A stretch of 53,148 nt of DNA from Bacteroidota bacterium (GTDB taxonomy: Bacteria > Bacteroidota > Bacteroidia > Bacteroidales > SZUA-534): NCBI GenBank assembly GCA_003250355.1, contig QKGS01000049.1, positions 1 to 53,148 on the forward strand, given 5' to 3'. A model generated the notes under the pieces. It did not search any database and was not told the DNA's origin. It saw nothing but the letters and a program-made list of their open reading frames with translations. The translations under genes were made by a program, and so were the position numbers. This document shows positions 1-53,148 of this stretch, one piece after another (within the stretch, counting starts at the first letter, position 1; each line of letters begins with the position of its first letter).

Positions 1-3
1 GAC

Positions 4-80
4 TGTTACAAGTTTCCATTTTCTATTTCCGGTTTCCAGTCTCCGTTTTTCGTTTTCCTGTGGCCTGTGACCTGGAGACT
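4..80. repeat. Imperfect heptanucleotide tandem array (pyrimidine-rich)
   Basis: Read in steps of seven from position 4, this stretch gives a run of related pyrimidine-rich heptamers (for example AGTTTCC, ATTTCCG, GTTTCCA, GTCTCCG, TTTTCCT, GTGGCCT, GTGACCT). The copies are degenerate but keep the 7-nt period over about eleven units. It lies just downstream of the lytic transglycosylase stop codon. It has the same period as several cleaner arrays in this window. No gene is visible here. Confidence 0.55.
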
Positions 81-100
81 TATCTTCATACTATTAACAT

Positions 101-1519
101 TTACTGAATTACTTTTTTATAAGCTTCGTATCGACTCATTATTTGGTTAACATAGTTATATGTTTCTATTCCTCGTAAATAACCATGTCGAACATATTCG
201 CTATCGTAAAATTCGGGGTTCGATTTATTTAAAACATAAAAGTCGACATTATCTTTCCATACTTTTGAATCTTTACCGTATGCAGCAGTTAATCGTCGAG
301 CATCGTCAACATGACCCGGGCCGGCATTGTATGAAGCAAGTATAAAATGTACCCGCTCGTTCTTGTCGGGAATAGAATCGGCATATCGTTTATCGAGCCA
401 TTTTATAAACTTTGTCCCGGCTTTCACTTGTATTTCAACGCTTGAATCAGAATTTGCTCCAAATGTTTTTGCAGTAACAGGCATAAGTTGCATAATTCCA
501 AATGCTCCTGCCCACGATTTGCTGTTAGGGTTAAACCTCGATTCCTGATATATTAACGAAGCCAGTAATCGCCAGTCCCAATCAATAGTTTCACTATATT
601 TTTTTATTAACTCATCGTATGGCGATATTTTACCTCCCGAAACTGAAATATAATCACTTACTACTCTCATTGATGCCGAACGGTGTACATAATATTTATT
701 GTATAATACTGCATATTTAGCCGACTTTTTAAATTTGCGAAACCATTTATTTAGCTCATTCTGAAGTTCGAAGGCTTTTTTATGTACAGCCCAGCCATAG
801 TTTTGGTCAAACGAAACCGGTGTTTGATAATAAAGGTCGGGGTAAAAAGGCATATATAGTTTCATTATATTCTTTTCACAAACGGTATAATCAATTTCAC
901 CTTTATCGACAAGCGACAGTAGTTGTTCGGCGGCATAATGTTGCACTATTTCAATGTTAATAGTATCGCCTATTTCGTTCGACAGGTTTGTGAGTCGTTC
1001 AATATATGCATCGTTATTGGCCACATGAACTGTTTTATCGGCCAAGTCAATTTGCTCTGTTACCAAATGTTTCATTACATTATATCCGGCCATTTGTTCC
1101 CAGTTTTCCGGCTTTTTTTGCACCAACACTTGTGATGTTTTACCCAATGGTTCAAGCAAACAAACCTTTTCTCTGCGGCTGTTAATATTAGTTAAGTTCA
1201 TTGCCAAAATATCGCACTCATGGTTATTGAGCTTTTCAAAAGAATCATTAATATCGTTGCTAACTTTAAGAACAAGTTCCAAATCGAGCTCCTTAGCAAG
1301 TTCATTCAGTATTTCATACTGATACCCCATGGGTGTCCCTTTATAAATAAAGTAGCTAATGGAATTATAATCGGTAAGTACAACAAGCTCGCCTCGCTTT
1401 TTTATTCCCGCCAGGTCGAACTCTTTATTATACTGTTCAGTAGTACTGCGACCACACGACAACAGAATAGCACCCGATAAAATGATAATAATATTTAACA
1501 CCAATGCTCTTATCTGCAT
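101..1519 (-). CDS. mltF: MltF-like membrane-bound lytic murein transglycosylase (lipoprotein)
   Basis: A 472-residue lipoprotein with a lipobox ending in Cys22 (LLSC), so it is probably anchored in the outer membrane on the periplasmic side. Residues about 40-280 form a family-3 solute-binding-protein-like domain (GELVVLTD near the start). Residues about 300-450 form a lytic transglycosylase (SLT) domain with the signature YQESRFNP, where Glu326 is the expected catalytic acid, followed by GIMQLMP and ASYNAGPGHV. This two-domain order and the length are those of MltF, which cleaves peptidoglycan glycan strands to 1,6-anhydromuramoyl products. It is divergently oriented from the first GH86-like gene and is probably a housekeeping neighbour rather than part of the sugar locus. 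Start ATG at 1519, directly followed by a lipoprotein signal. Confidence 0.9.
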   Translation of the reverse strand: MQIRALVLNIIIILSGAILLSCGRSTTEQYNKEFDLAGIKKRGELVVLTDYNSISYFIYKGTPMGYQYEILNELAKELDLELVLKVSNDINDSFEKLNNHECDILAMNLTNINSRREKVCLLEPLGKTSQVLVQKKPENWEQMAGYNVMKHLVTEQIDLADKTVHVANNDAYIERLTNLSNEIGDTINIEIVQHYAAEQLLSLVDKGEIDYTVCEKNIMKLYMPFYPDLYYQTPVSFDQNYGWAVHKKAFELQNELNKWFRKFKKSAKYAVLYNKYYVHRSASMRVVSDYISVSGGKISPYDELIKKYSETIDWDWRLLASLIYQESRFNPNSKSWAGAFGIMQLMPVTAKTFGANSDSSVEIQVKAGTKFIKWLDKRYADSIPDKNERVHFILASYNAGPGHVDDARRLTAAYGKDSKVWKDNVDFYVLNKSNPEFYDSEYVRHGYLRGIETYNYVNQIMSRYEAYKKVIQ

Positions 1520-1707
1520 AACAATTTTATTTATCTAAATATAACGAAAAAATATACGCGCCGGTTACATTTACCATCTCCATTTGCTACAAACACCATT
1601 GTACTTTTTATACCCCATAATATAGTTTTGAGTTTGGTATGGCTCGTTATTTTCCCTTCATTAATGAGTTATTCAATAACTATTTATTAATTAAAAATAT
1701 TTTAAAA
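1520..1707. promoter_or_regulatory. Divergent intergenic region with promoter for the first GH86-like gene
   Basis: On the plus strand TAGTTTTG at 1623-1630 is an exact match to the Bacteroidota -7 element TAnnTTTG, and TTG at 1599-1601 lies 21 nt upstream as a -33 element. Transcription would start near 1637, so the ATG at 1639 is too close to be the working start. The leader would then be about 70 nt, A/T rich, ending at the ATG at 1708. On the minus strand a TATATTTA near 1533-1540 is one mismatch from the -7 consensus and could serve the transglycosylase gene. Confidence 0.65.
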
Positions 1708-4700
1708 ATGAGGTTAAAATTATTTGCAATTGCATTGCTGTTTGCCGGAACATTGTTTGGGCAAGTAAATGTTGATGTTAACCTGAACATCAAACATTCG
1801 GTCGATGGTGTCTCTGATTTTGGTCGAGAGCGCCATATTATTTCCCATACGGGAGCAACAGACCCCGATTGGGAAGGTCATGAGGATATGATGGACTTTT
1901 TTTTTAACGACCTTGATGTGTACTTAGGCCGCGATAATGGTTCGGCAGGCTGGAAATGTAAAATGACAACTGAAGACCCCAATAAACCAAACTGGCCCGA
2001 TGTAAACTCAATTAAATCGGTTGCTGATGGATTAAGAACATGGTACGAAAGTTCAGACCACATTGAACGCCATCAGTATGAGTCTCGCTCTGGTTCACTC
2101 ATTATGGGTATGAATCCTTACCCTATATACCCATCGCTCGATTGGACAAATGTACCAACCGACGGTTCGTATAATTCTACCGGTAAAATGAACAGTGGAT
2201 GGCAAACTCACGATGTAGATGCCGCTGCATTTTTCACCGCTCAGTATTTAGATAAGCATTATGCAAAAACACCCGACGAAACAGGCGAACCTTTGCCAAA
2301 ATACTGGGAGTGTATGAATGAACCCGATATGGCCATAGCAAAACACTTTATAATGTTTCTGTCGAGCCCCGAAAAATTATTTGAATTTCATAATCTTAGT
2401 GCTCAACAAATAAGAAGCACATTAGGTAAATATGCACCTAAAATTGGTGGTTTTACATGGGGTCAACACGATTTTTGGGCTAGCGACTGGGTTAACAGGC
2501 ACCCCGATGTTACCAGCTATTATACTTACTCTTCGGAATCGTTATACCCGGTGTACGACAATATGTGGCTAGATTCAAACGGTACCGATAAACGCAAAGT
2601 TGGGTCGCCTATATGGGAGAAAAAAGGTAACGATTGGTGGCAATGGGACGGTCTGTTTCAGGAGTTTATGGAACGCTGTGGCGAAAATATGGATTTTTAC
2701 AGTGTTCATATTTACGACTGGCCTAATGTAACCGATGCCGGAGCCGACTGGGGAACATACCGCACCGGAGGGCACACCGAAGCTATGCTCGATATGATTG
2801 AGTGGTTTGATATTAACCGCTTTGACGACAGAAAAGATATTATTATTTCTGAATATGGTACAGTAAACGGAACATATCTCGATAAACTTGGATATAAACG
2901 CCGCGACTGGGAAAACCTGCGCCCGTTTAACCAAATGTTCATGCAATTTCTTGAGCGTCCGTCGCACATTGTTTTAACTATGCCTTTTGCTCCAATTAAA
3001 GCCACTTGGGGCGATTACTGGAATGCCGACGGATCGTTACTACAACGCTATGAGGTTACTATGATGGATCCGGTAGGCGATTATCATGCACCTGCCAACG
3101 AACATAAAAACTGGGAATGGAGCGATATAATACTTTGGTATGAATTATGGAAAGATGTAAAAGGGACACGTATTGACACTAAAGCCGACAACCCCGACGT
3201 GCAGGTTGATGCTTACGTTAACGGCAAACACGTGTACCTGATTGTAAATAATATTGTAGGAACAAAACACAATGTTAGTATAAACTTATTCGACGATTAT
3301 GAAAATGAAATTGTTGCCGTAAAATCAACTTATCAATATCTCGATTCTGTGAAAAACAGAGCTGTAAACGATATAAAAACAATGGCAACATTCCCCTCGG
3401 CATTTGTACTTAAAGAAGATGCTACAGTGATATATGAAATTGAATTTAAAAACAATGTAACTATTGATCAGGAATCGAAGGAATACAAGTATATGTCGGA
3501 GTGGTTAACTACTGATAAAAACACATTTGGACGTCAGAAATGTTATGTGCGAAATAAGGTTGGAACAGAGTTTATCACTAATGTAAATGGTGTTAATGTT
3601 CCTGCAATTGGTGAAGCAACTATACGTGTAGGAATGAAAGTATGGAATGGTGTTGAGCTTAATATAGTAGTAAATGGGACAACTGTAAATATAGGAGACC
3701 ACACCACAAATGAAATGAATGTACGCGGACGCCAACAAAGCCGTGGCGGACATGGTTACTGGGGAGTAATTGAAGTTCCTGTCCCTATGAGTGCTTTAAA
3801 GGCTAACAATGAGATAAAGTTAAAATGTCCTCATTCCGATTATGACCTTTCGTCGGTACAGCTTCAGGTTTGGGATTTTTCAAAAGCCCCAAAACGTTCA
3901 GCTAAAGGCGATAAAGTTGCAGTAACAGCCATTTCAACCGAAGGCACAATTACACTAATGCAAAACAAAACCAAAGAACTAACTGTTAAGTTTACTCCTG
4001 TAAATGCTTCTAATAAAGCAATAGTATGGAGCTCAAGCAATACTTCGGTTGCCACAGTTGATAAATATGGTGTAGTTACTGCTGTTGCAGCTTCGGGCAC
4101 TGCTGTTATTTCGGCCAAAAGTGTTGATGGTAATTACACCTCAACTACACAAGTTACTGCTGCTACTTATGCACCTGTTGCTGTAACAGGGGTTGAAATA
4201 CTTGAGGGTAATTCAATTACTGTTCCTTACTTTACAAATACCCCGCTAACTGCTGTTATATCGCCATTTGACGCAAGTGTGCAAACTGTTGAGTGGAGCT
4301 CAAACAATACCGATGTATATGTAAGTGCAAAAGGTAAAGTAACAGGTAAAAAAATTGGTGCAACTGCCACAATTACAGCAAAGGTTATTGACACCGAGTC
4401 AGGTAATACTGTATTTACCGATAATATCCAGGTTTCGGTTACAATTATGGGCAATGAAAGTGTATATACAAGGACATTACCCGATACTATTCGCCCATAT
4501 CCAACGGCTGAATTTAGCGTTGATGTTGCCACAGGCGGAACACGTAAAGTAACTGTTCAAATTATTGATGGAGCTTCGGTTATAGCATCGGGCGAATTAA
4601 GTTTCTCGTGCCTTGGCGATACTACTGTAAAAGTACCATATACATTATCGGGTACGCCTGCTATTAACAAATACTACAATGTACAGTTGAAGCTATTTAA

Positions 4701-6186
4701 TGGTAATACCGAACTTGATGCTGCAACCGACTCGGTATATATGGCCGACCATTACAGAGCAGCTTCAGTAGAAATAGAAGATTGTGCTCGCAAACTGCAA
4801 ACAACAAAAACTCAACAGTTGATTGCAAATGTACTCCCCAATAATACTTACAATAAGGATATTACATGGTCATCGTCTGATGCCGGTATTGCTTCCGTAG
4901 ATGCATCTACAGGAATTGTAACCGGTGAAAGTGCCGGAACAGCTATAATTACAGTTACTACCAACGATGGAGGATTTACCGATACTGTTCATATTCATGT
5001 TCAGGCCGAAGCTGTAACTTATGAAATGACAAGTATCACAATACCTGAATCTCTAATTATTTTCCCGGAAGGGGAAGAGCAACTCACCTATACATACTTG
5101 CCAAAGTTTGCAACCGAAACAGCTGTTGTATGGTCGGCAAGCAATAATTTGGTAACTGTTGACCAATCGGGCAACATAAGCGCAGGCTCTGAAAGTGGTA
5201 CAGTTGAGGTAATTGTAACTTCAGCTACTGATGCAAATATTGCCGATACTTGTTATGTAACCGTAGGTGGAATAATTGTAGTACAAGCCGAAGATTTCAC
5301 ATCGACAGGGGGTACTTACGAAGGTTTCAAAACATGGGAGGTTAATGGTGCAGGAGTTATTAACTGGAATCAATCGGGCGACTGGGGACAATATTCTGTA
5401 ACTTTCCCTGAAACCAATAATTTTGACCTTCGCTACTACATTGGTGCTCCGACCGGGAATACCGATATAGGTGTTAACCTGTATGTTGATGGTTTACTTG
5501 TTCAAACAACAAAATTCTCGCCCACCGGCGATTGGGATAACTACCAACCATTTAACTCAAACGGAAGTGTTTATATAACCAAGGGTACTCATACTATCAA
5601 AATAGAATCGACAGGTACTTCTGATTGGCAATGGAACTGCGACAAATTTGAATTCCGCCTGGCGGGTGCTCCCGATGTTCCGGTTACTGCACTTAATTTG
5701 AACAAAACATCGGCAACTGTTTTAAAAGGGTCAACACTTACCCTGACTCCTTCTGTTGTTCCATCTACAGCATCGGAACGAGGTGTAGTATGGGAAACAA
5801 GTAACCCACAGGTGGCTTTGGTTGTAAATGGAGTTGTTACTGCAATTGGTGTAGGCACTGCTACAATTACAGCTACTGCGGTTGACCATACTAATGGTAC
5901 AATAACTGCAACTTGTGAAGTTACTGTTGAGCTTACAAATTCAATTAACAACGAACAACAAGTAACAGGTGCTATAATTTTCCCTAACCCTGCATCAGAT
6001 ATTCTAACTGTAAAGGTTAATAATGGTGAATATATTAATGTGGTTAGTATATGTAATGTTCAAGGTGTTACTTTATTAACTGAAAGCCTGGTATCGGGTG
6101 TTGCCAAAATAAACGTTTCGGAATTACCTAAAGGGTACTATTTGGTTAAAACCGGAAACATAATAAACAAATTAATAGTAGAATAA
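1708..6186 (+). CDS. GH86-like secreted endo-glycanase with Big2 repeats, CBM6 and T9SS sorting domain
   Basis: A 1492-residue exported enzyme. The open frame extends upstream to 1639, but the signal peptide (MRLKLFAIALLFAGTLFGQ) starts at the ATG at 1708, and the promoter places transcription start near 1637. Residues about 20-500 resemble GH86 beta-agarase/porphyranase catalytic domains of clan GH-A. They open with VDVNLNIKH and carry the candidate acid/base Glu205 in CMNEPD and the nucleophile Glu382 in IISEYG. A beta-sandwich domain (about 590-730) follows. Then come Big2-like domains at about 737-820, 825-914, 1021-1098 and 1106-1188, an extra beta module at 915-1013, a CBM6 at 1190-1320 (VQAEDF...GDWGQY), a fifth Big2 at 1328-1411 and a type A T9SS sorting domain (IIFPNPASDILTV) at the end. 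The expected role is surface or secreted cleavage of an agar- or porphyran-type galactan; the exact substrate is not shown. It is the most divergent of the three paralogues. Confidence 0.8.
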   Translation: MRLKLFAIALLFAGTLFGQVNVDVNLNIKHSVDGVSDFGRERHIISHTGATDPDWEGHEDMMDFFFNDLDVYLGRDNGSAGWKCKMTTEDPNKPNWPDVNSIKSVADGLRTWYESSDHIERHQYESRSGSLIMGMNPYPIYPSLDWTNVPTDGSYNSTGKMNSGWQTHDVDAAAFFTAQYLDKHYAKTPDETGEPLPKYWECMNEPDMAIAKHFIMFLSSPEKLFEFHNLSAQQIRSTLGKYAPKIGGFTWGQHDFWASDWVNRHPDVTSYYTYSSESLYPVYDNMWLDSNGTDKRKVGSPIWEKKGNDWWQWDGLFQEFMERCGENMDFYSVHIYDWPNVTDAGADWGTYRTGGHTEAMLDMIEWFDINRFDDRKDIIISEYGTVNGTYLDKLGYKRRDWENLRPFNQMFMQFLERPSHIVLTMPFAPIKATWGDYWNADGSLLQRYEVTMMDPVGDYHAPANEHKNWEWSDIILWYELWKDVKGTRIDTKADNPDVQVDAYVNGKHVYLIVNNIVGTKHNVSINLFDDYENEIVAVKSTYQYLDSVKNRAVNDIKTMATFPSAFVLKEDATVIYEIEFKNNVTIDQESKEYKYMSEWLTTDKNTFGRQKCYVRNKVGTEFITNVNGVNVPAIGEATIRVGMKVWNGVELNIVVNGTTVNIGDHTTNEMNVRGRQQSRGGHGYWGVIEVPVPMSALKANNEIKLKCPHSDYDLSSVQLQVWDFSKAPKRSAKGDKVAVTAISTEGTITLMQNKTKELTVKFTPVNASNKAIVWSSSNTSVATVDKYGVVTAVAASGTAVISAKSVDGNYTSTTQVTAATYAPVAVTGVEILEGNSITVPYFTNTPLTAVISPFDASVQTVEWSSNNTDVYVSAKGKVTGKKIGATATITAKVIDTESGNTVFTDNIQVSVTIMGNESVYTRTLPDTIRPYPTAEFSVDVATGGTRKVTVQIIDGASVIASGELSFSCLGDTTVKVPYTLSGTPAINKYYNVQLKLFNGNTELDAATDSVYMADHYRAASVEIEDCARKLQTTKTQQLIANVLPNNTYNKDITWSSSDAGIASVDASTGIVTGESAGTAIITVTTNDGGFTDTVHIHVQAEAVTYEMTSITIPESLIIFPEGEEQLTYTYLPKFATETAVVWSASNNLVTVDQSGNISAGSESGTVEVIVTSATDANIADTCYVTVGGIIVVQAEDFTSTGGTYEGFKTWEVNGAGVINWNQSGDWGQYSVTFPETNNFDLRYYIGAPTGNTDIGVNLYVDGLLVQTTKFSPTGDWDNYQPFNSNGSVYITKGTHTIKIESTGTSDWQWNCDKFEFRLAGAPDVPVTALNLNKTSATVLKGSTLTLTPSVVPSTASERGVVWETSNPQVALVVNGVVTAIGVGTATITATAVDHTNGTITATCEVTVELTNSINNEQQVTGAIIFPNPASDILTVKVNNGEYINVVSICNVQGVTLLTESLVSGVAKINVSELPKGYYLVKTGNIINKLIVE

Positions 6187-6200
6187 TAGTTAGTAGTTTA

Positions 6201-6238
6201 GAGGCACACGAAATAAATTTCAAGTGCCTCTTTTTTTT
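6201..6238 (+). terminator. Rho-independent terminator after the first GH86-like gene
   Basis: GAGGCAC (6201-6207) pairs perfectly with GTGCCTC (6224-6230), followed by eight T residues (6231-6238). It separates the GH86-like gene from the LacI gene. Confidence 0.85.
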
Positions 6239-6250
6239 AACCACTTGCTG

Positions 6251-6260
6251 CACACGTGTG
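6251..6260. promoter_or_regulatory. Palindromic operator CACACGTGTG upstream of the LacI-type gene
   Basis: A perfect 10-bp palindrome with a central CpG, the form typical of LacI-family operators. It lies 12-21 nt upstream of the -7 element (6272-6279), so it overlaps the expected -33 region. A LacI protein bound here would block its own promoter. The same core occurs at 7323-7332, immediately downstream of the LacI gene. Autoregulation is inferred from this arrangement. Confidence 0.7.
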
Positions 6261-6271
6261 TATTTTTTTAT

Positions 6272-6279
6272 TATATTTG
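6272..6279 (+). promoter_or_regulatory. -7 promoter element of the LacI-type gene
   Basis: TATATTTG is an exact match to the Bacteroidota -7 consensus TAnnTTTG and lies 17 nt upstream of the ATG at 6297. No good -33 TTG is seen at the standard spacing; that region is occupied by the palindromic operator. Confidence 0.65.
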
Positions 6280-6296
6280 TATCATATAAATAAAAA

Positions 6297-7304
6297 ATGC
6301 AAGAAAGAATAACCATAAAAGATATTGCCAGGGAGTTGAATATTCATCACTCAACAGTGTCGCGGGCACTCCGTAACGACCCCCGAGTGAAAGACAAAAC
6401 CCGTAAAACAGTTATGGATTATGCTAATGAATATGGTTATCAGATAAACATGAGTGCATTGGAACTCCGGGGCGAAAAGCGTAAAACCATAGCCGTAATA
6501 GTTCCTAATATCAGCCACCACTTTTTTTCAAATGTAGTGAGCAACTTTACCGATTTTGCATCGTCTAAAGGGTATGTTGTTTCGGTATTTCAAACCAATG
6601 AGAGTGTTGAACGCGAAATAAGTATTATTGATACCATAATTCAAAACAATTTCTCAGGCGTTATTGCTTCTATATCAATGGAGAGCAAGAATACAGACCA
6701 TTTTAAAAAACTAACCGACAGAAATATTCCACTTGTTATGTACGACAGGGTTGGCAGTATAAAAAACGTATCAACGGTTACTATCAATAACTCCGATATT
6801 GTTTATGAAGCGGTTAATATTTTATTAAATAAAGGATATAAAAAAATTGCTCATATATCGGGACCTGAGCATTTGAACGTATTTAATGAAAGACAATTAG
6901 GATATAAAAAAGCTATGGCCGATGCAGGTATTAATTACCACAAAACAGTACGGTTCAATACCGGATTCACAATTGAAGATGGAATGAATACTGCAAAAGA
7001 GCTTCTCGATTCAGATAATAAACCCGATGCTATAATTAGCGACTCGTCGAACTCGCTGTACGGTATAATAAAAGAGATAAATAAGCGCAGATTGAAAATA
7101 CCCGATGATTTAGCAATTATTGTTTTTGGCGAAAATCCGAGTCTTGAGGTTATGAATCCGCCTATTACTAGTATTGTTCAACCTTGCAAAGATATTGCAG
7201 ATGTTATTTTTGAACTAATTGAAAGCGATATTGAAAACAGCTCATCAAAAATTAGAAAAAACATAACGCTGGAGGCTGAAATTATTATAAGAGATTCAAT
7301 TTGA
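6297..7304 (+). CDS. LacI-family transcriptional regulator
   Basis: A 335-residue repressor of normal LacI/GalR length. The N-terminal helix-turn-helix is clear (ITIKDIARELNIHHSTVSRALRN, split here as residues 4-26), followed by a hinge region and a periplasmic-binding-protein-like effector domain (AVIVPNISHHFF, then MYDRVG and IAHISG). In this family the effector is usually a sugar or sugar phosphate derived from the controlled pathway. The gene is followed by the fucU-fucP-reductase group on the same strand. Matching CACACGTGTG palindromes lie on both sides of it, so it likely regulates itself and the downstream group. The inducer cannot be read from the sequence; L-fucose, L-galactose or a derivative is the reasonable guess from the neighbours. 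Confidence 0.9.
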   Translation: MQERITIKDIARELNIHHSTVSRALRNDPRVKDKTRKTVMDYANEYGYQINMSALELRGEKRKTIAVIVPNISHHFFSNVVSNFTDFASSKGYVVSVFQTNESVEREISIIDTIIQNNFSGVIASISMESKNTDHFKKLTDRNIPLVMYDRVGSIKNVSTVTINNSDIVYEAVNILLNKGYKKIAHISGPEHLNVFNERQLGYKKAMADAGINYHKTVRFNTGFTIEDGMNTAKELLDSDNKPDAIISDSSNSLYGIIKEINKRRLKIPDDLAIIVFGENPSLEVMNPPITSIVQPCKDIADVIFELIESDIENSSSKIRKNITLEAEIIIRDSI

Positions 7305-7321
7305 AAAATTTATGCAAAAAT

Positions 7322-7333
7322 ACACACGTGTGT
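7322..7333. promoter_or_regulatory. Palindromic operator ACACACGTGTGT upstream of the mutarotase gene
   Basis: A perfect 12-bp palindrome sharing the 10-bp core CACACGTGTG with the site upstream of the LacI gene. It lies 105 nt before the mutarotase ATG, directly before the heptamer array. It is the probable LacI-type control site for the downstream transport and catabolic genes. No exact TAnnTTTG element is seen nearby; TAAGTTGG at 7334-7341 is one mismatch away. Confidence 0.7.
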
Positions 7334-7346
7334 TAAGTTGGGATAT

Positions 7347-7437
7347 GAGTAGTGAGTAGTGAGTAGTGAGTAGTGAGTAGTGAGTAGTGAGTAGTGAGTA
7401 GTGAGTAGTGAGTATCAATAATCAATAATCAATAATC
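7347..7437. repeat. Two consecutive heptanucleotide tandem arrays reaching the mutarotase start codon
   Basis: From 7347 to 7413 the heptamer GAGTAGT is repeated about 9.6 times without error. From 7414 to 7437 a different heptamer, ATCAATA, is repeated 3.4 times and runs directly into the ATG at 7438. There is no Shine-Dalgarno-like sequence between the array and the start. Perfect short-unit arrays of this kind can gain or lose units by slipped-strand mispairing, so the leader length may vary between isolates. Confidence 0.95.
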
Positions 7438-7872
7438 ATGTTAAAAGGAATTTCACCGGTTATAAGTCCGGAATTATTAAAAGTATTGGCAGAAATGGGT
7501 CATGGCGATGAAATAGTACTTGCCGATGCGCATTTCCCGGGGCATACATTTAACCCCAAAGTATTACGTGCCGATGGGATTAGAATACCCGAATTGCTTG
7601 AAGGTATACTTCCGCTGTTTGAACTCGACTCGTATGTACCTGCTCCATTGGTTATGATGGCTGCTGTTGAAGGCGACACTCTCGACCCAAAAGTAGAACA
7701 ATCGTACATGAATGCTATTCGCAAAACAAACCCCAATGTTGCTCCTATTGAAAGAATAGGTCGTTTCAATTTCTACGACAGGGCAAAAGAGTGTTTTGCG
7801 GTAGTAATGACCGGCGAAACAGCTAAGTATGGTAATATTATTTTGAAAAAAGGGGTTACTCCGTGTGAATAA
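7438..7872 (+). CDS. fucU: RbsD/FucU-family mutarotase, FucU type
   Basis: 144 residues, the usual length for FucU. His22 and Asp30 ([10 protein letters not shown]) fit the conserved catalytic and ligand-binding positions of the RbsD/FucU fold. The C-terminal FYDRAK block (about residues 112-117) is typical of FucU rather than RbsD. The enzyme interconverts the alpha and beta anomers of L-fucose in the cytoplasm, and L-galactose-like aldoses are plausible alternatives. It is followed after 104 nt by a FucP-type symporter, which supports a role in uptake and first handling of a 6-deoxy or L-galactose-configured sugar. The start codon is unusual in directly abutting a heptamer repeat array. Confidence 0.88.
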
Positions 7873-7976
7873 GTAGACTGTTGCTATAATTATGGGTATT
7901 AGTGCTTACATAAAGTGGCTAGGCTATTATGTGAGAATGTGAGAATTTAAAAATATGAAATATTGAACCTAATAAT

Positions 7977-9299
7977 ATGAATACAAACGCAGTAGTAGAG
8001 AAAAAATTCTTAATCCCTTTTATACTTATTACAAGTTTGTTTTTTTTGTGGGGAATAGCCAACGACCTAACAAATCCGATGGTTCTAGCTTTTAAAAAAG
8101 TTATGCCCCGGCTTACTAACGTACAAAGTGCAATGGTTCAGTTTGCCTTTTATGGAGGGTACGCCACCATGGCTTTGCCTGCTGCCTTGTTTATAAGAAA
8201 ATATACATATAAGTGGGGTATAATTTTAGGTTTGTCCTTATACTCCATTGGAGCATTATTATTTTACCCTGCAACAACTTTAAAGGACTATAACTTTTAC
8301 CTGTTATCGCTTTATGTATTAACATTCGGGTTGGCATTTTTAGAAACAACATCGAACCCGTACATACTATCAATGGGCTCGGTTTCAACTGCCACTCGAA
8401 GGCTTAATTTATCTCAAACATTTAATCCAATAGGTTCACTTACAGGTATGCTAATGGCTCAACTATTGGTTATTGGAGCATTACGTTCGTCGGGTTACAC
8501 AAAAAACGAACTATTAGCTATGCCCCAAGCAGTACAAGAGCAAATACAATCGGCCGACCTGGCAACTATAAGCTGGCCATATATTGCACTGGGCTTATTG
8601 GTACTTTTAATGTTGATAATAATTGTTTTTGTAAAAATGCCTAAAAGACTATCAACCGTAGAACAATTACCATTAAGCACAACATTTAAAAAGCTAATGG
8701 CAAATAAGCGATACTGCGAAGGGGTTATAACTCAGGTTTTCTATGTTGGGGCACAAATAATGTGCTGGACATTTATATATCAATATGTTGACCACTTAAA
8801 TTCTGTTCGCCCTGCCAATGCTCAACTAACTGCAGTTTGGTATAATATGGCTGCCATGATTCTTTTCCTGATAGGACGTGCGGGAGCCACATTCGCAATG
8901 AAGTATATAATTGCAGCAAAGCTAATGTTTTACTACGCCATAGCAGGTGTATTATTTACTGCCGGAGCAATTATACTACCGGGCATAGCCGGATTATACA
9001 GCCTTATACTTGTGTCGTTTGCTATGTCGCTAATGTTTCCAACTATATACGGTGTAGCTTTGCGCAATATGGGCGAAGAGGCTAAAATAGGTTCGGCAGG
9101 GCTTGTTATGGCCATAGTGGGAGGTGCATTACTGCCTTTAATTCAGGCAAGTATAATAGACATAGGCGGCGGTGGTTTTGCCGATAGATTATTTATGGGT
9201 TACATACCTGAAGTAAATATCTCATTCATATTGCCATTAATATGCCTGAGTATAGTAGCCATATATAGTTACAGATCATTTAAAATACATTTGAAATAA
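7977..9299 (+). CDS. fucP: FucP-like sugar:proton symporter (FHS family, MFS)
   Basis: A 440-residue inner-membrane protein with about twelve hydrophobic segments. It matches the fucose/galactose/glucose:H+ symporter family. The signature FLWGIANDLTNPM places Asp30 at the position of the proton-coupling Asp of E. coli FucP, and GLAFLETTSNPY places Glu123 at the substrate-site Glu. It should import L-fucose or a close relative such as L-galactose using the proton gradient. It sits between the FucU-type mutarotase and the aldo-keto reductase on the same strand. A REP-like palindrome cluster follows it, so the three genes may not form one simple operon. Confidence 0.9.
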   Translation: MNTNAVVEKKFLIPFILITSLFFLWGIANDLTNPMVLAFKKVMPRLTNVQSAMVQFAFYGGYATMALPAALFIRKYTYKWGIILGLSLYSIGALLFYPATTLKDYNFYLLSLYVLTFGLAFLETTSNPYILSMGSVSTATRRLNLSQTFNPIGSLTGMLMAQLLVIGALRSSGYTKNELLAMPQAVQEQIQSADLATISWPYIALGLLVLLMLIIIVFVKMPKRLSTVEQLPLSTTFKKLMANKRYCEGVITQVFYVGAQIMCWTFIYQYVDHLNSVRPANAQLTAVWYNMAAMILFLIGRAGATFAMKYIIAAKLMFYYAIAGVLFTAGAIILPGIAGLYSLILVSFAMSLMFPTIYGVALRNMGEEAKIGSAGLVMAIVGGALLPLIQASIIDIGGGGFADRLFMGYIPEVNISFILPLICLSIVAIYSYRSFKIHLK

Positions 9300-9315
9300 C
9301 TAGTAATGAATAAAG

Positions 9316-9507
9316 TTAAGGCTGAAAGCCTGTCATGTAAAAGCACATGGTGGAGCCCTGTGGTATTGAACGAGTAAGGAAAATAAGCATGAAAGGCTGA
9401 CCTGTACTTTTTTAACAGGTCGCTCTTACAGAGCTGAAACTCTCAATGTTTATACTAACGCAGGGTTTGCACCCTACGCTTATACAGGCAAGCCTTTCAG
9501 GCTTTTA
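9316..9507. repeat. REP-like cluster of short palindromes
   Basis: Contains GGCTGAAAGCC (9320-9330), a CACATG...-type segment, GCTCTTACAGAGC (9422-9434), AGGGTTTGCACCCT (9463-9476) and GCCTTTCAGGC (9492-9502). Similar units recur in four other intergenic regions of this locus. The form, a short stem with a 1-4 nt loop and several units per gap, resembles REP elements mobilised in trans by RAYT/IS200-like proteins. No such protein is encoded in the window. Confidence 0.75.
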
Positions 9508-9565
9508 TTAACAAATGTGAAAGAGATGAAACAATAATTTAAAAACATAATAAAATAGAAGCAAT

Positions 9566-10588
9566 ATGAATACAGAGTTAACATCAATCGATCCGGCCAT
9601 AGTGCCCAAAAAGAGACTTTACAACGGTGCCCAAATGCCGGCAATAGGTTTGGGAACATTTGGTTCCGACCATATTACTCCCGAGCAGGTAGCCGAGGCA
9701 GTAAAGTATGCAGTAAAAATTGGCTATCGACATATCGACTGTGCATCGGTATATGGCAATGAAAAGCAAATAGGGAAAGCTATTAAAGAGCTTATTGCCG
9801 AGGGTGTAGTAACACGTAACGAACTGTGGATAACATCGAAGGTGTGGAACGATATGCACGGTGAAGGTAATGTTATAAAATCGTGTAAACAGTCGCTTGC
9901 CGATTTACAGTTAGATTATCTTGACCTTTACCTTGTACACTGGCCATTTCCTAACTACCATGCCCCCGGTTGCGATGGCGATTCTCGTAACCCCGACTCT
10001 ATCCCATACAGCCACAAAAGTTATATGACAGCATGGCGACAAATGGAACAGCTGTGTAAAGAGGGACTGGTAAAAAACATTGGTACATCGAACATGACTA
10101 TACCTAAGTTTGAACTACTGCTCAATGATGCAGAAATACTACCCGCAGTAAATGAGATGGAGATGCACCCTCACTTTCAGCAACATGAACTATTCGATTA
10201 TTGCTTAAGCAAAAATATTCAGCCGATAGGGTTCTCTCCTATTGGTTCACCGGCACGCCCCGAACGCGATAAAACAGCCGATGATACTGTTGATATTGAA
10301 GACCCGGCAATAGTAGCGGCTGCCAACAGACTTGGAGTACACCCGGCAGTGGTATGTATAAAGTGGGCTGTTCAAAACGGACAAGTTCCTATTCCGTTCT
10401 CATCGAATCCGCGCAATATTTTGGGTAACCTAAAGGCTGTTACCGAAAACCCACTAACCGATAACGAAATGGAAGCAATAAAAAAGAACGACAAAAACTG
10501 TCGCCTGATTAAAGGACAAGTTTTCCTTTGGGAAGGAGCCAACAGCTGGGAAGATTTGTGGGACTTAAATGGGGTAATTACTAAATAG
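9566..10588 (+). CDS. Aldo/keto reductase
   Basis: 340 residues with the complete AKR catalytic tetrad: Asp58 and Tyr63 (IDCASVYGNE), Lys92 (ITSKVWND) and His125 (LVHWPFP). The NADPH-binding C-terminal motif is IPFSSNPRNILGNL. The family reduces aldehydes, aldoses and ketoses, or in some members oxidises aldoses such as L-galactose. Here it follows the FucU and FucP genes and precedes a GH29 enzyme and a zinc MDR dehydrogenase. A reductase plus dehydrogenase pair could convert an aldose through an alditol to a ketose, but this is inference. A glycine/aspartate-rich stretch at about residues 133-145 (GCDGDSRNPDS) is longer than in many bacterial AKRs. Confidence 0.9.
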   Translation: MNTELTSIDPAIVPKKRLYNGAQMPAIGLGTFGSDHITPEQVAEAVKYAVKIGYRHIDCASVYGNEKQIGKAIKELIAEGVVTRNELWITSKVWNDMHGEGNVIKSCKQSLADLQLDYLDLYLVHWPFPNYHAPGCDGDSRNPDSIPYSHKSYMTAWRQMEQLCKEGLVKNIGTSNMTIPKFELLLNDAEILPAVNEMEMHPHFQQHELFDYCLSKNIQPIGFSPIGSPARPERDKTADDTVDIEDPAIVAAANRLGVHPAVVCIKWAVQNGQVPIPFSSNPRNILGNLKAVTENPLTDNEMEAIKKNDKNCRLIKGQVFLWEGANSWEDLWDLNGVITK

Positions 10589-10590
10589 AT

Positions 10591-10670
10591 ATGAGTACAG
10601 AGATATGAGTACAGAGATATGAGTACAGAGATATGAGTACAGAGATATGAGTACAGAGATATGAGTACTT
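10591..10670. repeat. 14-bp tandem repeat (two heptamers per unit)
   Basis: ATGAGTACAGAGAT is repeated five times exactly (10591-10660), followed by a partial unit. The 14-mer splits into two related heptamers, AGTACAG and AGATATG, and so belongs to the heptad family seen elsewhere. It begins two bases after the reductase stop codon. Confidence 0.95.
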
Positions 10671-10687
10671 GCTTAAACAAGAGGCGT

Positions 10688-10745
10688 CTCACTACTCACT
10701 ACTCACTACTCACTACTCACTACTCACTACTCACTACTCACTACT
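10688..10745. repeat. Heptanucleotide array ACTACTC, inverted relative to 7347-7413
   Basis: About eight perfect copies of ACTACTC run up to 15 nt before the start of the first GH29 gene. ACTACTC is the exact reverse complement of GAGTAGT, the unit of the array upstream of fucU. The two arrays therefore form long inverted repeats around the fucU-fucP-reductase segment. Confidence 0.95.
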
Positions 10746-10759
10746 AAAAAATAAAACAG

Positions 10760-12319
10760 ATGAGAATAAATTTAGCCGCTTTGGCAGTTGTAATTTTATT
10801 AGTATTTACAAGCTGTCAACACAGTTCAGTACCCAAGTTTGAAGAGAACTGGGAGTCATTATCGAAAATTAACAAAGAACCCGAATGGTTTAAAGATTCC
10901 AAATTGGGAATATATTTTACATGGGGGCCATATACCGTGCCCGCATATCAATCGGAGTGGTATCCGCGGTGGATGTACATGAGTTCGCAAGATACAAGTT
11001 GGACAGAAGATGCCTGGCGATTCCCCGGTTCCAAAGGTTGGGGATGGAGTATTTACGAGCATCATGTAAAAACTTATGGCGACCCTAGTGTATTTGGCTA
11101 TCACGATTTTATACCAATGTTTAAAGCCGAAAAGTTTGACCCATCAGCCTGGGCCGATTTATTTGTAAAAGCCGGGGCAAAATTCGCCGGCCCTTGTGCA
11201 CAACATCACGATGGTTTTGCAATGTGGGCTAGCAAGGTAAACCCTTGGAACGCAAAAGATAAAGGTCCCAAACGCGATTTGCTGGGCGATTTATTTACCG
11301 AATTTAAAAAACGCAACTTAAAAACAATTGCAACCTTTCATCATGCGCGTAATATGCAACGATACGCTACCGACACCGCAAACCGGGGCGGCTGGGATTC
11401 GCACTTTCCGTATCACCCCAAATATGCCACTTCGAGTACCGATGACACACTGAAATATTTATATGGCAATATTCCGGCCAACGAGTTTTACAATTACTGG
11501 TACGAACAGGTGAATGAAGTGATACAAAACTATGCTCCCGATATGTTGTGGTACGATAACTGGATGGATTTTATTCCCGAAAGCTATGTGCAAAAAATGG
11601 TAGCAATGCACTTTAATACGGCTCTAAGCCGTGGTCAGGAACCTGTGGTTATATATAAGAAAAACGATTTGCCCCGAAATGTAGGGGTATTGGATTTAGA
11701 ACAATCGGGAATGCGCGAAATGTCGGCCGACTATTGGATGACCGATATTACCCTGAGTTTTGCAAGTTGGTCGTATGTTGAAGGACAAACCTACAAACCG
11801 GTTGATATGCTGCTTCGTAACATGATTGATGTATGGAGCAAAAAAGGGATTGTATTGCTTAATGTATGCCCGCGTGCCGATGGTATTATTAACGATGAAC
11901 AGCAAAAAGTATTGACACAGCTTGGCGCATGGTTAACAAAATACGGCGAAGCAGTATACGGAACACGCGCACATTCAATATTTGGATACGGTGCAGCAAA
12001 AATTGAGTCCGGTTTCGAGGGTATTGGTCAGTCGGCAACCCAACAGTATTCGGCTACCGACATTAGATTTACTCGCTCAAAAGATGATAAAACACTTTAT
12101 GTGTTCTTTTTAGGAATGCCAAAACCAAATGCTGAAGTAGCGGTAGAAAATGTATTTAAACTAGTGTATGAAAAGATAAAGAAAATAAGTGTACTAGGAA
12201 CCGGAACTCAACTAGCATGGCATATTGAGGAGCATGTAGAAAGAGAGGTGGTAATATCAACCCCCGATGCATCGGAAATGAATGAAATTGCTACGGTGTT
12301 TAAAATTGAGTTTGAATAG
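10760..12319 (+). CDS. GH29 alpha-L-fucosidase-family lipoprotein (variant active site)
   Basis: A 519-residue lipoprotein with a lipobox Cys19 (FTSC). The GH29 fold is shown by EWFKDSKLGIYF, EWYPRWMY, GYHDFIPMF, QHHDGFAMW (His149, His150) and LWYDNW, where Asp266 is the expected nucleophile. GH29 enzymes release terminal alpha-L-fucose with retention; some accept L-galactose. Unusually, the HWG motif that binds fucose in this family reads TWG here (Thr54 replaces His), which suggests a changed sugar pocket. It is followed closely by the zinc dehydrogenase gene. Of the four GH29 paralogues it is most like the one at 26612. Confidence 0.85.
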   Translation: MRINLAALAVVILLVFTSCQHSSVPKFEENWESLSKINKEPEWFKDSKLGIYFTWGPYTVPAYQSEWYPRWMYMSSQDTSWTEDAWRFPGSKGWGWSIYEHHVKTYGDPSVFGYHDFIPMFKAEKFDPSAWADLFVKAGAKFAGPCAQHHDGFAMWASKVNPWNAKDKGPKRDLLGDLFTEFKKRNLKTIATFHHARNMQRYATDTANRGGWDSHFPYHPKYATSSTDDTLKYLYGNIPANEFYNYWYEQVNEVIQNYAPDMLWYDNWMDFIPESYVQKMVAMHFNTALSRGQEPVVIYKKNDLPRNVGVLDLEQSGMREMSADYWMTDITLSFASWSYVEGQTYKPVDMLLRNMIDVWSKKGIVLLNVCPRADGIINDEQQKVLTQLGAWLTKYGEAVYGTRAHSIFGYGAAKIESGFEGIGQSATQQYSATDIRFTRSKDDKTLYVFFLGMPKPNAEVAVENVFKLVYEKIKKISVLGTGTQLAWHIEEHVEREVVISTPDASEMNEIATVFKIEFE

Positions 12320-12329
12320 AGTTAGTAAT

Positions 12330-12356
12330 TATCAAGTATCAAGTATCAAGTATCAA
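12330..12356. repeat. Heptanucleotide array TATCAAG
   Basis: Three perfect TATCAAG units and a fourth TATCAAT lie between the GH29 stop codon and the dehydrogenase ATG at 12367. The reverse-complement unit occurs at 46830-46850. Confidence 0.9.
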
Positions 12357-12366
12357 TTAAAAAAAT

Positions 12367-13443
12367 ATGGCACAGTTAGAGACAAAAATGATGGCTGCTT
12401 TCCTACCCGGAAACAGCACAGTACAGATGAAAGAAGTAGATATACCAACTCCGGGACCGGGGCAGGTACTGGTACGCACAAAATCGTCGACCATTTGCGG
12501 AAGCGATATACGTGCAATATACCGCGAGCATTTGGGCAAAGGGCCCGAGGCATATCAAAATAAGGTAGCCGGACACGAACCATGCGGACAGATTGTAAAA
12601 TGCGGTTCGGGAATGAAGCGCTTTAAAGAAGGCGACCGTGTTATACTTTACCATATATCGGGTTGCGGAGTATGTAACGACTGCCGACGCGGATATATGA
12701 TATCGTGTTCATCGCCACAGCGTGCAGCTTATGGCTGGCAACGCGACGGCGGTATGGCTCCGTATATACTTGCCGATGAGAAAGATTGCGTACTGCTCCC
12801 CAACGAGCTTACATATACCGATGGTGCACAGGTAGCCTGCGGTTTTGGAACCGTATACGAGGGGTTAGAAAAAGTGGGTATATCGGGCAACGATGCGGTA
12901 CTTGTTGTAGGCTTGGGACCGGTTGGTTTGGCTGCTCTTATGCTTTGTAAGGCATTAGGTGCCAACAAGCTTGTAGGAGTTGATACAGTACAGGAACGTT
13001 GCGATATAGCAAAAGAACTGGGCTTAGCCGATGAGGTATTTGTTTCAGGTACCGATACTTTAAACAAGGTGAAAGCTTGTACTTACGAAGGCAAAGGGTT
13101 TGAGAAAACTATCGACTGTTCGGGTCATACTCTTGGGCGTCAGCTTGCAATACGTGCTACCCGCCAATGGGGTAAAAACGTTATGATTGGCGAAGGAGGA
13201 ACTTGCGAATTTAACCCAAGCCCCGATATTATTCACGACCAAATATCTATCCACGGTTCGTGGGTAACTAATATTTGGCGAATGGAAGAACTTGTAGAAA
13301 GGCTTGTACGTTGGGGCATACACCCCGAAGATTTGGTAACACACCGTTTTGAACTTAAAGATGTAAGCAAAGCTTATGAGCTAATGGATGGCGGTAAATG
13401 CGGTAAGGTTGCCGTAGTGTTCGACGAAGAGGTTAAAAAGTAA
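12367..13443 (+). CDS. Zinc-dependent medium-chain dehydrogenase (threonine/sorbitol dehydrogenase-like)
   Basis: 358 residues. The catalytic zinc ligands are Cys44 (TICGSD) and His70-Glu71 (AGHEPCG). The structural zinc lobe has Cys100, Cys103, Cys106 and Cys114 in the spacing C-x2-C-x2-C-x7-C. A GLGPVG nucleotide-binding motif follows. Members of this MDR group oxidise secondary alcohols of polyols, sugar alcohols or L-threonine with NAD(P). Its place between a GH29 enzyme and an AllA-like cupin, and near an aldo-keto reductase, points to a sugar or alditol substrate, perhaps a reduced L-fucose or L-galactose derivative. The substrate is inferred only. Confidence 0.88.
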   Translation: MAQLETKMMAAFLPGNSTVQMKEVDIPTPGPGQVLVRTKSSTICGSDIRAIYREHLGKGPEAYQNKVAGHEPCGQIVKCGSGMKRFKEGDRVILYHISGCGVCNDCRRGYMISCSSPQRAAYGWQRDGGMAPYILADEKDCVLLPNELTYTDGAQVACGFGTVYEGLEKVGISGNDAVLVVGLGPVGLAALMLCKALGANKLVGVDTVQERCDIAKELGLADEVFVSGTDTLNKVKACTYEGKGFEKTIDCSGHTLGRQLAIRATRQWGKNVMIGEGGTCEFNPSPDIIHDQISIHGSWVTNIWRMEELVERLVRWGIHPEDLVTHRFELKDVSKAYELMDGGKCGKVAVVFDEEVKK

Positions 13444-13505
13444 AAGATAAAAACCACTTGCTCTATACGAGTAATGCTACAATAACATTGTTATATAAAA
13501 AAAAG

Positions 13506-13550
13506 GAATACCGGCTTCTGATAATTATCTGAATTGCCGGTTTCTTTTTT
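13506..13550 (+). terminator. Rho-independent terminator after the zinc dehydrogenase
   Basis: ACCGGC (13510-13515) pairs with GCCGGT (13536-13541) and is followed by TTCTTTTTT. It lies 66 nt after the dehydrogenase stop codon and suggests the end of a transcript there. Confidence 0.75.
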
Positions 13551-13587
13551 ACAATTAACCGTTATTCTGCTTCAATATAATCGAAAT

Positions 13588-13617
13588 TGTATCCTAAAAC
13601 TTGCATCTTAAAACTTA
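13588..13617. repeat. Short heptad-period repeat before the cupin gene
   Basis: Reads as GTATCCT AAAACTT GCATCTT AAAACTT: two 14-nt units built of heptamers. It ends six bases before the ATG at 13624. The copy number is low, so this is a weaker member of the heptad family. Confidence 0.55.
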
Positions 13618-13623
13618 ATAAAA

Positions 13624-14127
13624 ATGAAAAAAATAAAAGTAGAACAGCTATCACTTGAAGCATACAAACCATTTGGGAGTTTTGCAAACTTAATTAACCC
13701 TACCGATGATAAACTGGGTACTCCGCCTGTTGAATTTTTCAGAGACCAGCTCCAAATTGATGTATCGCCGGCTAACAGTTGGAGTTACTCGTGTTGCAGG
13801 GTTGAACAACGCCCCTTGGTTATTGATATTTTGGAGTACCATTCGGCCTGTGGCGAAGTAGTATTACCGCTTGATAATGATATTCTGTTACAAGTAGGGC
13901 CTGCTACTGCAAATAAAAATAATATACCGCTTGACAAAATGAGAGTATTTTATGTACCCAAAGGGACAGCCATAACAATAAAACCCGGCGTATGGCATTG
14001 GGGGCCATTTAGTAGTAACAATAAGCCGGCAAATATTCTAATAAACCTGCCCGAGCGTACTTATGCCAATGATTGTGTGGTAGTTGAGTTAGTAGAAACA
14101 GACTATATAGGTATTGATTACAAGTAA
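13624..14127 (+). CDS. AllA-like (ureidoglycolate lyase family) cupin protein
   Basis: A 167-residue cytoplasmic cupin resembling the ureidoglycolate lyase family (PF04115 type), with the early motif YKPFGSF, the central SCCRVEQRP and EYH segments, and the later FYVPKGTAITIKPGVWHWGPF block typical of that fold. AllA acts on ureidoglycolate in allantoin breakdown, but no purine or allantoin genes are present here. The neighbours are sugar genes, so a role on a hydroxy acid, lactone or sugar-derived intermediate is more likely. It follows a terminator and lies 231 nt before the second GH86-like gene. The reaction is unknown. Confidence 0.7.
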   Translation: MKKIKVEQLSLEAYKPFGSFANLINPTDDKLGTPPVEFFRDQLQIDVSPANSWSYSCCRVEQRPLVIDILEYHSACGEVVLPLDNDILLQVGPATANKNNIPLDKMRVFYVPKGTAITIKPGVWHWGPFSSNNKPANILINLPERTYANDCVVVELVETDYIGIDYK

Positions 14128-14290
14128 TCAGTACTAATAGGCGGTTCGGTTCTATATTTATCTTTATTGAAACAACAAACATGCCTCTAATTTGTAAATT
14201 ACTAAAAATAAGCAACATAAAAAGCCTTAATGTTGCAAACACCACCCTTTCTTGTATCAAATAACAATTATTATATAGCAATGTTGTCTA

Positions 14291-14298
14291 TAATTTTG
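14291..14298 (+). promoter_or_regulatory. -7 promoter element of the second GH86-like gene
   Basis: TAATTTTG matches TAnnTTTG exactly and lies 60 nt upstream of the ATG at 14359. A matching -33 TTG at the usual spacing is not obvious, so dependence on an activator is possible. Confidence 0.5.
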
Positions 14299-14358
14299 TA
14301 CCAAATCTTGTTGATATTTCAATTATAAAAGGGTGATTTTAAAACTAATATTTTAATT

Positions 14359-17300
14359 ATGAGAACACGATTATTTTTTTCCTGTTTAGCTTTAGTATAT
14401 GCAGGAATTATAAACGGACAAACAGTCGACATTGATGTTAATCTTAACATTAACCACAAGGTAGATACAATTACAACTTTTGATAGGAATAAATTTGTTG
14501 TAATGCACGGCGATGTTATAGAACCCGAATGGGGAAATTACGGAGGAACAAATGCAATAGCCGATGTTAGAAACGATTTTTTGAATGGCTACGATGTTTA
14601 TTTGGGACGCAACAGTGGTCCGGCAACAAATGCTATAACAAATGCAACTCAAAACCCTTCAAAACCGGGATATGCTTTAGAGAGCAGTATTCAGTCGTTA
14701 GGTAATTCATATAAGAGCTATTACGGAGCCGATGATAAAGTATTTGCTGCCAGAAATAATATAGTTGCAGTAGCTCAAATTACCACATGGCCATTTAATA
14801 ATAAAAATTATACAAAGTTTATATATTCACAAACCAACACCCCCTCAGAGCCATTTGGAACAGCAACAGGTGAGGCTTTAAGCGACTATTTAACCTACTA
14901 CTACGGAGGTAGTGGCCAGCCCAAACCCGAGTATTTTGAAATAATAAATGAACCTCTCTACGATTTAATAATCAAGCACCCTAATGAGAGCGATCCTGAA
15001 ACAGTATTCAAATATCACAGAACAGTAGCGCAGATATTAAAAAAAGACCACCCCGATGTAAAATTAGGAGGTTACTGTGTAGCATTCCCTAACTTCGATG
15101 AAAATAATTTTAAACGCTGGGAAGAACGTTGGAGAATGTTTGTTGATACTGCCGGTAATTATATGGACTTTTGGTCAATTCACCTTTACGATTTTCCGGC
15201 TGCCGGAGGTAAACAACAATACCGAAAAGGGAGTAATATGGAAGCAACATTCGATATGCTCGACCATTATAGTACTCTTAAACTGGGACACACTAACCCG
15301 TATGTTGTTTCTGAATTCGGCGCATCGGTTCACGACTATCAGGGAGCATGGAGCCCTTACCGCGACTGGTTACATATGAAATCAGTTAACTCCATGATGA
15401 TGCAGTTCATGGAGCGCCCTAATATGATAGGCAAAGCTGTAAATTTCCTAATTGCCAAAGCTACCTGGGGTACTACAGATGTTAACAATACCTACCCTCA
15501 CCGATTATTGCGTATGGAAAATGAACCTGCCTCGCTTACAGGCAATTGGATATATTCCGATATGGTTAAAACCTATCAGCTGTGGCAAGATGTAAACGGC
15601 AAAAGAGTTGATTCTTACTCATCAGACATTGATGTTATGGTAGACGCTTATGTTCAGGGAAATAAAGCTTATGTTATATTAAACAGCTTAGAACTGGAAA
15701 ATGAAAAAACCATAAATATTAACATAAAAGAGAGCACCGGAATAACACCTTCTTCGCTTTTAGTTCGTAATATGTATCTCGACGAATCGAATGCCGTAAA
15801 AGATCAAAATGCCACAATACTATCTGCTGATAATTATTCCGGTAATATTCCAACACAGTTTACACTTAAGCCCGAAGCTACAATTATTTTACAGTACACT
15901 TTATCGGGCACCGTACCGGTAGGTGAAGTTTTAACTGAAACAAAATATTTTGCCGACGACTATTATAAAGCAATTACAGCAGGTACCGAATATACATTTA
16001 ATGTAAATGGAGTAACACAAGGTGCTACATATAATGAAACTGTTTTACGTATTGGTATTGGTCGCGGACATTTACTATCGAAAAAACCGTCTATAACTAT
16101 CAATGGCTATGAAATAACTGTACCCGATAATTACAGAGGCGATAACCAAAAAGACAGACCTGTATATTTTGGAGTGCTTGAAATACCTGTTCCCGCCAGT
16201 ATTATTGCTCCCGACAATATTGTAAAAGTAACGTTCCCCGACGATGGTGGATACATAAGCAGTATAGCGCTGCAAGAGTATAATTTTTCGGCGAAACCAT
16301 TCAGAAGCAATGCTGTATCAGAGGTTAATATTTATCCGTCATCATTAAGTTTAGGTATTGGTCAAAACAGAGTATTAACTGCAATTATTACTCCTGAAAA
16401 TGCAGCTGACAAACGAGTAACATGGAGTTCTGACAATGCCGGTGTTTCGGTTAGCGCCGACGGTGTTATTACCGGCGTGTCGGTTGGCAGTGCTGTAATT
16501 ACCGCAACATCGGTTACCGATGGTAGTATACAAGCAACTTGTAATGTAACCGTAGAAACTTCAAGAGTACCTGTATTGGTAGATACAATTATTGTAACTC
16601 CGGCTAATGCTGACATTATTGAAACAAAAACTCTGCAACTGAGCTATAAAATTCTTCCGGTCGATGCCGACGATAAAACTATTTCATGGTCTGCCTCAAA
16701 CAGTAACGCAACCGTAGTTGACGGATTAGTAACAGCTGTAACCAATGGCAGTGTAAATATTAATGTATTAGGAACTAATGGAAAAGTTGGAACAAGCTCT
16801 TTAAATATTATCGACCGTATACCCGGTTCTATTGTGTTGAAAAACGAAAGTGCTTACTCTCAAATTCAAGTAGGTACAAGCTTAACTATTGAGTGTAACT
16901 ACACTACATCAACAGGCGTTACTGTTTCTAATATCCGCTATTCGCTAGAGCTTGTTGATGCCGATAGTAATTTATTGAAACTGTTCAATGGCTACGATAA
17001 TACTGCAATTGAAACTACAAGCGGAACATCTGCCACAACTCTAAGTACCAGAAGAGCCGTAGCTTCGTCAGAACTACCCGAAGGACAGTATTATGTTTTA
17101 AATGTATCTATGACAGAGTCGGACGGTAATGTAGTTATTAAAAGCATAAGAACTACTGTTGCCGATTATACTAGTGTATTGGAAAATATTGCTTCATCAG
17201 TATTTATATATCCAAACCCGGCCAACAATTTTGTAAATATAAGCGGGTTAACCAATGGAGTTTACTCTGTTAATATTTGCAGTATGCAGGGAACAACTAT

Positions 17301-17424
17301 AATTAATACTGAACTCGATTATTCTTCAGAACAACAACTAAACATTTCAGATTTGCCTGAAGGCATATATACACTAAACATTTCGGGTAAAAACATCAAT
17401 AAAACAATTTTGTTGAAAAAATAA
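14359..17424 (+). CDS. GH86-like secreted endo-glycanase with Big2 repeats and T9SS sorting domain
   Basis: 1021 residues with a signal peptide ending near INGQ. The GH86-like catalytic domain (about 20-510) starts with VDIDVNLNINH and carries Glu198 in IINEPLYD (acid/base) and Glu319 in VVSEFGAS (nucleophile), as in agarases and porphyranases of clan GH-A. After it come the GH86-associated beta-sandwich (about 525-650), two Big2 domains (about 656-734 and 742-819), a roughly 115-residue module of unknown family (about 821-937) and a type A T9SS sorting domain (IYPNPANNFVNI, about 950-1021). There is no CBM6. The catalytic part is clearly closer to the paralogue at 30268 than to the one at 1708. 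It should be exported across both membranes and act on long-chain galactan; the linkage cut is not known. Confidence 0.83.
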   Translation: MRTRLFFSCLALVYAGIINGQTVDIDVNLNINHKVDTITTFDRNKFVVMHGDVIEPEWGNYGGTNAIADVRNDFLNGYDVYLGRNSGPATNAITNATQNPSKPGYALESSIQSLGNSYKSYYGADDKVFAARNNIVAVAQITTWPFNNKNYTKFIYSQTNTPSEPFGTATGEALSDYLTYYYGGSGQPKPEYFEIINEPLYDLIIKHPNESDPETVFKYHRTVAQILKKDHPDVKLGGYCVAFPNFDENNFKRWEERWRMFVDTAGNYMDFWSIHLYDFPAAGGKQQYRKGSNMEATFDMLDHYSTLKLGHTNPYVVSEFGASVHDYQGAWSPYRDWLHMKSVNSMMMQFMERPNMIGKAVNFLIAKATWGTTDVNNTYPHRLLRMENEPASLTGNWIYSDMVKTYQLWQDVNGKRVDSYSSDIDVMVDAYVQGNKAYVILNSLELENEKTININIKESTGITPSSLLVRNMYLDESNAVKDQNATILSADNYSGNIPTQFTLKPEATIILQYTLSGTVPVGEVLTETKYFADDYYKAITAGTEYTFNVNGVTQGATYNETVLRIGIGRGHLLSKKPSITINGYEITVPDNYRGDNQKDRPVYFGVLEIPVPASIIAPDNIVKVTFPDDGGYISSIALQEYNFSAKPFRSNAVSEVNIYPSSLSLGIGQNRVLTAIITPENAADKRVTWSSDNAGVSVSADGVITGVSVGSAVITATSVTDGSIQATCNVTVETSRVPVLVDTIIVTPANADIIETKTLQLSYKILPVDADDKTISWSASNSNATVVDGLVTAVTNGSVNINVLGTNGKVGTSSLNIIDRIPGSIVLKNESAYSQIQVGTSLTIECNYTTSTGVTVSNIRYSLELVDADSNLLKLFNGYDNTAIETTSGTSATTLSTRRAVASSELPEGQYYVLNVSMTESDGNVVIKSIRTTVADYTSVLENIASSVFIYPNPANNFVNISGLTNGVYSVNICSMQGTTIINTELDYSSEQQLNISDLPEGIYTLNISGKNINKTILLKK

Positions 17425-17467
17425 ATTCACTTCCCCACATAAGTAAATTTAATAGTTAGTAGTATTA

Positions 17468-17499
17468 GAGGGTGTCCAATTATGTGACACCCTCTTTTT
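17468..17499 (+). terminator. Rho-independent terminator after the second GH86-like gene
   Basis: GAGGGTGTC (17468-17476) pairs perfectly with GACACCCTC (17486-17494), followed by five T residues. Confidence 0.9.
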
Positions 17500-17525
17500 G
17501 TGCTTTTCGTGGTTGAAAAATTATT

Positions 17526-17541
17526 CTTTGGCTTGCCAAAG
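17526..17541. repeat. Palindrome CTTTGGCTTGCCAAAG in the intergenic region
   Basis: A 7-bp perfect stem with a 2-nt loop, followed by an A-rich stretch (GAAACTAAAAAAG). It looks like a dispersed repeat or a second terminator-like hairpin rather than a gene part. The remainder of 17500-17674 holds nothing recognisable. Confidence 0.5.
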
Positions 17542-17674
17542 AAACTAAAAAAGTTAAATGCGGTTGCTGTGCTAGCGTCAGGCAGGCTTGATACTAAAAA
17601 GCAATAATTGCAAATATCAGAATATCAATACGTTGCACAATTCCTTACATCGAACTCACATTATTACTTACAAC

Positions 17675-18499
17675 TTATGGAAGCTTATTATTATTTCTCT
17701 TACGGTATGCCCCCGGACTGGTTCCGTATATTTTTGAAAAAACTCTTGAGAAATATGCTTCATCGTCGTATCCTACATTGTAGGCAACCGTTTTTACAGG
17801 ATTATTTGTGTAAACAAGTTGGCGAATAGCCTCATCCATTCTTAGGTCGCGGATATAGTTTAACGGCGATACTTTAAAAATATCGGTAAATACACGGTGG
17901 AAGTAATTTGGAGAAAGACAACACTTGTCGGCAAGTTCCTGAAGACTTAAATTATTCCTGTAGTTTTCCGAAATACACTCCAAAGCAGGAATAACTCTTT
18001 TCATTTGGTTATCGCTCTCTGATATTTCTGAATCATGAATCCGGAATATTTTGCTTATTACGAAATACAAAAGAGTCTGGATTTCCATCATCATGTATTT
18101 GCTTTCTTTTTTATCAGACTTGCCCGAGAAGAATGATTCAAATTGTTCAAAATAACTATGAAATGATGAAAAGCTATCAATATTAAGTTCAGTAACTATA
18201 GGTGTACTTTTAAGAACATAGTTAAAGTAGAGTGATTTGGGAAGGAAATGTATCCAGTCAACTAAAAATGGTTCAGTTGATTTCTGGGAATCGAGCTTAT
18301 AGCCGTTAATAAAGTACAATTTCCCTTTATTTAATTCGTGGGTTTTCTCTTTTTCAATAATTTTTGCATTGCCCATACGAACATAATATAGTTTAAAGCA
18401 ATTGTCAACACTGCTCGCTGTTTTATTCCAACTGCTGTTACCACAGAAAGTTCCACCCATTAACAACTTTATATTTGCATTAAATTCAATATTATCCAT
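17675..18499 (-). CDS. AraC-family transcriptional regulator
   Basis: 274 residues. The N-terminal part is an effector or dimerisation domain with no clear signature (GNSSWNKTA near the start). The C-terminal part (about 170-270) is a classic AraC double helix-turn-helix: LSLQELADKCCLSPNYFHRVF, cited in two pieces as LSLQELADKC and LSPNYFHRVF, then VKTVAYNVGYDDEAYFSRVF and GTSPGAYRK. Such proteins usually activate adjacent sugar-use genes when bound to the sugar. It is divergently transcribed from the sugar porter gene at 18758, and the 258-nt gap between them probably holds its binding sites. Confidence 0.9.
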   Translation of the reverse strand: MDNIEFNANIKLLMGGTFCGNSSWNKTASSVDNCFKLYYVRMGNAKIIEKEKTHELNKGKLYFINGYKLDSQKSTEPFLVDWIHFLPKSLYFNYVLKSTPIVTELNIDSFSSFHSYFEQFESFFSGKSDKKESKYMMMEIQTLLYFVISKIFRIHDSEISESDNQMKRVIPALECISENYRNNLSLQELADKCCLSPNYFHRVFTDIFKVSPLNYIRDLRMDEAIRQLVYTNNPVKTVAYNVGYDDEAYFSRVFSKIYGTSPGAYRKRNNNKLP

Positions 18500-18757
18500 A
18501 ACTATTAAGCTGCATTACTACACTCTTTTTATTAAAAAATATTGCATCGTACTTATAACTCCACAAGAAACAGAGAGTAAGATAATCCAATAAAAAGTAA
18601 AGATAGTGATACGGATTGGAATTAAAATTATATTCATTTGTAAGAATTGCAGGTAATGTCTGGGGCAAATTATTTATCAGTTCATTATTGGCCTTAATTA
18701 TCAATATTTTCGAGCCATACTATTGAATAGTAAGCAAATTTTAAAATAGATTATTAA
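18500..18757. other. Divergent intergenic region between araC-type and sugar porter genes
   Basis: A/T-rich gap of 258 nt. It must contain both promoters and probably AraC-type sites, but I see no exact TAnnTTTG element or strong palindrome in it. Confidence 0.4.
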
Positions 18758-20179
18758 ATGGGGAACCCTAATTCTGAAAAACGTTCTAATTCGTATTTAT
18801 GGTTTGTAAGTACGGTGGCTGCCTTTGGTGGTCTTTTATTTGGTTACGATGCCGTAGTGGTATCGGGGACGGTATCACAGGTTGAAACACAGTTTTCATT
18901 TTCTCCCGCAGAGTTAGGCTTTTATGTTAGCTGTGTGTTGTGGGCCTGTATGTTAGGTTCAGCCATTGCCGGCTGGATAGCAGACCGGTTTGGCCGTAAA
19001 AACACGCTTCTTGCAGCTGCTGCATTGTTATTGGTTTCAGCAGTATGGAGTGCAACGGCAGGCTCTGTAACCGGTCTTCTTATAGCTCGTATTATTGGAG
19101 GTTTCGGAATAGGTGCAGCCACAATGGTTTGCCCCCTTTATATATCAGAAATATCTCCCGAAGTGTATCGCGGCCGTATGGTAACTTTGTTTCAGCTAAC
19201 TATTACCGTTGGCATTATTATGTGTGTATTTGCTAACTGGGGCATTCTTACTTACGCTCAGGGAAATACCGAAACACTACTCCCCCATTGGCAAAAGTTT
19301 CTTTTTGTGACGGAAAACTGGAGAGCTATGTATTTAGCCGAAGCTCTGCCCGCTATTATATTTATGGCTACCGCATTTTTTATACCCAAAAGTCCGCGAT
19401 GGCTAATGCAACAGGGGCGCAAAGATGAAGCTCTGGCAGTACTGAAATTATTCAACAGTGAGCAAAAAGCAAAAGAAACAGTTGATGAAATAGAGTGTAC
19501 ATTAATAGTAGATTCAAATGTGAAATTCGGTGATTTGTTTACCAAAAAACTTCGTACTCCGCTTATTCTTGCTATTCTGGTTTGTTTTATGTGCGAAGCC
19601 AGTGGCGTATCGGTGGTATTCTATTACGGACCGCAAATATTTGAAGATGCCGGATTTGGTTTAGGTGGTTCTCTTGGCGGTTTTGCAACAATTGCAATTG
19701 TAAACTTTATAGCAACTCTGTTTGCTCTGCGGTTTGTTGATTCTGCAGGGCGTAAAAAACTTCTTACAGTTGGTGTAATAGGAACTGTTGCTTCGCATTT
19801 TTTAATCGGAGCCCTATTTCTTGGTGGAGTTACCGGATGGCCTATTGTAGTAGCAATAAACATATTTGTAGCGTTCTTTGCTTGTGCTTTAGGGCCTGTA
19901 AAGTTTGTACTTACATCAGAAATATTTCCAAATAAGGTGCGCGGTAAAGCTATTGCCATTTCAACATTTACAATATGGGCAGCAAGTGCTACTGTGGCAT
20001 ACTTGTTCCCGATAATGAGAGATGCAATGTCAACAGGTTTTATCTTCCTTGCATTTGCAGCTGAACTGCTGATATTCTTCCCTGTTATTTACCGCATGAT
20101 GCCCGAAACTAAAGGGAAGACTATTGAAGAAATAGAGCGTTCATGGTTTCACGACGATGCCTGCAAAAAAGTTAGCTAA
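18758..20179 (+). CDS. Sugar porter family MFS transporter (XylE-like)
   Basis: 473 residues and about twelve transmembrane segments. Sugar porter signatures are present: [14 protein letters not shown] near the start, DRFGRKN in the 2-3 loop, [15 protein letters not shown] after segment 4, PKSPRWL before the central loop and [12 protein letters not shown] at the C-terminus. It should bring a monosaccharide across the inner membrane by proton symport. This is a different family from the FucP-type carrier in the same locus, so two distinct sugars may be imported, for instance a D-galactose and an L-galactose-configured product of one polysaccharide. It is divergent from an AraC regulator. Confidence 0.9.
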
Positions 20180-20212
20180 GCAAATAATAGTCAGTAGTTA
20201 TATAGTAGTAAT

Positions 20213-20247
20213 GAGCCTTTAGCCGTATTGGTTAGGGGCTTTTTTTG
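20213..20247 (+). terminator. Probable Rho-independent terminator after the sugar porter gene
   Basis: AGCC (20214-20217) pairs with GGCT (20237-20240), with an inner TAGCC/GGTTA stem, followed by seven T residues (20241-20247). Confidence 0.65.
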
Positions 20248-20270
20248 TTACATTAAAATACATGAAATTA

Positions 20271-20527
20271 CAAGTCAGGCTTACAGCCTTTTGTGTTTGA
20301 CGAGTTTGTATAATACTCAGGGTTAAAACCCTGTGCTTTTAAAGAATTGCCTTTCAGGCAATCTATTCAAGTTATAATAATTAGACTTATAAATATTAAC
20401 ATTTACGCAAGCAAAATAAATGGCAGTACTAGCTCTGTAAGAGCGGCCTGTAAAAACATAGGGTTTAAACCCTATGTATATAATAGTAGAGTCCCCCAAA
20501 AGGTCTGAAAGACCGACCTGTAGTTAT
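20271..20527. repeat. REP-like cluster of short palindromes
   Basis: Includes AGGCTTACAGCCT (20277-20289), CAGGGTTAAAACCCTG (20318-20333), GCCTTTCAGGC (20350-20360), GCTCTGTAAGAGC (20433-20445), AGGGTTTAAACCCT (20460-20473) and GGTCTGAAAGACC (20501-20513). At least six hairpin units sit between the transporter and the glycyl radical enzyme gene. Confidence 0.8.
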
Positions 20528-20588
20528 TGCTCTATCATTAAAATAAATCTATGTGATTCATGAATTAAAATAAGATTATCCAATAAAT

Positions 20589-20613
20589 CGAAAAGTTTAT
20601 CCAAAGCTTTTCG
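20589..20613. promoter_or_regulatory. Inverted repeat upstream of the glycyl radical enzyme gene
   Basis: CGAAAAG (20589-20595) and CTTTTCG (20607-20613) are perfect 7-bp arms separated by 11 nt, about 60-84 nt before the ATG. A dyad of this shape upstream of a strongly translated gene could be an operator. No -7 element matches exactly; GAATTTTG at 20628-20635 is one base away. Confidence 0.35.
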
Positions 20614-20672
20614 TAAGAATATCCCGAATTTTGTAGTAGTAGAAATTGAAATAATAAAGAAGCTATTATAAA

Positions 20673-22946
20673 ATGAAGGAGTCAAAAGTAAATAAGAAGT
20701 TTATTCCGGACAGCAGAATACAGTCTTTAATCGACAGACGTTTAGAGTTAGTAGTTGACCAAAAGCGTCACGTACTTTGCGATAATGCAGAATTTTTAGT
20801 TTATCACTGGTCAGGCAAAGCATCTACATTTGCTCCGGCAACAGGTGAGCATGCCGATACCGAGCAACGTATTGAGATTGGCGACCACAGTGCACGTGTC
20901 GATAATGGAATGGAATTCCCTTACACAAAAGATATCCCATCGCGTAAAAACAACAATTTTGAATATACGCCGCTAAACTGGGCTAAAGACTATGCGTTCT
21001 TTATCGACCACAGTCCGGCCGAAGTTTATCCAAATGAATCAATAGTAGGTGAATTTCACTGGCAGTTAGATGAGGCGCGTCACTTCCAGTATCCCGATGA
21101 GCAAAAAAATGCAGGATTCCTTGCGCGTGAATTGGGTGCGGGTGGTATCAGCTTTACTCACACTTGTCCCGATATGAGTATTGGTTTGAAATTAGGTTGG
21201 ACAGGATTACTTGAGAAAGCAAAAAAATACAAGGCAAAATACGAAGCTGAAGGTGACCAGGAGAAGGTTGATTACCTTACAGGTTCTATCATGATAGCAG
21301 AAGGTATTATCCGTTATATCAAGCGTCATGCCGATAAAGCGCGTGAACTTGCAACAAACGAAACAAATAACGACCAGATAAACCTTTACCTGACAGTTGC
21401 CGAAACTTGCGATGCTCTTGCAACGCGTGAGCCGCAAACACTTCGCGAAGCTGTTCAGTGGATGTGGATGTATCAGGTTGTTGAGCGTATGCACGGCCAC
21501 GGAAACGGTTATGGTCGTACCGACCAAATGCTAATAGACTACTACAAGTCTGACATGGAGAAAGGTATTCTTACCCGTCAGGAAGCTCGTGAGTTGGTAG
21601 GTGAAATGTACATTAAGTACGGTAGCTACACGGCTTTAGGTGGTCGTTTGCAAGATGGCAGCGATGCTACAAATGAAATGAGCTGGGTTTGCCTTGAGGC
21701 TTACGACCTTGTTGGTGGAATTAACCACCTTGGCGTAATGTGGCATCCTGATATGGACGAAGATTTCTATCGTTATGCAAATGATATTTTAACACGTCAC
21801 GGTTGTGGTGTTCCAACGCTTGTTAACTACGATGTAATTCACCAAAGTGAGCTTCGCAGCGGATATAAGCCTGAAGATGCATGGAATGTATCGTACAGCG
21901 GATGCCAGTGGTACTGTGGTGTTGGAACTGAGTATAACGATCAGGATGTAAACAGTTTGGTGCTTATTCAACCAATGCAACGTGCTATAAAAATGTCAAT
22001 TGAGCAAAACGTTGACTCATTCGATAAGTTCTGGGATATTTATCACAATGAGGTTGATAAAACAGCCAATGCTCTTGTTGACTTTAAGAATGCAACGTAC
22101 AAATGGCAGGCTAAGGTATGGCCTGAAATGGTAACTACGTTCTGTATGCACGACTGTATTGAAAAAGGTAAAGACTGTACCGATATTGGTGCTGTTCGCT
22201 ATAACTTCACTTCTGTAAATGTGCTTGGAGTACCAAACGTTTCTGACTCAATTTACGCAATCAAAAAGTTAGTTTTTGAAGACAGAAAATATACGCTTGC
22301 AGCAATGCAGGAAGCTATCGATAACGATTGGGCAGGTGAGGAAGTAATGCGTCAGCATTTCTTAAACTGTTCTAAGTTTGGTAACGATGAGGCTGAATCT
22401 GATGATATGGCTGTTAAGGTATCGGAAGATGTACGCGAAATACTTGAAAGCAAGAAAAATATTAAAGGATTCCACTTCCGTCCGTCGTTGTTCCAGTACA
22501 TGGGGCACACTTATGCAGGGCCAATGATGGGGGCAACTCCTGACGGGCGTAATGCAGCTGAGCCAATTGCTCACGGCATGAACCCGATGCACGGACGTAA
22601 TAATAAAGGAATTGGCGCTACAGTCGAATCATTCTGTAAGTTAGATTTTGCAAAATATCAGGGAGGTTCGTTCCAGATTGAGCTTACGCCAAATTTCTTT
22701 AAAGCAGGTTCCGATTCTGCAATGTTAATGGATGCATTCTCACAAAACTTCTTTAGAAAAGGCGGGGTACAAATCAACTTCAACCTGGTTGACCTCGATG
22801 TGCTTGAAGATGCAATGAACGATAGTAAGAATCCTGTGTATCAGGATATTAACGTGAAAGTAACCGGATACTCAAGCCACTTCTGTACTATGGATAAGCG
22901 TTTCCAGAAGGAGTTTATTGAGCGAGTGAATTATCAGAGTTTGTAA
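20673..22946 (+). CDS. Glycyl radical enzyme of the PFL-like superfamily, unassigned subtype
   Basis: 757 residues, close to the usual 750-850 of this superfamily. The C-terminal glycyl radical loop is VKVTGYSSHF with Gly732 as the probable radical site. The catalytic thiyl Cys is expected at Cys411 in YSGCQWYCGVG; a second Cys lies four residues on (Cys415). Glycerol, propanediol and hydroxyproline dehydratases, choline lyase, isethionate lyase and aryl acetate decarboxylases have Cys-x-Glu at this point, and pyruvate formate-lyase has Cys-Cys. This protein has neither, so its reaction cannot be transferred from a known subtype. The activase gene follows at 23482. The surrounding fucosidase, transport and reductase genes suggest radical cleavage or dehydration of a sugar-derived diol, which remains inference. 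It requires anoxic conditions. Confidence 0.9.
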   Translation: MKESKVNKKFIPDSRIQSLIDRRLELVVDQKRHVLCDNAEFLVYHWSGKASTFAPATGEHADTEQRIEIGDHSARVDNGMEFPYTKDIPSRKNNNFEYTPLNWAKDYAFFIDHSPAEVYPNESIVGEFHWQLDEARHFQYPDEQKNAGFLARELGAGGISFTHTCPDMSIGLKLGWTGLLEKAKKYKAKYEAEGDQEKVDYLTGSIMIAEGIIRYIKRHADKARELATNETNNDQINLYLTVAETCDALATREPQTLREAVQWMWMYQVVERMHGHGNGYGRTDQMLIDYYKSDMEKGILTRQEARELVGEMYIKYGSYTALGGRLQDGSDATNEMSWVCLEAYDLVGGINHLGVMWHPDMDEDFYRYANDILTRHGCGVPTLVNYDVIHQSELRSGYKPEDAWNVSYSGCQWYCGVGTEYNDQDVNSLVLIQPMQRAIKMSIEQNVDSFDKFWDIYHNEVDKTANALVDFKNATYKWQAKVWPEMVTTFCMHDCIEKGKDCTDIGAVRYNFTSVNVLGVPNVSDSIYAIKKLVFEDRKYTLAAMQEAIDNDWAGEEVMRQHFLNCSKFGNDEAESDDMAVKVSEDVREILESKKNIKGFHFRPSLFQYMGHTYAGPMMGATPDGRNAAEPIAHGMNPMHGRNNKGIGATVESFCKLDFAKYQGGSFQIELTPNFFKAGSDSAMLMDAFSQNFFRKGGVQINFNLVDLDVLEDAMNDSKNPVYQDINVKVTGYSSHFCTMDKRFQKEFIERVNYQSL

Positions 22947-22951
22947 TTTTT

Positions 22952-22982
22952 AGTACTGAGTACTGAGATATGAGTACTGAGA
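22952..22982. repeat. Heptanucleotide array AGTACTG
   Basis: AGTACTG, AGTACTG, AGATATG, AGTACTG in 7-nt register, starting six bases after the glycyl radical enzyme stop. The AGATATG unit is shared with the array at 10591-10670. Confidence 0.85.
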
Positions 22983-23014
22983 CTTTTGTTCTGCAGAACT
23001 GATTAATTGTAATG

Positions 23015-23437
23015 TGCTACCGCACGATTTTATCGCATGGTATAGAATAAAACCACACGAGGGACTCGTGCGGCAGCAAGGGTTGATATTTTTGTAATCT
23101 ATTGCCTGAAAGGCAATTCTGTAACTGCGCAGGTTTTTAAACCTGTGAAATAGATTAGTTATGGAAATTTAAGGCTGAAAGCCTGACCTGTTTTACAGGG
23201 CGGTCTTTCAGACCTGTTCTTTTAACGATTGCGTAAAATAGGGATAAATCCCTATTCTTATAAAGGTAGGGCTTTCAGCCCATAATTTGACTTAGCTTGA
23301 TAGCTATGCCCATGAGGGAGGTCGGGAGGGTGAGCTTCAAACACCTTAACTTAACGACATTGCTCGTGCGGCAGCAAGTAGTTCTGATGAATCGGATCTA
23401 TCCTCCCCTTGGGGAGGTGCCGATAGGCGGAGGGGGC
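23015..23437. repeat. Composite REP-like region between the glycyl radical enzyme and its activase
   Basis: Holds GCCTGAAAGGC (23103-23113), AGGTTTTTAAACCT (23131-23144), GGCTGAAAGCC (23173-23183), GGTCTTTCAGACC (23203-23215) and AGGGATAAATCCCT (23239-23252). A second family follows at 23311-23361 (GAGGGAGGTCGGGAGGGTGA and a tail ending CTTAACGACATTG), repeated at 26422-26472. CCTCCCCTTGGGGAGG lies at 23402-23417. CTCGTGCGGCAGCAAG occurs twice (about 23054 and 23364). There is no gene in this 535-nt gap. Confidence 0.75.
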
Positions 23438-23443
23438 AAACTT

Positions 23444-23478
23444 GCAACCTGTAACCTGTAACCTGTAACCTGCAACTC
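23444..23478. repeat. Heptanucleotide array GTAACCT abutting the activase start
   Basis: GCAACCT, then GTAACCT three times, then GCAACTC, ending three bases before the ATG at 23482. As with the mutarotase gene, the array occupies the place of a ribosome-binding site. Confidence 0.9.
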
Positions 23479-23481
23479 AAT

Positions 23482-24432
23482 ATGACTGCAAACATATTTA
23501 AAATAGAGCGATTAAATACCCACAACGGTCCGGGCTTCCGGACTGTTGTCTATTTTAAGGGGTGTCCATTACATTGTACATGGTGTCATAACCCTGAAAG
23601 CATTAGTAAGCAAAAGCAGGTATGGGTTAATCATGTAAAATGCATTGGTTGTGTAGAGTGTATCAGAGTTTGTGATTATGATGCTATTTCTGTAGAGGAT
23701 GGTAAAATTGTAGTAAACCAGAAAGCTTGCACAGGTTGCTATGCTTGCACAAATGCCTGCCCTACAAAAGCAATGGAAAAAATCGGACTCGATTACACCA
23801 TAGATGATGTAATGAAGCCCATATTGCAGGATAAATTCCTTTACGATTCTTCCGGAGGAGGTGTTACAGTAACAGGTGGTGAACCGGGGCTGTATATCGA
23901 TTTTGTGACAGAATTGTTTAAGCAATGTAAAGATAACGGTATTCAAACAGCTTTTGATACATCGGCTGCAGTTTCGCCCGAAAAGTTTGAGGAACTCATA
24001 AAATACACCGATATACTTTTTCTTGACCTAAAAATATTCGATAAGCAAAACTCCGTTAAATATACAGGTCTTGAACCGGAGAAACTATCCAAAATGGTTT
24101 ACTGGTTAACAACTCAGAAAATAAAACCTGACCTGAAAATAGAATTCCGTACACCTGTAATTCCGGGAATTACTGATTCTGATAATAATCTTGAAGAATT
24201 TGCAGAAGCAATAGTCTCAAAATTTCCGGGTGCAGAATGGGAGCTGTGTATGTTCAACGACTTGTGCGAAGATAAATACAGAAAATTGGGAATGGAATGG
24301 ACATTGTCAGGAAATAAAATTACAGAACAGGGTTATATTTATTTAAAGCATTTTCAAAAGAAATATCAGGATATAAATATCAAATTGAGTGGGTTTACTG
24401 AGGATTTCAGCAAGTATAATGAGAAACCATAA
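23482..24432 (+). CDS. Glycyl radical enzyme activating protein (radical SAM)
   Basis: 316 residues. The radical SAM cluster motif CxxxCxxC is Cys28, Cys32 and Cys35 (GCPLHCTWCHNPES). An inserted two-cluster ferredoxin domain follows, with Cys54/57/60/64 and Cys83/86/89/93; this is standard for activases of the non-PFL glycyl radical enzymes. SAM-binding TGGEPG lies near residue 133. It uses reduced [4Fe-4S] and S-adenosylmethionine to abstract hydrogen from Gly732 of the partner encoded upstream. The pair is separated by a 535-nt repeat-rich gap rather than being tightly coupled. The start is chosen from the conserved FKIERLNTHNGPGFR opening. Confidence 0.93.
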   Translation: MTANIFKIERLNTHNGPGFRTVVYFKGCPLHCTWCHNPESISKQKQVWVNHVKCIGCVECIRVCDYDAISVEDGKIVVNQKACTGCYACTNACPTKAMEKIGLDYTIDDVMKPILQDKFLYDSSGGGVTVTGGEPGLYIDFVTELFKQCKDNGIQTAFDTSAAVSPEKFEELIKYTDILFLDLKIFDKQNSVKYTGLEPEKLSKMVYWLTTQKIKPDLKIEFRTPVIPGITDSDNNLEEFAEAIVSKFPGAEWELCMFNDLCEDKYRKLGMEWTLSGNKITEQGYIYLKHFQKKYQDINIKLSGFTEDFSKYNEKP

Positions 24433-24548
24433 GTATTTTTGGAATGTACTGTTGTAGAGAGTATTGAAAGATAGTGTAAAACAATTTATGACACAAATAC
24501 CTATTCTTTATGTATCTTTTAGCTACTATATGAAATTTCTGCATTAAG

Positions 24549-24556
24549 TAAATTTG
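24549..24556 (+). promoter_or_regulatory. -7 promoter element of the second GH29 gene
   Basis: TAAATTTG matches TAnnTTTG exactly, 28 nt before the ATG at 24585. The -33 region is weak. The gene probably has its own transcript, separate from the activase. Confidence 0.55.
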
Positions 24557-24584
24557 TAAAGGTAAATTCAAAAAACATATAATT

Positions 24585-26204
24585 ATGAGAAAGATATTCA
24601 AAGCAAGTTATTTCCTGTTAGCAGTTACTTTAATTGCAGGTAATGTTGTTGCACAACAAAAACCTCAGGAAAAAGAAAATGCCAGTGAGGTTGACCAATT
24701 GGAAGAGGCAAGAAAAACCTGTGCAGAGTTTAAAGAAGAGTGGCCTTCTATAGCAAAGCACACAACCCCCGAATGGTTTATGGATGCCAAGTTTGGTATA
24801 TTTACATGCATAGGCCCGGCAACACTTGCAACACAGCACAGAACAACAGAATGGTACGGGTGGGCAATGTACGATACTATAGGAGTGCATTGGAATAACG
24901 CACCACGTGATACAGTACCTAATCCTTACGGTGAATTTTACAGACATAAGGAATTATTTGGCGGCGACCAGAATGAGGTTGGATACAAGGATATAATCAA
25001 GCAATTTAAACCAACAAAATTCGATGCTGAAGAGTGGGCAGAGTTATTCCACCAGGCTGGTGCTAAATTCATGGGACCTATCGGTATTTTCCACGATAAC
25101 TACCTGAACTGGGATTCTGACATCAGTCGTTGGAACAGCATGGATATGGCAGGTGTTGATATTACAGGTGACCTTGAAAAGGCAGTTCGTAAGCGCGATA
25201 TGAAATTCCTTATAACTTATCACCATGCATTTACATGGTACTGGTATTACCACTCATTTGCTTTCGATGGAGGAGTACCTGGCAATGAAGACCTTTACGG
25301 AAAACCTCACGCTTTCTCATCAGATGGCGATAGCTTTTATCCTTACCCTGATGCAGACTATGAGCAAATGTGGTTTGATATATTAAAGGAATCAGCAGAA
25401 AAATACAGCCCTGATTTATATTGGTTCGATATGGGTCTTGAGCTTCTTAGCGATGATATTCGTAAAAAAGCATTTGCATACCTTTTAAATCATGCACACG
25501 AGAAGGATCAGGATATAGGTCTTACTTACAAAATTAAGTACGATGTATGCATTCCTCCTTCAGCAGGTATATTAGATTATGAAAAAGGTCGTTCTACAGG
25601 TTTACGTGCCGATGCCTGGTTAAGTGATACTCCTCTTGGTGGTTGGTTCTACAATACTCGTCCTTCACGCTCTCCGGAGGCTATTGTTGAAATTCTTTGC
25701 GATGTTGTAAGTAAAAATGGTTGTTTACTACTTGATGTAAGCCCTAAAGCTGATGGTACTATTCCTGAAGATCAGGTTGCTACACTTAAAGGAATCGGAG
25801 AATGGCTCGATATGAATGGTGAGGCTATCTACAATACACGTCCTTGGGTAATTGATGGTGAAGGGCCTACAACATTAGGTAAAGATGGGCACTTCAACGA
25901 AAACTGGGAAGCTATTTATACCGATAAAGATATCCGTTTCACTCGTAGCAAAGACAATAATACACTTTATGTAATTGTATTGGATCGTCCTACTGAAGGT
26001 AAAATTGTATCGAGAATGATGTCAACTATCAACCCTTACTTTACTCGTGAAATTGAAGAGGTATCATTAATAGGAACTGACGAAAAAATTAATCACAAGC
26101 TTGATGTTTATGGATTAGAACTTTCATTCCCTGAAAGCCATCCCGGTAAACACGCATTTTGCTATAAGCTGAAGCTAAAACCTGAGGTTAAGGAAGAGAA
26201 GTAA
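24585..26204 (+). CDS. Divergent GH29-family exported glycosidase
   Basis: 539 residues with a type I signal peptide (cleavage near VVAQQ) and no lipobox. GH29 features are EWFMDAKFGIF, EWYGWAMY, GYKDIIKQF and YWFDMG, where Asp282 is the predicted nucleophile; DYEKGR further on likely supplies the acid/base Glu. Two pocket motifs differ from typical fucosidases: FHWG is TCIG (Cys75), and HHDGF is FHDNY (Phe169-His170). Those residues contact the sugar hydroxyls in characterised GH29 enzymes, so a substrate other than plain L-fucose is plausible. It is paralogous to the gene at 28329, with which it also shares the downstream hairpin. Confidence 0.82.
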   Translation: MRKIFKASYFLLAVTLIAGNVVAQQKPQEKENASEVDQLEEARKTCAEFKEEWPSIAKHTTPEWFMDAKFGIFTCIGPATLATQHRTTEWYGWAMYDTIGVHWNNAPRDTVPNPYGEFYRHKELFGGDQNEVGYKDIIKQFKPTKFDAEEWAELFHQAGAKFMGPIGIFHDNYLNWDSDISRWNSMDMAGVDITGDLEKAVRKRDMKFLITYHHAFTWYWYYHSFAFDGGVPGNEDLYGKPHAFSSDGDSFYPYPDADYEQMWFDILKESAEKYSPDLYWFDMGLELLSDDIRKKAFAYLLNHAHEKDQDIGLTYKIKYDVCIPPSAGILDYEKGRSTGLRADAWLSDTPLGGWFYNTRPSRSPEAIVEILCDVVSKNGCLLLDVSPKADGTIPEDQVATLKGIGEWLDMNGEAIYNTRPWVIDGEGPTTLGKDGHFNENWEAIYTDKDIRFTRSKDNNTLYVIVLDRPTEGKIVSRMMSTINPYFTREIEEVSLIGTDEKINHKLDVYGLELSFPESHPGKHAFCYKLKLKPEVKEEK

Positions 26205-26227
26205 TTTTCTAAAGCATATGTAATATG

Positions 26228-26263
26228 CCGAGGGCGTCGCTCAAAGCGACACCCTCGGTTTTT
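26228..26263 (+). terminator. Strong hairpin terminator after the second GH29 gene
   Basis: CCGAGGGCGTCGCT (26228-26241) pairs with AGCGACACCCTCGG (26245-26258) with one mismatch, a 3-nt CAA loop and five T residues. Nearly the same hairpin follows the GH29 gene at 28329. Confidence 0.85.
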
Positions 26264-26275
26264 ACAGATTATAGT

Positions 26276-26515
26276 AAAAAGCCCCAACGAGCCTTTCGGG
26301 AGGCTAAATATCAACACAGGGTGTAGCCAATGTTGTTTAGCTAACGAAAGTAACCCCTATAATCCCCTCAAGGGGATGCTGCTTCGGTTTAGCAATGAAA
26401 TTAAATTGAAACAGTCCTCCCTTGAGGGAGGTCAGGAGGGTGAACTTTAAACACCTTAACTTAACGACATTGGGGTTGAAGCCCCGGGTATATTAAGGCG
26501 AGTGATACTCGTCGA
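26276..26515. repeat. Repeat-rich intergenic region with REP-like units
   Basis: Contains AGCCTTTCGGGAGGCT (26291-26306), TCCCCTCAAGGGGA (26364-26377) and CCTCCCTTGAGGGAGG (26417-26432) continuing to CTTAACGACATTG at 26472. The segment 26422-26472 nearly repeats 23311-23361. GGGGTTGAAGCCCC (26472-26485) follows. No coding sequence is apparent between 26205 and 26611. Confidence 0.7.
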
Positions 26516-26611
26516 ATGCAGAAGTGATAATTTGAAAATCTGTTGAAACCATGCGACGAAACTATGAAAAAAACAATCCACGCATCGCAAAAAAAATATC
26601 TGAATTGAAAA

Positions 26612-28111
26612 ATGAAAATCAATAAAATCATCTCCATAGCATTGACCCTGCTGATACTAACAGCATGTCAACCGAAAAAAGAACCATTTACCACCGAGTG
26701 GGAATCATTAAAAAAACACAATGCAGCACCGGAATGGTTTGCCGATGCAAAATTCGGGATCTATTTTCATTGGGGAGTTTATTCCGTTCCGGCAGCCATT
26801 GGCGAATGGTATCCGCGCATTATGTATATTCACGATGCAGACTCTACTGAGAAATGGTGGTGGTGGGGAAATGAATACCACAAAAAGACTTATGGTGAAG
26901 ATTTTCACTATCACGATTTTATCCCAATGTGGAAAGCTCCTGAGTTCGACGCAAAGGAATGGGTAGATGTGTTTGAAGGCTCGGGGGCAAAAATAATTGG
27001 TGCTATAGCCGAGCATCACGATGGGTTTTCAATGTGGGACAGTAAGGTGAATGAGTGGAACGCTGCTCAGATGGGACCAATGATCGATGTTGTAAAAGCC
27101 ATTGCAGATGAGACCTATAAGCGTGATTTGAAATTTATGGCAACATTTCATCACGGGTTTCACGGTCTGTTTTATCCTAAAGAAGATAATACGGTTATCC
27201 GCCCGAACAGCGATTTGAATATAAACTACACAAATTGTGTCGTTCCTAAAGACGAGAAGTATAAAAAACTATATGGTACATACTCTTACGAGGAAATGCA
27301 GGAGCTGTGGATTAATAAGCTCAATGAAGTTATTGATGCCACTTGCCCTGACTATATCTGGATGGATTTCGGTCAAAAATTTATTCAGGAAGATTACCGT
27401 AAGCAATTTCTTGCAAATTATTTTAACAAAGCCGATGAATTGGGCAAAGAAGTAGTGGTTAATACAAAAGGAGAGTTCTTCCCTACTGATCTTGCCATTG
27501 TAAATGTTGAACGTTCTACCATGGATAGCATTCAGGATGAAGTTTGGGTTACTGACTTTATTTTAGGATGGGCATGGTCATATATTGAAAAACACCGTAC
27601 AGCTATTTCTCCGGCATTTGCTATCAGAGTTCTTGCCGATGTTGTAAGTAAAAACGGAGTTATGCTACTATCGGCAGGGCCTATGCCCGACGGAACTCTG
27701 CCTGAAGAGCAAGTTGCAACTATGGAAGGCATAGGAGCATGGATGAAACTTTATGGAGAAGCCATTTACAATACTCGTCCGTTTAATGTGTTTGGTGAAG
27801 GGCCAACTGAATTAAAAGCTCAGAAAGCAGATGGTTCTGTAATGTCAGGTCTTGATAAATTGAACAAAAAGGACATTCGCTATACCAGAAAAGGAAATGT
27901 AGTTTATGCCATTCAACTAGGATGGGATAACGAAAGTGCGGAGAAAGTATTAACTTCATTATCAGGTTTTGAAGTGAAATCGGTAAGTGCTTTAGGAAGC
28001 AGCAAAGAAATAGATTGGAAACAGACTAGTGAGGGCTTACTTGTTAATCAGCCAAAAGAAATGCCGGAGCATGCTGATATAGCTTTTGTATATAAAATTG
28101 AGTTGAAGTAA
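26612..28111 (+). CDS. GH29 alpha-L-fucosidase lipoprotein (canonical active site)
   Basis: 499 residues with lipobox Cys19 (LTAC). Of the four GH29 proteins it is the only one with the standard pocket: GIYFHWGVYSVPA (His53), GEWYPRIMY and EHHDGFSMW (His135-His136). The predicted nucleophile is Asp252 in YIWMDFG. It should be a lipid-anchored enzyme that releases terminal alpha-L-fucose, or possibly L-galactose, from oligosaccharides with retention of configuration. It lies between two divergent GH29 paralogues in a run of three on the same strand, each separated by REP-like DNA. Confidence 0.9.
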   Translation: MKINKIISIALTLLILTACQPKKEPFTTEWESLKKHNAAPEWFADAKFGIYFHWGVYSVPAAIGEWYPRIMYIHDADSTEKWWWWGNEYHKKTYGEDFHYHDFIPMWKAPEFDAKEWVDVFEGSGAKIIGAIAEHHDGFSMWDSKVNEWNAAQMGPMIDVVKAIADETYKRDLKFMATFHHGFHGLFYPKEDNTVIRPNSDLNINYTNCVVPKDEKYKKLYGTYSYEEMQELWINKLNEVIDATCPDYIWMDFGQKFIQEDYRKQFLANYFNKADELGKEVVVNTKGEFFPTDLAIVNVERSTMDSIQDEVWVTDFILGWAWSYIEKHRTAISPAFAIRVLADVVSKNGVMLLSAGPMPDGTLPEEQVATMEGIGAWMKLYGEAIYNTRPFNVFGEGPTELKAQKADGSVMSGLDKLNKKDIRYTRKGNVVYAIQLGWDNESAEKVLTSLSGFEVKSVSALGSSKEIDWKQTSEGLLVNQPKEMPEHADIAFVYKIELK

Positions 28112-28114
28112 AGA

Positions 28115-28306
28115 GTAAGGCTGAAAGCCTGTTATGTATAAGCACAAGGATTTAACCCTGTGATGAGTGAAAAATCAAAGTTCAAGCCTGCAAGGCTTAC
28201 CTATATTAATAAATTACAGTTCGCTCTTTTAGAGCTATTGTGGTTGTGTTGTAATAATACGTAGGGTTGCACCCTACGCTTTTACAGAAAAGCCTTACAG
28301 GCTTTA
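28115..28306. repeat. REP-like cluster of short palindromes
   Basis: Contains GGCTGAAAGCC (28119-28129), AAGCCTGCAAGGCTT (28184-28198), GCTCTTTTAGAGC (28223-28235), GTAGGGTTGCACCCTAC (28262-28278) and AAGCCTTACAGGCTT (28289-28303). Several units match those at 9316-9507 in order and type. Confidence 0.8.
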
Positions 28307-28328
28307 TGAAAAAAAAGATATAAAGATA

Positions 28329-29942
28329 ATGATTATGAATCTTAAAAACTTATTAATTCCCGTAATAGCTGCAACCATGTTTGCAAGCTGTTCAACAGAA
28401 AAATCAAAGTCCGATAAGCCTATGGACGATGACAAAGTAAGCGTTACCACTGCAGAAGTAGATCAGTTAGATGACCCATATCTGGAAGAGTGGCCATCTA
28501 TTGCCCGACATTCTTGTCCTGAATGGTTCCGCGATGCAAAGTTTGGGATATTTACATGTTTGGGACCTGCATCGGTTGCTACACAAGATGGTACAAGTGA
28601 ATGGTACGGTTGGGAAATGTACCGCAAGTCGCCTGTATGGTGGACAAATGCTCCGAACCACACACGTCCGGAAGGAGAAACAAAAGAATTCAAATACCAT
28701 AAAGAAAAGTATGGAGATCAAAAAGACTTTGGTTATAAAGACTTTATTAAATTGTTTAAACCTGAGCAATTTAATGCTGCAGAATGGGCAGAAGTTTTCC
28801 ATGGTTCAGGTGCTAAGTTTGCAGGGCCGGTAGGTATTTTTCATGATAATTACTTAATGTGGGATTCTGAAATAAGCCGTTGGAATAGTGCTGATATGGC
28901 CGGAGTAGATGTTACGGCTGAATTGGAAAAAGCTTATCGCGATAAAGGAATGAAATTTCTTATTACATATCATCATGCCTTTACATGGTGGTGGTATGTG
29001 CATTCTTACGAATATGATGGAGCAAAACCTGGCAATGAAGACCTTTACTGCCGCCCGCACAAGTTTTCTGATAACAACACAAGCTTCGATGAGTATCCCG
29101 ATGAGGAATATGAAGAGCTATGGTACGATAAGCTTAATGAGTCTATTGAAAAGTTTAATCCTGACCTGTTTTGGTTCGATATGGGACTTGAGCTACTAAG
29201 CGATAAAATACGTAAAAAGGCATTTGCACGGATACTTAATAACGCAAAAGTTAAAAATCAGGATGTAGGTATATGCTACAAGATTAAGTATGATGTATGC
29301 ATACCTCCATCGGCAGGTATTCTTGATTACGAGAAGGGACGTTCAACTACTGTGCGTAAAGATCCGTGGTTAAGCGATACTCCGCTTGCAGGTTGGTATT
29401 ATAATGGCAAGCCTTCTCGTACTCCGGAAGCAATTATTGAAATACTTTGCGATATTACAAGTAAAAACGGTTGTTTGCAGCTTTGCGTGAGCCCGAAACC
29501 TGACGGAACTATTCCTGAAGATCAGAAGCAAACTCTTGCAGCAATTGGTGAGTGGTTGGATATGAATGGAGAGGCTATTTATAGTACACGCCCGTGGCTG
29601 GTTGCTGAAGAAGGGCCAACAAAACTTGCTGAAGATGGCCATTTCAATGAAAATTGGGAAGCTATTTACGGTGAAACAGATATACGCTATACCAGAAGCA
29701 AGGATAATAATACGCTTTATGTAATTGTACTCGATAAACCAACAAAAGGTAAGGTTGTAGCTAAAAAACTGGGAACTGTATTTGAATATCTCACAAGAGA
29801 AGTTAAAAGTGTAGAGCTAATTGGTACCGATGCAAAAATTGAATGGAAGCAAAATTTTGCAAATATGACATTCTCATTCCCTGAAAATGCTAATGGAAAA
29901 CATGCATTTTGCTATAAGCTTACATTAGAGCCGGAGAAGTAG
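28329..29942 (+). CDS. Divergent GH29-family lipoprotein
   Basis: 537 residues from the first ATG, with an alternative ATG two codons later. The lipobox is FASC with Cys21. It aligns over its length with the protein at 24585: EEWPSIAR, EWFRDAKFGIF, EWYGWEMY, FWFDMGLELLSD with Asp284 as nucleophile, and DYEKGRST. It shares the same non-standard pocket, TCLG (Cys77) in place of FHWG and FHDNY (Phe171-His172) in place of HHDGF. The two paralogues thus differ in anchoring (lipoprotein here, soluble type I signal there) while keeping the same unusual pocket, which suggests one substrate handled in two compartments or surfaces. The specificity is unknown. Confidence 0.82.
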   Translation: MIMNLKNLLIPVIAATMFASCSTEKSKSDKPMDDDKVSVTTAEVDQLDDPYLEEWPSIARHSCPEWFRDAKFGIFTCLGPASVATQDGTSEWYGWEMYRKSPVWWTNAPNHTRPEGETKEFKYHKEKYGDQKDFGYKDFIKLFKPEQFNAAEWAEVFHGSGAKFAGPVGIFHDNYLMWDSEISRWNSADMAGVDVTAELEKAYRDKGMKFLITYHHAFTWWWYVHSYEYDGAKPGNEDLYCRPHKFSDNNTSFDEYPDEEYEELWYDKLNESIEKFNPDLFWFDMGLELLSDKIRKKAFARILNNAKVKNQDVGICYKIKYDVCIPPSAGILDYEKGRSTTVRKDPWLSDTPLAGWYYNGKPSRTPEAIIEILCDITSKNGCLQLCVSPKPDGTIPEDQKQTLAAIGEWLDMNGEAIYSTRPWLVAEEGPTKLAEDGHFNENWEAIYGETDIRYTRSKDNNTLYVIVLDKPTKGKVVAKKLGTVFEYLTREVKSVELIGTDAKIEWKQNFANMTFSFPENANGKHAFCYKLTLEPEK

Positions 29943-29953
29943 ATGATAATCTA

Positions 29954-29984
29954 CCGAGGGAATCGCTCAAAGCGACACCCTCGG
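29954..29984 (+). terminator. Hairpin after the fourth GH29 gene, copy of the one at 26228
   Basis: CCGAGGG and CCCTCGG enclose TCGCT-CAA-AGCGA with a 2-nt internal mismatch. It matches the hairpin at 26228-26258 almost base for base but lacks a good T tract. Confidence 0.6.
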
Positions 29985-30021
29985 TTATTAGTATTTAGAA
30001 AAATAAAAAGTTCGTTTTGAG

Positions 30022-30053
30022 AGGGTGGGCTGCAATAGCAGTTCGCCCTTTTT
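30022..30053 (+). terminator. Rho-independent terminator
   Basis: AGGGTGGGCTGC (30022-30033) pairs with GCAGTTCGCCCT (30038-30049) using G-U wobbles, with loop AATA and a T tract. It probably backs up the preceding hairpin. Confidence 0.75.
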
Positions 30054-30267
30054 ATTGTAAAAACACTATTCAAAGGCATTCGGGTGAAATTGTTACAAAT
30101 ACCCTCATATTACGAATCATATGCATACGTTTGAAATGTCAGCGATAATGTAATATTGTTAGTTAACTATCTAAACTATGTGATAAAGGTTTAGTTCACT
30201 TGAAAATATTTGGGGATATTTTTAAAAGAACAATACCTGATCACACACATTTTTAAACTATTTTACA
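30054..30267 (+). promoter_or_regulatory. Leader and promoter region of the third GH86-like gene
   Basis: A 214-nt A/T-rich gap. TAATATTG (30151-30158) is one mismatch from the -7 consensus, with TTTG at 30130-30133 upstream at slightly short spacing. The leader would be over 100 nt. No clear operator palindrome is seen. Confidence 0.35.
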
Positions 30268-33200
30268 ATGAAAGCGAGAAACCTTTTATTCGCCGTGGCT
30301 TTAGTTTTGTGTGGAACACTAAAAAGCCAGACAGTAAATGTTCAGGTTAACCTGAACGTAAATCACCAACTAGGTGCAGTGACCAAATTTGAACGGTCAA
30401 AGTTTGTAACACTTCATGCCGATGTATTATCGTCCGACTGGGATCTGGGAACCAATTCCATTGCCGATACACGTAATCATTTCCTGAATGGGTACGATGT
30501 ATATATGGGTAGAAACACCGGTCCTATTAACGGCGACCTGAACAATGCATGGCAGGATGCCGGCCGTCCGGGATTTGTTGACCCCAATTATTACACCAAC
30601 AGGAGAAACTTCTGGAAAAACTATTACGGATCACGTACATCGTGGCATCAGTACGATGACAGGAATAACCTTATTATCTGTCCGCAACTGCACCCGTTCT
30701 GGCCCGATGGCACAAAGCTTTCTGCCGGATGGGCATTATCAACAAAAAATACTGCTGCCGAACCATTAGGTACAGCAAGTGGTGAATTTTTGGCCAATTA
30801 CGTAAATAAAGTTTTTGGTACAGGAGGCACCGACGGGCAGAGAAAGCCAAAGCTTGTTGAAATTGTTAATGAACCGGTTTACGACCTTGTCGACTGGCAC
30901 GGTTCAGCTTCACTTACAAGCATTTTTAATTTTCATAAAACAGTAGCTCAAAAGGTAAAAGCACTTAACCCCGATGTAAAAGTTGGTGGTTATGTTACTG
31001 CATTTCCCGATTTCGATAAAAACAACTTTAACCAATGGGAAAGCAGATGGAAGTCGTTTATTGATATAGCAGTTTCAAATGTAGATTTTTACTCACTTCA
31101 CTTTTATGATATGCCGGTATTCGGCGGAAAAGCCATTTACCGTAAGGGTGGCGATATTGAAGCTACTTTCGATATGCTTGAGCATTATAGTTACCTCAAA
31201 TTCGGAGCACCAAAGAGTTTTGTTATTTCAGAATACGGAGCTACGGTTCACGATTATCAGGGACCATGGTCATCGTATCGTGACTGGCTACGAATTAAGG
31301 CAATGAACTCTATGATGCTGCAATTCATGTCGCGTGCAAACCTTATTGACCAAACTATAAACTACACTATGCTGAAGGTTGACTGGTGGTCGCCAAGCAA
31401 TAATGGAACCGCCAACTCAACATGGCCCGACCGCCTTTTCCGTAAGGCTAATGAGCCGGCCAGCTACACCGGAAACTGGGTTTATACCGATATGATACAC
31501 TATTATGATCTGTGGAAAAATGTAAACGGGAAGCGTGTTGACAGCTGGTCGTCTGACCTTGACGTAATGACCGATGCTTTTGTAACCGGAAACAAAGCAT
31601 ACGTTATTATTAACAACCTTGATTTTACAAGTAAAACTATTGACCTTACGGTAAATGAGGATCATGGCCTGAATGTCAGCCAGCTTACAATTAAACAGTT
31701 GTATTTGAGTGAGAATAATGCCAGAAAAGACCAAAATACTGTTAAGCTCGATAAAAATACTTACTACTCAAACTTTCCGTCGAAGCTTACTCTGAAGCCG
31801 GAAGGAACTTATGTGTTGGAATACACTCTGAACGGCAATGTGAATATTGATGAAACATCGAAAGAGGTAAAATACTATGCCAACAAATACAAGCAAGCTA
31901 TTTATGCCAATACAGCCAATACATTTGCCATAAATGGCGTAACAAAAGGGTCGTATGGTGAGGCTACATTACGTATAGGTGTTGGTCGTAACCTTGGCAA
32001 GTCTCTAAAGCCAACAGTTACTGTAAACGGAACTCAGGTTAGCGTACCTGACAACATTAAGGGTGATGCACAAACCGACAGAGGTCGCTTTTTTGGTATG
32101 ATTGAGGTTGATGTACCTTACAATGTTCTGAAAACAAACAATACTATAAGTGTTACATTCCCTGACGGTGGCGGGTTCATTAGTAGTATGGCGTTACAAG
32201 CGTACCGGTTTTCTAAACCTATATCACGTAATGGTATAGTTGTTACAACTCCGGGAAGCATTAGTGTTGATAATCCATCGAAATATACAAGTACCAAATA
32301 TGTTTCGGGTGGTAAACTCGACGTGGTTGTAAACTATGAAGCAGGAACAAACAAAACAGTATCGGATACATACAATGGTATTGAAGTACTACTGCGTGAA
32401 ATGACTGCAGACTGGAGCACTGTTGTAAATGATTATAGAGGAAACGCTACTTCAGCTGTTGGTAAGCAAAACGGGCAGGTTACTGTAAGCATCGATCTTA
32501 CCGGAGTAACTCCTTCCAATGAATTACCGGCAGGAAATTTCTATTTCCTAATGCCACATTTTAAAAACAGCGCCGGAGAAGAGCTTGCATTACAAGGTCT
32601 GAACCCTATAAATATTGTAAACGGTACTATTCAGGTTACAGGAGTTACTGTAAATACCAATGCGTCAATTGATGCAGGCAGCACAGTAAGCCTTACGGCA
32701 AATGTGTTACCAAACAATGCTACAAATAAGAATGTTACATGGTCATCAAGTAATACATCGGTAGCTACTGTTAACAGTAACGGTGTTGTTAGTGGTGTAT
32801 CTGCAGGAACAGCTAATATCACTGTTAAAACTCAGGATGGTAATAAAACCGATGTTTGTGTAGTTACAGTAAATAAAGTTGTAGCAGGCAGTATTGCTGT
32901 TGACGATAAAAACAAATACAAAACTACGGAATATAAAGTTGGCGGCACATTAGATGTAACTGTGGTATACAATGCAGGTACCGGAAATACTGTTGCCAAT
33001 GACCTTGGTGGTGTTCGGGTAATGCTTCGGGAATGTACTCCGCAGTGGGCTGTAGTTAACGACTATATTGCAGCCGATGCTTCAGCAATAGGAAAACAAT
33101 CAGGTACAACTGTTCTTTCAATTGACCTGAGCAATGTTCCTCCTACTTCTGATTTACCTGATGGAAATTTCTACTTCCTTTTCCCTCGTTTTATAGCATC

Positions 33201-33945
33201 TGACGGTTCAAACCATTGGGTAAATGGTCTTACTCCTATTAATATTGTTGATGGTAAAGCCGGTATTGATGATATAATAATTGAAGCTGAAAACTTTAAC
33301 TCTACTGGTGGAACAATTGATGAATCAGCCTGGGGTGGTCCCGGTTTAGGTGTAAATGATGCAGGTACAAACATTAACTGGGTTAACTCAGGTGATTATA
33401 CCGAATACACTATCAATGTAGCAGAAGCGAGTGAGTATTTAATAACTTACTATATATCTACACCATCCGATAATGCTCAGGTTCAGATATCAGTTGATGG
33501 TACTGTAGCTTCTACAGATAATGTAACAAACAACGGACAATGGGATAGCTTTTATCCTTTGACAGCTGCAAATTCTGTTTATCTGTCAAAAGGAATTCAC
33601 ACAATCAGAATTAAAGCTACCGGATCAAATACATGGCAGTGGAACTTAGATAAGGTAATACTTTCGGCAGAACCTGATACAAAGCGAGGATTATTAAAAG
33701 TGAAAGATACAAATGTCATGAAAGTTTATCCTAATCCTGTAAAGGATATGCTTAATGTAGAGTTAACAGATTCAGATAGTCCTGCAACAATTAAGTTGTT
33801 GAGTATTGACGGAGAAATTATAGTGTCGGAGCAGACTTACAATAATTATGTTGACTTATATTTAGGTAATTTACCTGCAGGAACATATATACTTCAGGTA
33901 AATGATGGTGTTAATATTTTAACTGAAAAAGTGATTAAAAATTAG
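30268..33945 (+). CDS. GH86-like secreted endo-glycanase with Big2, CBM6 and T9SS sorting domain
   Basis: 1225 residues with a signal peptide ending near LKSQ. The GH86-like catalytic domain (about 20-510) has Glu202 in IVNEPVYD and Glu322 in VISEYGATVHDY as predicted acid/base and nucleophile. It closely parallels the enzyme at 14359, including YRDWLRIK and ISSMALQAY in the following beta-sandwich. Next come a module of unknown family (about 660-785), a Big2 domain (790-869), a second copy of the unknown module (873-998), a CBM6 (1005-1134; EAENFNSTGG, WQWNLDKV) and a type A T9SS sorting domain (VYPNPVKDMLNV, 1151-1225). CBM6 modules in agarases bind galactan chain ends. The gene is convergent with a sensor kinase and shares a terminator with it. 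Confidence 0.85.
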   Translation: MKARNLLFAVALVLCGTLKSQTVNVQVNLNVNHQLGAVTKFERSKFVTLHADVLSSDWDLGTNSIADTRNHFLNGYDVYMGRNTGPINGDLNNAWQDAGRPGFVDPNYYTNRRNFWKNYYGSRTSWHQYDDRNNLIICPQLHPFWPDGTKLSAGWALSTKNTAAEPLGTASGEFLANYVNKVFGTGGTDGQRKPKLVEIVNEPVYDLVDWHGSASLTSIFNFHKTVAQKVKALNPDVKVGGYVTAFPDFDKNNFNQWESRWKSFIDIAVSNVDFYSLHFYDMPVFGGKAIYRKGGDIEATFDMLEHYSYLKFGAPKSFVISEYGATVHDYQGPWSSYRDWLRIKAMNSMMLQFMSRANLIDQTINYTMLKVDWWSPSNNGTANSTWPDRLFRKANEPASYTGNWVYTDMIHYYDLWKNVNGKRVDSWSSDLDVMTDAFVTGNKAYVIINNLDFTSKTIDLTVNEDHGLNVSQLTIKQLYLSENNARKDQNTVKLDKNTYYSNFPSKLTLKPEGTYVLEYTLNGNVNIDETSKEVKYYANKYKQAIYANTANTFAINGVTKGSYGEATLRIGVGRNLGKSLKPTVTVNGTQVSVPDNIKGDAQTDRGRFFGMIEVDVPYNVLKTNNTISVTFPDGGGFISSMALQAYRFSKPISRNGIVVTTPGSISVDNPSKYTSTKYVSGGKLDVVVNYEAGTNKTVSDTYNGIEVLLREMTADWSTVVNDYRGNATSAVGKQNGQVTVSIDLTGVTPSNELPAGNFYFLMPHFKNSAGEELALQGLNPINIVNGTIQVTGVTVNTNASIDAGSTVSLTANVLPNNATNKNVTWSSSNTSVATVNSNGVVSGVSAGTANITVKTQDGNKTDVCVVTVNKVVAGSIAVDDKNKYKTTEYKVGGTLDVTVVYNAGTGNTVANDLGGVRVMLRECTPQWAVVNDYIAADASAIGKQSGTTVLSIDLSNVPPTSDLPDGNFYFLFPRFIASDGSNHWVNGLTPINIVDGKAGIDDIIIEAENFNSTGGTIDESAWGGPGLGVNDAGTNINWVNSGDYTEYTINVAEASEYLITYYISTPSDNAQVQISVDGTVASTDNVTNNGQWDSFYPLTAANSVYLSKGIHTIRIKATGSNTWQWNLDKVILSAEPDTKRGLLKVKDTNVMKVYPNPVKDMLNVELTDSDSPATIKLLSIDGEIIVSEQTYNNYVDLYLGNLPAGTYILQVNDGVNILTEKVIKN

Positions 33946-33957
33946 TTTGGATACCTG

Positions 33958-33990
33958 AGGCTGTTTCATTAATTTGAAGCAGCCTTTTTT
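33958..33990. terminator. Bidirectional terminator between the convergent GH86-like and sensor kinase genes
   Basis: AGGCTGTTTC (33958-33967) pairs with GAAGCAGCCT (33976-33985) with one wobble, followed by T residues on the plus strand. It overlaps the kinase stop codon at 33969-33971. Confidence 0.8.
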
Positions 33991-36900
33991 ATTGGCAATA
34001 AAAAACAAAACTCAGAACCTTTCCCTTCTTCTGACGATACATTAATATTTCCTCCTAAAGCAGTTGCAATTCTCTCCGAGATAGCAAGACCCAGTCCAAG
34101 CCCCTTTTCCCAGTTCTGGTTACTCTTCTCTATTTTTGTAAACCGGTTAAATATATAACCAAGCTGATCTTTTGGTATACCTCTGCCACTATCCTTTACA
34201 TACATATACAAACTTGAGTTTTCAATATGTGCACCAAGCTCAATAGTACCCCATGAGGTAAACTTATATGCATTATCCATAAAGTTTGTAATTACCTGTT
34301 TTATCCTTATTTCATCGGAATTTATATTCAGTTTTTCTGCATCTTCAGTAATATTTAAGATATACTCAATGTTTTCTTTTTTCTTATTCAAAGAATAGTG
34401 AGCAAAAAGACCTTTCACCATTTCGCCAATGCAAAATTCTTCTTCAACAATATTTAACTGATCCGATTCTATAACGCTAAGGTCTATAATATCATTTATA
34501 AGCTTTAGGAGTGTTCTGGAATTTGATTTTACTATATTGATATATTCTGTTTTCTCTTCAGGGCTTATGTCCGATAATTCAAGCAACTCAGAAAAACCTA
34601 TTATTGCATTCATAGGGGTACGTATTTCATGCGACATATTAGCAAGAAAAGCTGTTTTTAACAAATCTGACTCTTTTGCTTTTTTCAGAGCTTTTCCCAA
34701 TTCATAAGTACGTTCCTCTATTAGTACTTCCAAATGGTTCCTATGCTTTTCAAGCTCATTTTTCTGACTATCAATCTCTTCTTTCTGCTCTTCGAGCATT
34801 ACATTACTTTCATTTAATGCAAGGTTCTTTTTATTTATCTCCTCAGTACGCTTCTGAACAGCATATTCAAGAATTTCATTCTTAGTTTTTTCTGCTTTTA
34901 ACCTGAAATAGTAAAATACAATTATGAGCAAAATAGCTATCAGAATTGTAATTGACTTAAACCATATTGTATTGTGAATAGGTGTTTCTACAGTTATGGT
35001 AATTACTCTTTGTTTGCTATCCCATGCTCCATCACTATTGGAAGCTTTTACTATAAGCCGGTAAGTTCCCGGATCAAGATTAGTATATTTTGCAAACCGG
35101 TTTTCCGATGAAACCTCGTTCCACTCTTGATCAAATCCGTAAAGTTTGTATTTGTATTTATTGTTCTCAGGAGAGAGGTAATTAAGTGATGCAAAATGTA
35201 TTTTAAAGCTATTTTCCTTATGTTTCAATACAATTTCTTCAGTTGCATTAATATCCTTCTCTAATAATACACGCCCTTTAAAAATGTCACCTGCATTAAT
35301 TACATTGTTCAATAATTCAAACTTAGTAAAAACAATATTTGAAGATGTTGTGTCTGTTGTTATTTCGTCAGGGTAAAATGCATTGAACCCCTGTGAGCCA
35401 CCAAAAAGTAGTTCCCCATCTTTAAGCACACAACCGCCGTTATCGACAAAAGCATAACCCTGCAAACCGTTGCTGATATTGTAATTCCGTATTATAGAAT
35501 CGGAAGTGTTATACAGGCTGATGCCCATATTAGAACTTATCCATATATTCTTGTTTTTATCTTCAAGTATTTCCGAAATCATATTATTGGGCAACCCATC
35601 ATTCATACTTATATTCCTGAATTTAAAACTACTGCCGTCAAAGTCGCTGCCAAGAATATTTATGCCGCCTCCACCGGTTCCAATCCATATCTCGCCATTG
35701 GCGGTTTCAGTAATTTTCAAAACATAGTTTTCGGTAAGGCTGGTTGCATTATCAGCTTCATGTCTTATTATTTTTGTTTCAGGGAAATCAAAGCTATCGT
35801 CATATTCACTAATATACCCCAGTCCATTATCGGTCCCAATCCATATTCTCCCTTTAGAATCTTCAAATATACTACGTATTACATCCGAAGGAATGTCTGA
35901 ATTCTGAGTGTTGTATTGCTTGTATTTGTATTTGTTGTTAACTAATTTTGCTTTATATATACCGGCTCCATGTGTGCCAAGCCATAAGTAACCATACTTA
36001 TCGTAATGAACCGTATTGGCATAACTCCATAGTTTTATGTCAGGGTTTTGTTTGTGCCATTTGCCATTTTTGTATGTTAGTTCAGTGAGTTGCGGTGCAT
36101 AACAGTTTCCTGATAATACAACATGCTCACCATTGCGTATAAAATCGGTTATGCAGTAAACATAGTTCTGTTGTTCGCTCTCATTTATGTCTATTTTGGT
36201 GAAACCGGTCTTATAGTTTTTGTTGTTATTCTCCGGAAGCATACTGAGTCCGCCTCCGGTAGTACCTATCCATATATTCCCTTTAATATCTTCATGTATA
36301 GCCTGAATTTTATTATTGCTCAGACTCCCTTTTTCATCGGAATGATAGTATTTTCTGAATTGTCTCAATCTGGAGTTATACTTATTTATACCGCCTCCCT
36401 GCGTAGCTATCCATACTGTCTGATGGTTGTCAATAAATATATCACGAACGAATTTACTCGATATATCAAATTCTGAATACCCTTCTTTTATATGAGAATG
36501 CAAAGTGTAATAATCAGGTTTTTTATAATCATATTTGTAAAAATACAATCCGTTAGAACCTCCTGCCCAAAGGTTTTTATCTTTATCTATAGCTAAAGCA
36601 TAAATATTTGCGGTGTTTATCAGGGAAACAATTTTCATTTGTTTATCCTTATCGTGTTTCAGAAGATAAATTCCGGCAGTAGTTCCAAGTATAAAATCAT
36701 TATTAATCTCCATTAAAGTGTGATAGCCAAATATTTCTTTATCTCTGAACCATAGTTCCACCCCTTTTACAGGTTTATCATATTCGTCGAATAATACTTT
36801 TGTAATAGCATTAACACGCACAATCAGAATTTCTCCTTTTTTAGTTTCTGTTATTTGAAAAGCATGTTGTTTATTCTGTTCGTCAGGATTCAGATTTTCA

Positions 36901-37442
36901 TTAACAGTTATAATATTTGTCCCGCTATCCGATTGAATTATACAGTCCACACCTTTGTTAGTAGCTACCCATATTCTGTTTTTTGAGTCACATAATAATC
37001 TTTGTATTCTGTTGTCCGATATTAAATGAGGATTTTTCTCTGAATTACCAACCCAGTCCATTTTATCTGTTATCGGATTATATATATTTATACCATTATC
37101 CTGTGTAGCTATCCATATGTTCTGGTTATGGTCTTCGGTTATATCAATTATCAGATTGCTGGCTATGGAGTTCTTTTCAAATACCGACTTGCGAAATACT
37201 TTAAAGTTATAACCATCGTACATATTTAATCCTTCCTGAGTTCCGAACCACATAAAGCCTCTGCTATCCTGGTGAATAGCCAGTACATTAATCTGGGAAA
37301 GGCCATGTTCAGGGAGTATTTTCCCGAATACTATCTCCTGAGAATACAGGTTGGCAGATAAATATAACCCTGAGAAAAAAATATAAGTAATTAACCTAAG
37401 CATGTATAGTATAGTTATTAAAAACAAGATACGAAAAATCAT
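33969..37442 (-). CDS. Reg_prop/Y_Y_Y sensor histidine kinase without receiver or DNA-binding domain
   Basis: 1157 residues. A leader and first membrane segment (about 1-35) precede two seven-bladed sets of Reg_prop repeats (WFGTQEGLNMYDGYNF, WIATQGGGINKY, WIGTDNGLGYI and others) up to about residue 720. Then come a Y_Y_Y domain, a membrane segment near 825-850, a coiled coil to about 915, HisKA (NMSHEIRTPMN, phospho-acceptor His938) and HATPase (GRGIPKDQLG, GLGLGLAISERIA). It stops there, unlike the HTCS proteins it resembles. The stop is followed by a proper terminator, so it does not look truncated by frameshift. It would need a separate response regulator, possibly the receiver of the divergent HTCS. 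Confidence 0.88.
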   Translation of the reverse strand: MIFRILFLITILYMLRLITYIFFSGLYLSANLYSQEIVFGKILPEHGLSQINVLAIHQDSRGFMWFGTQEGLNMYDGYNFKVFRKSVFEKNSIASNLIIDITEDHNQNIWIATQDNGINIYNPITDKMDWVGNSEKNPHLISDNRIQRLLCDSKNRIWVATNKGVDCIIQSDSGTNIITVNENLNPDEQNKQHAFQITETKKGEILIVRVNAITKVLFDEYDKPVKGVELWFRDKEIFGYHTLMEINNDFILGTTAGIYLLKHDKDKQMKIVSLINTANIYALAIDKDKNLWAGGSNGLYFYKYDYKKPDYYTLHSHIKEGYSEFDISSKFVRDIFIDNHQTVWIATQGGGINKYNSRLRQFRKYYHSDEKGSLSNNKIQAIHEDIKGNIWIGTTGGGLSMLPENNNKNYKTGFTKIDINESEQQNYVYCITDFIRNGEHVVLSGNCYAPQLTELTYKNGKWHKQNPDIKLWSYANTVHYDKYGYLWLGTHGAGIYKAKLVNNKYKYKQYNTQNSDIPSDVIRSIFEDSKGRIWIGTDNGLGYISEYDDSFDFPETKIIRHEADNATSLTENYVLKITETANGEIWIGTGGGGINILGSDFDGSSFKFRNISMNDGLPNNMISEILEDKNKNIWISSNMGISLYNTSDSIIRNYNISNGLQGYAFVDNGGCVLKDGELLFGGSQGFNAFYPDEITTDTTSSNIVFTKFELLNNVINAGDIFKGRVLLEKDINATEEIVLKHKENSFKIHFASLNYLSPENNKYKYKLYGFDQEWNEVSSENRFAKYTNLDPGTYRLIVKASNSDGAWDSKQRVITITVETPIHNTIWFKSITILIAILLIIVFYYFRLKAEKTKNEILEYAVQKRTEEINKKNLALNESNVMLEEQKEEIDSQKNELEKHRNHLEVLIEERTYELGKALKKAKESDLLKTAFLANMSHEIRTPMNAIIGFSELLELSDISPEEKTEYINIVKSNSRTLLKLINDIIDLSVIESDQLNIVEEEFCIGEMVKGLFAHYSLNKKKENIEYILNITEDAEKLNINSDEIRIKQVITNFMDNAYKFTSWGTIELGAHIENSSLYMYVKDSGRGIPKDQLGYIFNRFTKIEKSNQNWEKGLGLGLAISERIATALGGNINVSSEEGKGSEFCFLLPIKKAASN

Positions 37443-37602
37443 TTAGCTCACCGAAGGTAATCTGTAACTTTATATATAATACAATCGGACAAGTTTTTTA
37501 TTTTCGCCATTATATGATAATGCAATCACCCTGATTTATTTCAAAGAGAGAAATCTGTTTTTTTTATTTAAATTTGAATTTATTCATTTTCAAGGGGTAT
37601 AT
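37443..37602. promoter_or_regulatory. Divergent promoter region between the two sensor genes
   Basis: TAAATTTG at 37569-37576 matches TAnnTTTG exactly for the plus-strand HTCS, 27 nt before its ATG at 37603. The rest is A/T rich. No clear minus-strand -7 element was found. Confidence 0.5.
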
Positions 37603-40600
37603 ATGAAGTGCACAAGTCCGGTTTTTACATATTTACTTGTAATATTTGTTATCTCTGTTTGTTTTGTTTCAAGCTTATACGGACAGAATTCCGAGCAATA
37701 CAAAGTAACTCATATTGACAATATTACACAAAATGACATAACATCTGTTCATAAAGATAGCGAAGGCTTCATGTGGTTCGGAACCCTCGACGGACTTGTA
37801 AAGTATGATGGAACAGCAAGTAAGGTTTATAGAATAAAGCAAGGTGAGAATAGCATAAGTAGCAATATGATTATTGATATTGATGAAGATAGCCTTGGAA
37901 ATATCTGGATTGCTACATTTGGTAAAGGGCTTTGCAAGTTTAATCCGGTATCAGAAAAATTCACATCGTACTTTACCGGAGCCGATTCTGAGTACCGTAT
38001 TATTAGCGATGATATTAGTTGTATATATGTTGACGGAAATATTTTGTGGGTTGGAAATAACAGAGGGTTATCACGCATAACACTTAATAGTGAAATGTCA
38101 CAGGTGCTTAGTAAAAGTATGATACCATTCGATATTTTGAGTAATTCAACTTCAGGAGTTTCTGTAAAAACAATTTTTAAAGATAAAGATGGCGATTTAT
38201 GGGTAGGTTTAAATTCGCATATAGTAAGAATTACTACACCCTATGCACCTGTTGAAAGTATTGAATTTACTAACCGCCCCGGCAATGTGAATTCATTCTG
38301 TTATTCCGACTCTTTGTTTATTGCCGGAGGTCAGTTTATTCAGATTATTCATAAAAAGGAAGGCGCAAATTTTGATATTACCAGAGTAAGGTATAATCAG
38401 GGTAGCAGCCTTATTTACCATAAGGGATACTTATGGGGAGGTGATACAAAAGGTATTGTTCGTATAAGAAAAGTGTACTGGAATTGGTGGGAAGAAGATG
38501 GTTTATTAACATCAGAGAGCACAAATAATGCTTTGAAATCTGATCTGGTAACCAGTATTGTAGCCGATAATTACGGACAAATATGGGTTGGAACGCGCGG
38601 AGGAGGTGTTCATATAATAACTCCTGAGCATGAATACTTTCCTCACTATTATCATACTTCGGCGGAACGCTCTGTTTCTAATTCTATGATACGTTCGGCA
38701 TTTGAAGATAGCGAGGAAACCCTTTGGATAGGGACAGAAGGCGGAGGAGTTAATTACCTGAAAGGCGATGATAAGTACAATTATTCCAACGGATTCGGGA
38801 AAACTGACATACTGAATTACCCAAAAGAACACAACAGGGCTTATGCAATTGCTGAACAGTTCACACCATTATCGAAAAAGCAAAAAAGGCTGATATGGGT
38901 TGGAACAAGCTTCCCTGTTTTTTTGCAGGCTATAGATCCGGCAACCATGAGCTATATCGATAACAGCAAGTTCACCAACGACATAGGATTTGTATTTACT
39001 ATTGAGGTGCAGAACGATACTACTCTTTGGCTGGGTACATATGGCGAAGGTTTATTACGAATAGTTACCGATAGTGATGGACGGATTATAAGAAAGTATC
39101 GCTACACACCCGATGATAAATTAAGTAGTCAGGTTTCATCGTATGTAATCAGAAGTATTCTGTACGATTCCAAAGGGAACCTTTGGATTTCAACCGATAA
39201 AGGGCTTAACAGACTTACCGAAGATCAGGTTAATAAAGCTGAGCCGGAGTTTATTACTTACAGGTTCGGAAAAACAAAAGACAGACCGTATAACGATTAT
39301 TTATTACAAGTATTTGAAAGTACTTCGGGGAAAATATGGCTGGGGTCAATAGGTAACGGACTTATAAGTATAGAAAATGAAATATCTGTGGATTCACTTG
39401 AATTTTCGGTATTAACTACTGCCGATGGCTTATCAAATAATTCAATTAAAGCAATACAGGAAGATAATAAAGGAAATCTGTGGTTAAGTTCAAACAAAGG
39501 GCTATCAAAATATAATCCGGCAACCGGCGATATTGTAAATTACGATACTGAAGATGGTTTGCAAGGCAATGAATTTGTTGATCTGGTTTCTTGTTACAGG
39601 AAAAACGGGCAATTATTTTTTGGCGGAAACAATGGATTTAATGTGTTTTATCCTGAAACATTGACAAAAGACACGGCACCAACACGCTTGTACTTCACCG
39701 ACTTTTACATACTTAATGAATTGGTAGAGCCCGGCAAAAAATACAACGGGAAAGTAGTACTTGACAAAAGTATACAACATACTAATGAAATAGTATTGAA
39801 ACATAACCATAGCAGCTTTTCAATTTCTTTTACAGGAGTTCATTATAAATCGCCTCAAAAGAATAAGTATAAATACATGCTTGAAGGCTTCGATACAAAG
39901 TGGATAAACACCACAGCTGATTATAGAACAGCAAAATATACCAATATACCTTCCGGTAAATATACATTTAAAGTAACAGGAGCTAATTGCGATAATGTAT
40001 GGACAACCGAACCCATTTCAATTATCATAAGAGTAAAACCACACCCTCTGTTAAGTACTTTGGCATATATATTTTATTCAGTTGTTTTGGCATTTATAAT
40101 ACTAAGTATAGTACGAACTGCACGGATAATATCGAACAGAAAAAAAGAAGCTCTGATTGCCGGAATTGAAAAGAAAAATGCCGAGGAAATGGCTCAGATG
40201 AAACTGCGTTTCTTTACAAACATATCACATGAATTCAGAACTCCGCTTACATTAATATCTATACCCCTTGAAAAATTAATGAAGGCTGCGGAAAAGCTAA
40301 CTGTTTCAGAGCAAAAAGAACTTGGAATTATTAAGCAAAATACCGACGTAATGTTACGCCTTGTAAATCAAATTCTTGACTTCCGTAAAATGGATCAGGA
40401 AAAAATGAAACTTGAAACAGAAACTACCGATATTATTGCTTTTGCTGCCAATATATTTGATTCATTCAGTTCATTGGCCGATAAGAAGAATATTAACTAT
40501 GAGTTTATCCATTCCGACAAGGAGATAGTGTTTTCATTTGATATACATAAAATTGAAAAAGTAATATATAACCTACTCTCTAATGCATTTAAATTCACAC

Positions 40601-41769
40601 CTGATAACGGAAACATAAAGCTAACGCTAAATGCCGACAAGGAAGATAACATTCTGGTTATAACAGTTTCTGATTCAGGTATTGGCATAAATGAAAATGA
40701 CAGGCAGAAAATATTCGAACGTTATTATCAGTCCGATAATAAGAAACGCTCTGATATTACCGGAACAGGAATAGGCTTGTCTCTTTCTAACGGTTTAGTA
40801 GAGCTTCATGGAGGTGAGATTACTGTTGAAAGTAAAGTTGGAGAAGGATCAGTATTTACTGTTATTCTACCTATGAAACAGGGAGTACAAATAAATATTG
40901 AAAAAAAGCAGGAAGTTACACATAATCAAGGCATTAGCAACAGCAACAAATATACTTATGATACTGCACCAACAAATGATATTATAACCCAATTTAAAGA
41001 GCAAAAAAATGATTATAAGTTGCTTGTAGTTGAAGATAATACAGAATTGCGTGAAACTATAGCCGGCATATTCTCCGATACATTTAAAGTAATTCAGGCA
41101 GAGAACGGACTTGAAGGGTATAACAAATGTTCAGAAAATGAACCCGACCTGATTATCAGCGATATTATGATGCCTAAAATGGATGGCATAGAACTTCTGA
41201 CCAAGATAAAAAATGATGAAAACGTAAGCCATATACCCGTTATACTACTTACGGCAAAGAACTCTGTTGAAGATAGAATAGAAGGGCACTTATCAGGTGC
41301 CGATGCCTACATATCAAAGCCCTTTAATGCCGATGAGCTGTTTGCTAAAGCTGTAGCTGTAATAAAAGGGAGGGAAAAACTTAAAGCAAAATTCCAGAAG
41401 GAGATTGAGATAAACCCTATGGTTATTTCCAATTCTCCTGCCGATGTAAAATTTATGGATAAGATTCTGGCAATAATTGAAGAAAACCTCTCTGAACCAG
41501 AATTTAATGTCGACAAATTATCAGATGCTTATGGAGTGTCCAGAATTCATCTGAACCGCAAAATAAAAGCCCTCACAGGTGAAACTCCTATCCAGTTTCT
41601 GAGAAATATTAAAATGAAGTATGCGGCAGAATTCCTGAAACAAGGCTCGCTCAATGTATCGGAAGTAGCATGGGAAGTAGGCTTTTCTGATATAGGTACT
41701 TTCCGTAAGCGATTCAAAGAACAGTTCGGAGTAAGCCCTTCTGAGTTTGCAAAAACAGATAATTCATAG
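37603..41769 (+). CDS. Hybrid two-component system regulator (HTCS) with AraC-type output
   Basis: 1388 residues with the full HTCS order: signal/anchor (1-27), Reg_prop beta-propeller sensor (about 30-690; WFGTLDGLVKYDG, WIGTEGGGVNYL, WISTDKGLNRL), Y_Y_Y domain (about 740-805), membrane segment (about 815-835), HisKA with His876 (ISHEFRTPLT), HATPase (SDSGIGI, GTGIGLSLSNGLVELHGG), receiver with Asp1187 (IISDIMMPKMDG) and a C-terminal AraC helix-turn-helix (about 1284-1388; VSEVAWEVGFSDIGTFRKRF). In Bacteroidota these proteins sense oligosaccharides in the periplasm and switch on the adjacent polysaccharide locus. It is therefore the probable master activator of the GH86/GH29 genes, in response to a product of the endo-acting enzymes. 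Confidence 0.93.
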   Translation: MKCTSPVFTYLLVIFVISVCFVSSLYGQNSEQYKVTHIDNITQNDITSVHKDSEGFMWFGTLDGLVKYDGTASKVYRIKQGENSISSNMIIDIDEDSLGNIWIATFGKGLCKFNPVSEKFTSYFTGADSEYRIISDDISCIYVDGNILWVGNNRGLSRITLNSEMSQVLSKSMIPFDILSNSTSGVSVKTIFKDKDGDLWVGLNSHIVRITTPYAPVESIEFTNRPGNVNSFCYSDSLFIAGGQFIQIIHKKEGANFDITRVRYNQGSSLIYHKGYLWGGDTKGIVRIRKVYWNWWEEDGLLTSESTNNALKSDLVTSIVADNYGQIWVGTRGGGVHIITPEHEYFPHYYHTSAERSVSNSMIRSAFEDSEETLWIGTEGGGVNYLKGDDKYNYSNGFGKTDILNYPKEHNRAYAIAEQFTPLSKKQKRLIWVGTSFPVFLQAIDPATMSYIDNSKFTNDIGFVFTIEVQNDTTLWLGTYGEGLLRIVTDSDGRIIRKYRYTPDDKLSSQVSSYVIRSILYDSKGNLWISTDKGLNRLTEDQVNKAEPEFITYRFGKTKDRPYNDYLLQVFESTSGKIWLGSIGNGLISIENEISVDSLEFSVLTTADGLSNNSIKAIQEDNKGNLWLSSNKGLSKYNPATGDIVNYDTEDGLQGNEFVDLVSCYRKNGQLFFGGNNGFNVFYPETLTKDTAPTRLYFTDFYILNELVEPGKKYNGKVVLDKSIQHTNEIVLKHNHSSFSISFTGVHYKSPQKNKYKYMLEGFDTKWINTTADYRTAKYTNIPSGKYTFKVTGANCDNVWTTEPISIIIRVKPHPLLSTLAYIFYSVVLAFIILSIVRTARIISNRKKEALIAGIEKKNAEEMAQMKLRFFTNISHEFRTPLTLISIPLEKLMKAAEKLTVSEQKELGIIKQNTDVMLRLVNQILDFRKMDQEKMKLETETTDIIAFAANIFDSFSSLADKKNINYEFIHSDKEIVFSFDIHKIEKVIYNLLSNAFKFTPDNGNIKLTLNADKEDNILVITVSDSGIGINENDRQKIFERYYQSDNKKRSDITGTGIGLSLSNGLVELHGGEITVESKVGEGSVFTVILPMKQGVQINIEKKQEVTHNQGISNSNKYTYDTAPTNDIITQFKEQKNDYKLLVVEDNTELRETIAGIFSDTFKVIQAENGLEGYNKCSENEPDLIISDIMMPKMDGIELLTKIKNDENVSHIPVILLTAKNSVEDRIEGHLSGADAYISKPFNADELFAKAVAVIKGREKLKAKFQKEIEINPMVISNSPADVKFMDKILAIIEENLSEPEFNVDKLSDAYGVSRIHLNRKIKALTGETPIQFLRNIKMKYAAEFLKQGSLNVSEVAWEVGFSDIGTFRKRFKEQFGVSPSEFAKTDNS

Positions 41770-41874
41770 AAGTAACAAGCACACATAAGCGAAAAATATT
41801 TGACTTTACAGCAAAAGATTATTATTACATTTTACTTCAATATTCATATTTTTACCCCATAAAAAAAACTCGAT

Positions 41875-43857
41875 ATGGATTTTACTATTCTCGCCGATAT
41901 TGTTATCATTTTTGCCTTATCAACAGGGGTAAATCTTGCTTTTACCCGCTTAAAAATACCAACAGTTGTTGGCTATTTGCTAACAGGTATTTTAGCCGGC
42001 CCTCACTTGTTTTCGTTGGTAGGGGGTGAACATGAAATTGAAATAATGGCCGAAATAGGGGTAGCACTGCTATTGTTTACTATTGGAATGGAATTTTCAA
42101 TGAAACACCTTATGCGTATTCGCCGAATAGTATTTATAGGTGGTTTCCTTCAGGTTTTTATCACTGCCGGAGTTTTTTATTTAGTTGCAAAACAATTTAA
42201 TCTTAATTGGCAGGCAAGCTTATTTATTGGTTTTTTAGTTGCACTAAGTAGTTCGGCTTTAGTTTTAAAACTATTGCAAGAACGCTCTGAACTATCATCG
42301 AATTATGGGCGAACCATACTGGGTATACTCATATTCCAAGACTTACTGTTAGTTCCACTTCTCTTATTTTCAAATATTCTAGCCGATAGTAGCGTTGACA
42401 TTTCAAAGGAACTGATTATTCTTTCACTTAAAGCAGTATTTATAATTGCATTGGTTTATGTTAGTAACAAATGGATTTTACCAAAACTGCTCCATTACAT
42501 AGCTCTTTCCAAAAATCAGGAATTGTTTCTAATGAGTATATTCCTCATTTGTTTTTCCATTGCATTGTTAACATGGAATCTGGGAATGTCAATAGCATTT
42601 GGTGCATTTTTAGCCGGTTTAATGATATCGGAATCGGAATATAGCCACAATGCTTTTGCAAATTTATTGCCTTTCAAAGATATTTTCACCAGTTTCTTCT
42701 TTGTATCAATAGGAATGTTGCTCGATATATCGTTTATAATTGCAAATCCGGCACTCATTTTACTAAGTGTAGTTTTAGTAATCGTATTTAAAACAATTAT
42801 TGCAGGGGGTACCGGCTTTTTACTGGGGCATACATTTAAAGGTACCGTTTTGGTTGGTTTAGCATTAAGTCAGGTTGGTGAATTTTCATTTATCTTAGCT
42901 GGTATCGGGCATAAATTATCAATACTGAACGATTTTAATTATCAGCAGTTTTTGGCAGTAGCAGTTATAACCATGGCTTTAACTCCATTTCTAATGCGAT
43001 TTTCATTGCCATTAGCCAATAAAATACTAACATTCCCATTACCTAAATTTTTAGTTGAAGGTATGTTCCCGTTAAAGGAGATTACTATCCCTAACATGGA
43101 AAATCATCTGGTTATTATTGGTAAAGATGCCAGTGCCTTAAAGCTATCAACAATGGCAAGCCACTATAATATGCCTCATGTATCAATAATTTTTGACCCT
43201 ATGCTGGCAAAAGATAAAATGGATAAGGGCGATAAAGTAATATATGGCGATGCTGTAAATGAACCTATTTTATTGAAAGCTCATGCCGATAAAGCAGAAA
43301 CCATTGTAGTATCTGTTGGCGATTTAATACCTGCCATGGCTATTGTTGATAAGGCCAGAAAAATAAACAGTAAAGGGCGAATAATTGCCCGAACACATAA
43401 AACCGAGCATATCGATGATTTTTACAGACTTGGTGCCGATGAGGTTTTACCCGAAAAGTTAGAAATAGCTCTCGACCTTTTTAATCGGCTATTGTCAGGA
43501 AAAATGCTGTCGATATCTGAAATAAATCAGATGCTAAATAATATGAGAAACCTACAATTGAAAGAATATAAACAAACCGAAACTATAAGTAAATTGTCCT
43601 TCTTTGATGAATTTGCAAGTCCTATAATATCATATATACAAGTTGAAAGTGGTTCTATCTGCCAAAACAAGTCAATTAAAGAGTTGAATATAAGACAAAA
43701 TACAGGCGTAACAATACTTGCCATACGCCGAAATGGCGAAGTTTTAGAACACCCAATACCAACTACAATCTTTATTCCCGACGACATTGTTATTATACTT
43801 GGCAACAATGAACAAGTAGAGAAAGCCAATGCTTTTTTTAGCCAAAAAGGTTACTAA
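41875..43857 (+). CDS. Kef/CPA2-type monovalent cation:proton antiporter with TrkA domains
   Basis: 660 residues. An Na+/H+ exchanger membrane domain of about twelve segments (1-380; PTVVGYLLTGILAGP, GVALLLFTIGMEFS, SSSALVLKLL) is followed by a TrkA-N nucleotide-binding domain (about 405-520) and a TrkA-C domain (about 575-655). This is the KefB/KefC-like architecture for K+ or Na+ efflux and pH or electrophile stress. It begins about 105 nt after the HTCS gene and looks like the start of the housekeeping flank, running with the FAD dehydrogenase gene 36 nt downstream. Confidence 0.9.
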   Translation: MDFTILADIVIIFALSTGVNLAFTRLKIPTVVGYLLTGILAGPHLFSLVGGEHEIEIMAEIGVALLLFTIGMEFSMKHLMRIRRIVFIGGFLQVFITAGVFYLVAKQFNLNWQASLFIGFLVALSSSALVLKLLQERSELSSNYGRTILGILIFQDLLLVPLLLFSNILADSSVDISKELIILSLKAVFIIALVYVSNKWILPKLLHYIALSKNQELFLMSIFLICFSIALLTWNLGMSIAFGAFLAGLMISESEYSHNAFANLLPFKDIFTSFFFVSIGMLLDISFIIANPALILLSVVLVIVFKTIIAGGTGFLLGHTFKGTVLVGLALSQVGEFSFILAGIGHKLSILNDFNYQQFLAVAVITMALTPFLMRFSLPLANKILTFPLPKFLVEGMFPLKEITIPNMENHLVIIGKDASALKLSTMASHYNMPHVSIIFDPMLAKDKMDKGDKVIYGDAVNEPILLKAHADKAETIVVSVGDLIPAMAIVDKARKINSKGRIIARTHKTEHIDDFYRLGADEVLPEKLEIALDLFNRLLSGKMLSISEINQMLNNMRNLQLKEYKQTETISKLSFFDEFASPIISYIQVESGSICQNKSIKELNIRQNTGVTILAIRRNGEVLEHPIPTTIFIPDDIVIILGNNEQVEKANAFFSQKGY

Positions 43858-43893
43858 TAACATTAAATCATATGTAGTAATAATTCTTTACAA

Positions 43894-46812
43894 ATGAATA
43901 AAACAATTATTATTGAAGGCTTCAAAGGCGAAATAAAATCAGACAATACTACCCTAACCATATACTCAACCGATGCTTCGGCTTATAAGGAAACCCCACT
44001 GGCAGTAGCATTTCCGAAAGATAAATACGACATAAAACTGCTTATAGAGTACGCTCGCAAGAATAAAAAAACTCTGATTCCGCGAACAGCAGGCACATCG
44101 CTTGCCGGACAAGTTGTTGGTAACGGAATTGTAGTTGATGTGTCAAAACACATGACCTCAATAATTGAGATTAATGCAAACGAAAAATGGGTTCGGGTAC
44201 AGCCCGGCGTAGTTCTCGATGAATTAAATATTGAATTAAAAAAATACGGTTTATTTTTTGGCCCCGAAACATCAACCTCGAATCGGTGCATGATTGGAGG
44301 AATGGTTGGCAATAACTCATGCGGTGCCCACTCGCTCATTTACGGAAGTACCCGCAACCATACTCTTGAGCTACACACTATACTCAGCGATGGCGAAGAG
44401 GCTTTGTTCAAGGAACTATCGCCCGATGAGTTTCATACAAAACGTTTGGGCGGCGGTATTTTTGGACAGGTACACGAAATGCTCCATGCCACACTTCAAA
44501 ATAAAAATACTCAACAACGCATTAGGGACGAATTTCCCGACAAGAGGCTCGAACGCAGAAATACCGGCTATGCTATCGACCTCCTGATTGAAACAGAACC
44601 ATTTGGCGGTAACGAAAAGTTCAATATGTGTAAATTGCTTGCCGGTTCTGAAGGTACTTTGGCATTTACAACCGAAATAAAACTCAACCTGGTTCCACTT
44701 CCGCCAAAAGAAAACGCCCTATTGGTAGTTCATCTGAACACTATTGAAGAGTCGCTGCTTGCCAATATTATTGCCCTAAAACACAAGCCGGTAGCCATTG
44801 AGCTTATTGACCATTATATACTCAACTGCACTAAAACTAACATTACCCACAAACAAAACCGCTTTTTTATTGAAGGCGAACCGGGTGCACTTTTATGTGT
44901 GGAATTTGCTCACGAAACAAACGAAGAAATTGCAACAGCTTGCAATAATCTTATAACCGCGCTTAAAGCAAACAACCTCGGATACTCATACCCGGTACTT
45001 TACGGCAACAACATTAACAAAGTTTGGGCATTACGTAAAGCAGGACTTGGCTTACTCTCAAATATTCCGGGCGATGCAAAGCCACAACCGGTAATTGAGG
45101 ATACTGCCGTACATCCCGAATTTTTACCCAATTATATAAAAGAATTTAAGCAGGTACTTAAAAATATGGAGCTTGAATGTGTATTCTATGCACATATTGC
45201 AACAGGCGAACTCCATTTGCGCCCTGTAATAAACTTAAAAACAACAGAGGGAGTAGTAAAGTTCAGAAAAGTAGCAATCGAAATAGCCCGGCTGGTTAAA
45301 AAATACAACGGTTCACTCAGTGGTGAGCACGGCGATGGTCGCCTGCGAGGCGAATTTATACCCATGATGATTGGTAACGATAATTTTGAAATAATAAAAG
45401 AGATAAAGCAAACATGGGACCCCGACGGTATATTTAACACCGGAAAAATAGTTGACACGCCACCCATGGATACCATGCTCCGTTACAATCCCGAAATAGA
45501 AACACACGAACCAGAAACCATTTTCGACTTTTCTGAAGCAGGCGGAATGCTTCGAATGGCTGAGAAATGCAACGGCTCGGCCGACTGCCGCAAATCGGCA
45601 ATTATTGGCGGTACTATGTGTCCGAGCTATCAGGCTACCAACGATGAAGATAAAACCACCCGTGCCAGGGCTAATATGCTCCGTGAGGCTATTTCCACTG
45701 CCGGTAAAAACAAAGCTTTCGCAAATAAAGAACTACTTGAAATTCTCGACCTTTGCCTTTCTTGTAAAGGGTGTAAATCGGAGTGTCCTTCGAATGTTGA
45801 TATGGCAAAGCTCAAAGCCGAAGTGCTCCAACATTGGTACAATACAAATGGAGTACCTTTTAAAACACTGCTTATTGCAAACTTTGCAAAAATTCAAAGA
45901 GTAGCTGCATACATTACTCCTTTTTATAATTTTGCAATAAAAAATAAAATTATTTCTCCGCTTATTAAATATGCTATCGGGTTTAATCAAAAACGAAATC
46001 TGCCTCCAATAAGTAAACAAACTTTAAGTAAATGGATAAAAAAGAATTTGCACAAGCTCAACTCAGAATTACACGCCGCTAAAGGTGAAGTATACTTCTT
46101 TGTCGATGAATTTACTAACTATAACGAAGCCCAAATAGGAGTGTGCGCAATACAACTGCTCAATAAACTGGGTTATAAAATATTGGTAATTGAAAGCAAA
46201 GAGAGCGGCAGAACATACTTATCGAAAGGGCTTCTTCGAAACGCAAAAACTATAGCTTCGGCAAACGTTACTAATTATAGTAAACATATAACACAACACA
46301 AACCACTTATTGGGATAGAACCTTCGGCAATACTTACTTTTAAAGACGAATATCCCGACTTGCTCCGAAACAACGAAAAGCAAAATGCAAATGCACTTGC
46401 CGAAAATGTAATGCTTATTGACGAGTTTTTAGTTAAAGAATATGAATCGGGGAATATTACATCGGAAATGTTCACTTTGGAACATAAAAAATTTAAATTT
46501 CACGGTCATTGCCAACAAAAAGCCCTTTCCGGAACATCTGCCACAAAAAAACTACTCTCTATACCTGCCAATTACGAGGTAGAGGAAATAAAATCGGGTT
46601 GTTGCGGAATGGCAGGTTCATTCGGTTATGAAACAAAACACTACAATATTTCAATGAAAATTGGCGAACTTGTACTATTTCCCGAAATAAGAAAAACCGA
46701 CAGCCATACTGAAATAACTGCCATTGGAACATCGTGCCGCCAGCAAATATTCGATGGTACAGGACGTAGCGCAAAACATCCGGTCGAAATAATTTATAAT
46801 GCTCTGCTTTAA
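43894..46812 (+). CDS. FAD-linked 2-hydroxyacid dehydrogenase with Fe-S and CCG domains
   Basis: 972 residues. An FAD-binding PCMH domain (about 20-260; IPRTAGTSLAGQVVG, GGMVGNNSCGAHS) is joined to an FAD-linked oxidase C-terminal domain (to about 530; SGEHGDGRLRGEF). A Cys-rich region with CLSCKGCKSECPSN and CNGSADCRKS carries [4Fe-4S] clusters, and cysteine-rich CCG-type motifs (GHCQQKAL, SGCCGMAGSFGYE) follow. The order matches GlcD-GlpC fusions such as YdiJ/Dld-II, which oxidise D-lactate, glycolate or D-2-hydroxyglutarate and pass electrons to the quinone pool. The substrate is not determined by sequence. It is followed by lipB, whose start lies 62 nt beyond the stop. Confidence 0.9.
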   Translation: MNKTIIIEGFKGEIKSDNTTLTIYSTDASAYKETPLAVAFPKDKYDIKLLIEYARKNKKTLIPRTAGTSLAGQVVGNGIVVDVSKHMTSIIEINANEKWVRVQPGVVLDELNIELKKYGLFFGPETSTSNRCMIGGMVGNNSCGAHSLIYGSTRNHTLELHTILSDGEEALFKELSPDEFHTKRLGGGIFGQVHEMLHATLQNKNTQQRIRDEFPDKRLERRNTGYAIDLLIETEPFGGNEKFNMCKLLAGSEGTLAFTTEIKLNLVPLPPKENALLVVHLNTIEESLLANIIALKHKPVAIELIDHYILNCTKTNITHKQNRFFIEGEPGALLCVEFAHETNEEIATACNNLITALKANNLGYSYPVLYGNNINKVWALRKAGLGLLSNIPGDAKPQPVIEDTAVHPEFLPNYIKEFKQVLKNMELECVFYAHIATGELHLRPVINLKTTEGVVKFRKVAIEIARLVKKYNGSLSGEHGDGRLRGEFIPMMIGNDNFEIIKEIKQTWDPDGIFNTGKIVDTPPMDTMLRYNPEIETHEPETIFDFSEAGGMLRMAEKCNGSADCRKSAIIGGTMCPSYQATNDEDKTTRARANMLREAISTAGKNKAFANKELLEILDLCLSCKGCKSECPSNVDMAKLKAEVLQHWYNTNGVPFKTLLIANFAKIQRVAAYITPFYNFAIKNKIISPLIKYAIGFNQKRNLPPISKQTLSKWIKKNLHKLNSELHAAKGEVYFFVDEFTNYNEAQIGVCAIQLLNKLGYKILVIESKESGRTYLSKGLLRNAKTIASANVTNYSKHITQHKPLIGIEPSAILTFKDEYPDLLRNNEKQNANALAENVMLIDEFLVKEYESGNITSEMFTLEHKKFKFHGHCQQKALSGTSATKKLLSIPANYEVEEIKSGCCGMAGSFGYETKHYNISMKIGELVLFPEIRKTDSHTEITAIGTSCRQQIFDGTGRSAKHPVEIIYNALL

Positions 46813-46829
46813 CTTAAAACACCCATTTA

Positions 46830-46850
46830 GATACTTGATACTTGATACCA
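46830..46850. repeat. Heptanucleotide array GATACTT
   Basis: GATACTT, GATACTT, GATACCA between the dehydrogenase stop and lipB. The unit is the reverse complement, in rotated register, of the TATCAAG array at 12330-12356. Confidence 0.8.
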
Positions 46851-46873
46851 ACAACCTTAATCGCCAACAACAA

Positions 46874-47557
46874 ATGCACCAAGTAATATTTGAAGATTTA
46901 CAAACCATTGAATATAAAAACGGATGGACGTATCAGGAAGAACTGTTTAACACTATTACAGAAGCTAAACTGAGCCATAACGATATACCCGGATACCTTC
47001 TATTTTGCGAACACCCTCATGTATTTACAATTGGTAAAAGTGGCGATGAAGCAAACTTTCTTATCAATCAAAATTTGCTGCAACAAATTAATGCTACATA
47101 CTTTCAAACAAACCGCGGCGGCGACATTACATATCATGGGCCGGGCCAATTGGTAGGCTATCCGATTATTGACCTCGAAAAATTCAAAATCCCACTCAAA
47201 GAATACATATATAAGCTCGAAGAGGTAATAATAAAAACCATTGCCCACTATGGTATTTGCGGTAAGCATCTGCCAAATGCTACCGGCGTATGGCTCAATA
47301 CCGACACTCCCCACCTAACTCGCAAAATATGTGCAATTGGAGTTAAAGCAAGCCGATTCATTACCATGCACGGTTTTGCCCTAAATGTAAACACTAACCT
47401 CAGTTATTTCAATTATATTAACCCTTGCGGATTTACCGACAAAGGTGTTACATCCTTAGAAAAAGAGTTAGGGCAAAAAGTAAACTTCGATGATGTAAAA
47501 ACAATTTCAAAAAAATACTTTTCAGAAGTATTTGGTACGGAGCTTATTACAAAATGA
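46874..47557 (+). CDS. lipB: Lipoyl(octanoyl) transferase LipB
   Basis: 227 residues from the ATG at 46874. The frame is open from 46799, which would overlap the upstream gene and add 25 residues without family similarity, and a heptamer array lies in that extension, so the later start is preferred. Conserved blocks are FCEHPHVFTIGKSG, the substrate-binding RGGDITYHGPGQLVGYPI, KICAIGVKASRFITMHGFALNV with the catalytic Lys, and NPCGFTDKGVTSL with the catalytic Cys. LipB moves octanoyl from acyl carrier protein to lipoyl domains of 2-oxoacid dehydrogenases and GcvH. It is cytoplasmic and a housekeeping gene. Confidence 0.93.
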   Translation: MHQVIFEDLQTIEYKNGWTYQEELFNTITEAKLSHNDIPGYLLFCEHPHVFTIGKSGDEANFLINQNLLQQINATYFQTNRGGDITYHGPGQLVGYPIIDLEKFKIPLKEYIYKLEEVIIKTIAHYGICGKHLPNATGVWLNTDTPHLTRKICAIGVKASRFITMHGFALNVNTNLSYFNYINPCGFTDKGVTSLEKELGQKVNFDDVKTISKKYFSEVFGTELITK

Positions 47558-47671
47558 AAAAAAATACAATCCTTATTCTTATACGAAATTGTCGTTAGTT
47601 CCCATAAGTTTTGTTATTTTCGTCCGTTCGGGTAAAAAGAACCCAATACCATTCATACAAAACAAACATTA

Positions 47672-49378
47672 ATGCTTAAAAACTGGATACTAAAGCAGCA
47701 GGCTACAAAAGAAACCGTTAAGAAATTATCTGACGAAATAAATGTTAGCTTCCCTATTGCCAATTTACTTATCCAGCGAGGTGTTGATTCATACCAAAAA
47801 GCAAAAGATTTTTTTCGCCCCAACCTCAATAACCTTTACGACCCTTTCTTAATGAAAGATATGGACAAAGCTGTTTCCCGACTCGAAAAAGCGGTACAAA
47901 CCAACGAAAAGGTTATGGTTTATGGCGATTACGATGTTGATGGCACCACTTCGGTTGCTTTACTTTACTCGTTTTTACAAGATAAGCTTTCGCAAATGAC
48001 CTACTATATACCCGACCGATACAGCGAAGGTTATGGTATCTCTTTCAAAGGTATTGACCGTGCCAAAGAAATAGGCTGCACCTTAATTATTGCACTCGAT
48101 TGCGGTATTAAAGCTGTTGAAAAAGTTGAGTATGCCAAAGAACTGGGTATTGAAATTATTATTTGCGACCATCACGAACCAGGTAGTACACTACCAAAAG
48201 CAACAGCTATTCTCGACCCAAAACGCCACGACTGTAACTATCCGTTTAAAGAGCTTTCTGCCTGTGGTGTTGGCTTCAAATTGGTTCAGGCTTACTCACA
48301 ACGAAACAATATAGAACTGTCGAAAATATACCACCTGCTCGATCTTGTAGTAGTTTCAATAGCTTCCGATATAGTACCTATTATCGATGAAAACCGGATT
48401 CTTGCTTATTTTGGACTCAAAAAACTTAACTCAAAACCACGAACCGGAATTCGTGCAATAATTGAAATTGCAGGTATGTCAATTGGCACAATTAAAATTA
48501 ACGATATAGTTTTCAAAATAGGCCCCCGAATCAATGCAGCCGGGCGTATTGAACTTGGTTTACATTCGGTCGATTTACTTGTATCGCGCGATAAAAGTAC
48601 CGCAATGGAAATTGCAGCTAAAATCGACGGCGACAACGACGAACGCCGCGAATATGACACATCAATAACCGAAGATGCTATTTCAATGGTTAAAGCCGAT
48701 GAAAAAGCTAATGAAAGAAAATCGACTATACTCTATAATCCTAAATGGCACAAAGGTGTTCTTGGTATAGTTGCTTCACGACTTATTGAGCATTTTTACA
48801 GGCCAACTATTATTCTTACTATGTCAAATGGCTTTATCACAGGGTCGGCGCGCTCTGTTCATAACTTCAATTTATATAAAGCTATTGAAGAATGTTCCGA
48901 CTTGCTTGTAAATTTCGGAGGACATATGTATGCTGCCGGCTTAACAATGAAAGAAGAAAATCTGGAGAAATTCAAGGAAAAATTTGAACAGGTTGTTGCC
49001 CGTCAAATCAACCCCGAAAACCTTGTTCCTAAAATCGATATTGACGCTGAAATTACAATTGGCGATATTAATGCCAATTTTTTCAATGTGCTTGAACAAT
49101 TCGAGCCTTTTGGCCCGGGCAATATGTCGCCGGTATTTGTAACAAACCATGCTTTCGATACAGGTTTTGCACAGTGTGTTGGTCAGGAAAAAGAACATTT
49201 GCGTATGTACGTACTTGATAATACCACCAAATCATCGTATAGTGCAATTGCATTCGGAATGGGACACCATTATGATAAAGTATGCAACAAAAAGCCATTC
49301 AGAATATGCTACAGCCTTGAAAATAACTTCTACAAAGGGAAAAATTCAATCCAAATAAAAGTACGCGATATCAAATAG
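47672..49378 (+). CDS. recJ: Single-stranded-DNA-specific 5'-3' exonuclease RecJ
   Basis: 568 residues, the normal RecJ length. DHH phosphoesterase motifs are VYGDYDVDGTTS (Asp86, Asp88, Asp90), ALDCG and CDHHEPG (166-168). The DHHA1 domain is marked by GFITGSARS and NFGGHMYAAGLT, and a C-terminal OB-like domain (about 455-565) follows. RecJ degrades 5' ends of single-stranded DNA with Mn2+ or Mg2+ during recombination and mismatch repair. The gene stands alone on the plus strand with 114 nt before it. Confidence 0.95.
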   Translation: MLKNWILKQQATKETVKKLSDEINVSFPIANLLIQRGVDSYQKAKDFFRPNLNNLYDPFLMKDMDKAVSRLEKAVQTNEKVMVYGDYDVDGTTSVALLYSFLQDKLSQMTYYIPDRYSEGYGISFKGIDRAKEIGCTLIIALDCGIKAVEKVEYAKELGIEIIICDHHEPGSTLPKATAILDPKRHDCNYPFKELSACGVGFKLVQAYSQRNNIELSKIYHLLDLVVVSIASDIVPIIDENRILAYFGLKKLNSKPRTGIRAIIEIAGMSIGTIKINDIVFKIGPRINAAGRIELGLHSVDLLVSRDKSTAMEIAAKIDGDNDERREYDTSITEDAISMVKADEKANERKSTILYNPKWHKGVLGIVASRLIEHFYRPTIILTMSNGFITGSARSVHNFNLYKAIEECSDLLVNFGGHMYAAGLTMKEENLEKFKEKFEQVVARQINPENLVPKIDIDAEITIGDINANFFNVLEQFEPFGPGNMSPVFVTNHAFDTGFAQCVGQEKEHLRMYVLDNTTKSSYSAIAFGMGHHYDKVCNKKPFRICYSLENNFYKGKNSIQIKVRDIK

Positions 49379-49456
49379 TGCCCCATTTTTATCAAATATC
49401 TTTTATAAAATCACTGCTTTTTAATATTTTCGCATTTATACAAACTATTTATAAAA

Positions 49457-50539
49457 ATGCCTCTACAATTATTAAAATTTCTCAAAACTCCATTACTAAT
49501 TATTTGTATTACTCTTAATGCAAATGCTCAATCAAAATTCAATATTATTGCAAACAAAAAAATTGACGGATGGTTTTTTGCCAGTCCCGTTTCTACTTTT
49601 GACAATAACATAGTATTAAGCTCACACAACAAACACGTATATTTTTACAACCCCGACGGCACCGAAATAAACTCATACAAAGCCAATGGCTGGTTTCACG
49701 CTACGCCTCAGGTACTTCACAACAATACTGTTGCAGTAGGGTGTTACGATAAACACTTATACTTTTTCGATCACCTTGGAAACTTTCTCGACAAAGTAAA
49801 ATTTAACGGAAAAGTTTTTAGCCGGGTAACCGAAGCTAATGACAGCGCATTATTATTTGGCGTAGGCCGCGGAAAAATATTAATGTACGATGTTGCTGAA
49901 AAAGTAAAGAAAGTTATCGCTGTTAAAAAGATAGTTCACGGAAGCCCCATTAAACTCTCCGATGGTCGCTTAGTTATTGGCGGTAACAATAATGAATTAT
50001 ATTTTATAAATCAAAAAGCAGAGCTTACCAACAGTTTCAAAACCAAAGGTTGGGTTATGCACACAAAACCACTTGAGGTAGATAGCGGATTAATTATTTT
50101 TGGCTCTTACGATAAAAATCTTTATGCAATAAACAAGTCGGGTACACTTGAGTGGAAATTCAAAACCAATGGAAAAATCCATGGTTCGCCCCAATTACTA
50201 AAAAACGGCAATATTGTTTTCTGCTCATTCGATGGCAATGTTTATATTGTAAATAAACTAGGAGAACTTATATCATCATTTAAAACAGGAGCGAAAATTG
50301 TTGCCTCTCCGGCTGTTTGCGATAATTCCAATATTGTAATAGCCTCATTCGATGGCAATATTTATTTGCTTTCGGAATCGGGTTTACTATTAGATAAAAT
50401 ATATACAGGCGACAAAATATACTCGTCGCCTATATCATTAAATAATGGAACAGTAGTGTGTGTAACTATGAAAGGGCAAACATATTTTATTGAAATAAAC
50501 ACCTCTCCTATGCTAGGAGAACATATTATTAATAAATAA
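49457..50539 (+). CDS. Exported PQQ-like beta-propeller protein of unknown function
   Basis: 360 residues with a signal peptide ending near NANAQ. The mature part is built of about eight repeats of roughly 40 residues with the form ...KTNGKIHGSPQLLKNGNIVFCSFDGN..., here quoted only as KTNGKIHGSP and IVFCSFDGNVY. This is typical of PQQ-like (quinoprotein alcohol dehydrogenase-type) blades without the enzyme's active-site residues. Such proteins serve as periplasmic scaffolds or binding propellers, as in BamB. The repeats are very regular, suggesting recent internal duplication. The specific role is unknown. It is convergent with sucD, 11 nt away. Confidence 0.8.
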   Translation: MPLQLLKFLKTPLLIICITLNANAQSKFNIIANKKIDGWFFASPVSTFDNNIVLSSHNKHVYFYNPDGTEINSYKANGWFHATPQVLHNNTVAVGCYDKHLYFFDHLGNFLDKVKFNGKVFSRVTEANDSALLFGVGRGKILMYDVAEKVKKVIAVKKIVHGSPIKLSDGRLVIGGNNNELYFINQKAELTNSFKTKGWVMHTKPLEVDSGLIIFGSYDKNLYAINKSGTLEWKFKTNGKIHGSPQLLKNGNIVFCSFDGNVYIVNKLGELISSFKTGAKIVASPAVCDNSNIVIASFDGNIYLLSESGLLLDKIYTGDKIYSSPISLNNGTVVCVTMKGQTYFIEINTSPMLGEHIINK

Positions 50540-50545
50540 TATGTT
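50520..50545. terminator. AT-rich perfect hairpin between convergent genes
   Basis: AACATATTATT (50520-50530) and AATAATATGTT (50535-50545) are perfect 11-bp arms with an AATA loop, overlapping the propeller gene stop codon and lying just before the sucD stop. It may end transcription in both directions, though the stem is A/T only apart from one C-G pair. Confidence 0.5.
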
Positions 50546-50550
50546 GTAAT

Positions 50551-51423
50551 TTATTGTTTTAAGGCCTCTGCAATCAAAACCGGCATTTCAGAAGGTTCTT
50601 TTGCAACCTTGACTCCGGCAGCTTCAAAAGCTTTAATTTTTTCGGCTGCAGTTCCCGAACCACTTATAATTAATGCTCCGGCATGTCCCATCCGTTTTCC
50701 GGGAGGAGCCGATTGTCCGGCAATAAATGCCACAACTGGTTTTGTAATGTTTTCTTTTATAAATGCCGCAGCCTGCTCTTCAGCATCACCACCAATTTCA
50801 CCGCAAAGAACTATTGCTTTAGTTTCATCGTCATTTTCAAACATGGTAAGCAACTCTTTGTAGTGCAAACCAATTATCGGGTCACCTCCAATACCAATAC
50901 AGGTACTCTGACCAATTCCTTTGGCTGTTAATTGATCTACCATTTCATATGTAAGGGTTCCGCTTCGTGATATAAGACCAACGTGCCCTTCCTTGAAAAT
51001 GTTTACCGGAAGTATACCGACCATACTTTTCCCCGGAGAAATCAACCCCGGACAGTTTGGGCCTATCATTTTAGTACCGTTCTTTTCAAGTATCGGTATT
51101 ATTTTAATTATATCTAATGTTGGAATACCTTCCGAAATGCAAATAACCAGCTCAATTCCTGCTTCAGAGGCCTCGGCAACAGCATCGGCTGCAAATTGTG
51201 CGGGAACAAATACTATTGAGGTATTGGCTCCTGTCTCTTTTACTGCTTTAGCAACAGTATTATACACAGGTATTCCGTTTACATTTGTCCCCTCTTTTCC
51301 GGGCGATATTCCTGCAACTACCTGAGTTCCGTATTCGTTCATTTTACCGGTATGGAAACTACCATCGCGGCCGGTTATACCTTGTACTATCAGTTTTGTA
51401 TTTTTATTTATTAGTATGCTCAT
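50551..51423 (-). CDS. sucD: Succinate--CoA ligase (ADP-forming) subunit alpha
   Basis: 290 residues. The CoA-binding opening is [20 protein letters not shown], quoted here as its first 20 residues. The phosphohistidine loop is GHAGALI near residue 246, and [11 protein letters not shown] is the other conserved block. With SucC it interconverts succinyl-CoA and succinate with ADP/ATP, in the TCA cycle or the succinate/propionate route of fermenting Bacteroidota. It is downstream of sucC on the same strand but separated by 257 nt, longer than the usual tight coupling. Confidence 0.95.
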
Positions 51424-51680
51424 CTTTTTTTGTTTTTAAGTTGTAAAGTCCTCAGTCTTCAGTCTTCAGTCGGCAGTAAGCAGTATGTATAAGATAAAGT
51501 GGCTGATGACTGTCTACTGTAAACTTTTATATAACTAAACATTCATGATATTGATAGTTAAATACCTGAATATGAGTCCTAAAACTGCATTTTCATATTA
51601 TCCAATTCTCAAATTTCCACATTTAACTCTAGTCACTTTAGTTCACTCTAGCTCACTTTAGTCAATTTGCTACTGTCTAC
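51424..51680. other. Gap between sucC and sucD with repeat material
   Basis: A 257-nt stretch with no gene. It contains the CAGTNNN heptad array at 51453-51487, and near 51627-51660 a 10-nt period repeat (CACTTTAGTT, CACTCTAGCT, CACTTTAGTC). The remainder is A/T rich and nondescript. Confidence 0.7.
51453..51487. repeat. Heptanucleotide array CAGTCTT
   Basis: Five units in register: CAGTCTT, CAGTCTT, CAGTCGG, CAGTAAG, CAGTATG. The first four bases CAGT are invariant. It lies 30 nt upstream of the sucD start. Confidence 0.85.
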
Positions 51681-52814
51681 TTATTTTATAGCCGCAATAA
51701 TCTTCTGCGCCGCCTCACTCATAGTCTCAGCAGGCATAAGCTTATCGTTGCCTTTAAGTAATTCCCGCCCTTCGGCAGCATTAGTCCCCGATAGCCGGAT
51801 AACAACCGGTACGTTAACGTTCATTTTGCTGAAAGCTTCAATCAATCCGCGGGCAACATCGTCGCAGCGGGTTATTCCGCCGAATATGTTAATCATTACA
51901 CCTTTTACGTTCTTATCGTTTAATAAGAATTCCATAGCGTGAATAACCTTCTGAGGATTTGAACTGCCGCCAATATCAAGGAAGTTGGCAGGTGTTCCGC
52001 CGTAAAGGTTAATTACATCCATGGTAGTCATGGCAAGCCCTGCACCATTAACCATGCAGCCTATTTCGCCGTCGAGTTTTACGTAAGCAAGCCCTTTTTC
52101 TTTGGCATCTATTTCAAGCTTTTCATCTTCAGTATAGTCAGCAAGTTCTTCAAAAGCCTTATGTCGATACAGTGCATTATCATCAAAGTTTATTTTTGCG
52201 TCAAGCGCAATAACCTTACCCGATTTGTCAACCACAAGAGGGTTTATTTCAGCTAAAGAACAATCGGAATGTACATAAAGACTGTACAACTTCACCAGAA
52301 TATCGGCTGCCTGCCGAACCTCATTACCATCGGTCATAATATTGAACAATGCTTCACGAGCTTGAAACGGTAATAATCCGGTTTGCGGATTTACCGAAAT
52401 TTTTATAATTTTTTCAGGATATGTCTTTGCAACTTCCTCAATTTCAACGCCACCCTCTGCACTAAGCATAAGCAGTACCGATTTTGTGTTACGGTCGTTA
52501 ACCATACCTACATAATACTCTTTTGCAATAGCTGCAGCTTCACATACCAAAACCTTTTTTACTATGAGGTTTTTAATTTTCATGCCCAAAATATTATTTG
52601 CCGCTTCTATGGCTTCATTCTTGGTTTTTGTAAATTTTACGCCGCCCGCTTTTCCGCGACCTCCGGTAAGTACCTGAGCCTTTACAACTACAGGCAGACC
52701 TATTTTATCAGCGGCAGCAGCTACCTCCTCAGGAGTAGAGCAAACGATTTCATTTTGAATGGGAATTTTAAACTTTGCGAACAACTCTTTCGCACTGTAT
52801 TCGTGAATGTTCAT
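51681..52814 (-). CDS. sucC: Succinate--CoA ligase (ADP-forming) subunit beta
   Basis: 377 residues from the ATG at 52814. The frame could begin two codons earlier at a TTG, but MNIHEYSAKELF is the conserved SucC N-terminus. An ATP-grasp domain (about 1-235; VVVKAQVLTGGRGKAGG, LAEINPLV) is followed by the ligase domain with GCMVNGAGLAMTTMD and NIFGGITRCD. It pairs with the SucD protein encoded downstream. The minus-strand sucC-sucD order is the normal operon order. Confidence 0.95.
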   Translation of the reverse strand: MNIHEYSAKELFAKFKIPIQNEIVCSTPEEVAAAADKIGLPVVVKAQVLTGGRGKAGGVKFTKTKNEAIEAANNILGMKIKNLIVKKVLVCEAAAIAKEYYVGMVNDRNTKSVLLMLSAEGGVEIEEVAKTYPEKIIKISVNPQTGLLPFQAREALFNIMTDGNEVRQAADILVKLYSLYVHSDCSLAEINPLVVDKSGKVIALDAKINFDDNALYRHKAFEELADYTEDEKLEIDAKEKGLAYVKLDGEIGCMVNGAGLAMTTMDVINLYGGTPANFLDIGGSSNPQKVIHAMEFLLNDKNVKGVMINIFGGITRCDDVARGLIEAFSKMNVNVPVVIRLSGTNAAEGRELLKGNDKLMPAETMSEAAQKIIAAIK

Positions 52815-52954
52815 AAGCAACTGGTTTGCGACATCATTATTGCATTGGACTATGCAATTTGAGTCAGGTTTTTAATATCTGATCAAAAGCAAAACAATTA
52901 AATTTATGGAAAGTTCATTTAAAAAACCAACGAAGGGGGGAAATAAATTTTTGA

Positions 52955-52989
52955 GAGTAATGAGATATGAGTATTGCACAGAGAGATGT
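52955..52989. repeat. Imperfect heptanucleotide array near the insertion sequence end
   Basis: GAGTAAT, GAGATAT, GAGTATT, GCACAGA, GAGATGT in 7-nt register. It resembles the units at 10591-10670 and 22952-22982, and it ends just before the putative insertion sequence terminus. Confidence 0.55.
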
Positions 52990-53004
52990 TTATTTTGGCA
53001 TTTG

Positions 53005-53148
53005 AGAGACTGTAAAATAAACTCTGTCTAACAAATATTAATTTTGCAAGATAGAGTTATGAAAACAGAAGAATTTAAAGCAATGCAAGCCAAGGCGCTT
53101 GAGCAGTTGCGAAAAGGCGAATCGCTAACGGGGAAAGATGGTGTTTTT
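53005..53148 (+). mobile_element. Left end of an IS256-family insertion sequence (cut by window end)
   Basis: GAGACTGTAAAATAAACTC beginning near 53005 resembles the terminal inverted repeats of IS256-type elements of Bacteroidota, and an IS256-like transposase frame starts 54 nt later. The exact boundary and the target duplication cannot be fixed without the right end. Confidence 0.6.
53059..53148 (+). CDS. IS256-family transposase, N-terminal fragment
   Basis: Only 30 codons fall inside the window. The start MKTEEFKAMQAKALEQLRKG followed by ESLTGKDGVF matches the common opening of IS256-family (Mutator-like, DDE) transposases in Bacteroidota. The catalytic residues lie beyond the window, so I cannot say whether the gene is intact. 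Confidence 0.7.
   Translation, partial: MKTEEFKAMQAKALEQLRKGESLTGKDGVF

Follow-up and report, generated by a model that had tools for sequence, protein, structure and literature searches.

The window, a stretch of 53,148 nucleotides from a Bacteroidota bacterium, encodes a glycyl radical enzyme (GRE) of 757 amino acids (positions 20673..22946, + strand) that fits no characterised group and is devoid of the usual catalytic glutamate, its thiyl site being of the Cys-x-Trp type. As regards substrate and reaction, we infer that it most likely acts on an L-fucose-type sugar and not on 1,2-propanediol.

A glycyl radical enzyme without the usual glutamate

The enzyme belongs to the GRE superfamily, as indicated by its PFL-like domain (PF02901, 323 bits) and Gly_radical domain (PF01228, 57 bits), both above cut-off, together with a glycyl loop and a cognate activase. 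Its AF2 model reached a pLDDT of 85.9 and a pTM of 0.90. The glycyl radical loop VKVTGYSSHF (22854..22883, +) contains Gly732, in agreement with an earlier note made from the sequence, and the thiyl region reads YSGCQWYCGVGTEYND, comprising Cys411, Trp413 and Cys415 (GCQWYC codons at 21900..21917, +).

A scan yielded 29 homologous GRE loci, across eight named phyla and candidate WS1, whose enzymes are 47–86% identical to that of the window. YSGCQWYC is identical in all 28 sequences that cover it, namely the window and 27 of the 29 homologous loci; L028 and L030 stop short of the thiyl site and were left out. Given this identity among homologues, the motif is not a product of chance. The L010 gene carries a single stop codon, outside YSGCQWYC. 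The earlier note had placed the thiyl site at GCQWYC, with Cys411 and Cys415, and had reported the absence of both Cys-x-Glu and the Cys-Cys of pyruvate formate-lyase; these readings hold, residue 413 being Trp in place of the usual Glu.

The same note had left the subtype unassigned, which is confirmed here. The window enzyme scores below every NCBIfam GRE cut-off and shares no more than 28% identity with any other GRE in the alignment, and in two trees it forms with its homologues a supported clade of its own, outside any characterised subtype. Both were quick trees with long branches; the first was built without 17 of the 88 GRE rows (duplicates, fragments and E. coli copies), and the second from 44 of those rows together with three additional sequences. 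Homologues L022, L024 and L026 also miss the NCBIfam cut-offs of HYPD, CutC, sulfopropanediol dehydratases and indoleacetate/hydroxyphenylacetate decarboxylases. The alignment revealed no conserved Glu at the acid/base position: position 413 is Trp in 29/29 sequences of the wider clade, compared with Glu in 40 of the 43 GREs outside it. A sister group from Flammeovirga and Persicobacter is likewise Cys-x-Trp, and three sister sequences have Ser for Cys415.

At E 1e-100, no second copy was found in samples of 60 relatives and 395 genomes of the class. A plasmid search returned 141 records, all below 60% identity, the 15 matches listed being at 26–30%. In the accessible parts of the open-licence literature that connects GREs to L-fucose, fucoidan or fucosidase, including PMC9594981, the window enzyme was not recognised.

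The activase (316 amino acids, 23482..24432, +) is a radical SAM protein with a ferredoxin-like dicluster insert. Its Radical_SAM and Fer4 dicluster matches, and a TIGR02494 score of 263 bits (cut-off 174), bear out the dedicated two-cluster activase proposed earlier, and an activase of the same BLAST cluster was found in 24/30 GRE loci. The two genes are separated by a palindrome-rich spacer (22947..23481) of 535 bp, compared with gaps of −14 to 67 bp in 20 other loci measured. Terminator-like sites number 8 at the locus versus 3.4 by chance, palindromic spacers being among their places, while promoter-like sites show no excess (14 versus 13.5 by chance).

Gene context and sugar routes

Pfam and TIGRFAM matches in the window substantiate the claim that the GRE lies among GH29, GH86, sugar transport and sugar redox genes. 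Upstream, on the + strand, a sugar operon is headed by a LacI-type regulator (6297..7304, domain match). It continues with a FucU/RbsD-family mutarotase (7438..7872; PF05025, 145.9 bits), a FucP-type L-fucose/H+ symporter (7977..9299; TIGR00885, 483 bits, cut-off 280), an aldo-keto reductase (AKR) of aldose/aldehyde reductase type (9566..10588; PF00248, nearest solved chains aldehyde and aldose reductases) and a GH29 (10760..12319; PF01120, nearest 4ni3 and 7snk at 256.9 and 252.5 bits). Then come a threonine/sorbitol dehydrogenase-like zinc alcohol dehydrogenase (ADH; 12367..13443, domain match and solved-chain comparison) and a cupin of the ureidoglycolate-lyase/DUF4867 group (13624..14127; PF04115, PF16161), whose sole solved match is 9gyy (DUF4867, E 6e-5). 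Sugar ring-opening has been proposed for a cupin of such a group (PMC11968277, in the part available), making the window protein a possible candidate for this role.

A porphyranase-type (GH86-like) enzyme (14359..17424, +; PF18206, PF18040), an AraC-type regulator on the − strand (17675..18499; PF12833), whose BLAST cluster occurs in 21/30 GRE loci, and an XylE-like importer of the sugar-porter family (18758..20179, +; TIGR00879, 325.7 bits, cut-off 237.8), whose cluster recurs in L003 and L026, lead up to the GRE. Beyond the activase, all on the + strand, lie two GH29s nearest to exo-alpha-L-galactosidase (24585..26204, 7ljj/7snk at 239.8 bits, next enzyme 176.4; 26612..28111, 7snk/7ljj at 288.4 bits, next enzyme 260.7), a further GH29 (28329..29942; PF01120) and a second porphyranase-type enzyme (30268..33945; PF18206, PF18040). 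Neither a sulfatase nor a PTS gene is among the annotated window ORFs. The L-galactose of porphyran is sulfated.

The mutarotase, AKR, polyol-dehydrogenase-like and cupin genes upstream raise the alternative that the aldose reductase of the adjacent operon produces an alditol (galactitol or L-fucitol), which the GRE then turns into a 2-deoxy-aldose, as diol dehydratases act on terminal diols. The ADH/cupin/AKR set recurs in three genomes (G001, G002 and G004), and another GRE clade of Diplocloster adjoins AKR, ADH, cupin, sugar kinase and deoC genes (deoC above its cut-off). However, a cupin of at least 72% identity is present in only 4/30 GRE-bearing genomes, the window AKR and ADH had no homologue at any of the remaining 29 loci, and none of the genes next to the GRE could be recognised as a reductase in Diplocloster L012, where AraC, a three-gene ABC importer, GRE and activase share one strand, or in Treponema L021, which has FucI, FucU and an FGGY kinase nearby. 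We thus regard this alditol reading as unlikely. The cupin itself occurs in 4/13 GRE-bearing Bacteroidota genomes versus 0/394 others (P 6e-7; an earlier test had 4 of 10 genomes, three being added later). A link between cupin and CQWYC GRE in Firmicutes was dropped, as the homologues there (36–40%) occur in different gene contexts, in three cases next to a GRE of another kind.

Across the 30 loci, the expected GH29 neighbourhood of GCQWYC homologues was found as an enrichment and not as a constant feature: GH29 lies near the GRE in eight loci, all Bacteroidota, where 1.0 was expected (P 1.6e-6, with loci that are not independent and flank lengths entered by hand; 8 seen versus 0.66 expected in an earlier test on 13/30 loci). 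These GH29s were confirmed by model in the window, L005, L006, L010 and L028, and rest on a BLAST cluster with the window GH29s in L004, L008 and L013; genome-wide GH29 counts are complete per genome. At the other mapped loci no GH86 came to notice, in a mapping that was not aimed at this family. L-fucose markers (GH29, FucP, FucI or FucU, identified either by model or through a cluster shared with a modelled member) occur in 11/30 loci, or 12 if L023 is included, whose GH95-like gene scores below cut-off. The other 18 (19 with L023), among them the deepest branches L024 and L025, show no clear L-fucose-specific marker, several of the contigs behind them being short. Sugar-type importers are found in 20/30 loci (by cluster or model), a RhaT importer at L009, and a rhamnose-mutarotase-family gene in L008 (by cluster) and L022 (by cluster, modelled).

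A URO-D-like cluster, possibly a methyltransferase, is present in L005, L009 and L031, and 6-O-methyl-D-galactose occurs in porphyran (PMC12316285, in the portion at hand), so that the GRE might act on a sugar such as this, O-methylated or otherwise modified, and release methanol or a different group. The limitation of the cluster to 3/30 loci, and the relatives that adjoin L-fucose genes outside algal settings, make this highly improbable.

The usual fucose route to lactaldehyde and 1,2-propanediol is missing from the window's genome, because FucI and class II aldolases both gave 0 matches there. FucI is present in 25/30 GRE-bearing genomes and a class II aldolase domain in 27/30; therefore, most of them could use L-fucose by known routes, and the GRE was rejected as a general replacement of FucI. 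Microcompartment shell genes accompany 1,2-propanediol dehydratase in fucose/propanediol loci; shell proteins had 0 matches in the window's genome and are found in 7/30 GRE-bearing genomes.

The FucI and shell protein counts, the link to L-fucose, whose usual route yields lactaldehyde and propanediol, and the nearest sequences and folds would suit a divergent dehydratase of 1,2-propanediol (or lactaldehyde) that carries out the last step of L-fucose fermentation, with a base from another residue. This reading appears improbable, as it is at odds with the missing route in the window's genome, with the 23/30 genomes without shell proteins and with the Trp found throughout the clade. Moreover, a single AldA-type and a single iron-ADH query gave no relative in the 30 loci at E 1e-3, a search that a distant aldehyde dehydrogenase could escape. 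Pontiella sulfatireligans, which carries the GRE (L026), converts L-fucose to 1,2-propanediol, on which it fails to grow, according to the available part of PMC7356697.

Proposed substrate and reaction

The gene context suggests L-fucose or L-galactose as the substrate, and we consider the chance of an L-fucose-type sugar, rather than a C3 product, to be slightly better than even. Against it stand the loci without an L-fucose marker, the rhamnose-type genes of L008, L009 and L022, the known L-fucose routes open to most GRE-bearing genomes, and the sulfated state of porphyran L-galactose in a window with no sulfatase among its annotated ORFs. For the window, L-galactose is our first guess, because two GH29s are nearest to exo-alpha-L-galactosidase. 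An anhydro-sugar looks less likely, because FucI, FucU or FucP lie beside some homologues in Spirochaetota and Chlorobiota and an aldehyde dehydrogenase/enolase-superfamily pair, which could presumably serve 3,6-anhydrogalactose, is encoded elsewhere in the window's genome.

The GRE would act early, shortly after an L-fucose-type hexose has been imported; this would be L-galactose in the window organism and L-fucose in many relatives, taken as free sugar, ketose or alditol. The activase would place the radical on Gly732, from where it would move to Cys411, which would abstract hydrogen from the bound sugar at one of its carbinol carbons. To judge by the alignment and by the residue assignments for glycerol dehydratase, His163, His276 and Asp423 or Asp425 match substrate-binding positions of that enzyme and may hold the sugar hydroxyls, while Trp413 would pack against the sugar. 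The radical would then expel a neighbouring C–O bond (water or ring oxygen), so that a deoxy-keto sugar or a lactone would result, and the hydrogen would be returned; this cleavage step is tentative and somewhat doubtful. A clade-specific acidic residue could replace the lost base, Glu420, Glu485 and Glu670 being candidates. YbiW and PflD set a precedent for GREs on sugar derivatives (PMC12441222, in the part accessible).

Alternatively, the GRE might isomerise or epimerise the sugar, or cleave a C–C bond, without dehydration, by a chemistry that needs no Glu base. This would agree with the loss of Glu throughout the clade and with the second invariant Cys, Cys415, of the CQWYC subclade, but Cys415 is Ser in three sister sequences and the hydroxyl-binding residues of dehydratases seem to be kept. 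Among characterised GREs, sugar epimerisation is not known, and we rate this alternative as quite unlikely.

To return to the preferred L-fucose-type sugar, a radical reaction not yet described is suggested by a Trp-bearing clade that keeps its activase, spans eight named phyla and is often found close to sugar genes. If the enzyme is active on free L-sugars, this could explain L-sugar use by a degrader of seaweed galactan that lacks both FucI and class II aldolase, and would be a new step in the anaerobic turnover of algal and other L-sugars. It is conceivable, though rather doubtful, that Cys-x-Trp GREs as a whole are specialised for unphosphorylated hexoses, without a Glu base, with L-fucose/L-galactose in one branch and D-mannose in the other. 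If true, anaerobes could, by means of these enzymes, begin to break down sugars without the isomerase-kinase-aldolase route.

Comparison with known glycyl radical enzymes

The GREs of Flammeovirga and Persicobacter plasmids and of a Treponema MAG (L089, L090 and L085) belong to the same clade, with Cys-x-Trp, Glu420-Tyr421, Asp425, Glu670 and the VTG loop; their site is C[HN]WMS and, like the window enzyme, they fall below all NCBIfam cut-offs. Those of Flammeovirga and Persicobacter adjoin GH47 (Flammeovirga also GH130), with no fucosidase among the genes listed. A small protein beside the Flammeovirga GRE was rejected as a cupin, since it aligns weakly with the window cupin (hhalign probability 46%) and lacks a Pfam match.

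Pyruvate formate-lyase was rejected, as the window enzyme has no Cys-Cys and scores 106 bits where the cut-off is 994; the window's genome encodes another protein, L001, that is PFL-type and does have Cys-Cys. The catalytic chains 4pkc and 9o8u of the benzylsuccinate/alkylsuccinate synthases, enzymes whose loci also encode extra small subunits, reach only 91 and 201 bits. For trans-4-hydroxy-L-proline dehydratase, choline TMA-lyase, sulfopropanediol dehydratases and indoleacetate decarboxylase, scores are 198–265 bits against cut-offs of 1000–1100, and model scores together with the motif led us to reject HYPD, CutC, sulfopropanediol dehydratases and aryl-acetate decarboxylases. The Cys-x-Glu dehydratases and lyases (among them GDH, PDH, HYPD and CutC) are set apart by the lack, in the window enzyme, of a Glu two residues past the thiyl Cys.

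In fold, the window model comes closest (Z 34–35) to the dehydratases of propanediol and glycerol and to PflD with an anhydrosugar phosphate. PflD and YbiW, the anhydrohexitol-6-phosphate ring-opening GREs (8id0, 8yjo, 8id7; fold Z 32–34), cleave a sugar-like ring by radical chemistry (PMC12441222, as above). However, they carry Cys-x-Glu and form a separate clade, PflD being 26% identical to the window enzyme, which was therefore not placed among them. The B12-independent glycerol/1,2-propanediol dehydratases (1r8w, 5i2a/5i2g, 9rcp) are its best matches in sequence and fold, with the GRE fold, Gly loop and thiyl Cys in common and the two His and the Asp near the thiyl site aligned. They differ from it in identity (22–25%) and in carrying Cys-x-Glu, whereas the window enzyme has Cys-x-Trp and about 20 residues fewer before the GG segment.

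The glycyl radical enzyme and its family placement

The source assembly (3.70 Mb, 99.98% complete), of which the window is contig 106, encodes a glycyl radical enzyme (GRE) of 757 residues with PFL-like and Gly_radical domains at 20673-22946 (+), and at 23482-24432 (+) its activase, a radical SAM protein of 316 residues with ferredoxin-type clusters. The coordinates and motifs proposed in the earlier note are correct: the glycyl loop is VKVTGYSSHF, with Gly732, and the thiyl site is GCQWYC, where Trp413 stands between Cys411 and Cys415. The two genes are separated by 535 bp in the window; at 20 further loci this gap ranges between -14 and 67 bp. The spacers on either side of the GRE gene (20213-20522 and 22947-23481) are rich in palindromes and hold inverted copies of the same motif; the upstream one contains an Rfam match to Acido-Lenti-1 RNA at 20431-20476 (-), barely above the gathering score (38.2 vs 37). 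In two homologous loci a gene is interrupted: the activase of L005 (12318-13282) is broken into two frames and the GRE of L010 (846-3116) has one internal stop codon, reflecting either decay or assembly error.

The window GRE scored far under the cut-off of every NCBIfam GRE model that it matched; the best match was TIGR01774 (319 bits vs a cut-off of 678), and the HYPD model gave 265 bits vs 1100. When the collected GREs were aligned and compared over rows of more than 600 residues, it shared at least 47.4% identity with homologues bearing the GCQWYC site (the CQWYC group) and at most 27.7% with GREs outside this group. About 60% identity is the threshold separating characterised types in a published GRE network (PMC6453916). 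In a first tree the window GRE falls within a clade of 26 CQWYC rows that carries a star; in a second, from another sequence set, it belongs to a starred clade of 15 such rows, to which three sisters from Flammeovirga, Persicobacter and a Treponema attach through a branch that is starred as well. Both are quick trees with long branches. Among solved structures, glycerol and propanediol dehydratases match the GRE best in sequence. In fold, its predicted model (pLDDT 85.9, pTM 0.90) comes nearest to PflD and to the dehydratases of propanediol and glycerol, all tied at Z 34-35, a sharing of fold that is no proof of function.

Distribution and neighbouring genes

One scan of 84,980 species genomes, matching exact short peptides only so that further loci may exist, yielded 29 homologous loci in Bacteroidota, Bacillota, Spirochaetota, Planctomycetota, Kiritimatiellota, Chloroflexota, Lentisphaerota, Chlorobiota and candidate WS1. 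Among 60 relatives and 395 class genomes (E 1e-100), no carrier other than the source genome was found. This patchy spread suggests horizontal transfer.

Across the 30 loci (the window and its 29 homologues), the activase forms a single BLAST cluster present in 24 and an AraC regulator another, present in 21. GH29 occurs within the available flanks of eight, all Bacteroidota, where genome-wide GH29 counts predict 1.0. Further L-fucose markers near the GREs are FucP, FucU and FucI. Overall, 11 loci carry an L-fucose-type marker (12 counting a sub-threshold GH95-like gene), and the sequenced flanks of the other 18 or 19, several on short contigs, lack a clear one. A sugar-type importer, recognised by cluster or model (FucP-like, XylE-like, RhaT, ABC or sodium symporter), was found in 20/30. 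In Diplocloster (L012), regulator, ABC importer, GRE and activase form one run of genes, an arrangement arguing that the GRE acts on the sugar brought in by the importer or on a compound one step removed from it.

Other GREs also lie in sugar settings. Some genomes carrying a CQWYC GRE have Cys-x-Glu GREs in sugar operons (L069, L070, L073, L083), all under every NCBIfam GRE cut-off. In Diplocloster (L073 and L087, genomes G010 and G027; L073 being the one in the cut-off scan), such a GRE shares its operon with deoC, a xylulokinase-like kinase, an AKR (aldo-keto reductase) and an ADH (alcohol dehydrogenase), joined in L073 by a ureidoglycolate-lyase-like cupin; this company suggests GREs that make 2-deoxy sugars by a radical route. 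The sister Cys-x-Trp GREs of Flammeovirga (L089, 14863-17004, 640 kb plasmid) and Persicobacter (L090, 14830-17010, 157 kb plasmid) both lie near GH47, and in Flammeovirga also near GH130, as if they served D-mannose. Each is followed by a small protein that looks cupin-like and matches no Pfam family.

VE202-21 and a WS1 MAG are unusually rich in GREs, with 24 and 12 PF02901 matches respectively, a number of these being fragments. A Phycisphaerales MAG (L022, 7731-14340) has two different GREs near each other, the second being Cys-x-Glu, above the TIGR01774 cut-off and under the equivalogs listed.

Sugar handling and the probable reaction

The window holds a LacI-FucU-FucP-AKR-GH29-ADH-cupin operon (6297-14127), and the source genome gave no match to FucI or class II aldolase. 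Labilibacter marinus has a similar set, ordered FucU-FucP-symporter-ADH-cupin-AKR (identities to the window: FucU 80, FucP 66, ADH 82, cupin 79 and AKR 63%), and FucI was not found there either; Carboxylicivirga sediminis has FucU-ADH-cupin-AKR and genome G002 AKR-ADH-cupin. The cupin occurs in 4/13 Bacteroidota genomes with the GRE vs 0/394 class genomes without it, a co-occurrence in part of which shared ancestry may lie; all 13 carry FucI, the window-type cupin, or both. The closest matches of the AKR are aldehyde and aldose reductases, and those of the ADH are dehydrogenases of threonine and sorbitol; the only solved-structure match of the cupin is the DUF4867 protein 9gyy. Sugar ring-opening or mutarotation has been proposed for DUF4867, but no activity showed in an NMR assay (PMC11968277, PMC9594981). 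A reading that fits is an oxidoreductive bypass of FucI, in which the cupin would open the pyranose, the AKR would reduce the opened sugar to galactitol, and the ADH would convert this to a ketose.

L-galactose is the likeliest sugar in the source organism, since two of the window GH29s have their best match in the exo-alpha-L-galactosidase of Bacteroides plebeius, whose substrates are desulfated porphyran oligosaccharides (PMC12316285). A caveat to this choice of sugar is that no sulfatase was found among the annotated window ORFs.

We favour radical C-O cleavage on the L-sugar, its ketose or its alditol. The substrate, the bond broken and the roles of individual residues are inferred; the analysis directly shows the domains, the radical loop, the activase, the clade, the loss of Glu and the statistics on neighbouring genes. 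A limit to the favoured reading is that most genomes carrying the GRE also have FucI and class II aldolase. In 2 of the 25 genomes with FucI, this gene is no more than 10 kb away from the GRE, a count limited by contig ends. The alternative is that the GRE is a propanediol dehydratase. Against the alternative, the usual upstream enzymes are missing from the source genome, microcompartment shell protein is absent in 23/30 genomes, and one AldA-type and one iron-ADH query had no relatives in the 30 loci. Moreover, Pontiella sulfatireligans, which bears the GRE (L026), is reported to form 1,2-propanediol from L-fucose without growing on 1,2-propanediol (PMC7356697); the same paper states that fucK was not identified in either Pontiella strain.

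The thiyl site compared with known enzymes

YSGCQWYC is invariant in the 28 sequences that cover it. Of 72 sequences compared, the 26 CQWYC members and the three sisters, which together form the Cys-x-Trp clade, all have Trp at position 413; outside this clade the residue is Glu in 40/43 and Ser in the other three, as in the PFL-type rows. By analogy with further GRE lyases acting on C-O and C-N bonds, a conserved Glu of IseG is held to take the proton from the hydroxyl of the substrate (PMC6453916).

Residues kept in the wider Cys-x-Trp clade and uncommon elsewhere include Arg272, Glu420, Tyr421, Asp425, Glu485, Gln668 and Glu670, and His163 is common to the clade and 33/43 other GREs. Given that the aligned His and Asp residues are retained while the Glu is replaced, the clade seems, judged by alignment, to keep a polyol-binding site that has lost its base. 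In glycerol dehydratase, the counterparts are His164 and His281, aligning with His163 and His276 of the window GRE, and Asp447, aligning with Asp423 or, via a close relative, Asp425; these three, so numbered, we take to be the residues that bind glycerol.
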